Shown: positions 1 through 64,000 of the stretch, piece by piece | How the letters are laid out: every line of letters begins with the position of its first letter | Position numbering within the stretch: the stretch's first letter is position 1 | NCBI GenBank assembly: GCA_035771165.1 | Contig: JAWNZC010000296.1 | Span: 62,001 to 126,000, forward strand | Origin: Paragorgia papillata | Taxonomy: Eukaryota > Cnidaria > Anthozoa > Scleralcyonacea > Coralliidae | Direction of reading: 5' to 3' | DNA length: 64,000 nucleotides | Program-made: the position numbers and the translations under genes | Notes under the pieces: generated by a model | Told to the model about the DNA's origin: nothing | Databases searched by the model: none | Seen by the model: the letters and a program-made list of their open reading frames with translations, nothing else

Positions 1-1180
1 AGTGATAATGATTGATGATGGTGGTAGTGATAATGATTGATGATGGTGGTAGTGATAATGATGATTGTGGTAGTGATGATGATTGATTGATGATGGTGGT
101 AGTGATAATGATGATTGTGGTAGTGATAATGATTGATGATGGTGGTAGTGATAATGATGATTGTGTGGTGTTGATTGATGGTGGTAGTGATAATGATGAT
201 TGTGGTAGTGATAATGATGATTGATGATGGTGGTAGTGATAATGATGATTGTGGTAGTGATGATGATTGATTGATGATGGTGGTAGTGATAATGATGATT
301 GTGGTAGTGATGATGATTGATTGATGATGGTGGTAGTGATAATGATGATTGTGGTAGTGATAATGATGACTGATGATGGTGGTAGTGATAATGATGATTG
401 TGGTAGTGATGATTGATTGATGATGGTGGTAGTGATAATGATGATTGATGATGGTGGTAGTGATAATGATGATTGATGATGATGGTGGTAGTGATAATGA
501 TGATTGTGGTAGTGATAATGATGATTGTGGTAGTGATGATGATTGATTGATGATGGTGGTAGTGATAATGATGATTGTGGTAGTGATAATGATGATTGAT
601 GATGGTGGTAGTGATAATGATGATTGTGGTAGTGATGATGATTGATTGATGATGGTGGTAGTGATAATGATGATTGATGATTGTGGTAGTGATAATGATG
701 ATTGATGATGGTGGTAGTGATAATGATGATTGATGATTGATTGGTTAGTGATAATGATGATTGTGGTAGTGATGATGATTGATTGATGATGTGGTGTAGT
801 GATAATGATGATTGTGGTGATAATGATGATGATGATGGTGGTAGTGATAATGATGATTGTGGTAGTGATAATGATGATTGATGATTGTGGTAGTGATAAT
901 GATGATTGATGATGGTGGTAGTGATAATGATGATTGATGATGGTGGTAGTGATAATGATTGATGATGGTGGTAGTGATAATGATTGATGATGGTGGTAGT
1001 GATAATGACTGATGATGGTGGTAGTGATAATGATTGATGATGGTGGTAGTCAGTGATGATGACGGCGATAATAATGATGATGACACAGATGATGTTTGAC
1101 GAAGATGATGAAGACACAGATGATGATTGATGATAGTAATTGATGAACGTGATTGACGATTGACGAAGACGACGATGAAC
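1..1180. repeat. TGATGG/TGATAATGATGAT minisatellite
   Basis: Degenerate tandem array built from TGATGATGGTGGTAGTGATAA and AATGATGATTGTGG blocks, becoming irregular after about 1060. The opposite strand is open as a His/Tyr/Ser-rich low-complexity frame only because the unit lacks stops there. It lies downstream of the last visible exon of gene A on the minus strand, so it is probably intronic. Confidence 0.9.
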
Positions 1181-1183
1181 TTC

Positions 1184-1332
1184 AACCATGATCAAGTCTT
1201 GCACCGTTTTTATTTTTAACTTGTATTAATTCTTTCGCACACTTGTATGGTTGTAAAGTTAATAAATAAATAAATACATAAATAAATACATAAATAAATA
1301 CATAAATAAATAAATAAATAAATAAATAAATG
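1184..1332 (+). repeat. LINE 3'-end-like segment with AAATA tail
   Basis: About 75 bp of non-repetitive sequence ending in TTGTAAAGTTAATAAATAAA runs into an (AAATA)/(AAATAC) array at 1260-1330. A unique 3' end followed by a short A-rich tandem tail resembles a LINE 3' end. No reverse transcriptase coding remains, so this is only a suggestion. Confidence 0.3.
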
Positions 1333-1600
1333 ATGATGATAGATGAAGATGATGATAATGGCGGTAGAGATGATGATTGATTATGATTGATTGATTGTTG
1401 ATGATGATGATGATGATTGATGACAGTAATGATGATGATAATGAAAACGATGACGATAACGGTAATGACGCTGGTAATCATGACGCTGGTAATGATGACA
1501 TAGATGATGGTGATGATAATGGTAATAATAGCGATGACGATATAACGCTGATGGTGATCTGACGATGACAGTGACGATAATGATTATAGTGATGTGACGA
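1333..1600. repeat. Degenerate GATGAT-rich repeat
   Basis: Imperfect (GAT)n/(GATT)n sequence drifting into GACGATAACG-type variants, ending just before the gene A exon at 1626. No coding signal is seen. Confidence 0.7.
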
Positions 1601-1625
1601 CACTTGCCTAGGAAGAGTAGTATAC

Positions 1626-1735
1626 CTTATATCCATCAACGCCTCCAAGTTTAAGTTCAATTGGACTCCACCCCAAGACAGCATAGACAGAACCGAACTC
1701 CAGCACTCGGAATCCTTGTGGTGCTACCAACGGAG
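1626..1735 (-). CDS. Gene A exon 13: first half of FN3-3, last exon in window
   Basis: A 110-nt exon after TTCTTTCTCATTACAG, phase 1 in and 0 out with GTATAC donor. It encodes APLVAPQGFRVLEF, AVLGWSPIELKLGGVDGYK. Reading past the donor gives VYYSS and then a stop, so the splice is needed. Its phase fits exon 12, 4 kb away. The rest of the gene is beyond position 1. Confidence 0.8.
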
Positions 1736-4700
1736 CTGTAATGAGAAAGAACAGGAGTTAAAGATAACTATACAAGAGGGCACTCACAGACTGCATACCT
1801 CCACTAGCGCGTTATTATTAGAGATGTTTAAACTAAGGGAAAACTAGTCATCCGCTAGCCTGCGTAGCTGGCGGTATTAGGGAGTTCGGGCGCGGGCGGT
1901 ATACACGCGTAAAAACGCACAACTTGTTCACGGTTGTCAACAGGCGTGAACAATGTTGTGCTGCTCGCCGTGAACAATGTTGTGCTGCTCGCCGTGAACA
2001 AGTTGTTCACTTATGGTTCGAACAACTTGTTCACGGATAAATCAACAGTCATGAACAAGTTGTTCCAACAGCACATTTTTATAGCCAACAACGTTGTTAG
2101 CACATGATACAACATGGTGTAACAGCATGACGAAATAACAACGATGAACAACAATGTTACAACAATGGTGAACATGGTTGATGTATCAACACATTCTTCG
2201 GTTGTTACAACATGCGTGAACAACGGTTGTTGTTTCATCAGGCTGTAACAACTTGTTGAAACAATGATGAACAATGTTGTTCATTTATCAATGTTGTTCA
2301 CATATGTCAACAAGTTGTTACAGCATTGTTCAGGCAACAATGCTGTAACAACTTGCGAGATTTTTACGCGTGTAGGCGGGCAATGCGAAATACCGCCTGC
2401 CGGAAAACCATGTGTTTTTGAATTCCGCCCACGGAATATGTGTTTAAGAGAACCAATCAGAACACGAGCTAATAATAGTGATGCATGAAGCATGGTTGTT
2501 GTTTCAATGGTAAATAAATTGAGGTGATCGCACTACATCCGCAAATGGTTCATCGGAGAGTTAAACTGCTGTTTAATTCAAGAGCAGAGATTTGATCGTT
2601 TATAAATACTCTTCAAGGGAGAGACCACGAGTACAGAGCTTAATTCCAAATGGTGAAATAAAAGTAGCGTGCTGCGTAGGCAGTGTTGAAACAACAATCG
2701 AAATATAGTAAGGTTAGATATGCTGCCGAAACAGAGAACGTAGGAGTCTAACGTTTCGAGCGAAGGCCCTTCTCTCTTTCTCTCTGACGAAGGGCCTTCG
2801 CTCGAAACGTTAGACTCCTAACTATATTTCGATTGTTATTAATAATCCAGACATTTTCATCATCTCATGCTTCGCCAAAGCATACACGGTAAATATCATA
2901 CTTTTACCAAATCCAGTTGGCAAAATTGCAATCACATCTCTACCAAGCAATAGATATCCAGTTGCAATCCGTTGTTCACTCTTCAAAACGACGCGACGAC
3001 CGATAGCGCTTAAATGATGATATTGGAATTCCAACAACATATAAGATGAAAATTTTAGCGGGGGAGTCGGAAAAGCCGTGCCGCTGAAAAACAAGGAAAG
3101 AAAATACAAGCAAATACAGTCCGAAATTGTCAACTACATACTTCAAGGCTTTGTAAAGGCTTATGCTTTAATACAAAAGGTATATTTAAGAAATGGCTCA
3201 TGGTTTAGCGTGCTCCATCGAAAAATGGATGCACGCGGGAAATTGGGAGATCACGAAAAAATCGTAAGAGTTGGTCGAGGCGTAGCCGAGACCAACTCTA
3301 GATTTTTGAGTGCTCTCCCAATTTCCCAAGTGCATCCATAACTCGATGGAGCACACTAAACCATGAGCCATTTCTTTTATAACATAGCATTAAATCCTTT
3401 CACAAGCCGGCGAATCGTTTTGGTTGTTGTGTTTTTCTACTTTCGTAGCCAAGTCTTTTATGTTCACTAAAATCCAACCAAAAGGACAGTTTAAACTCGG
3501 TTACCCAGAGCCAGTTTATGTCTTCTGGGTGTTGTTCTTTATTACTCAATAAAATTAAATGACTCGGTATTTTGATAATATAAAAGGCCGTAAAAAGGCC
3601 ACAATTTAAAACTCAGTTTTGTTTTGAAATTTTTCCCCGCGCTTTTTTGCCGTGCTCCATCGAGTTTTATACAATACCCTGGTTGCTATGCGTGTTTTCA
3701 TTGGTTGTTGGCCATGATCTATTAGAGGACAGACACATGGTCACGTCAGATCACGTCAGCTGACTTGCTTTTTTCCTTCTTCATGCCCCAAAATCCGGCA
3801 AGAGTTTCGATAAAAACCTTTCAAATTTTTATTGTATAAAACAAATAGATTCCATTTTTTTGTTGTCTGTTCAGTTATAGATGCACAGAAGACGTCACAA
3901 CGTGGTAAGAACATCAGTGACCCACTCGACTGCGTCTCGTGGGCCACTTTTTTGTTCTTACCACGTTGTGACGTCATCTGTGCATCTATAACTGAACAGA
4001 CAACGGCAAAATGGAATCTATTTGTTAAATGGAGCATGCACGACAGCCAATCAAAAACGTTGCTATATCAAAGCTATGTTATAAAGATAGTTTTATAATA
4101 AAGTTATTGACTAATTTCATTGTTTTTACGAGTTTTGTGATATAGGCAAGTTTATCATTTAACGGGCGCGATAAAAAACTACACAATAACACGTTTTACT
4201 ACTAAATAATACCAACAAATATCAAAAACTAAGCTTCTAAACCTTTTACAGTGTTCTTTGTTTGATACCAACGGCAGAAATATTTTTAGTGTGGCCTTTT
4301 TCGTCTCTTCTCGTGCTACGAAAACATTTTCCGTGGCGGCCATCTTGGCACTCCAAAACCGTCGTTTCGAGTGCCTTCATTTTTTAAGCCGGATGAACAA
4401 ACAATCCAGTTATATAGAGATTTTTAGATCTCGAGATAGCCAATCATCAAACGATACTCATAACATGTGACACCTATCGTGATTTTTGCGTGGCGGTTTA
4501 CACGTTCCTTTCGTGAAAACAAAATGGCGGGAAAAAGCCATAGGAGTGAAGTACGTTTTGTCAAAGAATTGCATTACGAAAAGGTTTTATTAAAGTTTTT
4601 ACTCAAGAATTGACAACAGTCAAGACTGCTCTTGAACGGAAACGAGTTTTATCTTTTCTAAAATCCTCGTGTAGTAATATAATTGGTTCATTTTCGACTG

Positions 4701-7700
4701 CTCGGCAGGTTGCGGCTTACGCGCGAGATTATCTCGTGAAATCTAAAAATAATTTCAGAGAATGACGTGAGATGGCGTTGTGTGACTACAACTACCAGAA
4801 TGCTTTGCCAGTATTCTAGCATTTCGGCTAAAAAGGATGACTCAAAGGGACCCATCCAGTCCTTTCGAGGCTTTTCTAAATATGTCATCAAATACGTTTT
4901 TCCTAAAAGCTAGGGGGTAAACCAGATTTCTCATTAGGGTTTATATGTGGCTAAATGTAATTTCGGCAAGGTAAAAAAGGAGACAATGCTAGTCAGCGGT
5001 CACTCATGATAATATGTGGGGATTATTGATAATATGTGGGGATTGTTGACTTGCGCTCATCAAAGTCTTGTCAGCGTGGTCTGAGCTTGACTTGCACTCA
5101 TCAAAGTCTTGTCAGCGTGGTCTGAGCTTGACTTGCGCTCATCAAAGTCTTGTCAGCGTGGTCTGAGCTTGACTTGCGCTCATCAAAGTCTTGTCAGCGT
5201 GGTCTGAGCTTGACTTGCGCTCATCACAGTCTTGTCAGCGTGGTCTGAGCTTGACTGGTTTTGCGCGCGCTGTTTAGTGACCCACCCACCCACTCCTGAT
5301 AGAATGCAAGGGTAAGTATATATATTCCACTGCTTTGACAGTGTGACTGGTGCCTGGAGGTGGGCTGTGGCGGGGTTGCCATGGTTACCTCCGATCAGGG
5401 GGTGGTATCCCCCCTGTGGCTTGGCACCAATCCTCCAATAACGTCAATTGGCGATCTATTTTTAGTTGTGGTTAGGGTATCGAAAAGATTGCTAAAATCT
5501 TGAGACCCATGCACTGAAACCTGACGGCAAAGTTGGAAAAAACAAATTTCACGACATATTTTGGAAAAGCCGTGAAAGGACTGGACGCGTCCTTTTGAGT
5601 CATCCCTTTTAGCCAAAACCCACCCAACGCTATACGTCGTACGTCGACGTGCAAATGGTCTATTAGAATGGGACTAGACCCATTCTACTATACATTCCAC
5701 ATGGCACCTTTACGCTCTCGTGATTTATCTGAACGTAAATGACATCAGTTCTATTACAAAGCCAACGTAGCAACTAAATCATGTCCTATGAATATGGTAC
5801 AATTTCAAAATATTTACCATTTTGGCCAGAATAAGCTTTGCCTTCACAGAAAGGTCCACTTCCAACCATGTTGATGCCTTGGATTCGGAACTCCCACAAT
5901 TTATAGTAACCAGCTTTTGAAACATGGAATTCAGTGGAAACGTAAGCGGCGTTGTGTATTTTCCAGTCGTTTTCGTCTACTTTGCGGTACTGCAGATGGT
6001 ACTTGAAGAAGGCGCCATTTTGGTCTATGAGCTCCATTTTCTGAGAAGAAGAAGTACATTAGAAATAAGAGGGCACTCAGAGACTGCATATACCTCCGCC
6101 AGCGGGTTATTACTAGAGATGTTAAAAAAGAAAACGAGCCATCCCGCTAACCAGGCTAGCTCACGAAACCTATATATGAATAAATGAATAGAATGCTTGA
6201 TTTCACCTATACCAAAATTATGCAAAAGTTTCGCATAAATAAGAATAATGAGCGCAATCAATGAGCGCAATCAATGAGCGCAATCAAGCACCTCTTCTAC
6301 ACGGAGAATCTTGTGGTCAGTGTGTTATTAATTTCTCATTGAAATTTCAACCGAATTCAACGAAAATTGAATGGGTTGCTCCTTGCTCTATGATCAATCA
6401 TTACACAAACTTTCATGACAGACAGACAGGCAGACAGGCAGACAGACAGACAGACAGACAGACAGGCAGGCAGGCAGGCAGACAGGCAGACAGGCAGACA
6501 GACAGGCAGGCAGGCAGGCAGACAGGCAGGCAGACAGGCAAACAGACAGACAGACAGACAGCATAACATCCTGGCGCCAGCGGAGGAAATTAGCCTAGTT
6601 CCTAGGTCTTTCACTTAGAATTTTTGACCCCGGCATTTTATACCTTCCATTTTATGGTTAATTCTCCGGCTTTTCCAGGCTTTCCGTGAACAGTTGGACA
6701 TATGGTAGGAGCTTGAAGAGAATAGAAAAGACCAGAAGATTATCAAGACATAAAAAGCAGTGATTTATTTTACAGGTACAGTGAGATAAGACGAGGTGGG
6801 GTGAAGTGACGTGAAGTGAGGTGCTGTGATGTGAGCTGAGGTGAAGAAGTGAAGTGAAGTGCTGTGATGTGCTGTGATGTGAGCTGAGGTGAAGAAGTGA
6901 AGTGCTGTGATGTGAAATAAAGTAAAGTGAAGTGAAGTAATAATATAAAGTGAAGTGAATTAGTGAAGTGAAGAGACATCAAGTGAAATGTAGTGGAGTG
7001 AGTAAAGTGATGTGAGGTAGAGTAGAGTAGAGTAGAGTAGAGTAGAGTAGAGTAGAGTAGAGTGGAGTGGAGTGGAGTGGAGTGGAGTGGAGTGGAATGG
7101 AGTGGGGTGGGGTGGGGTGGGGTGGGGTGGGGTGGGGAGGGGTGAAGTGAAGTGAAGTGAAGTGAAGTGAAGTGAAGCGAAGTGAAGTAAAGTGAAGTAA
7201 AGTGAAGTAAAGTGAAGTGAAGCGAAGTGAAGTAAAGTAAAGTAAAGTGAAGTAAAGTGAAGTAAAGTAGAGTGAAGTAAAGTAAAGTGAAGTAAAGTGA
7301 AGTAGAGTGAAGTAAAGTAAAGTGAAGTAAAGTGAAGTGAAGTGAAGTGAAGTGAAGTGAAGTGAAGTGAAGTGAAGTGAAGTGAAGTGAAGTGAAGTGA
7401 AGTAAAGTAAAGTAAAGTAAAGCACAGGAGAGATCAACTACAACTCTACTCACATGACTTCCGTTAACATTTGGTGAGAGGCAGTGCGCTAATAGCACAC
7501 GCTACCTGTGCACCCAGTCACATACAGCACCAGTAATCACAAGCAAACAAAACGGCTTTCACTCACCTCGTTGTGGTGTTATACAGTCTCCAAATCTGGT
7601 GTATTTACTTGGCTCACTGGTGCCAAGTTTGTTTTTAGCCAAGACACGGAACCTGTACTGGGTGAAGGGAGAAAGATTTTTAACGACTTTCTCACTAAGA

Positions 7701-10700
7701 TGTGGTAATACTTTGGTGTCATTGCGCCAGTCATCAGGATAGAACGAGGTGCTCAACTGAATGATAAAATACTTTATTGGGTCGTAACTATTACTCGGCA
7801 TATTCCAGGAAAGTTTTGCGGAAAGTCCGGCACAACCACCTTCAACGACGACAGTATTAGGAGCTTCTGGTGGACCTGAGGAAAGAACACGGGTGTTAAT
7901 TACAAACATCGTCAATATAATCATCAATCACCACCACCATCAGCACCACCACCACCACCACCACCAGTCCACCACCATCATTGTCACAACCAATATCGTC
8001 ATCACAATCACCACCACCACTGCCGCCACCACTGTCAATCAAAATCACCACCACCATCACCATCACCCCCCCCCCCCCCCCCCAATCATCATCACCATCA
8101 TCGCCACCAGCAGCAGCACTGCCGCCACGACTACCACCACCATCATCACCGCCACCATCGTCATCATCAACACCACCCTTATCATCACCACCATCATCAT
8201 CATCATCACCACCGCCATCAGCAGCAGCACTGCCGCCACCATCATCATCATCATGGTCATAATCATAATCAACGATATCATCATCATCATGACAATCACC
8301 ACCACTGCCATCATCGCCACCACCACCATCATCGTCGTCGTCATCACCACCACCACCACCATCATAGCTATCATCATCAACATCAGATACCACCACTACC
8401 ATTCTTCTGAGGATTGCCTCATTTTTTAAAAACCAGAGCCTTAGATTTCCTGAGAGTTCCCTTTAAGTTTCCCGAGTATGTAGTTTTCTCTGCTCTTAAA
8501 AAAACATTGTCACTAGTTTTAGAATTCACAATTATAATGCCGGATTGAATGGCCTTTTGGATGGCGTAATCGTTCCATGTTTTCCATAAAGTTACAGAAA
8601 CACGGTTTTTAACCCATGACCATGTTTTCAAAATCTTAAATTGTAAATACATATGCGTAATTTATAATAATCTACCTCGTACAATAACTCTTGCAGTTTG
8701 TTTAATCTCGGCATATGATGGCTGTTCAATGTAGGCAATGCACTCGTAATCACCACTTTGCGAGACCTAAATAAAAAAGGTACAACGTCATCATCATCAT
8801 CGTCTTAATCATCGTCATCGTTATCCATATCATCATCATCTTCATCATCATCATCATAATCGTCGTCATCATCATCGTCATCATAATCGTCGTCATCCTC
8901 ATCATCATCGTCGTCATCATCATCATCTTCATCATCATCATTCACCATCATCATAGTTATCCCTTCATCATCATCACCACCATCATCTTCTTCATCATCA
9001 TCATTCACCATCACCATCATAATCGTCGTCATCATCATCATCATCTTCATCACCATCATCATCGTCATCACTCACCATTATCATAGTTATCTCTATCATC
9101 ATCACCACCACCATCATCATCATCATCATCATCATCATTCACCATCATAATCGTCGTCATCATCATCATCACCACCACCAATCATCTTCATCATCATTCG
9201 CCATCACCATAATTGTCGTCATCATCATCGTCATCATAATCATTATCACAGCGACCATCATCATCATCATCATTCACCATCATAATCGTCGTCATCATCA
9301 TCATCATCATCATCATCACCACCAATCATCTTCATCATCGTTCACCATCATCATAATCGTCGTCATCATCATCACCGTCATCATCATCACCGTCATCATC
9401 GTTATCGTCATTCTTAATCTTCATCATCGTCACCGTTATCCATATCATCATCATCACGACCACCATCATCATCACCATGAATCATCATCATCTTCACCAC
9501 CATCATCATCATCCGTATCGTCGTTGTCATCGTCATCATTACCACCACCACCACCACCACCACCAAACCAAGACTGGAAGCACTCTGCCACTCTCCTTGC
9601 ATGCGACCAAGGAAAATTATTAATCAAATCACTGCACTGCAGGAATTGAACCCGGTACCACCACCATCCCACTATTACAAAATCCTAGTTTAAAAAAAGA
9701 GATTACCATTCTATTACAAAAAGTGTTACTCGCCTGAGGGTTAATGAATACCAGTTTGAAGAAATATTCGGACCACACGATATTCCCATTAAGTGGCAAG
9801 TCCTTTCCTTTAAACTTCCATTTGTATTTGATTGGTGTTCCTAGATTGTCCTCGCCTCTGGCTTCGCATGTTAGATCGAACCTCTCGCCTCTCGTTATAT
9901 TTCTATCTTGCGGCTTTTGGAAGAATTTGATTTCGCCAACAACTTGCACTTGGATTTTCTTGACATCAGTTCCAAACATATTCCTAGCCGTGCACGTGTA
10001 CTCACCTCTGTCGTCTTTTTTCACTGTTTTAATCTCTAAATGTTCGTTGTTGATAAGCTCGTAGTTTGGTAATCCAGTGTCGATGTCGACGCCATCTTTC
10101 TCCCAAGTATTCTTCGCGTCTGGCGCCGCATAAGCGTGGCACTCAATCTTACCACGATTGTTGACCAATAACGTCGTCTTGCCGGTGTTCGACACGAAAG
10201 TTGGCTTCACAGCTAAAAAGTAACGTATAAAAATACCTTTACAGTCGGTTTCAGGTTGTCTTTGACGGAAATGTTTAGAAGTTCGTTCCGAAGTTCGCAA
10301 GTTCATTTGACTTTCGTATTTGATTGGCTACTTAGTTGCTAGTAGCCAATCAAATGCCTAGTTCAATTCGAACTTGTGAACTTCGGAACGGACTTCTCGT
10401 AAAGGCCGAGGGCACTGCATATACCTCCGCCAGCGGATTATTAGAAATGTTTGCAGTTGATTTCACATTACTTTTCCGCTTTGTGTTGCGAAGTTCGTTG
10501 GGAAGTTCTGAATTACGTTGCCATGGTTGAAAAATTATCCAATCATAATGAGTTTTGACCCAAAGCTCGCAATTTGACTGGATAATTTTTCAACCTTGGC
10601 AACGTAATTCCGAAGTTCCGAACGAATATCTGAACTTCCCAATTACGAACTTCGCAACACAAAGCGGAAAAGTAATGTGAAACGAACGAACGAACGAACG

Positions 10701-13700
10701 AACGAACGAACGAACGAACGAACGAACGAACGAACGAACGAACGAACGAACGAACGAACGAACGAACGAACGAACGAATGAACGAATGAATGAATGGAAT
10801 GAATGAATAAAATGCTTGATGTAATATTTAAAACACGAGCAGCAGTGTTTTACCAGATTTAAAACACGAGGCGATAGTCGAGTGTTTAGATCTAATAAAA
10901 CACGTACTGCGAATGTTTTAAATGGCTTCAAAAACTATCCATATAATAAGCTCATATAGAAATCAATTTTGAAAATTGAAGTTGTCTGAGCCGCAAAATC
11001 GAAGAAAAAGTTAATCGAAAATAGCGAGCGTGTCTCTATCACATATAGAGACGCGTCACGATCATGATTTTCCTTTGTGTTTTCCTCATGAATTATTAAT
11101 GATTTTTGAATGCAATTTCAAAAAGGCCCTAGGTACGAAGGTTGCTTCTTTTACCTTCGACTTCCAAATAAGCAGTTTGATGAATGTTGTCGAGCTCATT
11201 AGCAGCAAAACATTCGTACATCCCACTTTGCTTTTTTTTCAGTCTGGGAAATGTGATATTTCCGCCAATGATCCGATGCTCTGGACTAAAAAAGGAAAAT
11301 TAACAATACAATTACAAATACGTTTACATGAATAACATGATAAATACCAGTTTGTGCACAGTTCCAACATAACATTACGGCTCATTATTTAGAGGCTCTT
11401 TACAGAGATGGAAAAAGTATCGGAACTGGTTCCCAGAAATTTTTTTGGGTCCAGATTTTCACAGATATTTTTACAGAAAATTTGTAAGGTTTGATGGTTA
11501 ACTGAAAAAAATTGGACTTAATTGAAATTACACTTACTGTACGTTGTACAACTCTACTAATTAAATACCATTGAATACCTAAATCACAGTTACAGTTCTT
11601 TCAGAGAATTTGCTACAGGTTTTGAATATGCAGAAGAGAAGTAATTTTATAAACTTTGTATATACAGTAGCTATCTATCTATCTATACAGTCATTATGAG
11701 TCATAATCAACAAGAAAAATTAAAGGAGTTTGTATAACGTCTTTTACGTAGTTAAATTAGATACATAACGTGATAACACGGAGAAGACAACAAGCCAACA
11801 ACGGAAACATCAACAAGATAGGCAACATTTTGTCAATTACTAACTAAATAAAGTGCACTAACTGCCAGTAACTGACCTGCTGTTGCTGTAGTGACACACT
11901 GACTGATGAAAATATTACTAGATTGCTGGTCGCTGGATAGAAAAATTACAACGTATACCTTGTTCCATTACTTTTGTCGTCATTACTTTTGTCGTTTGCT
12001 TTCTTATAAACAGGGACCGCGGAACCAATAATTTTATTATTGCAATAGACAGAAAAATTGTTCAATCGGTCACTCTAGCACACGCAGCGGTCTGCACTTG
12101 AACATTTATTTATTTCAACAATACAAAGCAAGGGAGCACACCAGAAATGAGTCACGGTCTACAATGAACACTGAACACTGAACACTGAACACGAGTTGTA
12201 TCAGCAGAATTTAGGACTGTTAGCTGTTATTGTTGACAATATGTTGTGTTGGGCGTTTGTTCTGGTTTGCTCTTATATATAAATCTTAATCTATTAATGG
12301 GAACAAACAAACAAAGTGTTGTCTTTTGAGAGTTTTCTGACCTTCAGAATTCTGTAAATTCTTCCCCCAAAATGCAGGAAATGGCATTTCCGAGACTCTA
12401 GATTTCAAAAATTTCCGGAGGGACAAGCTCCCGGATTCCCCAAGAAGAGTCCCTTTTGTGAACAGCCCCCCAACACAAAAATCGTTCCGCGGTCCCCGAT
12501 AACACCCGATTTCATATCAGACCAATAAAGACATATTTTAGCTTTACACAATGTATAGTAATTATGGTAGTGTTCTGTCCATGTTGTATTGCAAATTTTG
12601 CAGGAAATTTTGAGTCCTGAACCCAGGTTCCCAGAAAGAAAATAACTTTTTCCACCTCTGGCCTTTCCCTACTAGACTTCTTCTCTTGATGAGTAAAATC
12701 GTCCGGCGTTAGCCAGAGTAAAATACTAAAAGGCCCTAACAGTAGTGAAAGAGTTAAAGTTTGCCGAGTCTCCAGATCATGATTTTAATAATAGTTTGTT
12801 TGTTTTTGTAGGTGAGTGAATGGATACATGGATGGATTTCTCAACTGACTATGGAACAAATGATTTTACCATTCAAAGGAGAGTGAAACATGCAAGTGCC
12901 AAAAAAATACAGTGCCAAAAAAATACCCCACCCCCACCCCCTGTCAAAAATAGAAATGTAGTCACACTAAAGACAAAACTTACCTATCTGTCAGTTCTGT
13001 TCCATTAACATACCACTTATATCTGGGCAACGGGTGACTTGTGGCATTGCACTGCCACGAATGGCTGGAATATATCGACACTTTTACAGAAGCTATCTTT
13101 GGAAGAACCCACTCAGGTTTTACTGTTAGGCAACAAAAGAAAAATAACAAAATGGGACATGTATCAAAGGAAAGATTGAGTTAAGTAAGTAAGCCCCCTC
13201 CCCCAAAAAAAAATCAGTAAAAAATAACAAAAAAACAAAAAAACACAAAAAGACATTTCATGACTAAATTGTTATATCAATGGTAGCATAATGTATTCTT
13301 CATTTGAATGAGAAATACTAGCATTTGCGGTCAAGCGTTTAGCATTTAGCAAATTACTACATGTAGCTGTTTTTGAGTTTTGAAACCGTGCATTGACCAA
13401 TGACAACTATACGTTTGACAGATCATATCAATAACGAATAGGGGGTGTATGTTACACTGGATGTAACTTTACATTACACCCCCTATTCATTGTTGATTGG
13501 ATCTGTCAAACGCATAGTTGTCATTGGACAACATTTGTTTCAAAACTCGAAAACAACTAGTTATTCACTAAACGCTTGAACGCAAATGGTGGTAAGGCAA
13601 ACATACTGTGATATCTCAATTCCCCTTCATTTGTGTCACTCTTTTGTCCAATAGTCGCAGTACATCTGTATCTACCAGAATGGGACAACTGTGCTTTCTC

Positions 13701-13860
13701 TATCACCAGAATACGAGTGTCTTTGTTTATAAAGATGTAGCCATCTTGGTTATCTACAATATCTTTTTCATTTCCCTCACTGTCAATTTTCTTCCAAGTA
13801 TAAATAGGAACTGGGCTAGAAACAAGAAAAGTAGTTGTAGACTAAATCTGAGTGACCAAC

Positions 13861-13895
<35 letters not shown>

Positions 13896-16800
13896 TGTTT
13901 GTCTGACTGAATTATTCATTCGTTCCTTAACTCAGAACTACCAACTGACAGCCAATTTATCTACCTAATCCATCCAACACACTGATTCACTCACTCAATC
14001 CATTCATATTATCATCCTATATATTCATTCATTCATTCAATCAAACAATCAATCAATCAATCAACCCATCCATTCATTCAATCCATCCATTCAATCCATC
14101 CACTGATTCATTCAATCCATCCATTCAATCCATCCACTGATTCATTCAATCCATCCATTCATTTAATCCACCCAGCTATTCAATCCATCCATCCATTCAT
14201 TCAATCCATCCATTCATTCAATTCATCCATTCATTCATTCATTCATTCATTCATTCATTCATTCATTCATTCATTCATTCATTCATTCATTCATTCAACC
14301 CATCCATTCATTTAATCCATCCATCCAACCAATCCATTCATCCATTCATTCAATTCATCCATTCATTCATTCATTCATTCATTCATTCATTCATTCATTC
14401 ATTCATTCATTCATTCATTCATTCATTCATTCAACCCATCCATTCATTTAATCCATCCATCCAACCAATCCATCCATCCATTCATTCAATTCATCCATTC
14501 ATTCAATTCATCCATCCAATCAATCCATCCATTCATTCATTCAATCCATCCATTCATTCATTCAATTCAATCCATTCATCCATTCAATCCACCCATCCAT
14601 TCAATCCACGAATCCATCCATCCATTCAATCCAACCACTCAATCCATCTACATGTATCCACTCCATATACATGTATCCATTTATTCATCCATTCAATTCG
14701 ATCACCCAACCATCAGTTTTTAGCTTTGCTCATTTTTTCAGACTTCACTGAGAATTCTCCTCTCTATAATCATACATGTAAGCCTTTTTCTGGGTCCTAA
14801 AATTAAAATTACCAACAAAAACCATTTCATCTTACTTTCCAGTGGCTGCGCAAACCAGAGTTATGGTATCATCCAGAACGTACATTCTATTTGGAAGTGA
14901 AGTCACAATTTTGGGACCAAATTTGGTAAAGTTTTCTGTTGGAAAAAACAACAAAACAGCAGTTAAATAATTACAGTAACCCTTTCACTACTAGACTTCT
15001 TCTCTCAACGAGTAAAATTGTCTGGGGTTAGCCAGAGTAAAATACTAAAAGGCCCCAACAGGAGTGAAAGGGTTGACTACAGTAATAAAGTTTTATACGG
15101 CAAAGTGCATGACTGTAAATCGCATGGTAACATTTCTCTAGGCATGCTGGTTGAAAGCCCTGGTTCCATCTGAAGGCCACTGCGAGACTAACGAAGTAAT
15201 GTAGCGGTTGTTATAACTAGCGTGGGTTTGTATCCGCATTCTTGTAAGTACGTTTCCAGATCGTTAGTTTTACGTAGTGCATTGACGTATAGATAATGTT
15301 TGTAGACCGTATTTGGCAAAGAAGGTATTGGTGAATAACCACGCAGTTTGTTCCTACGTAAGGACTGACGTAATGACCGTGATTCAGCAAGCTGTGACTG
15401 TCGCTGAAATGTAAGATATATAAACACAGCAACTCGATGTATTAGGTTAGAAGCGAGAGTGGTGAGACTGAGTGACAGAGATGTGAGAACCGAAAGGTGC
15501 GATGTAGCTAGAGAAGACGTTTGTAACCGTTCAGCTGCTCAATCTCGTTTGTCAATAAAGTTGTTACAGAATCAGAGAAGAAAGTCTCTTCACTATGGCC
15601 CAAAAACACGCTACAGTAACTTCATGTCAGCATCTGTGTGGCACACTAAGTGTTATTTTCCACTGGCTGAGGCACGAAAGAAGCGGAAAATGTTTTCTCA
15701 CACGCCGCTGGAGCCTGCGTACGAGTCCCAGGGGGGTAAAAGAGTGGGTAAGTCAGATTTTGTTGTTGCTTCGCCATAGCTTGAACCTGCCCACCCACCC
15801 TCCCTGTATATACTAAGGAGTACGAGTAAGTAAGTCACTATATGTTAGATCAATATTCTTGTCTATTTGTATTAGGTTGAGATACGAGAGCTATGGAAGT
15901 TGTGGATGTTTTATAACTACAGTATTGTCATCAAACTGTAATAGCATTCATTGGGTTGTTATGTTACTTATCGAGCTGTAATAGCCATTAATGGTTTAAT
16001 AAAGGTCAAGCGTTACGGTGGTAGCGCAGCAGCTCCCAGCGGTGTGTGAGAAAGTATAATGTCAGATTCATTTACAGTTTTTCGAACATTCTCGACTTCG
16101 TGAGTTTGTGTCATCAAGCATTAAATTGCAGCGACTCTCATTTTCGTAAAAATGTATACTTTAAGCAAATCATTGAGTATAATTTCCTTTATCTTTTAAA
16201 TTTTGGGCATCTAAAGCCATCCACTTTTCAATCTAGGGCATCCCAGTATGCCTGGATGCCCTTGTGGCTAAAAAATCCTGCCTGGTTCCCAACCCAGTTT
16301 TAAATAAACAAATAAATAGAGCGTAAAAGTAAACTATTTAAAACCAGTTACCTGAGACATTTCTAAATTGTGTTGGCAAATAAGCCCACTTAAACCGATT
16401 TAGATCTTCGGCATTGGCCTCCATACCACACCTTGCCTCCTGCATATTAAAGTATTTCACATCCTCCTTTTTCAAATGAGAGAAGAAGAGTGTTCCATTG
16501 TTGAGAACAATGTAATTAGGTGCACTTTTAATAAACTTCACTCCACTGATAAAAGATGTTTTTCCCCACTTGTAGCTGAAGTTGCGGCCACGAGTGCGCG
16601 CAGGGCATTTTATGAAAGCTGCTTGTCCAACCACCACCTCACGAACATCTTCTGTCGATGAGGGGGTTAAAAAATCACCCAGATCTAAGAAAATAGAAGT
16701 ATATAATTATAAAAAACAATGTGTGCACTAGGATTGTCAGTTTTATTATTATAATGCTTTTATGCATGGCTTTCTAATAAGGGGCTGTTCACACGAGACC

Positions 16801-17926
16801 GGGTTATCTCGGGGGTAGGGATAACTCGGGGGCTAGGATCAAAGTTGACCCTATTTCACATGATAAAACGCAACTACCGAGTTGTCCCTAGCCCCCGAGA
16901 TAACACTAGCTTCATGTGAACGCTTCACCCCGAGTTATCCCGAGCAACAGCATAAATACGCATGCCTAAGTTGACCCTACCCCCCCCCCCGAGATAACTC
17001 GGGTGAAAGCGTTCACATGGAGGTAGGGATAACTCGGGGGCTAGGGTTACCCTATCGCTCCGACCGAGTTATCCCTATCCCCCGAGTTACCTCGGTCTCA
17101 TGTGAACGGTTTACTTTTTTAACATGGAAATAAACCAACACCGAGTTATCTCGGGGGATAGGGATAACCCTACCCCCCGAGATAACTCGCCTCATGTGAA
17201 CAGGCCCTAAGACGTCTTCCTTTGATAAGTAAAATCATCTGGCATTAAGCCTGAGTAAAATCATCTGGCATTAGGATGAGTAAAATCACCAGTCATTGCC
17301 ACATCAGCCTCACAGCAAGCTGCAATAGTGAAGCGCGCAGTTACTATTTATAGACCAAAAGCTCAGACAAACAAACCGAAATTAAATCTCGAGGGATTTC
17401 TATTATGAGCCATTTTCTTTTGTTGGAAATGCGAGAATAAATTACAAACTCTGACAAATCTCCGTCAATCGAGATATGGTCTGGAAACTCGGCAAACTTC
17501 AAAGCGCCTATAATGAGCTGTGATTTTATGTTGAACCGTACCTTACACCGTGGACATCTTTTGTTTTAGGTGTATTAATATTTAAATAGCACGGTTGAGT
17601 GATTGAACTGAAACCTTGCTATTGGACAATTCGTTCATTATACTAAAATACAAAGTGTTCAGTGACCGTGCACCATGCACCAAAATGCATAAAGGCGAAC
17701 AAAAAGATAGACCAAAGACTTTAGCTGAGTTTCCAGACCATATCTCGATTGACTATGCATGAACTTGACGTCATCTGTGCGCAGCCTTCGCTATTGTTAT
17801 AAATTACTTGCGTCTAATAAAAAATAACTCATAACCAAAAATCAAACACAGACTGTGAGTTTGTTTTACATTAATTAGATGCAAGAACTAGCAGCTCACA
17901 GATCACGATGACTGGAAAAAGCCGTC

Positions 17927-18005
<79 letters not shown>

Positions 18006-21000
18006 CGGCCGCCGTTGGTGGATTAACAAAGTAAAGAAAAAAATATTTATTTATTTATTTATTTTGCCACAAGAGAGTATCAAAAAGTAGATTAGGTTAT
18101 AATAGTCAACAAACAAAACTTTAGCAAAAGGATAAGAAGTGGCAGGGTTCTCGCAACAGCTTACGCCAATTACTGCGGTCCCAATAGTAGAAATTTGTTC
18201 TAGCTAAATACAACAGTGAAGGACCCCAGATAAGCCCCGAGCTGAGTTGCATTTTGTGCATATTGATCTCCATGTCCTTGGATCATCTGGGTCGTAGAGC
18301 TCGCCCACCGCTGTCTGGCAGTATGACAGCAGACCACTTTTGAATTCGGAGAACGTGGCTCCTTGTAGCCGCATCTCAACTGGTAGAACGTTCCATGTTC
18401 TACACGCTCTCATAAAAAAGGAACGCTGAAAAGTCAGTGTTCTACATTTTCGCGGGCGAAAATGAATGAGATTGGCAGTCGAGCTGGATCTTGTTGATCT
18501 TACTGGTATGTATGGTGTTGGTATGGTTTCAGGATCAATATTTGTCAGTCCGTTAATAGTTTTAAAAAAGAAGATCATGTCGAGGTATTCATGCCAGTAG
18601 GTGAGCGGAAGTAAGTTTAGCGATAACAGACGTTGTTTAAGTAATAGATACAGCATGAGCAGCCGAGCTGTATCTGATTTACAAGGCGAGCTGCAAGCGA
18701 GCCGTAGTAAATCAGATACAGCTCGGCTGCGAATGTTGTATCTTTCTTAAAATACAAATGCATCTAAGTAATCAAGTTCACCAACTATTTTGGGGATACG
18801 GTCTGTTTTAGCCGAGAAAATCGAAGCTAAAGTTTATGTAAATCAGGACGATGCTGTATCCGATTTACAACCACTGCTACGGTATTGATTTCTTTTGAAT
18901 TTTCGTCATGAATTATTAATGAGTATTTTAAAGGATGTTGTAGAGCGGAATGGAAGGTTTAAGATTACTTTAGTGGCACGACGTTGAACCAGCTCGACAC
19001 GCAACGGCACAGGAACACTAACACAGCTTGAGCCAATTACGTTAGTGACTTATAGCTTAAATTACAATAACAATAAAGATATTTAAATATATAACTGAAG
19101 AAATGATAAATGATAACTGTTTTCTCATACTACTGGTTAAAACAAAATTTAGAAACAACAGTCCATTGAACTGCACTTACTGTCTTCCCTGGTAGCATTT
19201 CAGGCATATTGATTTCCATGTCTGTTGTTTTTCAATATCGAAAATTGTTCTGGTCGCCGAAAAATAGTAGTCAAACAGAAGGGTTTTGAACTGGTACAAG
19301 GTCATGTCCGGCTTGCGTATATTATCAGGGAGGGTGTTCCAGGTTCGATTGGCTCTAACTGTATAGCTGTTTTGGTAACATAAAGTTCTGGTTTTAGGGA
19401 TTTGGTATGTAATTGAGGAATTGACTGTAGCACGAAGAGTCATGGAAAGTTTTGATTTCATTGATTGGTTTTGGAAGGATATCCGGAGCAGTTACAAGAT
19501 CAAGATATTCGTGCCAGTAACATATGGGTAACATCCCTAAAGTGATCAGTCTTGCCTTGTATGGAATATCTGATCGAAAGGGAAGGCCCAGTGTGAGGTT
19601 TGTTGCCCTCCATTGCACACTTTCTAGATTTAGATTTAGATTCATTAACTTTATTGCCTATAGCAACTGGTGGTCAAACAAAGCGAAATGCCCCAATTGA
19701 ACATGACTACCATGATGTAAGTGTTGGTTTTGCGGAGGGAGGAAAACCGGAGAACCCGGCGAAAAACCCTCGAAGCACAGGAGACATCAACTACAACTCT
19801 ACTCACATTAGTTTCCAGCTCGACAACGGGGTCATTCCCAAGCGGTCACCCATCCAAGTACTAACCCCGTCTAACCGGGCTTAACTTTTGGTGAGAGGCA
19901 GCGCGCTAACAGCACACGCCACCGTGCTTCTACCTCCGTAGTTAGGGTAATCGTCTGCGGGGCCCATACTTGAGAGGCGTAGGCAAGATTGGACCTCACC
20001 AAACCAAGATAGAAAGTGCGACGAGCAGTTACATTTCGAACCTTCGTTAGACAGATTAAAAAGATAAATTTGTTCCACAACAACATGCAATGCACATGTA
20101 TGAAAGAGATATGCATTTTATGGCTTTCCAAGACATCCCCCCTTGACGAGTCAGGGCATGAGATTTGAAATTTTCAGCAGTATCCAGTGGGATTAATACT
20201 GGCACTTAAAATCTGGTATCCCTCCTTGAAAATTAGTATCCCACATTTGGATATAGTAGATATTCCAATAAGCAGTATCCAAACAAGGTTAACTTTTATT
20301 TAACACAACATTATTCATACTACACTAGTGTATGCCTAGCTGTACAATAACACACCGATAAGAGTGTTAATACTTTAGTTTATTTACGCCTTGAACATAA
20401 TTGTAGAGTGTCCATGGCATTGTCAAAATCCATCAAATTCAGGACTATGTAGTGTGACTGTAATAACGATGATTAGTAGAAACTTACTAGTAATCTATTG
20501 CAAATCCGGCAATCTGATTGGCTACTCTACTCGAGATCTACTCATCAATAGATAGCGAGTAGCAAATTGAGTACCAGAACTCGCACGGCCATGCAGTACT
20601 GCCTCCTTCGCAGGCCCTCATTGCATCATGGACAGGTCACTTTTGAGAGGGCCTGCCAGATCCTGTAAACAAAATGGGGACTGATCCCATTATGCACAGC
20701 GAGACTAGGCCCTAGAGAGGGCCTGCAAAAAGCAAAATCTTTCCGGCCGCTGTCCAAGTTCTTACACTGTGATCCACCAGGAAATTCGGTCTAAACTTAA
20801 ACGATAAATGCAGTGATGGATCCAGCTTGATTTTTTTAACCTTAGTCAAACCATTCCTAGGGGGGTCCGGGGGCATGCTACCCCGGAAAATTTTTGAAAT
20901 TTGGACCTCTGAAATGGCATTTCCTGCATTCTGACGGTACTTTGAAGAAAGATTTAAAAGTTTTAAATTGTGTTTTCAATAGCGCATTTTATCAAACCTG

Positions 21001-24000
21001 GAAGGTGTCAAATAAATTTAGGGATAAAGTGGACGTTTTATTATGGATTTTATTAGGGATATCACAAGGAAGCTCGACATTAGAAATGTGATTGACATTT
21101 TCAATGAAAAGCCACGTCGCATCCCACTGCAGCAAGGCACTAATTGAGTAATTGGCATCCCCCCTGCACCCCCTTGGCCAAGGGCTAGGGGAGGTGCGCA
21201 CCCCCCCGCACCCCCCTGTAAATCCATCACTGGATAAATGTCAGAGATTTTTAGATGTTTAATTGAGGTAATTTGAAAATAAACATTTGTACAATATACA
21301 GTACTTACAAGTAAACTCCACTGTTGCATTTCTGCCAATAATAGTTCCCACAGGTGTCTCCATGTAAAACTGATAGATACCAGCATATTCTATAGTAGGC
21401 TTAACTGCAACACTCAGTCTTGTTGCATAGGGATTAAAAAAAGCTGGTTTGTAGTTTTCATCAATCTTATGTCCATTATGACGCCAGTGAAATTTCGAAC
21501 CAGCAACAGTATTTACTACAACCTGAAGGCCATAAAATTGTGATGTGAAGCCAGTGAAATCTTCCGCATCTTCAATAATTAATGGTACGATGTCCTGACC
21601 TGAAGTAAAAATACATGTATAATTAAAGACATGAGGCTGGTTGTGTAATTATTAAGGTAGTTTTAATTTTAACTATATCATATTTTACAACATACACAGT
21701 AATCGCGAAATGAATATAAGAGCCCAGCTCAAAATTTTAAAATGCAATACGTATACCATAACGAAAGGAAACCATTTAAAAAACAAAATATATTTATTGA
21801 CGTTTCGTTACTTAACTAGTAACATCTTCAGAATGACTTAAAGATTACATTGAATATACTTATATATAACATTAATATCTTACCAGGTGACAAATACAAA
21901 ACAGAAATGTGTGAAGATGTGATGAAAGATGAACATAATAAGATGAGGTGTGAAATAACATAAAAGGCAAAGAAAAAATAATAAAGATGACAAAAATAAA
22001 ATATATATCAAAACAACGAAAGTGGTATAGAGGAAATATTTTCATTTAGAGAAGGTCGAGATTTTGAAATGAGTAAGCTCTCGCGAAGAAGGAGTTCAAG
22101 ATTAGAGTTAGAACGAGAGAAAGATATAGTATGGTAAAGTCACTTGGTGAGATGTTGTGGTTTAGTTCGGTGGACAAGATGTTAGTGGTTAAGTAACGAA
22201 ACGTCAATAAATATATTTTGTTTTTAAATGGTTTCCTTTTTGCTCTTATATTCATTTTGCGATTACGGTTTCCGCCCGGTAAATCACTTGCTACGATTCT
22301 AACATACACAGTACATTAGGTCCGAATTAACGCTTCGCAAATCGCAAAGTTCTACAAAAAATTGTGAAGCTTATTTTTGAAAAATGTAGTGCAACGACTA
22401 ACATAGTATCTTCGTTAAGAACGTAAGGTAACATTTCAGAACATACTTTAGAGTGACTTCTTAGAAGCATGGCAGAACTTTTCTGAATATATCTAATTAA
22501 CTTCTTTGAATGTAGTGCAACTTCTCTGAATGAGTGAACGAAGCATAACTTCTGAACATAGAACGTGGCATATAAAGGCCTGGCCAAACGCTTTCAACAT
22601 TTCATTCAACATCGTTCAACATTGTTGAAAGCGTTTGCCTCCCCCCCCCCTGTTGAATGATGTTGAACGTTGTTGAATGGTGTTGAACGAAATTTGAACA
22701 TGTTCAAATTTTCGTTCAACACGCGTTCAACATTTCTATTCTCAAAATGTTGAAAGGTGTTGAACGCATTTGGCCACATTTCATTCAACTTTGTTGAACA
22801 GAGACATGCGCCATGCGGGATATTGTCGATTCCAGCTTTTGTGGTAGCCCGCGTTCAATTAATTGTCATTCATGAATGTTGAACGATGTTGAATTCATTT
22901 GGCCACTCGTGCTTTCAACATGATTCAACATCGTTCAACAATGTTGAATGATGTTGAATGCGATGTTGAAAGCGTTTGGCCAGGCCTTAACTTCTTTAAA
23001 TGTAGCAAAAACGTTTCTGAACGTAGCGCATAACGTCTTAGAACGTAGCGCAAACCTTTCTGATGGCAGTGTAACTTCCTCGAATAAAGCATAATCTTTC
23101 AGAATGTATGTAGCGTAACTTCTCGCAGTGTAACATTTTAAATGTAGCGTTAAATGTAGCATAATGTTTTAGAACATTGCATAATAATTTCCAACGTAGC
23201 ATATCGCCTCACAACGTACACGTAAAACAGTCATTTTTGTTTGACGCGTGCGATCACACCGCGCACATGCCAGCACGCGCACATGCCAGCACGCGCGCAA
23301 ACTCAACTAGGCGTGCTATTTGTCGCACGCGTGAAAGGCCATGTTCAATTAGTCATTCACCAGTGCTGTGAGTAACTTCGTTACAAGAAACTAGTTACAG
23401 TAACTAGTTACATTTTTAAGTAACTGTTACTGAAACTAGTTACTTTTGCTGAAGAAGTAACTGTAACTATAACTAGTTACTTTTTGAAGAATTAACTATA
23501 ACTATAGTTACTTTTTTCAAGAACTGTAACTAGTTACAGTATTTGGTTAAAAAATGTGACTATAGTTACTGATATTCAGTTGAGGATATCATTCTTTCTT
23601 GATAAAAATGGTTTTGATATAATAATAAAGGTACATTATGTACACATTTGACTATTTCTGTTTAGTGACAACTATATTTAGCTGTAAAAACATAATTATG
23701 GTACTGGCATCTAAAAACCAGTAATTTCTTTGTTGATTCTAGTAACACGGACAAAGGAATGTAACTTTGTAACTAGTTACAAAATTTTTGCAACTGTAAC
23801 TAGTTACTTTCTTAGTTTCTTGTCATTGTAACTTTTATCGGTAACTAGTTACTTTTCTAACGATGTAACTGTAACTGTAACTAGTTAAAAAAATTATGTA
23901 ACTTTTACAGCACTGTCATTGACATTGCAATTGTGAAAATGTGTGAAAGTTTCAGTAACGTCACAACGTCAGGTCTCACAACGTAAAGCAAGATCTCACA

Positions 24001-26255
24001 ACGTAACGCAAGATCTCACAGCGTAATGTACAAGGTCTCAGAACGTAATGTAAGGTATCAGAATATCTCAAACTCATTAATAATTCATGAAGAAAACACA
24101 AAGTAAATCCGTACCCTGTCGGTGGTTTGGATATCGGAGGAAGAAATTACATAAATTAAGCAAACTTTCATCTTGATTTTCTCTTAAAATACTGATTTGT
24201 TTGAGATGCTATATCATACACTCGGAGGAGTGTTTCATCAGGAAATCCAAACACCTCGAAGTTTGTTCAAAAACCTCGGCTTCGCCTCGGTTTTCAACAA
24301 ACGTCTCGGTGTTTGGATATCCTGATGAAACACTCCTCCTCGTGTATGATATATTACGTAACGTACGGTATCAGAAGTGTAGGCTACTGTAACAGTTTTC
24401 ACAGCGTAGTAGGTTTTACGTTTTACAACTAAACTAACACGTTAAAGCGAAAGATAACGTCTTACAATGAATATCAAGCAACACAGCTTTCTTTTTCAGA
24501 TCAGAAAATATAAAAGTTAGGTTCATATTTCTGTGCCATAATTCATCAGTTTTAATGCACGTGCGATTCGCACGCGCAAAATTATTTACGCGTGTGAATT
24601 ACCGCACACGTGCAGTTTTCCTTAAGAAAAGGACTGGTAAAATTAATGAAATGACCGTCTCTGAGAGAAGAGTAATGGTTAATTGAGGGCAATGTTTAAT
24701 AGGCCGTACCCACTATGACGTCAGTGGACAAAAAGCGCGCGAAGTAGTCTGGTCTTGGTAGTTAAATTAGCTAGTTTCAAAATGGCGTTTGCTTCTTCAG
24801 CTGCTCGCGACAGCTCTAACATTTCCTGTGATGTTTTACATTCTGAAATCATTCTTGACGACCCTAGTTTTTTTCAAAACTCTTGCACGGGTCGTGAAGA
24901 TTATATTGGGAATGTTGTAAGCGCTTCTGGTGATGTTGTTTATTATCCTGACGCTGTTGAAGGCGAGCCAAGTCTGGTGTTTACAATGGACAGTGAAACA
25001 ACACAGCAAGACCGAAGCGAGACAAACGATGGCAGTGCTTTGCATGGCGACTGCAAAGGCTGGACAAAGTCTCTGAAATACTTTCCTTGTTTTACCCTTG
25101 AGGCTTGAGAAGCTGGAAAACAAATTGGTGAAGAACAGCTAAACAATGCCCGACAATGTTGCTCCAAAGGCCCATCGCAAATGAAATTGCCGCCATTTCA
25201 GGGCTGTCAGACATCTGTACACCCCGGACAAGAGCTTTGACAAAAGCTAGGGTTTTAATCTGTTTCAACAGCCTCTGAAAGACTACAAAGTGCTTTAGCA
25301 CACTATACTTTAACAACGTCCATGTTCATTTCAACAGCCTCTAAAAGCTACAAAGTGCTTCAGCACACTCTACTTCAACAGCGTCCATGTTGAAAATTTA
25401 GAATGCCGGTATGCAAAATTTAACTACTAAGACCACACTACTTCGCGCGCTTTTTGTCCACTGACGTCATAGTGGGTACGGCCTATTAACTAGGGGAGTA
25501 ACTACTGAAGAAAAAGCGAAGCTGTTCTGAAGCGCTAATTCTAACCCTGATATATGTAAGTCAAATTTCTAGGCCTCAAAATTAACAAGCCAACCTCAAC
25601 TTATATAAAAGATAAACAATCCACTAAGACAAAATTATCTCTGTATTACACTCTGATTTATCCTTATCTAGTTTGGTCATCTACATACGTTACTAGTTTA
25701 AATAGATTTCTTCTTCTTCAGAAACGAGCGGTGCGTGGCATAACGCATTCAGATTACCGAGCCCATTCAGCACCCTTATTTATCCACTTAAAAATTCTGG
25801 ATATATAAAGTAAATTCATTCCATGTTGCTAAATTTATGTTTTTATATCACCATCGTTTGCTACCCTCGTTTTTCCTTGATTTATTTTTAACTAATAGTC
25901 AAGTACATAATTATAATACCAGATATGCAGCAGACTACCGGTCCCACACTTGTCGGACAAATATCAAACAATTCACAATTCTTCACTTAGGTCCAAAAAT
26001 TTGGAATTCTCTACCATCTTCAGTTACCTACTCAGTTACTATATTCTCCTTCAAAAAGAAACTTTATCAGTTACTACTTAATGGGTGAATATATCTGAAT
26101 TCGTTATATTTGCATACACCTTTCGTTTATAAACAATCTCAAAAATAATATTAAATCTATACGAGGGGACCTCTTCTAAAAAAGCCTAATGGTTTCGTGA
26201 GGTCGTCTTGCCATATATATATATATATATATTTATTATTATTTGGCGAATAAAA

Positions 26256-26335
<80 letters not shown>

Positions 26336-27098
26336 ATAGTTTGAGGGGGGGGGGGGGTTAGGGGTTCCTCCCTAGAAGATCTTCGAAATTTGGGTCTCTA
26401 AAACACCATTTCTTCCCATTCTGACAGCACTTTTAGCAAAATTTTAAAAGTTCTATTAAAGGGTATTGGCAATAAAAATTAAATTTGTCCCATTTGAAAG
26501 AACTCGTCAAATGGTATAAGAAGACCTTTTGTAATTTTTCTGTATCTTTCTTGTGTTTTGAAATATTTCGACCAAAGACAGCGTGCTGTCCGCCATCTTG
26601 TTGTAATATTGGCTCTAATTAACTAGAAAATTGGTGACGTCACAACCAGGGTAAACCTGATGAAACTACTCCGTGGGTGACCAAATTTCCACGGAAGGCT
26701 TTTTAAATGTTGTGGGGCAATTTAAAATGGAAATAGCGCAACAAAATCGAGTTTCTAGCTCATAATGTCATAAGGTTGGCAAGATAAAAATTTCACTTTA
26801 CCCTGGTTATGATGTCACATGCATATCGAAAATAATTCCAAGATGGCGGACAGCAAGCAGAGTTTGGTCGAAATATTTCCAAAACCAAAACAGATACGGA
26901 AAAATTGTAAAAGGTCTTCTTATACCATTTGACGAGTTCTTTCAAATGAGACAAACTTAATTTTTATTGCCAATACCCTAAAAAACCCCAAAACACTCAT
27001 CCAAATGACAGGTGGATGAACCTTTGGCTAAGTCTATGCATGTTAGACTTACCAAGAATGGCATAGACAGACGTAACAATTAGAACCAACCAAATCAT
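1626..27098 (-). CDS. L1CAM-like: Gene A: L1CAM/neuroglian-family adhesion protein, 3'-partial (13 exons)
   Basis: Predicted cell-surface neural-type adhesion molecule. The coding sequence joins minus-strand exons 27098-27053, 21599-21309, 16684-16352, 14935-14836, 13815-13607, 13122-12984, 11285-11155, 10212-9734, 8766-8676, 7875-7567, 6711-6644, 6040-5818 and 1735-1626. All phases are compatible and give 843 codons with no stop. Approximate domains: signal peptide 1-16, Ig1 17-112, Ig2 113-223, Ig3 224-326, Ig4 327-416, Ig5 417-508, Ig6 509-606, FN3-1 607-709, FN3-2 710-806, FN3-3 from 807. Six Ig domains followed directly by FN3 repeats is the L1-family plan; contactins share it but are GPI-anchored. 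Family-like details are LFFSHL in Ig2, the Ig6 end RVIVRG running into PPEAPN, and GYK at the FN3-3 break. L1 proteins normally have five FN3 domains, a membrane helix and an ankyrin-binding tail; all of these would be off-window. The start ATG follows an in-frame stop. Introns are large and full of transposons. Confidence 0.85.
2691..2838. repeat. Perfect hairpin with hammerhead-like core
   Basis: The 31-bp arms at 2741-2771 and 2790-2820 are exact inverted copies, and the flanks (AACAATCGAAATATAGT and ACTATATTTCGATTGTT) extend the pairing. The right arm reads CTGACGA, then a short hairpin, then CGAAACGTTAGACTC, the pattern of hammerhead-like remnants of Penelope-type elements. Confidence 0.6.
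2843..3067 (-). pseudogene. RecQ-type helicase fragment (Walker A)
   Basis: A minus-strand frame encodes VVLKSEQRIATGYLLLGRDV and IAILPTGFGKSMIFTVYALA. LKxEQ, LLLGRD and PTGFGKS follow the Q-motif and Walker A region of RecQ helicases. Only this segment is present, with no start, no DEAH box and no continuation, and it sits between fold-back repeats in an intron. Most likely a captured or transposon-borne gene fragment. Confidence 0.55.
3184..3382. repeat. Fold-back element about 200 bp
   Basis: The left arm begins AAGAAATGGCTCATGGTTTA and the right arm ends TAAACCATGAGCCATTTCTT. The middle contains GAGTTGGTCGAGGCGTAGCC and its complement. The whole segment can fold into one long hairpin. 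Confidence 0.7.
3841..4029. repeat. Fold-back element (family F1)
   Basis: Arms begin ACAAATAGATTCCATTTT and end AAAATGGAATCTATTTGT, each followed by TTATAGATGCACAGA-type and GACGTCACAACGTGGTAAGA sequence. A single arm of the same family is at 37801-37862. Confidence 0.75.
4766..4912 (+). repeat. Dispersed repeat (family F2), copy 1
   Basis: Contains ACTACCAGAATGCTTTGCCA, GGCTAAAAAGGATGACTC and CCAGTCCTTTCGAGGCTTTT. The same sequence recurs at 59195-59405, and its right part recurs inverted at 5455-5640. Confidence 0.7.
5046..5254 (+). repeat. 41-bp tandem repeat, five copies
   Basis: Units starting TTGACTTGCGCTCATCAAAG recur at 5046, 5087, 5128, 5169 and 5210 with only single-base differences. 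The near identity points to recent expansion. Confidence 0.9.
5455..5640 (-). repeat. Dispersed repeat (family F2), inverted copy 2
   Basis: Reverse complement of the family at 59230-59400: GGTTAGGGTATCGAAAAGAT, then AGGACTGGACGCGTCC and GAGTCATCCCTTTTAGCC. It lies between the 41-bp array and gene A exon 12. Confidence 0.65.
5818..6040 (-). CDS. Gene A exon 12: second half of FN3-2
   Basis: A 223-nt exon, phase 0 in and 1 out, acceptor TTCTTCTCAG and donor GTAAAT. It encodes KMELIDQNGAFFKYHLQYRK, VDENDWK, KLWEFRIQGINMVGSGPF. The YHLQYRK strand and FRIQGINMVGSGP are FN3 C- and F/G-strand signatures. Confidence 0.85.
6412..6562. repeat. (GACA/GGCA)n tetranucleotide array
   Basis: Mixed GACA and GGCA tetranucleotides. 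Long frames on both strands here are artefacts of the repeat. Confidence 0.95.
6644..6711 (-). CDS. Gene A exon 11: first half of FN3-2
   Basis: A 68-nt exon between TCTCTTCAAG and GTATAA, phase 1 in and 0 out. It encodes APTICPTVHGKPGKAGELTI then KWK, the start of an FN3 domain with its Trp. It joins exon 12 without a frame change. Confidence 0.75.
6781..7421. repeat. (AAGTG)n pentanucleotide satellite with AGAGT and GGGGT subarrays
   Basis: 640 bp of five-base units: AAGTG/AAGTA dominate, with a block of AGAGT at 7018-7060 and of GAGTG/GGGTG at 7061-7140. The minus strand is open in more than one frame because LHFTS-type repeats contain no stop. It lies in intron 10 of gene A. Confidence 0.95.
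7422..7510 (-). repeat. 5S-type SINE fragment
   Basis: Shares AACTACAACTCTACTCACAT and GGTGAGAGGCAG-GCGCTAA-AGCACACGC with the full element at 19627-19927, but lacks the 5S internal-promoter block. A degraded copy abutting the AAGTG array. Confidence 0.65.
7567..7875 (-). CDS. Gene A exon 10: FN3-1 domain
   Basis: A 309-nt phase 1-1 exon holding a whole fibronectin type III domain: PPEAPNTVVVEG, AKLSWNMPSNSYDPIKYFII, then LSPFTQYRFRVLAKNKLGTS. Acceptor TTTCCTCAG, donor GTGAGT. The proline-rich start, Trp in strand B and YxFRVxAxNxxG are classic FN3 marks and close to FN3-1 of the L1 family. Confidence 0.9.
7925..8400. repeat. (CAC/ATC)n trinucleotide array
   Basis: CAC, ATC and GCC triplets with a C-run at 8069-8083 and an internal near-repeat containing CAGCAGCAGCACTGCCGCCA. 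Frames on both strands are low-complexity artefacts. Lies in intron 9 of gene A. Confidence 0.95.
8676..8766 (-). CDS. Gene A exon 9: second half of Ig6
   Basis: A 91-nt exon, phase 0 in and 1 out, acceptor TTTTTTATTTAG and donor GTAGAT. It encodes VSQSGDYECIAY and AEIKQTARVIVR, ending at the Ig6-FN3 boundary. The downstream intron contains the (ATC/CAC)n array at 7900-8400. Confidence 0.85.
8787..9580. repeat. (ATC)n/(CACCAT)n array
   Basis: Nearly 800 bp of ATC/GTC/CAC triplets in intron 8 of gene A, with longer repeats containing TTCACCATCATAATCGTCGT. Asp- or Met-rich frames here are not genes. Confidence 0.95.
9734..10212 (-). CDS. Gene A exon 8: Ig5 plus first half of Ig6, non-canonical GC donor
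   Basis: A 479-nt exon starting after CTTTTTAG. Ig5: KIECHAYAAPDAKNTWEKDG through DRGEYTCTARNMFG. Ig6: RFDLTCEARGEDN, KYKWKFKG and KLVFINPQ. The only boundary that keeps the frame into the next exon is CAG|GCGAGT, a GC-AG intron; the nearby GT would shift the frame into early stops. Unlike Ig3 and Ig4, Ig5 has no intron inside it and is fused to half of Ig6. Confidence 0.85.
10277..10398. repeat. Fold-back element 122 bp
   Basis: AGAAGTTCGTTCCGAAGTTC at the left pairs with GAACTTCGGAACGGACTTCT at the right, and TTTGATTGGCTAC is inverted in the centre. It lies just upstream of exon 8 on the minus strand. Confidence 0.7.
10463..10680. repeat. Fold-back element with long arms
   Basis: TCACATTACTTTTCCGCTTT at the left is complemented by AAAGCGGAAAAGTAATGTGA at the right, and pairing continues through the CAACACAAAGC and TTTTTCAACC blocks. 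A (CGAA)n array follows directly. Confidence 0.8.
10678..10800. repeat. (CGAA)n tetranucleotide array
   Basis: About 27 copies of ACGA/CGAA, turning into ATGA variants at the right end. Confidence 0.95.
10809..11103. repeat. Dispersed AAAACACGAG / CATGAATTATTAATGA repeat
   Basis: Repeated AAAACACGAG blocks near 10830-10870, then TTTTCCTCATGAATTATTAA at 11083. The last motif recurs near 18905 and (diverged) 55090, and inverted near 24075, so this is one member of a dispersed family. Confidence 0.5.
11155..11285 (-). CDS. Gene A exon 7: second half of Ig4
   Basis: A 131-nt exon, phase 2 in and 1 out, acceptor CCTTTTTTAG and donor GTAAAA. It encodes PEHRIIGGNITFPRLKKKQ and SGMYECFAANELDN, with the second Cys. 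Homologous to gene B exon 7 (134 nt). Confidence 0.85.
11286..12983. other. Gene A intron 6: contents
   Basis: Apart from the hAT-like element at 12011-12494 and a short (CTAT)n at 11672, it looks unremarkable: AT-rich, no exon-like frame with paired splice sites. 12660-12757 holds a copy of the short CCCTTTCACT repeat. Confidence 0.6.
12011..12494 (-). mobile_element. hAT-like miniature element with shared core (copy 1)
   Basis: TIRs GGGACCGCGGAAC and GTTCCGCGGTCCC bound 480 bp. The interior at 12346-12450 carries, on the minus strand, the core seen in other elements here (GAAATGCCATTTCCTGCATTTTGG-like). The flanks do not show a clean 8-bp duplication. Confidence 0.6.
12984..13122 (-). CDS. 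Gene A exon 6: first half of Ig4
   Basis: A 139-nt exon, phase 1 in and 2 out, acceptor TTGCCTAACAG and donor GTAAGT. It encodes KPEWVLPKIA, SWQCNATSHPLPRYKWYVNG and TELTD. Gene B exon 6 starts with the corresponding KPQWAPEG. Confidence 0.85.
13322..13588. repeat. Fold-back element 267 bp
   Basis: CATTTGCGGTCAAGCGTTTA at the left and TAAACGCTTGAACGCAAATG at the right. Inner pairing includes ATTGACCAATGACAACTAT and GGGGGTGTA. Ends about 20 bp from gene A exon 5. Confidence 0.8.
13607..13815 (-). CDS. Gene A exon 5: second half of Ig3
   Basis: A 209-nt exon, phase 2 in and 1 out, acceptor TTTCTAG and donor GTATGT. It encodes PVPIYTWKKIDSEGNE, completing the CAATGN-PVPxYxW motif across the splice, and ends with SHSGRYRCTATIG, the F-strand Cys. 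A (CTGT)n/(ATTC)n array lies in the intron upstream. Confidence 0.85.
13861..14700. repeat. (CTGT)n then (ATTC/ATCC)n array
   Basis: A short CTGT block at 13861-13895 is followed by about 700 bp of ATTC, ATCC and AATC tetranucleotides with higher-order blocks. Lies in intron 4 of gene A, inside the Ig3 coding region. Confidence 0.95.
14836..14935 (-). CDS. Gene A exon 4: first half of Ig3
   Basis: A 100-nt exon (phase 1 in, phase 2 out) after TTTTTTCCAACAG, with donor GTAAGA. It encodes FGPKIVTSLPNRMYVLDDT and TLVCAATG, the A-to-C strands with the first Cys. It is too short to stand out as an open frame; the call rests on phase, splice signals and the match to gene B exon 4. Confidence 0.8.
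14978..15074. repeat. Short CCCTTTCACT...AGTGAAAGGG repeat
   Basis: A 97-bp unit with terminal AACCCTTTCACT and AGTGAAAGGGTT. Related copies with GAGTAAAATCGTC and GCCAGAGTAAAATACTAAAA are at 12660-12757 and 43271-43395, and a partial one near 17215-17295. Confidence 0.65.
15200..15615 (+). mobile_element. Solo LTR
   Basis: A 416-bp segment starts TGTAGCG and ends CGCTACA (TG...CA, 7-bp inverted) and is flanked by GTAA on both sides (15196-15199 and 15616-15619). It holds a TATA-like GATATATAAA at 15414 and AATAAA at 15553. No internal retrotransposon region is next to it. The plus orientation is taken from the TATA-to-AATAAA order. Confidence 0.6.
15616..16351. other. Unremarkable intronic sequence
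   Basis: Between the solo LTR and gene A exon 3. It ends in AAATAAACAAATAAATAGA, which might be a short retroposon tail. Short open frames here have no recognisable homology. Confidence 0.4.
16352..16684 (-). CDS. Gene A exon 3: Ig2 domain
   Basis: A single 333-nt phase 1-1 exon with acceptor TTTTCTTAG and donor GTAACT. It shows FIKCPAR, SYKWGKT and EARCGME as the Cys-Trp-Cys core, and NNGTLFFSHLKKEDV, which resembles the GxLYFANV segment of L1-family Ig2. The matching gene B exon is also 333 nt and of the same phase. Confidence 0.85.
16781..17207 (+). mobile_element. Harbinger-like MITE, family H1 copy 1
   Basis: Ends GGGGCTGTTCACACGAG and CTCATGTGAACAGGCCC are inverted and flanked by TAA on both sides (16778-16780 and 17208-17210), a 3-bp TWA-type duplication. 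The interior consists of CCGAGTTATCCCTACCCCCG/GAGATAACTCGGGGG modules. An inverted copy is at 29271-29692. Confidence 0.75.
17926..18065 (-). repeat. (TTTA)n array, tail of minus-strand LINE
   Basis: Two (TTTA)n blocks at 17926-18001 and 18044-18065. On the minus strand they form a (TAAA)n tail after the LINE 3' end at 18123-18660, as expected for retroposition. Confidence 0.8.
18123..18660 (-). mobile_element. LINE reverse-transcriptase ORF, 3' end only
   Basis: The minus frame (stop near 18204) encodes LLPLTYWHEYLDMIFFFKTI, STANLIHFRPRKCRTLTFQR and CRTWNVLPVEMR, the conserved C-terminal segment of non-LTR retrotransposon ORF2 proteins after the polymerase fingers. 5'-truncated at about 18660. 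Confidence 0.8.
18645..18925. repeat. Inverted repeat with CATGAATTATTAATGAG
   Basis: GCAGCCGAGCTGTATCTGAT at 18659 and its complement ATCAGATACAGCTCGGCTGC at 18712 form a hairpin. TCATGAATTATTAATGAG follows at 18908, linking it to the 10.8, 24.1 and 55.0 kb members. Confidence 0.6.
19183..20131 (-). mobile_element. LINE reverse-transcriptase fragment, interrupted by a SINE
   Basis: Minus strand: LGLVRSNLAYASQVWAPQ (19930-20040), then after the SINE SVQWRATNLTLGLPFRSDI and LPICYWHEYLDLV, then (frameshifted) YTVRANRTWNTLPDNIRK. These are consecutive pieces of one ORF2 C-terminal region, related to the copy at 18204-18656. A decayed element. Confidence 0.8.
19627..19927 (-). mobile_element. 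5S rRNA-derived SINE (SINE3 type)
   Basis: On the minus strand it contains AGTACTTGGATGGGTGACCG followed by CTTGGGAATG, matching the 5S rRNA internal promoter region. Its 3' end is a short (ATCTAA)n tail. It is flanked by TAGAA on both sides and sits inside the LINE ORF. Related copies are at 36990-37215 and 7422-7510. Confidence 0.75.
20811..21232 (+). mobile_element. hAT-like miniature element with shared core (copy 2)
   Basis: Starts CAGTGATGGATCC, ends AAATCCATCACTG, and is flanked by a perfect 8-bp duplication GATAAATG (20803-20810 and 21233-21240), diagnostic of hAT. The interior has GGGGGCATGCTACCCCGGAA and CTGAAATGGCATTTCCTGCA, the shared core. It ends 76 bp from gene A exon 2. Confidence 0.85.
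21309..21599 (-). CDS. Gene A exon 2: Ig1 domain lacking the canonical cysteines
   Basis: A 291-nt phase 1-1 exon between TTACTTCAG and GTAAGT. The core Trp is present in KFHWRHNG, and the F-strand reads AGIYQFYMETPVG where YxC is expected. In gene B the matching domain has Cys at both positions (LVKCN and YQCKAS). Here they are Val and Phe, so the disulfide is lost in a paired way while the fold signature is kept. Confidence 0.8.
21699..22268. mobile_element. TIR element with hammerhead-like motif in both arms
   Basis: Arms of about 110 bp: left GTAATCGCGAAATGAATATA and TAAAAAACAAAATATATTTA, right the complement ending TTCATTTTGCGATTAC. The left arm (minus strand, 21841-21803) carries CTGAAGA, a GTTAC/GTAAC stem and CGAAACGTC; a partial version lies at 22170-22206 on plus. 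Resembles Penelope-like pseudo-LTR termini in inverted order. Confidence 0.55.
22576..22987 (+). mobile_element. Harbinger-like MITE, family H2 copy 1
   Basis: TIR AGGCCTGGCCAAACGCTTTC / GAAAGCGTTTGGCCAGGCCT with TAA on both sides (22573-22575, 22988-22990). The interior is full of GTTCAACATTGTTGAA-type palindromes. An inverted copy is at 29966-30389. Confidence 0.85.
22988..23360. other. Intronic, imperfect AACGTAGCG repeats
   Basis: Diffuse AACGTAGCGYAA-like repeats at 22990-23230, resumed at 23950-24060. CCAGCACGCGCACATG is repeated at 23270-23300. No gene. Confidence 0.5.
23361..23915. mobile_element. hAT-like element made of GTAACTAGTTAC palindromes
   Basis: Ends CAGTGCTGT and ACAGCACTG, with near-identical 8-bp flanks TCATTCAC and TCATTGAC. 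The interior is largely degenerate repeats of GTAACTAGTTAC, a palindrome-rich design known from hAT-type MITEs. Confidence 0.75.
24065..24360. repeat. Inverted-repeat member of the TCGGTATTTTAAGAG family
   Basis: GGAGTGTTTCATCAGGAAATCCAAAC and its complement around 24226-24333 form a hairpin. The segment from AATAATTCATGA to TTTGTTTGAGATGCTATATC at 24070-24210 is the reverse complement of 54965-55100 in gene B intron 7. Confidence 0.65.
24700..25485 (+). mobile_element. TTAA-flanked DNA transposon relic with ORF fragment
   Basis: Long TIRs (at least 45 bp; TAGGCCGTACCCACTATGAC at left, complement at right) flanked by TTAA (24696-24699 and 25486-25489), a piggyBac-type target. The 786-bp body holds a plus frame whose ATG at 24782 has good context (AAAATGG) and which reads MAFASSAARDSSNISCDVLH onward to 25108, acidic and Ser-rich. 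No transposase motif is visible, so it is a deletion derivative keeping a 5' exon. Confidence 0.65.
25590..26335 (+). mobile_element. LINE ORF2 3' end with (GAT)n tail
   Basis: The plus frame gives SLNRFLLLQKRAVRGITHSD near 25700, then HNYNTRYAADYRSHTCRTN, LHLGPKIWNSLPSSVT and SFKKKLYQLLLNG ending at 26088, the terminal segment of non-LTR retrotransposon ORF2. A short 3'UTR ending AATAAAA runs into (GAT)n at 26255-26335, probably the element's tail. 5'-truncated. Confidence 0.8.
26340..26459 (+). repeat. Shared-core fragment of the hAT-like family
   Basis: GAAATTTGGGTCTCTAAAAC-ACCATTTCTTCCCATTCTGAC matches the core in the elements at 20.8, 30.7, 38.3 and 45.9 kb. It is broken by the inverted-repeat element at 26460. 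Confidence 0.5.
26460..26979. repeat. TIR element about 520 bp
   Basis: AGGGTATTGGCAATAAAAAT at the left and ATTTTTATTGCCAATACCCT at the right. Arms extend through CATTTGAAAGAACTCGTCAAATGGTATAAGAAGACC to the CCGCCATCTTG/CAAGATGGCGG blocks. The interior has GTGACGTCACAACCAGGGTA and a diverged mirror copy. Confidence 0.75.
27053..27098 (-). CDS. Gene A exon 1: signal peptide
   Basis: ATG at 27098-27096 opens MIWLVLIVTSVYAIL, a short hydrophobic leader, then a phase-1 GTAAGT donor. A TGA lies two codons upstream in frame, which fixes this start. TTACCTCAG just upstream could be the acceptor of a 5'UTR intron. Phase 1 joins the phase-matched Ig1 exon at 21599, as usual for signal-peptide exons of IgSF genes. 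Confidence 0.75.
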
Positions 27099-27279
27099 AA
27101 TTCAATCCTGAGGTAAGATCTGTAAAAATTAAACATTAATACATACTGTTAATTAAAATTGAATATACATGTATTTTTTAATTGATCCAGTCTAGTCAAG
27201 ATGGCTGCTCTATAAATACAAGCTTTAACCCACTCCTAGATGAGCTGGCAAAGAGCAGTCCCTTTATTTTTTACTTTGT

Positions 27280-27400
27280 CTGATGTAGGGATGTTCGGTA
27301 TACCGATATACCGAAAATACTGGTATTGAATCCAATATCGGTATATGGGGTATGACTTTTTCAGTCATACCGATATACCGAAATTTCCTTTATAATGTGG
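27280..27400. repeat. CGGTATACCGATATACCG palindrome cluster
   Basis: AGGGATGTTCGGTATACCGA is followed by several ATACCGATATACCGAA blocks in both orientations. Looks like one end of another palindromic hAT-type MITE; the boundaries are unclear. It lies 180-300 bp upstream of the gene A start. Confidence 0.45.
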
Positions 27401-27484
27401 TTAAAATTATTTAGGCAAAGTTAACTGCAGATGTAGTTAGCCAGCGGTCTTCTCCTTCATAGTTCTTGGGGAGTCCCAAGTTCT

Positions 27485-27566
27485 TAAGACGTTAGCCTGC
27501 GTAGCTGGCGGTTTTAAGACCCCAACCCCTTAAAACCGCCAACTACGCAGGCTATTAAGACGTCGA
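27485..27566. repeat. Hairpin, GCCTGCGTAGCTGGCGGTTTT
   Basis: TTAAGACGTTAGCCTGCGTA / GGTTTTAAGACC is followed by its complement, giving a near-perfect hairpin of about 80 bp. The AGCCTGCGTAGCTGGCGGT sequence also occurs at 1857-1876. Confidence 0.7.
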
Positions 27567-27734
27567 AGGGCTCGCACGAGTGTCACCTACGTTTGCAGGC
27601 ACGTCGCTACATCATTGGCACATTGCTGCTCGTTGGTCGCTCTTGCTTGCTAGTTGCTAGCATTGTTTAAAAGTTATTGCTATACAGCTTTGCAGCTGTG
27701 GATTGTTTGCTTGTTTCATTGCAACTGTCAGACG

Positions 27735-27935
27735 ATGTCAAGACAAACGCGCAACAGCCGAGATAGTAGTGCTCCATTGCCAAGCACTGCCAGCTCCAGT
27801 GGTGTGACGTTCCGCTTTGAAAACCAGTTTGGCGGATTTGGACCCCCCTTTTTAAACATTTCTTATACCCAAAACAAGCCAGAAAACGATGAATATGTTA
27901 CATTCATTAATTTTCATATCCAAAGCCAGTTATAA
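27735..27935 (+). CDS. Hypothetical ORF, Ser-rich N terminus
   Basis: Opens MSRQTRNSRDSSAPLPSTAS and runs 66 codons. I do not recognise it. It sits 500 bp upstream of the Ser/Pro-rich frame at 28386 and could be part of the same retroelement ORF1 or a first exon. No splice partner can be shown. Confidence 0.25.
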   Translation: MSRQTRNSRDSSAPLPSTASSSGVTFRFENQFGGFGPPFLNISYTQNKPENDEYVTFINFHIQSQL

Positions 27936-28385
27936 ACCTCACATAGTCCAGCTTATTGTGTTGCAATAGCGACTAAAAAACATTGTTGGGCGACATTTTC
28001 ATAGTTCGAAAATTTGGTTCGTTGACGTACATGCATCAAATAAAATTCTATTGCCAGTAACATCTAAATTCAAAAATCTTAACACTGTGTTATTAAACTG
28101 AGTAAGTACTACAAAAAACTAGAAAGTTACCAAATGGAAAATATGTATACAACTATAAGGATAAATAAACATCACTAAAAATGAAGAGCGTGGAGATCGC
28201 ATTTACTAACTCTGGTAGTGGTTTCTATTTTACGGTTTGTGTTCTTTATCACTAATATAAAGTGACAAAAAAACTTCAGACTGTTCGCTATTATGAATTT
28301 CGTTTATATTATTGTGTTCACACTACATATATTTAACTTTTGGAGGGGGGTCCATATTTACTAGTAGATTTGGACCGGGGGTCCG

Positions 28386-28967
28386 AATTTAGGGGGGTCC
28401 AAATTAACTGGGACACCTGCTACGCTTACCCAGTCTAATGACCTGGTGAATTCAGTCGTGACTGCTCTACAAGGCACGTTAACGTCACTAGTAGATGCTG
28501 CTATAGCTTCGCGATTTCCAACGCCTCCGAGTCATCTTTTGGCTACAACCTCGACTCAGCCTATCCCCGTGGAACTGCCTAGTCATTCGACATCCCATGG
28601 CCTGTCCGTGACAGATGCTGCTGAGAACCCAAACGCACTACCATCGGCGACCCACATGATGGAAAATCTTGGCCAAGGAAACAACTCCGTTCATCCAGTG
28701 TCTGGTCTTTCGACAACAGCCTATCCGCCTCCTCAAGGTAGGCCCGTTCCTTCGTTCATTAATACTTTTTCCACTCCTCTTGTTGTTTCGCGCTCGTCTG
28801 AGTCAAGTGCAAGCACAGCTAATCTTCCTAGTATCTTAGCGTCATGTTCTTTGCCGACTAACGTAATAACACCAGCCGTTTGCAACCAGACACAGGTTTC
28901 ACTGCCTTTTGTTACTGGCCCCATTAAAATCGTAGAAAACAACAGCAAAGATTGGTACGACCAATGA
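28386..28967 (+). CDS. Ser/Thr/Pro-rich ORF, possible retroelement ORF1
   Basis: A 190-codon plus frame open from about 28395. It reads TPATLTQSNDLVNSVVTALQ, then long Ser/Thr/Pro-rich sequence, ending PFVTGPIKIVENNSKDWYDQ. Composition is unlike the microsatellite frames and codon use looks real. No ATG opens it in frame at the start. The proline/serine-rich, gag-like character suggests ORF1 of a tyrosine-recombinase (DIRS-type) or LTR retroelement. No pol domain follows within the window. Confidence 0.35.
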   Translation, partial: NLGGSKLTGTPATLTQSNDLVNSVVTALQGTLTSLVDAAIASRFPTPPSHLLATTSTQPIPVELPSHSTSHGLSVTDAAENPNALPSATHMMENLGQGNNSVHPVSGLSTTAYPPPQGRPVPSFINTFSTPLVVSRSSESSASTANLPSILASCSLPTNVITPAVCNQTQVSLPFVTGPIKIVENNSKDWYDQ

Positions 28968-29270
28968 TTTGGGTCACGACTCACAAGCTGGCAACGAACA
29001 GCCGAAAAGACAAATGTCTTATTTTCGCGCAAATGTTGATCGACATGATTATCCCGAACTTCCTTCGAACGTTGGCTGGCGTTATTTTTAAACTAGTTAT
29101 CTTCCAACCTTAATTCTACTTATAGAAACTGAAAAACTCATTTTGGCGAACAATATAAGATGCGATGAGACGCGAGAAATACAAATTTAACTGCTCATAT
29201 ATTAAAACGAGACATCCCACTACAAAATACAAATAGCCGAATTCGTATCAGAAGACGGAAACTCGTCTCA

Positions 29271-29692
29271 GGGCCTGTTCACATGAGGCGAGTTATGTTG
29301 GGGGGGTAGGGTTATCCCTATCCCCCGAGATAACTCGGTGTTAGTTTATTTCCATGTTAAAAAAGTAAACCGTTCACATGAGACCGAGATAACTCGGGGG
29401 ATAGGGATAACTCGGTCGGAGCGATAGGGTAACCCTAGCCCCCGAGTTATCCCTACCTCCATGTGAACGCTTTCACCCGAGTTATCTCGGGGGTAGGGTC
29501 AACTTAGGCATGCGTATTTATGCTGTTGCTCGGGATAACTCGGGGTGAAGCGTTCACATGAAGCTAGGGTTATCTCGGGGGCCAGGGACAACTCGGTAGT
29601 TGCGTTTTATCATGTGAAACAGGGCCAACTTTGACCCTAACCCCCGAGTTATCCCTACCCCCCGAGATAACTCGCCTCATGTGAACAGGCCC
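29271..29692 (-). mobile_element. Harbinger-like MITE, family H1 copy 2 (inverted)
   Basis: Reverse complement of 16781-17207 with ends GGGCCTGTTCACATGAGGCG and CGCCTCATGTGAACAGGCCC. Right flank TAA, left flank TCA (one change from a TAA duplication). Colinear with copy 1 across the whole length. Confidence 0.8.
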
Positions 29693-29965
29693 TAAGACGG
29701 GAAACGCGTCTTGGACGAGAAACTCAGGTGTAAATCCGGTAAACGACGAGTATCCCGTCTTTAATTTATCCGTCTATTTTCCCGTCGTTAAGACGAGAAA
29801 GTCAGACGAGAAACCCGTCTTAAATTCACATTAAACGAATAAATCAAGACGGGTTTTAGCAGTAAAGTCGGAAAAAAGACTGGGACAACAAGGCCACCAG
29901 CACTCTGGGATACAAAATGTCGACGAGAAAGAGGCCGCGAGTGAAGGAGAGTAAGAAAAAGTTAA
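29693..29965. other. AGACGGG/CCCGTCT-rich spacer
   Basis: Several short AGACGAGAAACCCGTCT-like blocks in both orientations at 29695-29875, with related copies near 32025-32095. No gene seen. Confidence 0.4.
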
Positions 29966-30389
29966 AGGCCTGGCCAAACGCTTTCAACATCGCCATTCAA
30001 CATCATTAATATTCAACATTGTTGAACGATGTTGAATAATGTTGAAAGCACGAGTGGCCAAATGAATTCAACATCGTTCAACATTCATAAATGAGTAATT
30101 GAACGCGGGCTACCACAAAAGCTGGAATCGACAATATCCCGTATGGCGCATGTCTCTGTTCAACAAAGTTGAATGAAATGTGGCCAAATGCGTTCAACAC
30201 CTTTCAACATTTTGAGAACTATGATAGAAATGTTGAACGCGTGTTGAACGAAAATTTGAACATTTCAAATTTCGTTCAACATCATTCAACACCATTCAAC
30301 AGCGGTGGCCAAACGCTTTCAACATGTTGAATTCAACAATGTTGAACGATGTTGAATGAATGAAATGTTGAAAGCGTTTGGCCAGGCCT
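29966..30389 (-). mobile_element. Harbinger-like MITE, family H2 copy 2 (inverted)
   Basis: Same TIR as 22576-22987, with TAA at 29963-29965 and 30390-30392. The interior is its reverse complement, including the unique GGGCTACCACAAAAGCTGGA block. Confidence 0.85.
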
Positions 30390-30717
30390 TAAAAGGATTG
30401 CTTGAAAACAAGAGAAACAAAGTTTGATCGGAAGAAGAGATGAACATATACGCAAGCTAGGTTTTATCCAACACTGACGGAAAAGAACGTTGCTGGTTAT
30501 TCCGATTAACCCTTAATCTCTTTTTAAACTGATTGTTTGTCCAATTTTGGTATCCATAATCCCACCATTGGCTGTTTCTTTTTTCTATTGGGCCTTTGGG
30601 TTTCCTCTCTTTCACAGAAGAACAAACGACCGCATGAGCTGCTATCTTTTGAAATTGTTCCTCATTGTCGATTATTGAACACCTTATATAGTTTTTTGTA
30701 ACCGCTACTTCTCGATC

Positions 30718-31239
30718 CAGGCTCGGACTGGGCCCAATTTAGGGGCCTCGCCATTTCAGCTGTGAGGGGGCCCAGGCCTAGGGGGGACAATTCGAGAAGC
30801 CTCTAGGGGAGTCCAGGCATGCTCCCCCGGAAAATTTTGAAATCTAGAGTCTGTGAAATGGCATTTCCTGTGTTTTGGGGGAAGATTTTATAGAATTCCG
30901 GAGATTATAAAACGTCATATAATTTATAAAACACACAATTTACACAAAATACAACAGATTTCAGGGCTTTTCAACATTTAGAACATTTCAGAACATTATA
31001 AGAAGCTGTTCCATTTCCGAGGACTTTGACGGAAGTTTTCGATACACTGCCTCGTTATCAACCGCCTTCAGTAAATCAACTTCTATAGAACAAATCATTA
31101 CGGCTTCCAAAGCGTTACTGTTCACTAATTTCACAAATGCGGAATTAAGTAATTGCTTCAATGCTTCCAATTTGATATTTTATGGGTGTGTCTGGTCAGG
31201 GGCCCATGGCACAATGGCACATAGGCCAGTCCGAGCCTG
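30718..31239 (+). mobile_element. hAT-like miniature element with shared core (copy 3)
   Basis: Ends CAGGCTCGGACTGG and CCAGTCCGAGCCTG, with flanks TCTCGATC and TCTTGATC (7 of 8 identical). The interior at 30780-30900 has CATGCTCCCCCGGAAAATTT and GAAATGGCATTTCCTGTGTT, the shared core. A minus frame inside has no recognisable product. Confidence 0.8.
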
Positions 31240-31424
31240 TCTTGATCTAAAGTATTGTATCACATACTGATCTGCGGCTTTTCGCTTTCGTTCTAACAAA
31301 TACAGCTTCTGAACAAATACTGTGGAACTGTCAGCCATTTTGATAACATGCAGGTTATACCAGTGAACTCTATAGGAAGACTGGAACGCTAACTCCATAA
31401 ACAGGCCCTATGATTGGATGAAGC

Positions 31425-31575
31425 CAAAAATCTTTAAATGTTTTAAAGATTTTTGCTAAAAGGGAAATATTTAAAAAAATAGAAAAACAACTGCCATTTT
31501 GTTTGCCGAACGTTACAAAATGGTAGTTGTTTTTATAGTTTTTAATTATTTCCCTTTTAGCTAAAGTCTTGAAGT
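31425..31575. repeat. Fold-back element 150 bp
   Basis: GCTAAAAGGGAAATATTTAA and TTAATTATTTCCCTTTTAGC arms, with AACAACTGCCATTTTG inverted in the centre. Confidence 0.6.
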
Positions 31576-31579
31576 TTCT

Positions 31580-32878
31580 ATACCAAATAGCATTTTTCAA
31601 TAGCTTCAGTTTCATATACAGCCCAACGTTCGGCGTTAAGTATTTCAGCTCAAAACTCAGAAAAACTACAAGTTTCTTAGTGTTATTTCCAAACGAAAAA
31701 GTTTAACATAACGAGGAAACTTATGCTATACATCAAATTGAAGGCAATGCTATTTCTAAAAACATACGTACACAATGTATTCCAACTATTCGTTGTTTTG
31801 GAGTAATTTTTTATCGTCTCAAACAAAATATATGGCAGGATGAAAATTAAGTAACTTGAAGCACGGGAGCTACCTGCAAAGAGACTGCCACTGGCTTCAA
31901 AATCCCCCCCCCCCCCCAAAGTTATCGTTCCAGTCTTCTTATAGTTCAATGGGTTATACTCGCCCCAGTCTCATTCATCGATCACTCGGGATTTTTCAAG
32001 GTTTTCATGATTGCCTGAGATGGGTTTCCGTCTTAAATTTATACCTGACAGTAATCCGTCAGACGGATTCTGGTCTTAAACGAGTTTCCGTCTTGTAATA
32101 TGAATTCGCCAAATAGTGGAACTATTTATTAGTTTAGGAAAGCGACAACTCGAGTTGAATCGCAGCTGCGCTACGGGTATTAAAACGTTGCCCACAAACT
32201 AACAAGATGTCCCTAGGGCGACACATCGTGTCCTCTTGGTCTTACGAACAGACCATACTGGAAAGTTCGTTTTCCATACGCCATAGATTTTACGCCAGCA
32301 ATTTTGTGTCCAAAATACTGCACCACCGTGGCGCGCTCAAGAGGTGTAATACGCCGTTACCGCAATACCTCCTAAAATACCTTACTGACAAGCTAAAAAT
32401 TAGTAAATACGCCACGCTACCTGAAATAGTGAAATTTGTTGACTTTACGCCACGCCAAAGCAAGTTCGCTAAATTTTATCAAAGATTTTGGCGTAAGCTC
32501 TGTTGCGGCCATGCCAAAGATAGTTGGCGCAACATACAAACTTTCCAGTAGGGCGAACAGACGGCGATGAAATCGACTGTAATCGAGATGATTTCGTTGA
32601 TTCGGTCGTATACAATAGGCCGAGAAAAAACATGTGAGCTTACCTCGCACTGAACAGATCGAAAGATTCCCCACTCGAAGGCCCCTCAGCTATATCACAG
32701 CACTTGATTACAATAGGGTGAGAAAACGAGACTTGATCACAGAACGTTTGAACATCAATCGTTCTCGATATCCAACCGACGCTATAGTCGCTGAAATTGG
32801 GCAAGATAATTTATTCAAACCACGTGATTGCCCGGAAATTTACACGGAAATGACGCCGTAAAAATGACGGTGGTTATC
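31580..32878. other. Intergenic, no supported gene
   Basis: One plus frame at 32207-32551 (114 codons, MSLGRHIVSSWSYEQTILES...) and one minus frame at 31683-31949 show no recognisable family. The 32207 frame has normal composition and could be a transposon relic; I could not assign it. Confidence 0.35.
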
Positions 32879-32880
32879 TA

Positions 32881-33277
32881 CTATTGTTCCCAGTAGACCG
32901 CGAGAACACCCTGTTTTCAAATAGCCACCGGAAGAAGGCAGTTGGTTAGTTTGAAGCTTTCAGAAAACCGTCACGTGATCACACTGTTGTGTAGCGGCTC
33001 AACAGTCAAGGACAGTCAAAATGAGTCGCTTCAAGTATTTAAGCGAAGAACAACTCCGATTGCAGTATCTGGATGACGAAGATACTTTTGTTCGTCTTTT
33101 GGAAGACGCATGAGCTTTCGTTGAGATGTTTCGATATTCTGTTCGTGTCGAGACGGTTGAGAGTAAACGAATAACAATCAAGGTGCGACCACTTCATCTC
33201 AAATTTCAAGCAATCGAAAATCGTATCACGTGATCAATTTAAAAAATGGTTGTTTCGCGGTTTACTGGGAACAATAG
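32881..33277. mobile_element. TA-flanked TIR element
   Basis: CTATTGTTCCCAGTAGACCG at the left, CGGTTTACTGGGAACAATAG at the right, TA on each side. About 400 bp. TCACGTGATCA occurs near both inner ends. Size and TA flanks suggest a Tc1/mariner-type MITE. Confidence 0.65.
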
Positions 33278-33470
33278 TATACCAGACCCTAGGATTATAT
33301 TTAGCCAAGACTCACGAATGCTTCTTCGTTAATATAAAAATGAAATTAGTTAGAGAAAAAGCCGTGAGTCAACACCGAGAAAAGAAAGCTAAATTTAAAG
33401 TACTGAAAACCGACTGGGCGTCTGTGGTATCTTGGGCCTCGAAGCGCGCGGAAGTATATTCTATATAGGA

Positions 33471-33740
33471 CTTAGGACTATAGTCTTATGGCTTAAGACT
33501 ATAGTCTTAGGACTTAGGACTATATAGTCTTAGGACTATATAGTCTTAGGACTTAGGACTATAGTCTTAGGACTATAAGGACTATAGTCTTAGGACTTAG
33601 GACTATAGTCTTAGGACTATATAGTCTTAGGACTTAGGACTATAGTCTTCGGACTATAGTCTTAGGACTATAAGGACTATAGTCTTAGGACTTAGGACTA
33701 TAGTCTTAGGACTATAAGGACTATAGTCTTAGGACTATGG
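33471..33740. repeat. GGACTATAGTCTTA tandem palindromic array
   Basis: About 18 near-copies of TTAGGACTATAGTCTTAGGA, itself nearly palindromic, with alternate TATATAGTC and ATAAGGACTATAG spacers. Followed by GGCTCGGAGCC-type short repeats to 33830. Confidence 0.9.
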
Positions 33741-34607
33741 GGCTCGGAGCCCAGAGCGGAGGGTTCGGAGTCAAGAGCCGACGGCTCGGAGCCAGGAGGC
33801 AAGGGCTTGGAGCCGCTCGGAGCACTAGACTTGCCCAAGCGCTTAATCCTCTTAATGACCCCTAATGAGTTTCTCTTTTGTCTCTTGCACGTGCACCGAG
33901 GATAAATATGCAAATATCACACTTAGTAACAGAAAGCGTAGCAACGCTTTCAAAGTAATAAATCGCTTTGCCTTTAGTTTATATTTCGACACTTAAAATC
34001 GTTCTTACGGCTTTTCGAAGTGATTCTTCATTCTATCTTTCTACGATTTCCTCGCTTATAAACGAGGGTTTAGTTAACAAGGATTCTAGGATGACTTACT
34101 CTGTTCAGGTTCTAATATAATATACATAGTTTATTCAAGTAATATTCGAGCTAAGTTATCTCAGCCGATTCAGACATTTAGACTGTTCAAAACTCTCTCT
34201 ATTCCTCCAGACAAGGTTTCAGATAAAAGATATTAAGTGTCTCTATCAATTTCTGTTTGTTCCTTGTAAAGATCGTCTATTTTGTTAAAGTTTACTGTAC
34301 GCATGCTCTGTACGTCTACGTGTCCCACAACTGTCGACTGTCAGTAGGGTAAAGTGTATAAATGAAAAGGTAATTACTGTTACTTGTAAGCAAGTCAAAC
34401 GCCTTTTGATAATGGCGAACTTCGGAAATCAGTCGGAGAGCTATCGGATATGAGTAACAGCTAGGGTTTAGGGGGTTTCCGGAACACTATAGAGTTAGGC
34501 GTTAATGACGTAACGCGCCGCTATAAAATGAATACTAATGAGATTAGGGTTAGAGGGCCGTTTGCATACTAATTACTTCCGTGTCTATAGTGGGGTCTAT
34601 TACTACT

Positions 34608-35154
34608 CAGGTTATCACAATTGTGACTCAATGATATCAGTTTTATCTGCACTTTTCTTATACCCGTCTCTTGTTTACTGCGTTATGATATTTTCGTCGA
34701 TTTTGTCAATACAGTTGCTTTTGCAAGACCAAGTTTCTTTCTATTATACTGTGGTTGGGATCAGAGATTTGATGTTTGTTGTCAAAGTAACGACTTTTCG
34801 AAAGTAACGGCTACCCGAAAGTAATGGCTACCCGAAAGTAAACGGCTACCCGAAAGTAATCATGGCTATACACCCGGCGAAAGTAATGGCTTTCCGAAAA
34901 TAACGGCTTCCCGAAAGTAATGGCTACCCGAAAGTTATGCATGGCTATCCGAAAGTAACGGCTAGACTGACAAGTCACTATGACAACAAACATCAAATCT
35001 CTGATCCCAACCACAGTATAATAGAAAGAAACTTGGTCTTGCAAAAGCAACCGCATTGACAAAATCGACGAAAATATCATAACGCAGTAAACAAGAGACG
35101 GGTATAATAAAAGTGATAAAACTGATATCATTGAGTCACAATTGTGATAACCTG
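34608..35154. repeat. Large fold-back with arms of about 180 bp
   Basis: 34608-34787 and 34975-35154 are near-identical inverted copies, starting CAGGTTATCACAATTGTGAC. The loop at 34790-34970 contains about eight copies of CGAAAGTAATGGCTACC. The few differences between arms include a short indel and isolated substitutions, suggesting recent origin or gene conversion. Confidence 0.85.
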
Positions 35155-35328
35155 TTTATCACAAACTTGTGTTTTTGAAAGGACAGCGGGTGATAAAAAC
35201 GACGATATATCGAAAGATATATGAAGTGTGTGTAAGTCCACTTAAAAGAAACGAGGTAGCAAACAGTAAAATAAGCTTTATTATCCGATCTCATCAGAAG
35301 TGGCTGGAGTTTGGTTCGATCCGAGGCC

Positions 35329-35781
35329 CTGTTTACATGAAGCGGATTGAGACAGTCCAATCGGTTCGAAACTGAAACGCGAGTGATCTGAAGTCAATCT
35401 GGGCACATGTTTATAGGGAGAATCCGATCTGCTTGGAACATTGTTTTCGGTTTTGGAACACTATTTTCTGTGCTTCCTTCAACTGTTTGCCATTTAGCAC
35501 TAACTTCACTCGTGTATATATATAAAGTCATTTTCAAGTCAAACCGTGCTTAGATGAATCAGATTGGAACCATTCAAGTCGATCCTTACTTGAATCTCAA
35601 GTCAATCCACTCCACTGCGACTGCGTGGATTGACATTCGTTTCGACCGCACTGCGACTGCGTGGATTGACATTCGTTTCGACCAGATCGAAAACTCTCAA
35701 TCTTCTTCATGTAAACACAACAAGGAGAAACAACATGCAAGTTTGACTTGAAGTCTGAACACTCAATCCGTTTCATGTACT
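35329..35781. repeat. Possible TIR element, CCCTGTTTACATGAAGCGGATT
   Basis: GTTTACATGAAGCGGATTGA at the left and TCAATCCGTTTCATGTAC at the right. A 34-bp direct duplication containing ACTGCGACTGCGTGGATTGA lies inside at 35615-35680. Termini resemble the CCTGTTCACATGA ends of family H1. Confidence 0.45.
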
Positions 35782-36033
35782 CTGTCTCTCATAAATCACT
35801 ATTTCGTTGCTAAAAATCTCGGCAGTTCACAACCTTTTCACTTTGATCTATTCAAAACACTACCTAGGCAGCACTTTACTAGATATTAGCATTTCGTGCA
35901 GAATAATTGGGAATATATTACGTACTTCGAATTATAAATTAATTGAACGCCGAGCTACACACAAAGAAATAATCTCGTAATTAATAAACCGAGTTAAGCT
36001 ATAATTAATAGTTAATATTGGGCATTTCACTCG

Positions 36034-36207
36034 ATTACACAGCATGTTCTAAGATGTAGAATATATACATTTTAAGACCAAACCGGGACCAGTTGCGAAA
36101 AATGCAACTACACAGGCCTTCCAGCAGGAATTGAACCCACGACCTTGCGATTCTAGTGCAATGCTCTGACCACTGAGCCACGGAGGGCGTTGCCGAGAGC
36201 TTGATCG
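36034..36207 (-). mobile_element. tRNA-derived SINE, copy 1
   Basis: The minus strand has a tRNA-like head with A-box-like TGGCTCAGTGG and B-box GGTTCAATTCC, followed by the tail GCAACTGGTCCCGGTTTGGT and TTAAAATGTATA. Not a functional tRNA: the acceptor stem does not pair and the body runs into a non-tRNA tail. Confidence 0.75.
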
Positions 36208-36265
36208 AGAGTTCTGTATATATAAGGTGGTAATGCCAGGAGAGAAGAATTGGGTATATTATAAG

Positions 36266-36480
36266 TAATATTGGGCATTTCACTCGATTACATAGCATGT
36301 TCTAAGGATTTTGGGTGAAGGAAAATTCGAGTGTAGAATATATACATTTTAAGACCAAACCGGGACCAGTTGCGAAAAATGCAACTACACATGCCTTCCG
36401 GCAGGAATTGAACCCACGACCTTGCGATTCTAGTGCAATGCTCTGACCACTGAGCCGCGGAGGGCGTTGCCGAGAGCTAC
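36266..36480 (-). mobile_element. tRNA-derived SINE, copy 2
   Basis: Same element and orientation as 36034-36207, including the adjoining TTGGGCATTTCACTCGATTA, with a 28-bp insertion after AGCATGTTCTAAG. The two copies lie in direct tandem about 245 bp apart, so a local duplication is likely. Confidence 0.75.
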
Positions 36481-36989
36481 AGAGTGGCTCACGCGATTGA
36501 TTAGGATCTTACTGTGGTTAACTAGTAAAACTCGCATAACCTAAATTTACAAAGAAGAATTGGTTTAGTTTAGACTAATAAGAGACTGTTCATAGCGTCG
36601 TTGTTCCAAGCTACGCACTGAGGCCATATTCAAAACTGTTTCGTAATTGATAGTGTTGTTACCCATATTAAGAAGCGATTTAAGGGCATAATGGTTGGCA
36701 TGCAGCTTCCAATTTCTTACTTAAACATTTTCCAATAGCAAGAAAAACAGGACAGCAATATTCGAAATGGGGTAGGATGTTAGCCTAATACAGCCTTATA
36801 GAGTTTTATACACTTGGTATATATAATAATGGTCAATGGTATTATTTTCTGAAGCTGCTACAGGCTTGCTGTTGCAAACATTGTAGGAACTAGCTTGTTA
36901 TACAAACAATTTATGCATAAAGTAATTTTATTTTTTGATTGTAACATATGACAGTATTCAGATACTGATAACCCAATGACCCTCGCCCC

Positions 36990-37215
36990 TTGATGGAACT
37001 AGTTAGTAGAATTAACTGGGGAAACTATGGTGTTGATTTTGCTGAGGGAGGAAAACCGGAGAGCCCGGCCGTGAAAAACCCTGGAGGCACAGGAGGGAAC
37101 CAACAACTCTACTCAGATAAAGCTAAGGTGGTCACCCATCCGAGTATTAACCCCAGCGGTGAGAGGCAGCGCGCTAACAGCTGGTGCCACCCATGTCTAC
37201 CTACACTCGAAATCT
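36990..37215 (-). mobile_element. 5S-type SINE, diverged copy
   Basis: Shares AGGGAGGAAAACCGGAGA, GTCACCCATCC-AGTATTAACCCC and GTGAGAGGCAGCGCGCTAAC with 19627-19927, with part of the 5S block deleted. Confidence 0.7.
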
Positions 37216-37800
37216 TCGTTCACCAATAGTCCCTAGAAAAAAATCATCTATATATGGAGACATATAAACAGAGACTTATACCTTTGAGTAAACTGGAAGA
37301 TGGTTCGAACTGAACTTGTATACTTCTTGTGTTGAGTTCTTCTGCGGATATATAGTATTTCTTCCTGTTGCTTAGCTTTATATATAGCCTATGGGGGAAA
37401 TCAAAGTCTATAGATTATAGTCTTTCGTATTTGGCCCTAACGGAAAACAAAGTTAATATTGGTCTGATTTTTCAAGTAGCTTATGCATGTAATTACGTTT
37501 CGAGTGACTTTTTTAAGATATAGGAGTCGGTGCAAATGACATCTTCAAAATGTCAGTCTAATTCCTGCTTTAATTAAGGGAATGAATGAGACAATACAAA
37601 GAGCCTTGGGTTTGAAATAATTTTTCTTATCAGACGTAGACCCAATTATTGCCAATCAATAGTGTTTATATATTTCTATTAAAATATAATATATATATAT
37701 ATATATATGTATATGAATATATATTTGATAAAAGGGCTTGCCCCGAAACGCTGATGAATTAAAGTTTTTAATATCTGATGTGATATATATATATATATAA

Positions 37801-37862
37801 TTAACAAATAGATTCCATTTTGCCGTTGTCTGTTCCGTTATAGATGCACAGATGACGTCACA
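37801..37862. repeat. Single arm of fold-back family F1
   Basis: AACAAATAGATTCCATTTTG and TTATAGATGCACAGATGACGTCACA match the arms of the element at 3841-4029. The second arm is missing. An AT-dinucleotide run lies on its left. Confidence 0.7.
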
Positions 37863-37876
37863 CACACACCCTTTCT

Positions 37877-38252
37877 CGTCTTTTGTGTGTTATGTTCACA
37901 GACATAGTTATTGGGCAGTAATGTCGCTGGCAAGTATCTTGATATTATTATATACGCTTACAATCGCACACGCAACCTCGTACCCAGGGTTGTCGCACAC
38001 GCCGTTCATAGTGAACTTGCAGGTGACACTTTCGATTCTAGGTAAACATGAAGCTGTGTAATAAGGCGAATTAGTCATTAGAGACTTGACATATTGAAGG
38101 TTGTACATGTGTGGAAATAATACTTTCTTTCTTTGCTTTCCTGATGTCTGATCACTCGTCTCGGATGTGTTCTGTGTGTTCACAGACATAGTTATTGGTC
38201 AGTGTCGCTGGCAAGTATCTTGATATTATATACACTTACAATCGCACACGCC
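37877..38252 (+). repeat. Direct repeat pair about 85 bp
   Basis: GTGTGTTATGTTCACAGACA through CTTACAATCGCACACGC at 37883-37975 recurs at 38170-38250 with small changes. The second copy is cut by the hAT-like element inserted at 38258. Confidence 0.7.
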
Positions 38253-38257
38253 GTTTA

Positions 38258-38626
38258 CCAGACTGTAAAGTTTTTTTTCTGCGCGGGGAACGTTAAATAA
38301 TAATACAATTTCTGCGCGGGCGGCGGGGTATATATACGCACGGGTCGTCAGGCACGTCCATCTAAGGGGCCCCAGGAGCATGTGCCCCGTAATTTTTTGA
38401 ATTCTATTGTCTTACTTGGAGATGGGATTTCCGGCATTCTGAGAGCATTTTGAGTGAAATCCAGACTAAACTATGTGTATTAACAGCATATCTTGTCAAA
38501 ATTGTTAATTTCTCAGTATAAATCGCGGATTGAGTAACCGCACTAAATTTTGCGCGGGCGGATTTTAATCACGAACAAATTGCGCGGGGAACGCGTTCCC
38601 CGCGCGGACCAAATATTACAGTCTGG
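38258..38626 (+). mobile_element. hAT-like miniature element with shared core (copy 4)
   Basis: Ends CCAGACTGTAA and TTACAGTCTGG with a perfect 8-bp duplication GCCGTTTA (38250-38257, 38627-38634). TGCGCGGGGAACG repeats occur near both ends. The interior at 38366-38462 carries the shared core (GTGCCCCGTAATTTTTTGAA, GGGATTTCCGGCATTCTGAG). Confidence 0.85.
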
Positions 38627-38960
38627 GCCGTTTATAGTTGTGTTGATATTTAATACCTGTGTACATGTGTGGAAATACGTTAATAAATACAGGCAATCGT
38701 GTTTTGTTATTGCAAATTGTGTTTTCTATCGGAGAATTGGATTGTGTTTTGACTTTTGTCTGTGACCAATGTGTTTAATAGACTTTAGATCTTAGCACTG
38801 CATGTGACAACCTGCGCATGTATATGATTGCAAAACACCTTCACCTACTATATATAACACTGTGATTTTGCAGTAGCCCGAGTGAACGCCTGACCAAGGT
38901 GTCTTATCTTGTATATATAGTGGATCGCGTTACACCAGCATCATTCCTGATGATGACTTC

Positions 38961-38990
38961 CTGATGATGACTGCAAGTTAGTCGAAACGT
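38961..38990 (+). ncRNA. Hammerhead-like motif
   Basis: CTGATGA (38961-38967), a GACT/AGTC stem with a 7-nt loop, then GAAA and CGTT. This is the conserved core order of hammerhead ribozymes found in Penelope-like elements. An unpaired U between core and stem and no clear stem I or III make activity uncertain. A second CTGATGATGACTTC lies just upstream. Confidence 0.4.
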
Positions 38991-39685
38991 TGAATAAAAA
39001 TGTTAACCCTTTTTGGAGTGTCCATTGTTAAGTTTTGTATTTTGCTATTCGCTTTCTTCGTCAATAGATTAAAATAATCATTAAAATTCTTGGGATTAAC
39101 ACAAACACTAGGCACATTAATGTTCACAACGACGTGTCTTTATAAGTGTAATGCTTTTATAAGTGGCCGCGTATGTAGAAAGAGAAAAGAAAATCAACAA
39201 CTTCATACTCTTTCTCTCTATAACGTCTACTCAATATAGTTCTACTTCCCTTTTTGAGAAGCGAACTAGATTAATGTTTACAACATCTATTTACAAGTGT
39301 CATGCACTTATCAATGAGTGCATGTCGCGGCAAGAGAAAACCCAATCGTCAATATAACGCCTAATTAATGAAGGCAAATTTCCCTTTTTGAGAGGCAAGA
39401 TCAATGTTCATAACAACATCTACTTGAATACATGTTTTATATCGCATTTATCATTTATCAATATATATATATATAGTATATATATATACACAGAAATCAC
39501 ACTAAATCTTTCAAAAACAAAAAATATTCAAACGAACCGAACTTTCGAAACACGTCTGGGATTACGAACACGCATCACTGATTTTGGCGGGCAGAGCCTC
39601 GCAAAAACGACCGGGAGACTATGGGATCGAGATTTGGATCTGAACAGTGTGACCTGTATGATGAACTGGACTGCAGTTGCCCCAT

Positions 39686-39920
39686 AGAGATCATATAAAT
39701 ACTAGAGGGGGCATTGGCGGTAACCACATGGCAGCCGCCATTACCTATGATATTTCAGTCAATTTGGTGGCAACTGTACTAGACCCAGTCCTTTGCCAAC
39801 CAACGCGCCCAATGTTTGCCTCCAAAAAAATCCAAGATGGCGGCGTTCAATTGACAATTGGTTACCCGCGGTTGGCTGAAATTAAGATAGGATGCCCCCT
39901 CTAGTATTTATATGATCTCT
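39686..39920. mobile_element. TIR element 235 bp
   Basis: AGAGATCATATAAATACTAG at the left with its exact complement at the right (TIR about 28 bp, continuing AGGGGGCAT). The interior includes AAGATGGCGGC and GGCAGCCGCCATTA. No clear target duplication. Confidence 0.75.
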
Positions 39921-40026
39921 GAGTTGCCCAGTATTTGGACTGTGGGCGCGGCTGAGCCCACAGTCAAGTAAAGTCAGAATAAGGTCAGCGGTTGCTACCG
40001 TGAGAGAAAGTCATGTCATTTTTGGA

Positions 40027-40311
40027 CATTGAGCTGGATATATATATATATATATATATAACTGGATTGATACCTTTGTGGCGGACAATGTGCGGGCATG
40101 TAGGCCTGATGTACGTATAGTTCCAGTCTTCTACGCGGTCTGGTAAAACCTGATCTGGTCCTAGGTACGAGATTGGATCTGGTCAAAAGACCGCGTAGGA
40201 GACTGAAACTATACGTACTTACATGTCCGCCATGTTTGGCTTCAATCTTTGCTCGGTCAATGACCAGCAGATATCACTCCAGACAGTTATATACAGTATA
40301 TAGAGCTCACT
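40027..40311. repeat. Fold-back element, family F3 copy 1
   Basis: TACGTATAGTTCCAGTCTTC-TACGCGGTC and its complement GACCGCGTAGGAGACTGAAA form the core. The outer right end is TATAGAGCTCACT and the outer left end is degraded into an AT run. Matches 53254-53492 in gene B intron 6. Confidence 0.75.
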
Positions 40312-42121
40312 ATTTTTGGACAGGACCCGCACTCGCAGTTAATTATACAGGTCAGTGGTCAGAACTAGGTAAACCCTATATCTCTCTATCATATGGGGTA
40401 AACGGCAAAGCCAATGGCTTCCCGTTGCTGGACAAAAGAATTGCAGGCAGTGCAAGCACAAGAGAAGGTGGACCGTGGACGTAAGGAAAGCTTCAACTGT
40501 ACTAACTAGAAAACAGTCTCGACTCGTTGTATATACGGCATATACAAATACATGAACATCTGCCATATTTGTCGACGGACAGCTACGGTGTAAGACGGCA
40601 GCTGCAACCTTCGACCACGTGACTAACTCCCGCCCAATAAATGAAGCCACAGTTGACACCGAGTCTGGTTGGAACTGTTTGTCGGTAAATTAAACAGTAT
40701 TTTAATTGCAAGTATTAAACCAATATTCATTGAATAATCACCTAAAACCACTTAAGACTTTTAAGCTGCCTTTTCAAGCGCTTCGACAAGCCGGGTGATT
40801 AGCGCGGTAAAAAATACACTGCTATATATTAAAGCAAAGCCTTCATTAGACAAGCCTGTGATTGAAAACCAGACAGTCGATTAACTTTTTTAACTTGGAC
40901 AAAAGGATTTTTCTCCTAGACAACAATGTAACTCGTTTTATATTATTAAGCAGTAAACTTAATAACGTTCCAGCTTCTGTAGGAAAAGAAGGCTCTGCTC
41001 GCAGGGTAACGTTTTGTTCTGGACTTCTGGTCACATTTTATTTTGATGAAGGAGTGAAGGACGTCAGAGAACAGTCATGTTTAATAATTGCGAGCTGGCC
41101 GAGTTGTCTCCAGATGATTAGTGGTTGTCTCTTTTGAACGAAGCTTTTATTGCCATTTTATCGATGTTTTTGAACATTTGCAAGACATTTGCAAGACATT
41201 TCACTGTTTCTCAGGTGTTTACTTGTTTGAATAACTTTGCAAGTGACCGAGTTATAGTTGATCAGTTAAACATGCTTATATTACAAAGGCTTTGTTTACA
41301 ACTGCACACGCCGGCGATCGCGGTAGACCTAGTCACCTAGTACGTAAAAGATGACGAGCTATTTCAAAACAGGTTGGCCCTGGCCTTGCTGCTTTATAGT
41401 CCGACAACTACAAAATGCAAAGTATAATAATAAGCACCGAATAGAGCAAATACCATAAGATATCAATATGTTGAACTGTTCAGTGCATGTCTAGATATCG
41501 CGTGTCGTATTACATTTGGAAACGAATATTTTCTGTCTGTCCGAATTTAATAAATTCTATATCAAAATGATCGCTTGAATCTGCCGAATCCGACACTATA
41601 GGTTTTGTCTACTAAATATATTAGATCTGTTGTTTAATTTTCAGAAAAACGGCCTTGTTTACATTTATACTACATTAGCAAACCTTCGGCGCTTCCTGCA
41701 CCGCTGCAGTTAATGGGGGTTTACATGCCAAAATTTTAGCCTACAGGTTCTTAACAGCTTCTTATATGCGGGTTTTCACTGTATTTCATTTCTGAAGAAA
41801 TTTGTGTTTCTTGGTAGCAGCGCCTTATGATGTACGCAAATGACAACTATATGCATAAGAAGAACGTTGAATTTTAGCATCAATGACCGTCTGCATGCAT
41901 GCGTACGTATACGTCATATTGAGATGGTTGCCAAGAAACCCAAATTTTTCCAGAAATTGAAAATCCATATGTTGAACTTAAGAACTCAATCAAGTTAACT
42001 CGAGAACTATATATACGCCAGATTGTCTTGAAATTTTCGGTGAATATGCTCCTGCCTGACTGACTGCCATTCTCTTTTGTTCATTACTGAAAAGTGCCAA
42101 CGAGTTTTCACTTCAGATACT
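40312..42121. other. Intergenic, nothing recognised
   Basis: Short frames only; no repeats beyond simple AT runs, no exon-like blocks with paired splice signals. Confidence 0.4.
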
Positions 42122-42605
42122 TTAAAGTGCACATGAAACGAAAATTAAGTTTGTCTTATTTGAAAGAACACTTAAAATGATAGAGTAAGATCTTTTGCAG
42201 TTTTTCGTTTCCTTGCTTCGTTGTTGAGATATTTCAGTTTGTTTGAAATGTAAATTAAACAACTTGACGTCACATGTGCATAATGAGTTATCAGAGAAGG
42301 TTATATATCTTTGCTATTATCAAACCAAACTTAATTCGAAGGAAGGTATGTGCGTGTGTTTCTCTCACAACGCCAAACATGTAGAATTTTCAAGTGATTA
42401 TGTTTGATAATAGCAAAGATATATAACGTTCTCTGATAACTCATTATGCACATGTGACGTCAAGTTGTTTAATTTACATTTCAAACAAACTGAAATATCT
42501 CAAGAACGAATCGAGGAAACGAAAAACTGCAGAAGATGTTACTCTATCATTTTAAGTGTTCTTTCAAATAAGACAAACTTAATTTTCGTTTCATGTGCCC
42601 TTTAA
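42122..42605. repeat. TIR/fold-back element, family F4 copy 1
   Basis: Arms of more than 150 bp: TTAAAGTGCACATGAAACGA at the left, complement at the right, running through GAAAGAACACTTAAAATGAT and TTGACGTCACATGTGCATAA. Confidence 0.8.
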
Positions 42606-43270
42606 GGAATTTTAAAACAAAATACCTTGTAACTTGGTGTATCCAGTAATTGTCAAATAAATTTCTAATTACTACATATCGATTAGTGGCGAAAAGAAAC
42701 TGATCTTTCTCTAAATCTTGAATCAACCGCTGTGAGTGTCCGTCTTCAAGAGAATCACTATACGGTTTATGCTTTCATACTTAGCAGGAGGCCATTGTTT
42801 GCTTGTGGTGGCGTTGAAATGTTCGAATAATGCGAGAAATCAAACAGAGCCAATCACAAGCCAGTAGACGACATTATAGTGTGGCGAGGCGGCTTCTAAC
42901 TGTTACATAAATAACATTGTTAGATCCGATTACAGTACTAGTAAGTCCCTTCACTTCACTTCAGAGGAGATCTAATCTATTGAAGAGCTGTAGAGTGTAG
43001 TGCAGAATTTACCCTAAGTATACTTAATAAAGCGGCAAAAATCGTTGGGTTTCAACAAAGGTAAGGTAAGTAATTATAAAATTATAAGGTACAACTATTT
43101 GGCTAATATCAAACAAATTTGCGTCAATTCGCGCTTCGCAAAAAAACCCTTGATTTTGCTCCATGCCTCAACAACCTAAATTGTGGCCGCTCTTTTTTCG
43201 CTACGGTAGTCGAAAGTCAAACAGCTTTCAAATGTAGGTCTTCTTCGGCTTGCGTAGAACTGGAAAATTA

Positions 43271-43395
43271 ACGTTTTAATCCTTTCACGCATGGCTTTCC
43301 GAGATTTCTCCCCTTGACGAGTAAAATCGTCTGGCATTAGACAGTGCAAAAAGATAGTTGTTCGACAACAACGATGCGTATATGAAAGGGTTAAA
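43271..43395. repeat. Copy of the short CCCTTTCA repeat
   Basis: AATCCTTTCACGCATGGCTT at the left, ATATGAAAGGGTTAAA at the right, with GAGTAAAATCGTCTGGCATT inside. Confidence 0.55.
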
Positions 43396-43514
43396 TACCC
43401 GGGTGCCTTTTCTCGCGGCAACGGCTTCCGCGTTGTCAGAGTATCACTAGAATCGTGGGCTATATCTTACTATGGTTCAACAGAACTCCTAGTCAGAAGA
43501 CAATCGATGTTGCA

Positions 43515-43630
43515 ATTTTGCAACTGGACCCGATTTGGTCTTAAAATGTATACATTCTTGCCCTCGAAATTTCTATTTTACAAAAATACGGCTAGAAGAT
43601 GCCATTTAATCGAGTGAAATGCTAAATGCT
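43515..43630 (+). repeat. tRNA-SINE tail fragment
   Basis: GCAACTGGACCCGATTTGGT and CTTAAAATGTATA, ending TCGAGTGAAATGC, match the non-tRNA tail of the SINEs at 36 kb in the opposite orientation. The tRNA-like head is absent. Confidence 0.6.
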
Positions 43631-43853
43631 ACTTGTTAGGTCGGCGCGGGGCAGAGAAAAAAGCACGTCTAGACCATTAAACAATTCGTAATTCATCATG
43701 AAACTATAAAAGACGACGCGTGGCATTAGCAGAAAACATCTTGACCAAATAATGTAGATTTAATTTTAAATTCCTATGGAGGCTATTTTCAGTTTGGCGC
43801 TAATCTCCTGAACACTTATATAGACAAAGCTTTCCATATAAAGGATAAGCTAA

Positions 43854-44153
43854 ATTACAGTTTAAATGGAAATACTATACCTTCCCACTTCTGCTTCTGT
43901 AGTTTGTTGTGTGTTACTGTATTTCTGCAGCCACTACAGAAACGTGAGAAAAATCTAGCGATAAAAGTCACTTGTTCTTGATTTATATTTGTTTGTTGGT
44001 ATCGATTTGGGAGAAACATTCGTTATATAATGATTATACTTTTTATTCACATTTTTCGACAAAACATTTTCCTCACGACTACAGAAATACAGTAATACAC
44101 AACAAACTACAGAAGCGGATGTGCATGGGAACGTATTTCCATTTTGACTGTAA
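43854..44153. repeat. TIR element 300 bp
   Basis: TTTAAATGGAAATACTATAC at the left, GTATTTCCATTTTGACTGTA at the right, plus inner inverted TTCTGTAGTTTGTTGTGTGTTACTGTATTTCTG. Confidence 0.7.
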
Positions 44154-44909
44154 ATATAGTCAACCAGCTTTGCTTCGGCGGAATCTTATAAAGATTTTGC
44201 TCACAAAGTATTTAAATAAGACATTCGATACAAGCCGAACTCTCACCTGTCCGAATTAGACGTATTTTTGGTCTGGCTATTACGCCAGACGATTTTATTC
44301 ACCTCTGGGGAAATGCTCTGTCAGAAATGAGTTAGGAAACCTATTGCCTCGAATTATTGCTCGATGCGCGCATAGAAAAATACGATTTGTCTGCCAGCAT
44401 TGGGTTTCAATTATGTTCTTCCTGCGTTTTAATTTTCAAGCGGCGCGCATATTATTCTGAACTTAACGCAATTTTAGTTAGTTGCATTGCCGTCTCACAA
44501 ATTTGTATAGAGCTTAAAAGTAATGAGGATAAAACTTAGAAATACGTGTCCATTCTTAAACTTGCTTTTCTACGCTGAGTAGTTTGTTTTTTAAGAGAAA
44601 GATTAAAGAGCGATTAGTTTGAAAGTCAAATACTAAAATTGCTTTCTGTTTGTTTCTCAGTTATAATTGGGCGGTTAAATTTTACAGATAAAAGCAATTA
44701 GTTGAAAGAGTTCGTGATACATGATACAGAATATAATAGAGTTCAAATACATTCCTTCTCCGTGTCACATCTGTGAATCAAGTTACCCCTTTGTTTCATT
44801 CACCGTCTCGCTTCTCTAATTTCTGTCACATTCTTTTGTCACGCACATCATTCTCTATTTTTGTAACAGTTTAGCTATTTAAGCCGATTCATCGTTGTAA
44901 ATATTCACT

Positions 44910-44940
44910 CTGAAGATGTTACTGATTAGGTAACGAAACG
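44910..44940 (+). ncRNA. Hammerhead-like motif
   Basis: CTGAAGA, a GTTAC/GTAAC stem, GAAA and CG(TT). The same motif is on the minus strand at 21841-21803. CTGAAGA departs from the CTGANGA consensus only where variation is tolerated. Confidence 0.35.
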
Positions 44941-44946
44941 TTAGTA

Positions 44947-45418
44947 TTAAAGTGCCAATGAAACGAAAATCAAGTCTGTCTTATTTGAAAGAACATTTAA
45001 AATTATAGAGTAACATCTTTTGCAGTTTTTCGTTTTCTTGCTTTGTTCTTGAGATATTTTAGTTTGTTTGATATGCAAATTACACATTCGTAGACGCATA
45101 ATGAGCTATCGGAGAAGGTTAGATATTTTTTCTATTATCAAACCAAATTAATTTGAATGAAGCATGTAGATGTATTTCGCCCAGAACACTAAACATGTAG
45201 ATCTTCAAGTGATTATTATATTTGATAATAGCAAAGATACATAACGTTTTCGATAACTCAATATGCACGTGTGACGTCAAAATATTTAATTTGCATACCA
45301 AACTAAAATATCTCAAGAACGAAGCAAGGAAACGAAAAACTGCAAAATATGTTAGTCTACCATTTTAAGTGTTCTTTCAAATAAGACAAACTTAATTTTC
45401 GTTTCATAGGCACTTTAA
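44947..45418. repeat. TIR/fold-back element, family F4 copy 2
   Basis: Same arms as 42122-42605 with more divergence (TTAAAGTGCCAATGAAACGA at the left). It directly follows the hammerhead-like motif. Confidence 0.75.
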
Positions 45419-45597
45419 AGATTCTATATATTATGTGTTCATATTATGCCTTTACTGAAAACTATTTGCTGGGCTATCATATTTTTAATTAATAACTACC
45501 CCCGCTGAGGCAAACAAATTTTTAGACCGGTTTTTAGAAACATAAAAACTAGCACTACTGTCTGGCTTGTCTACCTGTATATTTTTTTAGGAGAAAG

Positions 45598-45652
45598 ATG
45601 AGAACATTTCTAGTCTTCGTGGTTGTGGTGACATGTGTATCGAAGTTAACAG
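45598..45652 (+). CDS. Gene B exon 1: signal peptide
   Basis: ATG at 45598 opens MRTFLVFVVVVTCVSKLT with a strong hydrophobic core, phase-1 donor GTGAGA. TTTTTTTAG right before GAGAAAGATG may be a 5'UTR acceptor. Same phase as gene A exon 1. Confidence 0.8.
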
Positions 45653-48600
45653 GTGAGATCACAGCAGGCCCGGACATTCGTTCTCTTTTCTCTTTTCCGA
45701 GTTTGTTATTATTATAGGAGACATGTAATCTTCGCCAGTGTAAGAGAAAAATCATATGTGGCGGTCGGCCCCTGGTCGCGGATACGAGGGTGACCGGATG
45801 GAATCACGGGTTGCGCTTTGGCAAGGCATAGCTCCCATCAGCCACCCGAGCCAGAGACATTGCTTAGTCACTTGGCCAGGGACGTGGCCAGGGACGTAGC
45901 CATGGCTAGCCGCGGCTCCCCCCCCCTTTTTGATATAAAACAACAGACATGTAACTACAAAACTGATGCAATATGACTAATTGTGTCAGGAAATAAACTG
46001 TAAACAGTGTATTCAATCTACTGAGTGTATGCATTTTGAGTATCTATGTGACGTTTGCATGTTTTGAGTATTTTATATGACGTTTTTTAACCTTCAGAGT
46101 CTGTAAAATCTTCCTCCAAAAGCCAGGAAATGGCATTTCAGCGACTCTCGATTTCAAAATTTCCCGTGGGGCATTCCCCCTAAAAATTTATTTTGATTTC
46201 GGCTCCCCCCCTTTCAAAATCCAGGCTACGTCCCTGCACTTGGCAGCGGGATGACTGTAGCTAAGGGCCTGTTTATAAGATCCCGGTGTACCGGGATGTA
46301 CCGGTGTACCGGGATCTCGGCTTATAGATAATTTACTGTTATTTTCCGAGTTACGTTTACATGGAATTGTCCATATAAACGCGACATCCCAGTAGACCGG
46401 GATGAAGTTTACTGAACTGCAATGCTCGTAACTTTGAATATTACGGTCAGAATTTCGTCCAAATGGTCAGGTCTAGAAACAAAGCGCTGAATAAAAGTGA
46501 AATAACTCCTAACATAGTGGAAATTAGGGTGAGTTTTTGCTTTTTTGCTCCATTTACTTAAATTCCCACGCTTTTTTGACCCAGGATGAAATTTATCCCG
46601 GGCAACCGGGACATCTCGGTATACCGTTAAGTTTGGCAATCTCCAGCATATCGGTACATTGGCAGGCATAGCACGATGACAGATAACACTGGTATCCCCT
46701 ACGAGTTGTTATCATCAGTGAAAAACTCAGCAAGTACAAAGACAACTGAATTGTTGATAGAATGGAGATATTTTTGAAAGGTGTGTTTACAACATGAAAG
46801 GTGTGCACACTGGAACGTAAAACACGAAAAACAGGCTCCCTAGGACAGATGTATTCTTGCTACAAGGGAGGTGTGTTTTTGAAAGGTGTGATCACAATGG
46901 AAGAGGTGTGTTCACAACACGAATGGTGCATGTTCAGAATACGAGAAGTGTGTTCATAATATGTACAAGAAGTCTGCTCACAATATGTACGAGAAGTGTG
47001 TTCACAATATGTACGAGAGGTGTGTTCACAATATGTACGATCGCGCGGTGTGTTCACAATACGAGAGGTGTATTCACAACACGAATGGTGCATGTTCAGA
47101 ATACGAGAGGTGTGTTCACAATATGTATGAGGTGTGTTCATAATATGAGAGGTGTGTTCACAATTTGAGAGGTGTGTTCACAATACCAGCGGTGCGTTCA
47201 TAATATGAGAGGTGTGTTCATAATATGAGAGGTGTATTCACAATACGAGAGGTGTGTTCATAATATGAGAGGTGTGTTCACAATACGAGAGGTGTGTTCA
47301 TAATATGAGAGGTGTATTCACAATACGAGAGGTGTGTTCATAATACGAGAGGTGTATTCACAATACGAGAGGTGTGTTCATAATATGAGAGGTGTGTTCA
47401 CAATACGAGAGGTGTGTTCATAATATGAGAGGTGTGTTCACAATTTGAGAGGTGTTCACAATACGAGAGGTGCGTTCATAATATGAGAGGTGTGTTCATA
47501 ATACGAGAGGTGTGTTCATAATATGAGAGGTGTATTCACAATACGAGAGGTGTGTTCATAATATGAGAGGTGTATTCACAATACGAGAGGTGTGTTCATA
47601 ATATGAGAGGTGTGTTCACAATACGAGAGGTGTGTTCATAATATGAGAGGTGTGTTCACAATATGAGAGGTGTGTTCACAATACGAGAGGTGTGTTCACA
47701 ATATGAGAGGTGTGTTCATAATATGAGAGGTGTGTTCATAATACGAGAGGTGTGTTTACAATTTGAGAGGTGTGTTCACAATACCAGCGGTGCGTTCATA
47801 ATATGAGAGGTGTGTTCATAATATGAGAGGTGTATTCACAATACGAGAGGTGTGTTCATAATATGAGAGGTGTGTTCACAATATGAGAGGTGTGTTCATA
47901 ATACGAGAGGTGTGTTCACAATACGAGAGGTGTGTTCATAATACGAGAGGTGTGTTCACAATACGAGAGGTGTGTTCATAATACGAGAGGTGTGTTCACA
48001 ATACGAGAGGTGTGTTCACAATACGAGAGGTGTGTTCACAATATGAGAGGTGTGTTCACAATACGAGAGGTGTGTTCACAATACGAGAGGTGTATTCACA
48101 ATATGAGAGGTGTGTTCACAATATGAGAGGTGTGTTCACAATACGAGAGGTGTGTTCATAATATGAGAGGTGTGTTCATAATATGAGAGGTGTGTTCACA
48201 ATACGAGAGGGGCATTCACAATATGAGGTGTGTTCACAATATGAGAGGTATATTCACAATGTGAGAGGTATATTCACAATACGAGAGGTGTATTCACAAT
48301 GTGAGAGGTGTATTCACAATGTGAGAGGTATATTCACAATGTAAGAGGTATATTCACAATACGAGAGGTGTATTCACAATGTGAGAGGTATGTTCCCAAT
48401 ACGATTTTGTTCGTCCTCTCATTAGCTACACCGCCGAAACTTGGTGAAAAGCAACCAGACTACACTGATTTTGCCGAACACTTTCGCTTGGTAAAGTGCA
48501 ACATTGAAGGAGATGACCTCACCTACGAGTGGTTTCACAACGGAATAAAACTTGAACCTACATCGTCTAAGTTTCTTTTCTACAGAAATTCTATTTTGCC

Positions 48601-48870
48601 AGCAGAAACAGTAACAGAGTATTATCAAGGAACGTATCAGTGTAAGGCATCCAATAAAGACGGCGCATTACTGGGACCTAAGATCAAGGTCGTCTTCTCA
48701 AGTATGTTTATACATATATATATTTACACACGCAGAGACAGACACAGTTACACATAGATATACACAGACATGCACGCATATATTTACACAGACAAAACAG
48801 ACAGACAGACAGACAAACAAACAAACAAACAAACAAACAAACAAACAAACAAACAAACAAACAGCAGAAC

Positions 48871-48935
<65 letters not shown>

Positions 48936-51900
48936 GACAGGCAGAGAGACAGACAGAAAGACACAGAGGAGCAGACTGACGGACACAGACACACTCGACA
49001 AACAAACAAACAAACAAACAAACTAAACACGGACGGAGGGACACACGCACAGACAATAACACACACAGAGACACGAAAGCAGGCACTATACTCACTCACT
49101 CACTCACTCACTCACTCACTCACTCTCACTCACTCACTCACTCACTCACTCACTCACTCACTCACTCACTCACTCACTCACTCACTCACTCACCCTCCTA
49201 CCAGAGCGCCGAGTTGAGGCCGGGTAGGAGGTTGACACTGACACACATCTATCTACAACCATCCAACAATTTCATCTTATAAATACGACTTCAATATTTT
49301 GTAATTAACATTTCAGTTGTTGGAGCGTTTAACAAATCCGACAGTGTTCTTGAAACAAAGGATGCAACGGTTGGCAAAGATTTGAGGTTGGTCTGTCCCC
49401 CCCGTACCTTCTCCCGCAATGTCTTCTACCACTGGGGAGGACGGCAAGTTGTCACGGGGGCGTGGTTCATTTCGTCAAAGCAGCACTATATGATTATGGA
49501 AGACGGATCGTTGCTGTTTGCCAATGTGAAAGATGAAGATCTAGAGTTCTTTAATGTCGACAAGAACGGAGTCAGTTGTAGTATGGAGTCCAAGGGAAAG
49601 ACAAAACGACTAACTTTTTCACAGAGATTTTTGCTCAAGGAAATTGGAGGTAAGTGTCTGGGTAAGGTATGCCGGTATAAAGGTATGTACGAGTAAGGAA
49701 TTATTAAAATGCCGCCGCTTGGACGAGGATTGCCGGTGTTTATGCGAGGTGTGACGGTTTCCGTTATGGTCTGAAGAATGGCAGTGATTGGGTGTTTAGG
49801 TTTTTCTTTTCTTTCTATTATATTTCTTTCGTTTCGTCTCCTTTCCTTTCTTTCCCCTCCTTTTCTTTCTGTTGCTTTCTCTTCTTTCTTTCCTTCTTTC
49901 TTTCCTTCTTTCTTTCCTTCCTTCCTTCCTTCCTTCCTTCCTTTCTCCCTTCCTTCCTTTCTTCCTTTTTTCCTTCCTTCCTTCCTTCCTTCCATCCTCC
50001 CTCCCTCCCTTTTTATTTTCCTTCCTTCCTTCCTTCCTTCCTTCCTTCCTTCCTTCCTTCCTTCCTTCCTACTTCATTTGTTTTCTTCTTTCCTTTCTTT
50101 TCTTCTTTCCTTTCTTTCGCTTCTTTTGCCCTCTTTTGCATTTCGATCACCAGTGCAAACGGCCCGGGCTACAATGTATTTATCAAACATGTCTAATAGT
50201 CTGTCCACGCTTTCCTTAGCAAGAAACACGGTTCCTTTTGGTCCAACTATACAAACCGAGCTTAAGGACAGAGAAGTGGTTAAAGGAACAGAGTTTGTCA
50301 TTTTACGTTGTGGAGCTGTTGGACTGTAAGTTATTCATTCTACCAAAATCTCTAGATCTATCCCTACCCCTACCTCTATTCCTCCCTCCCCTCCATGTCC
50401 ATGTCCATACCCATGTCCATGTCTATGTCTATGTCTATGTCTATCTATGTCTATGTCCATGTCCATGTCTATCTATGTCTATGTCTGTCTATGTCTATGT
50501 CCATGTCCATGTCTATCTATGTCTATGTCTATGTCTGTCTATGTCTGTCTATGTCCATGTCCATGTCCATGTCCATGTCCATGTCCATGTCCATGTCTAT
50601 CTATGTCTATGTCTATGTCTGTCTATGTCCATGTCCATGTCTATGTCCATGTCCATGTCCATGTCCATGTCTATGTCCATGTCTATGTCTATCTATGTCT
50701 ATGTCTGTGTCCATGTCTATGTCCATGTCCATGTCTATGTCTATGTCTATCTATGTCTATCTATGTCTGTGTCTATGTCTATGTCTGTGTCCATGTCTGT
50801 GTCCATGTCTGTGTCCATGTCTGTGTCCATGTCTATATCCATCTATGTCTGTGTCCATGTCTATGTCCATGTCCATGTCCATGTCCATGTCCATGTCCAT
50901 GTCCATGTCCATGTCCGTGTCCGTGTCCGTGTCCGTGTCCGTGTCTATGTCTATGTCTATGTCTATGTCTATGTCTGTCTATGTCTGTCTATGTCTATGT
51001 CTGTCTATGTCTATGTCTGTCTATGTCTGTCTATGCCTATGTCTATCTATGTCCAAGTCCATGTCTGTCCATGTCCATGTCCATGTCCATGTCCATGTCT
51101 ATGTCCGTGTCCGTGTCTGTGTCTGTGTCTATGTCTATGTCTGTGTCTATGTCTGTGTCCATGTCTATGTCTGTCTGTCTATGTCCGTGTCCGTGTCCGT
51201 GTCCGTGTCCATGTCCGTGTCCATGTCCGTATCCATGTCCGTGTCCGTATCCATGTCCGTGTCCATGTCCATGTCCATATCCGTGTCCGTGTCCATGTCC
51301 ATGTCTATGCCTATGCCTATGTCTATGTCTATGCCCATGTCCATATGTCTGCCTCACACAGTATCATATAGTGGCGTGTGTAAGGGTGCGTGAGATGCCA
51401 CTTTGTGCAAACCGGATCGTAGCCGTGGGCTAGTAACGTATTGCAGTCAATCATTGCGTGTGTTCGTCAAATTTAATCATAGTTAATAGAACTTATACAT
51501 GGTTTGGAAACCCGTCCAAATCATTGTTCTATGTTTTTGTTCAAGTTTATGGAAATTTGTGCAACTTCACGGTGTTGTATTTTCTGTATAATTAAGTTAT
51601 GAAGCAGTAATCCAATAGCAACGATCGGGTTTAATTAGTGTAGTCCTTCATCGTCACGTGTTGTGGTGCTTTATCGTCAAGTGTCCATAGAAATTACTTC
51701 CATATATGGAACTCTATTGTCTTTCAACATCACTTCATGTTGAAAGACAATGGAGCTTCCAAACCATGTATACGTTATATTACTATGATATAATTTACTT
51801 TAAACATATGTAATAATGGAGTACTTTCAGTGATCATCAACGTTTGTTTTTTCCTTGCCCATTTCATTTTTCAGTCCAACGCCAAATTATTCGTGGACAA

Positions 51901-54900
51901 TCACTGGTTTGAATGGCATTGAAAGGCCAATCATCAATGGCCAAGATGGGTATAAACTTCAGGACTTTAATCATGTTTTAATGATCGAATCAGTCGATAC
52001 GAAACACGATGGTTGGTACAAATGTAAAGCTAAGAGCAATTATGGAGGGAGCGAGCACACTGATGAAGTGAAAGGCAGGATTTCGGTGAAAGGTAAGAGA
52101 ATGAATGAATGAACTAAATGAAGGAAACGACGCATATATGCAAGGCTTTAAAAATATATTGGTACATGGTTAGACAGAAGAACAGAGGAATGCGAGGTTG
52201 GTCGACTGTTTGGTTGTTCACTGTGTTGATGGATGGAAAGGGATGAATGAACGGACGGATAAACGAACGAGCTGACGGAGAAAAGAAGATACGAAAAGGA
52301 AGAAAAGAGGAATGGGAAGAAGGGATGAATAGAATGAATAAAACAATAAATGAATGTAGGTAGGAACGAAGGAAGCATAGATGGGTGGATGATTGGGTGG
52401 AGAGAAAAAATAAGGGGAGAAGAAAGGAAGGATGGAGGGGAGGAAGGCAGGAGAGCAGGAAGGCAGGAAGGAAGGAAGGAAGGAAGGAAGGAAGGAAGGA
52501 AGGAAGGAAGGAAGGAAAGGAAAGGAAAGGAAAGGAAGGAAGGAAGGGAAAGAAGGAAGGGAAGGGAAGGGAAGGGAAGGACAGACAGGCAGACGGAAAG
52601 AAATAAGGAAGAAACAAAGCACAGAAGGAATGCAAGAAAGGTTTTATAAGAGCTGAATGAAAAATATCTTAAAACTAGGAAAGTAATGAGCACAGAAACG
52701 AATGACCAACTGACAGACTACTTTAGAATGATATATGTACTATTAAAAAAGATGCGTTTATTCAAAAAGATCGATATCCGTGTTTACTCCTAGGAAAACC
52801 TCAGTGGGCTCCAGAAGGTGAACTCTCCGATGCTTCCCCAACTGAGGGAAGTGGTTTCAAATGGTCTTGCAAAGCTTTTGGCAATCCAGATCCTTCCTAC
52901 ACCTGGCTGTTGAGCGGAGTGAAACTATCAAGCACGTATGACCACTTTAATACTTTATTGTTAACATGACAGCATAAACTACTTATGAACAATAAACTGA
53001 AAAGAACAGAGACAGAGAGAAACAGAGAGAGAAAGACGCAACGAGTAAGACAAGGAAGAACAGAGACAGAAAGAGATATAAATGGATCAGGTACAGAAAG
53101 ACAGAGGGACAGTGAGACAGAACGAGAGGGACAGAGAAAGAGAAAAAGGAACAGAGGGGAACAAAGAATAACAGAGAGAGACAAAGAGGAACCGGTGGGC
53201 GACAAAGTGGAACAGGGGGGACAAAGAGGAACAGAGGGGGACAAAGTGGAACCAGTGAGCTCTATATACAACTGGAGTGATATCTGCTGTTCATTCACCG
53301 GGCGAAGATTGAAGCCAAACATGGCGGACATGTAAGCCTGAAGTACGTATAGTTCCATTCTCCTACGCGGTCATTGATCAAATTCGACTTGACCAAACCG
53401 CGTAGAAGACTGGAACTATACGTACTTCAGGCCTACATGCCGGCAAGTTGTCCGCCACAAAGATATCACTCCAGTTATATATAGATCTCACTGAGCGGAA
53501 CAGAGGGGGGACAAAGTGGAACAAGGGGGAGGGGGGGGGCGCAAAGAGGGACAGAGGGGGACAGAGGAACAGAGGGGAAGAAAGAAGAACAGAGAGAGAC
53601 AAAGAGGAATCGATGGGGGGCAAAGTGGAACAGAGGGGGGACAAAGTGGAACAGAGGGGGGGACAAAGTGGAACAGAGGGGGACAAAATGGAACAGAGGG
53701 GGGACAAAGTGGAACAGAGGGGGGGACAAAGTGGAACCGCGGGGACAAACAGGAACAGAAGGGGACAAAGTGGAACAGAGGGGGGACAAAGTGGAACAAA
53801 GGGGGCAAAATGGAACAAAGGGGGACAAAGTGGAACAGAGGGAGGACAAAGTGGAACAGGGGGACAAACAGGAACAGAGGGGGAGAAAGTGGAACAGAGG
53901 GGGACAAACAGGAACACAGGGGGGACAACGGGGAATAGAGGAGGACAAAGAGGAACAGAAAGAGAAAGAGACAACGAGGAACAGATTAGTTAAGTTGTAT
54001 GTAAGTTAGATCCGTGTCTGGGGCTTAGAAACATTTTGTAAGTATTTGGCCTTTACTCGCACATGTACCAATGTACTACTACAAGTATACGTGGCACTCT
54101 TAACATTTATATTAATTTGCAGCTTCACATGTTTTCTCACCTAGGGATTCATACAACATTGATGGTGGGGACATAACTTTCAAGTCGATTTCAAAAGACA
54201 ATCAGGGTCTTTACCAATGCATTGTGGAGAATAATTTCGGTCATATTTCTTCGTCAGCGGTATTGAAAGTATTGACACGTAAGTTGAACTATAGCTTTCC
54301 TAAAAGAGTTTTTTTTTATCGGGTCAAGTTATTGGTTTAATGCTAAACTCGTGATTTGATTATGATTAGCGCGCACATACCCTTGTCTGGCTAAGTAATA
54401 AGTGACGAGTTTCAAGACACATGACAATGTGTTTCACTGTTCAGAAATAGAATAAAGTTCAACTTAGTGCAATGGACCTTTTCACCAATAGCGGTGCCAT
54501 CTTTAATTCGCAATGCATTAGGTAACAAGCCCAATTGTTATATACCAAAGAATTTCTTTTGCCAAAGATGAAATCTTATTGGTCAAATCATGGTCACGTG
54601 TTGTTCAACAAACTCAATGTTTCTTTCTGCCAAGGGAAACATTGCAATGTATCCCACTGAAGTCAACAATGAAGAAGGAAACAGTGCAATGTTTTCCTCT
54701 GACGTCAGCTTTAATCATGCGTTGTGCACGTGAATACACAATGATTATTGCATCAGATCAAGAACTTTGGACTCTTCGGAGCATTTTGAAAACAAGAGCT
54801 TGTTTCGAGCTTGTCTGGTACGAAATAGTCCATTTTCCTAAAGAAAGAATATCTATACATATCTTCAAAGAAGGTATGGAGAAAACCTGGAGAAATTTAT

Positions 54901-57783
54901 AGCCGAGTTTTTTGAACAAATTTCGAGGTGTTTGGATATCCTGACGAAGCACTCTTCATCATTTGTGTTTGATATAGCATCTCAAACAAATCGGTATTTT
55001 AAGAGAAAATCGAGGTGAAAGTTAATTTATGTAATTTCTTCCTTCAATATTCATGCAAACTAACAATGATTTCCTTTGTACAGTTTTCCTCATGAATTAC
55101 TAACGAGTTTGAAATGTTGACATAATTCGTTTTGATTGGTTTATTTACCGCGAGTACTTGTCGCGAGTAAAAAATAGTTCAAGATTTCCAACTATCTGCC
55201 ACGAGCGCTAAAATACTCGAAGCGAGCTTGCGAGTGCTCACAGGAAGTTGCTTCGTGCGAGGACTGGAAATCCGCCTTTTTAGGCTGGCTGCCCGCGACA
55301 GCAATTAAGAATTAAGAACACCGATGCCAATTTGAACTAATAACAGTATGCGTGTATTTCTGTTTCAGCTCCTGTTCTTTTGGACTCGCGAAAATGCAAC
55401 GTGTCGAAAATGAACCTGATGTTCTTGGTCGATGGCTCCGGAAGTGTACCCTCCAGCGCTTTTAAAGAATTCAAACGATTTATGCAACTGCTGGTCAAGA
55501 AGTTTGTCGTCGGTCCAGAAGCCACCCACGTCGGCGTGCTGCAGTACTCGAGTAAGGTGAGGACTGGACCCGAGTTTGCAATTGGGGAGCATCAAACAAT
55601 GAAGGCAGTTCAAGACGCTATCTCCAAAGTGAGGTATCACTACGGAGCTTACACATTTGGTGGATATGCCATGAGAATGGCTAAAGAGGTAAGGATAATG
55701 TATGCAGATATTTAGTGAGGATAATGTATGCAGATATTTAGCAAGGATAATGTATGCAGATATTTAGTAAGAATAATGTATGCAGATATTTAGTAAGGAT
55801 AATGTATGCAGATATTTAGTAAGAATAATGTATGCAGATATTTAGTAAGGATAATGTATGCAGATATTTAGTAAGAATAATGTATGCAGATATTTAGTAA
55901 GGATAATGTATGCAGATATTTAGTAAGAATAATGTATGCAGATATTTAGTAAGGATAATGTATGCAGATATTTAGTAAGAATAATGTATGCAGATATTTA
56001 GTAAGGATAATGTATGCAGATATTTAGTAAGGATAATGTATGCAGATATTTAGTAAGGATAATGTATGCAGATATTTAGTAAGGATAATGTATGCAGATA
56101 TTTAGTAAGGATAATGTATGCAGATATTTAGTAAGGATAATGTATGCAGATATTTAGTAAGAATAATGTATGCAGATATTTAGTAAGGATAATGCATGCA
56201 GATATTTAGTAAGGATAATGTATGCAGATATTTAGTAAGGATAATGCATGCAGATATTTAGTAAGGATAATGTTTGCAGATATTTAGTAAGGATAATTTA
56301 TGCAGATATTTATTAAAATAGTTAAGGCTAATGTATGCAGATATTTATTAAAATAATTAAGGATAATTTATGCAGATATTATTTAAATAAATAGGGATAA
56401 TTTACGTAGAAATGAGCAAAGATAATGTATGCAAATATTTAAAATAATTAAGGATAATGTATGCAGAAATGAATAAGGATAATGTATGCAGATATTTAGT
56501 AAGGATAATGTATGCAGATATTTAGTAAGGATAATGTATGCAGATATTTAGTAAGGATAATGTTATGCAGATAATTAGTAAGAATAATGTATGCAGATAT
56601 TTAGTAAAGATAATGTATGCAGATATTTAGTAAGGATAATGTATGCAGATATTTAGTAAGAATGTATGCAGATATTTAGTAAGGATAATGAATGTATGCA
56701 GATATTTAGTAAGGATAATGAATGTATGCAGATATTTAGTAAGGATAATGTATGCAGATATTTAGTAAGAATGTATGCAGATATTTAGTAAGGATAATGA
56801 ATGTATGCAGATATTTAGTAAGGATGTTTGCAGATATTTAGTAAGGATAATGATGCAGATATTTATTAAAATAGTTAAGACTAATGTATGCAGATATTTA
56901 TTAAAATAATTAAGGATAATTTATGCAGATATTATTTAAAGAAATAGGGATAATTTATGTAGAAATGAGTAAAGATAATGTATGCAAATATTTAAAATAA
57001 TTAAGGATAATGTATGCAGAAATGAATAAGGATAATATGTACGCAGATATTTATTAAAATAATTACGGTTAAGGTACACAGAAATGAGTAAGGATAATAT
57101 ATACAGAAATGAGTAAGGATAATGAATGCAGTAATGAGTAAGGATAATAAATGCAGTAATAAGTAAGGATAATGAATGCAGTAATGAGTAAGGATAATAA
57201 ATGCAGAAATAAGTAAGGATAATGAATGCAGAAATGAGTAAGGATAATGTATGCAGAAATGAGTAAGGATAATGAATGCAGTAATGAGTAAGGATAATAA
57301 ATGCAGAGATAATGCAGAAATGAGAAAGGATAATTGTGAGCAGATATTTATTTAAATGAGTAAAGAAAATGTATGCAGATATTTAGTAAGAATAACGTAA
57401 CAAACGAATTAACTACAAAAGATGTTACTTTTTCATTTTAAGTATTCTTTCAAATAAGTCAAGACAAAAAAGTCTTGAATAGAACATTTAAGAACACACA
57501 TGTATCCACATACGCTCATCCGCTTATCACCTTTCAGTTAATGGATGATTACAATCGTCGAGATGCAAAGAATGTAATGGTATTTCTCATGGACGATGGC
57601 ACATGGGACAAAAGATTAGCAAGAAAGCTTTCGAAAACATTGAGAAATTCGGGAACACAGATTATCATTCTGGATTTACAGAAAATGAAAATAATGCACG
57701 ACATCGCTGACAAAGGTTTGGAATTCACAACTGAGAAGTTGGAAGAGAACGTTGAAGAAGTGGCAACAGAGATCTGTGCATGA
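45598..57783 (+). CDS. Gene B: secreted L1-type Ig1-4 plus VWA protein (9 exons, 609 aa)
   Basis: Predicted secreted adhesion or matrix protein. Exons 45598-45652, 48426-48701, 49317-49649, 50220-50325, 51875-52092, 52794-52935, 54145-54278, 55369-55688 and 57538-57783 splice in frame to 610 codons including TGA. Domains: signal peptide 1-18; Ig1 about 19-110 (Cys43, Trp54, Cys91); Ig2 111-221; Ig3 222-329; Ig4 330-421; VWA 430-609. MIDAS residues are visible: DGSGS at 443-447, the Thr in AYTFGG, and Asp in FLMDDG. Cys431 and Cys608 flank the VWA domain and could pair. There is no membrane helix or GPI tail. Ig1-Ig4 are most like the L1 family and paralogous to gene A; in L1 proteins these four domains form the adhesive horseshoe. 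A VWA domain with MIDAS normally binds ligand through a divalent metal. Poly(A) signal at 58107. Alternative: matrilin-like or other IgSF matrix proteins, but Ig2 favours L1. Confidence 0.85.
45877..46236 (-). mobile_element. hAT-like miniature element with shared core (copy 5)
   Basis: Starts CAGGGACGTGG (terminal 12-mer duplicated as CAGGGACGTAGCC at 45889), ends GGCTACGTCCCTG, perfect 8-bp duplication CACTTGGC (45869-45876, 46237-46244). The shared core is on the minus strand at 46100-46200 (complement of AAAAGCCAGGAAATGGCATT). Confidence 0.85.
46266..46842. repeat. Possible TIR element with GGGCCTGTTT ends
   Basis: TAA|GGGCCTGTTTATAAGATCC at the left and AAAACAGGCTCCC|TAG at the right. 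CCGGTGTACCGGGAT motifs recur near both ends. Similar ends and TAA flank to family H1. Confidence 0.4.
46868..48408 (+). repeat. 20-bp minisatellite GAGAGGTGTGTTCACAATAC
   Basis: About 75 copies of a 20-bp unit with two main variants (TTCACAATACGA and TTCATAATATGA) that alternate in runs, giving higher-order blocks. A block around 47170-47240 recurs near 47760-47850. It lies in intron 1 of gene B. Confidence 0.95.
48426..48701 (+). CDS. Gene B exon 2: Ig1 domain
   Basis: A 276-nt phase 1-1 exon, acceptor CCTCTCATTAG, donor GTATGT. Carries LVKCNIEGDDLTYEWFHNG and YYQGTYQCKASNKDGA, a complete Cys-Trp-Cys set. The EYYQGTYQCKASN segment resembles YEGxYQCxAxN of L1-family Ig1. Confidence 0.9.
48779..49196. 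repeat. (ACAG)n, (ACAA)n and (CTCA)n arrays
   Basis: Tetranucleotide blocks in intron 2 of gene B: ACAG/ACAA at 48798-49022, then (CTCA)n at 49090-49192. Frames on both strands are artefacts. Confidence 0.95.
49317..49649 (+). CDS. Gene B exon 3: Ig2 domain
   Basis: A 333-nt phase 1-1 exon, acceptor TTAACATTTCAG, donor GTAAGT. Shows LRLVCPPRTFSRNVFYHWGG, EDGSLLFANVKDEDLEFFN and VSCSMES. SLLFANV is the L1-type Ig2 signature. Equal in length to gene A exon 3. Confidence 0.9.
49800..50130. repeat. (CTTC)n array
   Basis: Pyrimidine-rich CTTC/CTTT/CTCC repeat in intron 3. It forms an extended pyrimidine tract upstream of exon 4. Long frames across it are spurious. Confidence 0.95.
50220..50325 (+). 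CDS. Gene B exon 4: first half of Ig3
   Basis: A 106-nt exon, phase 1 in and 2 out, acceptor CGCTTTCCTTAG, donor GTAAGT. Encodes RNTVPFGPTIQTEL and EFVILRCGAVG; gene A exon 4 has FGPKIVTSL and TLVCAATG. An upstream CACCAG at 50153 is a less suitable acceptor. Confidence 0.8.
50389..51350. repeat. (TCYATG)n hexanucleotide satellite
   Basis: About 160 copies of TCCATG/TCTATG/TCTGTG/TCCGTG in intron 4, starting 60 bp after exon 4. Open in all three plus frames (up to 377 codons) because a six-base unit lacks stops. Confidence 0.95.
51490..51775. repeat. Inverted-repeat element about 285 bp
   Basis: ATACATGGTTTGGAA at 51495 and TTCCAAACCATGTATAC at 51756. An inner hairpin around ATTGTCTTTCAACATCACTTCATGTTGAAAGACAAT. 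Confidence 0.6.
51875..52092 (+). CDS. Gene B exon 5: second half of Ig3
   Basis: A 218-nt exon, phase 2 in and 1 out, acceptor TTTTTCAG, donor GTAAGA. Encodes PTPNYSWTITGLNG and KHDGWYKCKAKSNYGG. Homologous to gene A exon 5. Confidence 0.9.
52430..52580. repeat. (GGAA)n array
   Basis: Purine tetranucleotide repeat in intron 5 of gene B; surrounding AATGAATG/GGATGA sequence is also simple. Confidence 0.95.
52794..52935 (+). CDS. Gene B exon 6: first half of Ig4
   Basis: A 142-nt exon, phase 1 in and 2 out, acceptor TTTACTCCTAG, donor GTATGA. Encodes KPQWAPEG and FKWSCKAFGNPDPSYTWLLS. It is the last exon not included in the downstream duplication, so it could splice to either 3' cassette. 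Confidence 0.9.
53000..53250. repeat. AGAGAC/GAACAG purine-rich repeats
   Basis: Irregular AGACAGAGA blocks grading into GGGGGACAAAGTGGAACAGA units, the start of the array interrupted by the fold-back at 53254. Confidence 0.8.
53254..53492. repeat. Fold-back element, family F3 copy 2
   Basis: Ends AGTGAGCTCTATATA and TATATAGATCTCACT with long arms (ATATCACTCCAGTT, CCGCCA, TACGTATAGTTCCA, CGCGGT). Inserted inside the G-rich minisatellite. Confidence 0.85.
53493..53975 (+). repeat. 20-bp G-rich minisatellite GGGGGACAAAGTGGAACAGA
   Basis: About 20 copies, G-runs of 3-9 at a spacing of 15-20 nt. Open on both strands as low-complexity frames. The downstream duplicate starts within this array (53556 corresponds to 59420). 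Confidence 0.95.
54145..54278 (+). CDS. Gene B exon 7: second half of Ig4
   Basis: A 134-nt exon, phase 2 in and 1 out, acceptor TTTTCTCACCTAG, donor GTAAGT. Encodes DSYNIDGGDITFKSISKDNQ and GLYQCIVENNFG. Exactly duplicated at 60009-60142. Confidence 0.9.
54895..55115. repeat. Dispersed repeat in intron 7
   Basis: GTTTGGATATCCTGACGAAGCACTC and TCAAACAAATCGGTATTTTAAGAG, then CCTCATGAATTACTAACGAG, are an inverted match to 24065-24340 in gene A intron 1. Also present in the second cassette at 60760-60982. The rest of intron 7 (54279-55368) has no array. Confidence 0.6.
55369..55688 (+). CDS. Gene B exon 8: VWA domain, first part with MIDAS
   Basis: A 320-nt exon, phase 1 in and 0 out, acceptor TTCTGTTTCAG, donor GAG|GTAAGG. 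Encodes MNLMFLVDGSGSVPSSAF, THVGVLQYSS and GAYTFGGYAMRMAKE. DxSxS and the distal Thr are the MIDAS ligands. Its donor is the first unit of the 26-bp minisatellite; read-through hits TAG after eight codons. Confidence 0.9.
55689..57400 (+). repeat. 26-bp minisatellite of donor-like units (intron 8)
   Basis: Units start GTAAGGATAATG and end CAGATATTTA, beginning exactly at the splice donor of exon 8. About 24 regular copies to 56290, then mixed copies with variants (AAATGAGTAAGGATAATG) to 57390. Nearly every unit keeps GTAAGG or GTAAGA. Confidence 0.95.
57538..57783 (+). CDS. Gene B exon 9: VWA domain, C-terminal part and stop
   Basis: A 246-nt terminal exon, phase 0 in, acceptor ATCACCTTTCAG. 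Encodes NVMVFLMDDGTWDKRLARKL, GTQIIILDLQKMK and VEEVATEICA then TGA. VMVFLMDDG is the betaD strand with the third MIDAS Asp. Confidence 0.9.
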   Translation, partial: LMDDYNRRDAKNVMVFLMDDGTWDKRLARKLSKTLRNSGTQIIILDLQKMKIMHDIADKGLEFTTEKLEENVEEVATEICA

Positions 57784-58106
57784 TTGGTCCTAAGATGATT
57801 GCACACATCGTTTCATGGTTTCATCGTTATATTCAGAGTAAAAAGGAACAAAAAAGAAAAAATGTCATTCAGTTTGAAAGCACAGATCCTCCTTAAATAT
57901 ATGTTAATTCTTGTTAATTCGAATCATTGACCTACATATAACTATAGCTAGCGTGGCGGACCTATTTTTTGGGAGCTGAATACAGTTCTCGATTTGGTCC
58001 ATTCACGTTTCTTTAATTGCTACAATGTTGTGCTAAATTTATGTATAATAACTCCATTCTTAAATAGAAATATATTATTAGGTTTTTTGTCTTACTCAGA
58101 TCTTAC

Positions 58107-58112
58107 AATAAA
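58107..58112 (+). terminator. Poly(A) signal of gene B
   Basis: AATAAA 324 bp after the stop codon, followed by GTTCGACTTGTCATTGCT. It is the first AATAAA after the stop. Copy at 63979-63984. Confidence 0.6.
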
Positions 58113-58128
58113 GTTCGACTTGTCATTG

Positions 58129-59419
58129 CTACTGATTTTAGTGCGGCGACGACATGCAAATGTTTGCCGTTTCCACCAAAACGAAAATGACGTGATTTCA
58201 TTCTCTGGTTGTACATGAACACATTGCTGGTGGATGCTTGCTGTTAAAAATTGCCCTAAGACCCTCATTTCGGTCTTTGAAAGCACGCGTGTGTCGCTGT
58301 TATTAGTCGGCTGTTATTCTAAAATACCACACGTTCGTAGATATTATTAGTCGGTTTTCCTTATTTCTTGTATTTTCTTTATCTTATTGGTAATTTGTCC
58401 TACAAACAATGCACGTAGCCTAGTTTCTAGGCCTTTCGTTTCCGTCATGTGCTTGGCCGTGTAGTCGGTTTGGGTTCTTGGGAAGACTGGGGAGAGGCTG
58501 GAAACGAGAAGGCCTAGAGACTAGGCTACAATGCACGTAGGTTTTGTCGACGCATTCGTACAGTTTAAAATGCAGAAAAATAACGATATTAAATAGCAAA
58601 GCTTTCCCTGATCGCCATATTTGTTTACGTTTGAATTCTCTTTGAAAATCCCGCGAAATTTCTACTTCCGGTAGACCACTGACGCATGTGCAGACAGATT
58701 TCCCTGCTGTTGGCTCTGCCAACAAACTCGATCTTCGCCCCAAGTTTGGGGAGAGTCAGTCAGGTTTTGAACTGGTCAAGCAAGTTGTAGTTTATGAGCA
58801 CCCGCAAACAGGAAAATAGCAAGTAACGCGTTAGAGCCTGGGCCCAAAATAGTATCTTGGCAACCGTTCACGCGTGCTCAAAAAGAAATATCGAGTTTGT
58901 TGGCAGAATGGCAGAGCCCACTTTCCCCCGAAGCCTGTGTAAGTCGGAAAGGGGCTCTGATTCGCAGGGTAGGTACCTACATGACGTGACGTAGATTAAA
59001 GGACGTTTCTCCCAGTGTAATATGCATGACATGTAACAGATGTGTTGTTTTTGGGTGTTCAAACGAATCGAATTTGAAGAGAGAAAATTTTACATCATGT
59101 TGCTCGGTCCCAGGTCTCTTTAATTTGCGCTTTTTTCTTACTAAAAGCCATATTTAAATGTCAATATCTTCGAATAAGCCATTTGCATGATGACGTGAGA
59201 TGGCGTTGGGTGATTACAACTACCAGAATGCTTTGCCAGTATTCTAGGGTTTCGGCTAAAAGGGATGACTCAACAGAACCCGTCCAGTCCTTTCGCGGCT
59301 TTTCCAAAATATGTCGTCAAAATTTGTTTTTCCAAATTTGTTGTCAAGTTTCAGCGAGTCTCGACATTTTAGCAATCTTCTCGATACCCTAACCACAACA
59401 TAAACCCTAATCCTAATCA
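58129..59419. other. Unique spacer between the two cassettes
   Basis: Holds a hairpin at 58417-58528 (TAGCCTAGTTTCTAGGCCTT and complement) and a family F2 repeat at 59195-59405 that ends in AAACCCTAATCCTAATC exactly at the duplication junction. No exon seen. Confidence 0.6.
59195..59405 (+). repeat. Dispersed repeat (family F2), copy 3
   Basis: Matches 4766-4912 and, inverted, 5455-5640. Its right end abuts the left breakpoint of the second cassette. Confidence 0.7.
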
Positions 59420-60008
59420 GGGGGACAGAGGAACAGAGGGGAAGAAAGAAGAACAGAGAGAGACAAAGAGGAATCGATGGGGGGCAAAGTGGAACAGAGG
59501 GGGGACAAAGTGGAACAGAGGGGGGGACAAAGTGGAACAGAGGGGGACAAAATGGAACAGAGGGGGGACAAAGTGGAACAGAGGGGGGGACAAAGTGGAA
59601 CCGCGGGGACAAACAGGAACAGAAGGGGACAAAGTGGAACAGAGGGGGGACAAAGTGGAACAAAGGGGGCAAAATGGAACAAAGGGGGACAAAGTGGAAC
59701 AGAGGGAGGACAAAGTGGAACAGGGGGACAAACAGGAACAGAGGGGGAGAAAGTGGAACAGAGGGGGACAAACAGGAACACAGGGGGGACAACGGGGAAT
59801 AGAGGAGGACAAAGAGGAACAGAAAGAGAAAGAGACAACGAGGAACAGATTAGTTAAGTTGTATGTAAGTTAGATCCGTGTCTGGGGCTTAGAAACATTT
59901 TGTAAGTATTTGGCCTTTACTCGCACATGTACCAATGTACTACTACAAGTATACGTGGCACTCTTAACATTTATATTAATTTGCAGCTTCACATGTTTTC
60001 TCACCTAG

Positions 60009-60142
60009 GGATTCATACAACATTGATGGTGGGGACATAACTTTCAAGTCGATTTCAAAAGACAATCAGGGTCTTTACCAATGCATTGTGGAGAATAATT
60101 TCGGTCATATTTCTTCGTCAGCGGTATTGAAAGTATTGACAC
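60009..60142 (+). CDS. Second cassette, exon 7': Ig4 second half
   Basis: Identical to exon 7, including acceptor and donor. Its phase-2 acceptor can only be used from an exon such as gene B exon 6, so it is either an alternative exon of gene B or a dead copy. Confidence 0.6.
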
Positions 60143-61234
60143 GTAAGTTGAACTATAGCTTTCCTAAAAGAGTTTTTTTTTATCGGGTCAAGTTATTGGT
60201 TTAATGCTAAACTCGTGATTTGATTATGATTAGCGCGCACATACCCTTGTCTGGCTAAGTAATAAGTGACGAGTTTCAAGACACATGACAATGTGTTTCA
60301 CTGTTCAGAAATAGAATAAAGTTTCAACTTAGTGCAATGGACCTTTTCACCAATAGCGGTGCCATCTTTAATTCGCAATGCATTAGGTAACAAGCCCAAT
60401 TGTTATATACCAAAGAATTTCTTTTGCCAAAGATGAAATCTTATTGGTCAAATCATGGTCACGTGTTGTTCAACAAACTCAATGTTTCTTTCTGCCAAGG
60501 GAAACATTGCAATGTATCCCACTGAAGTCAACAATGAAGAAGGAAACAGTGCAATGTTTTCCTCTGACGTCAGCTTTAATCATGCGTTGTGCACGTGAAT
60601 ACACAATGATTATTGCATCAGATCAAGAACTTTGGACTCTTCGGAGCATTTTGAAAACAAGAGCTTGTTTCGAGCTTGTCTGGTACGAAATAGTCCATTT
60701 TCCTAAAGAAAGAATATCTATACATATCTTCAAAGAAGGTATGGAGAAAACCTGGAGAAATTTATAGCCGAGTTTTTTTGAACAAATTTCGAGGTGTTTG
60801 GATATCCTGACGAAGCACTCTTCATCATTTGTGTTTGATATAGCATCTCAAACAAATCGGTATTTTAAGAGAAAATCGAGGTGAAAGTTAATTTATGTAA
60901 TTTCTTCCTTCAATATTCATGCAAACTAACAATGATTTCCTTTGTACAGTTTTCCTCATGAATTACTAACGAGTTTGAAATGTTGACATAATTCGTTTTG
61001 ATTGGTTTATTTACCGCGAGTACTTGTCGCGAGTAAAAAATAGTTCAAGATTTCCAACTATCTGCCACGAGCGCTAAAATACTCGAAGCGAGCTTGCGAG
61101 TGCTCACAGGAAGTTGCTTCGTGCGAGGACTGGAAATCCGCCTTTTTAGGCTGGCTGCCCGCGACAGCAATTAAGAATTAAGAACACCGATGCCAATTTG
61201 AACTAATAACAGTATGCGTGTATTTCTGTTTCAG

Positions 61235-61554
61235 CTCCTGTTCTTTTGGACTCGCGAAAATGCAACGTGTCGAAAATGAACCTGATGTTCTTGGTCGATG
61301 GCTCCGGAAGTGTACCCTCCAGCGCTTTTAAAGAATTCAAACGATTTATGCAACTGCTGGTCAAGAAGTTTGTCGTCGGTCCAGAAGCCACCCACGTCGG
61401 CGTGCTGCAGTACTCGAGTAAGGTGAGGACTGGACCCGAGTTTGCAATTGGGGAGCATCAAACAATGAAGGCAGTTCAAGACGCTATCTCCAAAGTGAGG
61501 TATCACTACGGAGCTTACACATTTGGTGGATATGCCATGAGAATGGCTAAAGAG
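61235..61554 (+). CDS. Second cassette, exon 8': VWA first part
   Basis: Same translation as exon 8, with MIDAS DGSGS intact and the donor again the first 26-bp unit. No disabling change. Confidence 0.6.
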
Positions 61555-63240
61555 GTAAGGATAATGTATGCAGATATTTAGTGAGGATAATGTATGCAGA
61601 TATTTAGCAAGGATAATGTATGCAGATATTTAGTAAGAATAATGTATGCAGATATTTAGTAAGGATAATGTATGCAGATATTTAGTAAGAATAATGTATG
61701 CAGATATTTAGTAAGGATAATGTATGCAGATATTTAGTAAGAATAATGTATGCAGATATTTAGTAAGGATAATGTATGCAGATATTTAGTAAGAATAATG
61801 TATGCAGATATTTAGTAAGGATAATGTATGCAGATATTTAGTAAGAATAATGTATGCAGATATTTAGTAAGGATAATGTATGCAGATATTTAGTAAGGAT
61901 AATGTATGCAGATATTTAGTAAGGATAATGTATGCAGATATTTAGTAAGGATAATGTATGCAGATATTTAGTAAGGATAATGTATGCAGATATTTAGTAA
62001 GGATAATGTATGCAGATATTTAGTAAGAATAATGTATGCAGATATTTAGTAAGGATAATGCATGCAGATATTTAGTAAGGATAATGTATGCAGATATTTA
62101 GTAAGGATAATGCATGCAGATATTTAGTAAGGATAATGTTTGCAGATATTTAGTAAGGATAATTTATGCAGATATTTATTAAAATAGTTAAGGCTAATGT
62201 ATGCAGATATTTATTAAAATAATTAAGGATAATTTATGCAGATATTATTTAAATAAATAGGGATAATTTACGTAGAAATGAGCAAAGATAATGTATGCAA
62301 ATATTTAAAATAATTAAGGATAATGTATGCAGAAATGAATAAGGATAATGTATGCAGATATTTAGTAAGGATAATGTATGCAGATATTTAGTAAGGATAA
62401 TGTATGCAGATATTTAGTAAGGATAATGTTATGCAGATAATTAGTAAGAATAATGTATGCAGATATTTAGTAAAGATAATGTATGCAGATATTTAGTAAG
62501 GATAATGTATGCAGATATTTAGTAAGAATGTATGCAGATATTTAGTAAGGATAATGAATGTATGCAGATATTTAGTAAGGATAATGAATGTATGCAGATA
62601 TTTAGTAAGGATAATGTATGCAGATATTTAGTAAGAATGTATGCAGATATTTAGTAAGGATAATGAATGTATGCAGATATTTAGTAAGGATGTTTGCAGA
62701 TATTTAGTAAGGATAATGATGCAGATATTTATTAAAATAGTTAAGACTAATGTATGCAGATATTTATTAAAATAATTAAGGATAATTTATGCAGATATTA
62801 TTTAAATAAATAGGGATAATTTATGTAGAAATGAGCAAAGATAATGTATGCAAATATTTAAAATAATTAAGGATAATGTATGCAGAAATGAATAAGGATA
62901 ATATATGCAGATATTTAAAATAATTAAGGATAATGTATGCAGAAATGAGTAAGGATAATGTATGCAGAAATGAGTAAGGATAATGTATGCAGAAAAAAGT
63001 AAGGATAACGTAAGCAGAAATAAGGATAATAAATGCAGAAATGAGTAAGGATAACGTAAGCAGAAATAAGGATAATAAATGCAGAAATGAGTAAGGATAA
63101 TGTATGCAGAAATAAGTAAGGATAATGAATGCAGAAATGAGTAAAGATAATAAATGCAGAGATAATGCAGAAATGAGAAAGGATAATTGTGAGCAGATAT
63201 TTATTTAAATGAGTAAAGATAATGTATGCAGATATTTAGT
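61555..63240 (+). repeat. 26-bp donor-like minisatellite, copy 2
   Basis: Unit-by-unit match to 55689-57000, then different unit order at 62880-63170 (AAATGAGTAAGGATAACGTA variants), showing independent rearrangement since duplication. Confidence 0.9.
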
Positions 63241-63391
63241 AAGAATAATTGTAACAAACGAATTAACTACAAAAGATGTTACTTTGTAATTTTAAGTATT
63301 CTTTCAAACAAGTCAAGACAAATAAGTCTTGAATAGAAAATTTAAGAACACACATGTATCCACATACGCTCATTCTCTTATCACCTTTCAG

Positions 63392-63637
63392 TTAATGGAT
63401 GATTACAATCGTCGAGATGCAAAGAATGTGATGGTATTTCTCATGGACGATGGCACATGGGACAAAAGATTAGCAAGAAAGCTTTCGAAAACATTGAGAA
63501 ATTCGGGAACACAGATTATCATTCTGGATTTACAGAAAATTAAAATAATGCACGACATCGCTGACAAAGGTTTGGAATTCACAACTGAGAAGTTGGAAGA
63601 GAACGTTGAAGAAGTGGCAACAGAGATCTGTGCATGA
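63392..63637 (+). CDS. Second cassette, exon 9': VWA end and stop
   Basis: Open, same length as exon 9, one amino-acid difference (Met to Ile in LDLQK[M/I]KIM) and a silent change near the start. The stop is conserved. Confidence 0.6.
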   Translation, partial: LMDDYNRRDAKNVMVFLMDDGTWDKRLARKLSKTLRNSGTQIIILDLQKIKIMHDIADKGLEFTTEKLEENVEEVATEICA

Positions 63638-63978
63638 TTGCTCCTAAGATGATTGGACACATCGTTTCATGGTTACATCGTTTCATGGTTTCATCGTTAT
63701 ATTCAGAGTAAAAAGGAACAAAAAAGAAAAAATGTCATTCAGCTTGAAAGCACAGATCCCCCTTAATAAATATATATGTTAATTCTTGTTAATTCAAATC
63801 ATTGACCTACATATAACTATAGCTAGCGTGGCGGACCTATTTTTTGGGAGCTGAATACAGTTCTCGATTTGGTCCATTCACGTTTCTTTAATTGCTACAA
63901 TGTTGTGCTAAATTTATGTATAACTCCATTCTTAAATAGAAATATATTATTAGGTTTTTTGTCTTACTCAGATCTTAC

Positions 63979-63984
63979 AATAAA
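63979..63984 (+). terminator. Poly(A) signal of second cassette
   Basis: AATAAA in the same context as 58107-58112. An 18-bp duplication (ACATCGTTTCATGGTT) and small indels separate the two 3'UTRs. Confidence 0.55.
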
Positions 63985-64000
63985 GTTCGACTTGTCATTG

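Follow-up and report, generated by a model that had tools for sequence, protein, structure and literature searches.

The gene at 45598-57783 on the forward strand of the window (the whole stretch of 64,000 nucleotides that was analysed) would encode a secreted octocoral adhesion protein in which an L1-derived Ig1-4 unit is joined to a MIDAS-bearing VWA domain and which acts as a soluble adaptor. As a whole, this statement has in our estimate a probability of roughly 0.55. The anatomy and the origin of the gene, as read from sequence, are highly probable; the mechanism, a soluble adaptor between cells and matrix, is put forward tentatively. The Ig-VWA gene (gene B) is a genuine, conserved protein-coding gene. 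Its nine exons, separated throughout by GT-AG introns, were rebuilt from the DNA as follows:

Exon 1: 45598..45652, forward strand; start codon and signal-like peptide (aligns with the N-termini of three orthologs)
Exon 2: 48426..48701, forward strand; Ig1, C43-C91 (rebuilt model and alignment of four)
Exon 3: 49317..49649, forward strand; Ig2, C137-C198 (rebuilt model and alignment of four)
Exon 4: 50220..50325, forward strand; first half of Ig3 (model, Pfam, alignment of four)
Exon 5: 51875..52092, forward strand; second half of Ig3 (model, Pfam, alignment of four)
Exon 6: 52794..52935, forward strand; first half of Ig4 (model, Pfam, alignment of four)
Exon 7: 54145..54278, forward strand; second half of Ig4 (model, Pfam, alignment of four)
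Exon 8: 55369..55688, forward strand; first half of VWA with DGSGS, the MIDAS Thr and Cys431 (model, Pfam, PDB, alignment)
Exon 9: 57538..57783, forward strand; second half of VWA with the MIDAS Asp (D547), Cys608 and the stop (model and alignment)

The joined coding sequence of 1,830 nt is open and gives a product of 609 aa followed by a stop, with splice phases 1,1,1,2,1,2,1,0. A phase-consistent gene of nine exons had been proposed in the first-pass annotation; that model was rebuilt exactly, and its spliced product is matched along the full length by the orthologs described below. The protein consists, in order, of a signal-like N-terminus, Ig1, Ig2, Ig3 (C252-C307), Ig4 (C355-C402), a short linker, the VWA domain and the stop. 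A Pfam search of the 609-aa product, which the first-pass annotation had advised as a check, gave scores above the curated cut-offs for Ig_3, I-set and VWA (85.5 bits for VWA against a cut-off of 23.8) and found neither FN3 nor Bravo_FIGEY. The MIDAS residues are D443, S445, S447, T517, and D547, where T517 and D547 presumably play the roles that we assigned to them from the integrin I domains; Cys431 and Cys608 flank the domain. Secretion was judged by eye from both ends of the protein, and no hydrophobic segment was found by eye in the last 30 residues. Pfam and the sequence thereby agree with the domain plan suggested earlier, i.e., a signal-like start, four Ig domains, a MIDAS VWA with its flanking cysteines, and no membrane segment. 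The introns hold long minisatellites, at about 46868-48404 (20-base units), 50328-51370 (units of about 12 bases), and 55533-57399 (26-base units).

A homolog search with the Ig-VWA protein against 5.8 billion proteins returned 10, three of which cover 99-100% of the query (best E value 3.9e-260). These are P0001 (62% identity, 607 aa), encoded on a contig of 2,551 nt, and two proteins that are both filed as 'contactin-5-like', P0002 from Dendronephthya gigantea (61% identity, 610 aa) and P0003 from Xenia sp. Carnegie-2017 (52% identity, 612 aa); the hosts of the latter two are octocorals, and by these relatives the genome analysed here probably belongs to an octocoral too. The ends of all three fall within a few alignment columns of the start and end of the Ig-VWA protein, and VWA was absent among the domains listed for the other seven proteins returned. 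Because a contig of 2,551 nt is far below the 12 kb of the gene, that of P0001 is most likely a spliced transcript. All three orthologs have Ig and VWA domains above the Pfam cut-off and lack FN3 and Bravo_FIGEY, and their C-termini are not hydrophobic. All four proteins agree without exception at D443, S445, S447, T517, and D547, at the eight cysteines of the Ig domains, and at Cys431/Cys608. Searching with a profile built from this alignment gave 11 proteins, with VWA only in P0001-P0003; since such a search requires shared five-letter words and a similar length, absence elsewhere is suggestive. On these predicted proteins, the Ig-VWA plan is common to Dendronephthya and Xenia.

The architecture had been described in the first-pass annotation as unfamiliar. 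This holds insofar as no published description was found, but three other deposited proteins share the plan. The literature on octocoral, L1CAM, contactin, VWA, and Ig, searched mainly outside subscription journals, yielded no protein with L1 Ig1-4 plus VWA, and the available portions of PMC11959691, PMC7853314, PMC2597720, and PMC11999971 do not describe one. A predicted secreted Ig protein of L1 origin that ends in a VWA domain thus appears to be undescribed in print so far as we could find, while its predicted sequences are already deposited.

Two simple explanations of the gene model, a chance assembly of exons that do not belong together and the running together of two distinct genes, one Ig and one VWA, are rejected because of the full-length orthologs. 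The locus is rich in repeats and carries a head-to-tail duplication of 5.86 kb, which, together with the flanks, includes exons 7-9:

First tandem unit: 53555..59418, forward strand; exons 7-9 and flanks, 98.6% identical to 59419-65290
Second tandem unit: 59419..64000, continuing to 65290 outside the window, forward strand; second copies of exons 7-9
Second exon 7: 60009-60142, forward strand; identical
Second exon 8: 61235-61554, forward strand; identical
Second exon 9: 63392-63637, forward strand; two differences, one of them M to I

Aligned by megablast over 5,888 columns, the two units show 43 mismatches and 40 gap positions (98.6% identity), and 45 mismatches and 48 gap positions when 53555-59418 and 59419-65282 are aligned by MAFFT. 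The tandem may be genuine and of recent date, or it may result from a haplotype join, and the second copies of exons 7-9 could supply alternative ends. The first-pass annotation had overlooked this duplication, as well as the damaged exon of gene A and the VWA block behind that gene, both treated below. As haplotype joining can produce a tandem of such identity, the fused gene might be regarded as an artefact of annotation or assembly that unites an Ig gene with a VWA gene. We consider this extremely improbable: it is strongly contradicted by three separate full-length proteins, one of them on a transcript-sized contig, and the splice phases of the gene fit.

The Ig part finds its leading PDB sequence matches in contactin-1, -2, and -5 and neurofascin-155, followed by a DSCAM entry, contactin-4, and DCC, whereas the very top PDB match is collagen VI, via the VWA domain. 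In a tree of 18 Ig1-4 regions, which included four bilaterian L1 sequences and one contactin pair and left out hemolin, the four Ig-VWA proteins group together (98/99). Their clade is sister (100/100) to a clade (99/99) of three octocoral L1CAM-type proteins, P0012-P0014. Deeper in the tree, both octocoral clades side with the contactin pair rather than with the four bilaterian L1 sequences (93/91, with long branches), so that it is chiefly the Bravo_FIGEY tail of the sister clade that justifies the L1 label. The exon structure points in the same direction as the sisterhood. From Ig1 to the second half of Ig4, the exons of gene B and of gene A, an L1CAM-type gene in the window, measure 276/291, 333/333, 106/100, 218/209, 142/139, and 134/131 nt, respectively; all six pairs agree in length modulo 3 and the phases are equal. 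Sisterhood in the tree and matching exon phases make it very likely that gene B goes back to the 5' half of a gene of the L1CAM type, i.e., that Ig1-4 was taken as one unit from such a gene and joined to VWA.

The placement of the Ig domains in the L1/contactin group by the first-pass annotation was therefore sound, given that contactins and neurofascin-155 lead the PDB matches and the sister group in the tree consists of octocoral proteins with Bravo_FIGEY. It could be argued that the domains stem from contactins rather than from L1CAMs, since contactins are the top PDB matches in both sequence and fold, two orthologs bear the NCBI name contactin-5-like, and both octocoral clades side with the single contactin pair. 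This origin seems very unlikely to us in view of the 100/100 union of the four Ig-VWA proteins with octocoral proteins that have an L1-type Bravo_FIGEY cytoplasmic domain, and of the exon phases shared with gene A.

The first-pass annotation had also held that an adhesive horseshoe was captured as a unit. The tree and the exon phases support the unit; the horseshoe shape is only partly shown. In the structure model that the annotation had recommended, the Ig2-4 segment superposes on neurofascin at 3.9 A (281 residues), but the whole of Ig1-4 fits contactins at only 13-14 A, as Ig1 fails to superpose on the crystal horseshoe. Sidekick and DCC fit Ig1-4 of the model about as well as contactins do, and the extended Robo1 gives a fit of only 36-37 A. 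By VIA-align and Foldseek, the Ig1-4 regions of contactin, neurofascin, sidekick, and hemolin rank high. A second structure model made with fewer alignment rows was worse (mean pLDDT 52.3). The VWA part of the predicted model is of low confidence, and no VWA entry appears among the fold matches listed, which at such confidence carries no information on the fold of that part. Ig4 of horseshoe proteins has the motifs WxxN/D and Phi-Y/F/L-QC (PMC5045292). In Ig4 of the Ig-VWA protein, WLLS stands in place of the former, and the latter is kept as LYQC; across the four orthologs the two motifs are found in two and three sequences, respectively. In a horseshoe, Ig1 packs against Ig4 and Ig2 against Ig3 in antiparallel fashion; such a shape would be likely for Ig1-4 of the Ig-VWA protein.

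The closest PDB relatives of the VWA domain are collagen VI, VWF A, and the I domains of integrin alpha-1/2. A profile search of the genome with PF00092 gave at least 152 VWA matches, from which 150 candidates were scored. Many of these matches span only the first half of the domain, with clusters on contigs C396, C348, C314, and C13, pointing to many putative VWA genes in which the domain is split over two exons. In all four of the other VWA half-exons that were inspected by eye (two from L024, one from L025, and one from L026), a GT donor lies near the same place and in the phase of exon 8; because of these matching donors, the VWA domain of gene B probably came from a common two-exon cassette. 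Exons resembling Ig1-4 were found at none of 11 other VWA loci (eight of about 3.5 kb and three of 9.9 kb), the short ones of which could hardly reach them.

Gene B is accompanied on the contig by three L1CAM-type or L1-like genes (all positions in window coordinates):

Gene A: 1626..21599 in the window, reverse strand; L1CAM-type, Ig1 to FN3 exons, with a further exon and a VWA block at -1900 to -9815
Gene A'': -28349 to -61292; second L1CAM-type copy
Gene C: about 98000-117000, reverse strand; third L1-like gene, its pieces having 29-37% identity to gene A or P0012

In gene A, the Ig1 exon lies at 21599-21309, and the exons run down to an FN3 exon that ends at -2293. The joined reading of gene A (1,149 aa), which uses a weak acceptor at -1900 and a damaged exon and serves as a search aid rather than as a claimed protein, returned P0012, P0013, and P0014, and is 84% identical to P0012 over 84%. 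All three pass the Pfam cut-off for Ig, FN3, and Bravo_FIGEY, and by eye they contain a hydrophobic stretch of the membrane type. Two of them come from Dendronephthya: P0013, named as a fibronectin type III protein in its record, and P0014, named contactin-4-like. By their predicted domains they are L1CAM-type proteins with an ankyrin-type tail, which would place such proteins in a cnidarian lineage. P0002 and P0014 are listed with an equally long longest contig, 955,555 nt, and on this figure the Ig-VWA and L1CAM-type genes are probably linked in Dendronephthya, as they are here.

Compared with the otherwise near-identical copy A'', an FN3 exon of gene A is damaged at about -1820 to -1900 and has in-frame stops, because of which gene A may be decaying and a normal product from it at this locus appears doubtful. 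Gene A'' keeps FN5 and, near the contig end, a remnant of the tail exon, with single-base frame differences in two FN3 exons, and in gene C neither the end nor a transmembrane exon was recognised. The region -6613 to -10843, behind gene A, is homologous to the 3' end of gene B, including both VWA exons, in opposite orientation (91-96% identity in the main blocks). This block lies at the point beyond which P0012 goes on to FN5, a membrane segment, and the tail, and the phases would fit for splicing from FN4 of gene A to the copied VWA. The copied VWA exons show 11 differences in 540 positions against 63 in 1737 for the flanks, which is not significant (p = 0.07). One might speculate that the VWA 3' cassette spreads among neighbouring L1-type genes by segmental duplication, the locus repeatedly turning membrane L1CAMs into secreted VWA proteins; the conserved Ig1-4-VWA gene would have come first, and a later copy would have replaced the FN5-membrane-ankyrin end of gene A in a splice-compatible phase. 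We regard this scenario as distinctly unlikely. The proposal of the first-pass annotation that the Ig-VWA protein is a soluble partner or decoy for gene A finds no support, given the damaged FN3 exon and the failure to find FN5, membrane, and tail exons belonging to gene A within the 202 kb searched. As a role for the protein, a decoy for gene A is possible.

As to the origin of the Ig-VWA gene, the computations support a duplication, exon structure included, of the Ig1-4 portion of a gene of the L1CAM type; everything from Ig5 onward is absent, the membrane anchor and the ankyrin-type tail among it, and a two-exon VWA with intact MIDAS residues stands there instead. The product would be secreted. 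Its L1-type Ig1-4 unit may bind partners on the cell surface, L1-type or other, and its VWA domain may bind a second ligand via a metal ion, probably matrix or a glycoprotein, so that the protein would act as a two-ended soluble adaptor between cells and matrix. Two other roles deserve mention, each of which we hold to be unlikely. The protein might be an immune or opsonin molecule similar to hemolin, with a VWA domain that serves for docking and an Ig unit that either attaches to microbes or prevents homophilic adhesion; no immune context was seen, and the 18-region tree was built without hemolin. Alternatively, it might belong to the organic matrix of sclerites or mesoglea, where VWA would cross-link collagen and the Ig unit would hold cells. 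According to the accessible part of one study, the skeletal proteomes of four corals have three domains in common, of which VWA is one (PMC11959691), and the portion available of another reports a VWA protein without collagen repeats in the red-coral skeletome, with Ig-like domains in a figure legend (PMC7853314). However, the VWA carriers named in these portions are protocadherin, collagen, and fibrillin-2, with no Ig-VWA protein among them. Compared with both roles, the soluble adaptor is the reading that we prefer. The conserved proteins of Xenia and Dendronephthya would offer a route to test how a membrane adhesion receptor becomes a matrix or immune factor.

Among known systems, the L1CAM family (L1, neurofascin, NrCAM, neuroglian, and the octocoral P0012-P0014) shares with the Ig-VWA protein a sister Ig1-4, the exon phases of gene A, and the neighbourhood of L1-type genes. 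In place of the six Ig and several FN3 domains of that family, the Ig-VWA protein and all three orthologs have four Ig domains and no FN3; Ig5-6 are missing, as are the transmembrane segment and the FIGQY/FIGEY ankyrin-binding tail, which P0012-P0014 retain as Bravo_FIGEY, and a VWA end is present instead. Contactins have six Ig domains, four FN3 domains, and a GPI anchor. Although members of this family (CNTN1-6) provide the leading PDB matches for Ig1-4 and the NCBI name of two orthologs, the Ig-VWA protein lacks Ig5-6, FN3, an anchor, and a hydrophobic C-terminus, and membership in the contactins is rejected despite the name. Hemicentins are secreted and combine VWA with Ig, their VWA sitting at the N-terminus, ahead of a long array of Ig domains and of EGF modules; in the Ig-VWA protein, four L1-type Ig domains precede a VWA at the C-terminus, and this domain order rules out membership. 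The integrin alpha I domains, VWF A, and the VWA domains of collagen VI belong to the same VWA family with MIDAS DxSxS/T/D, but reside in other carriers and have low sequence identity to the domain described here, in which no residues specific for a ligand were recognised. Insect hemolin, according to the part of the source available, is secreted and akin to neural adhesion molecules, and its four Ig domains form a horseshoe (PMC9163686). The Ig-VWA protein, predicted to be secreted, is likewise built on four Ig domains, to which it adds a VWA domain. We know of no VWA domain in hemolin, and we infer that the two proteins are of separate origin. By analogy, hemolin may serve as the nearest working model; if our reading is true, octocorals made a soluble molecule of the hemolin kind from an L1-type adhesion gene and provided it with a metal-dependent adhesion domain.
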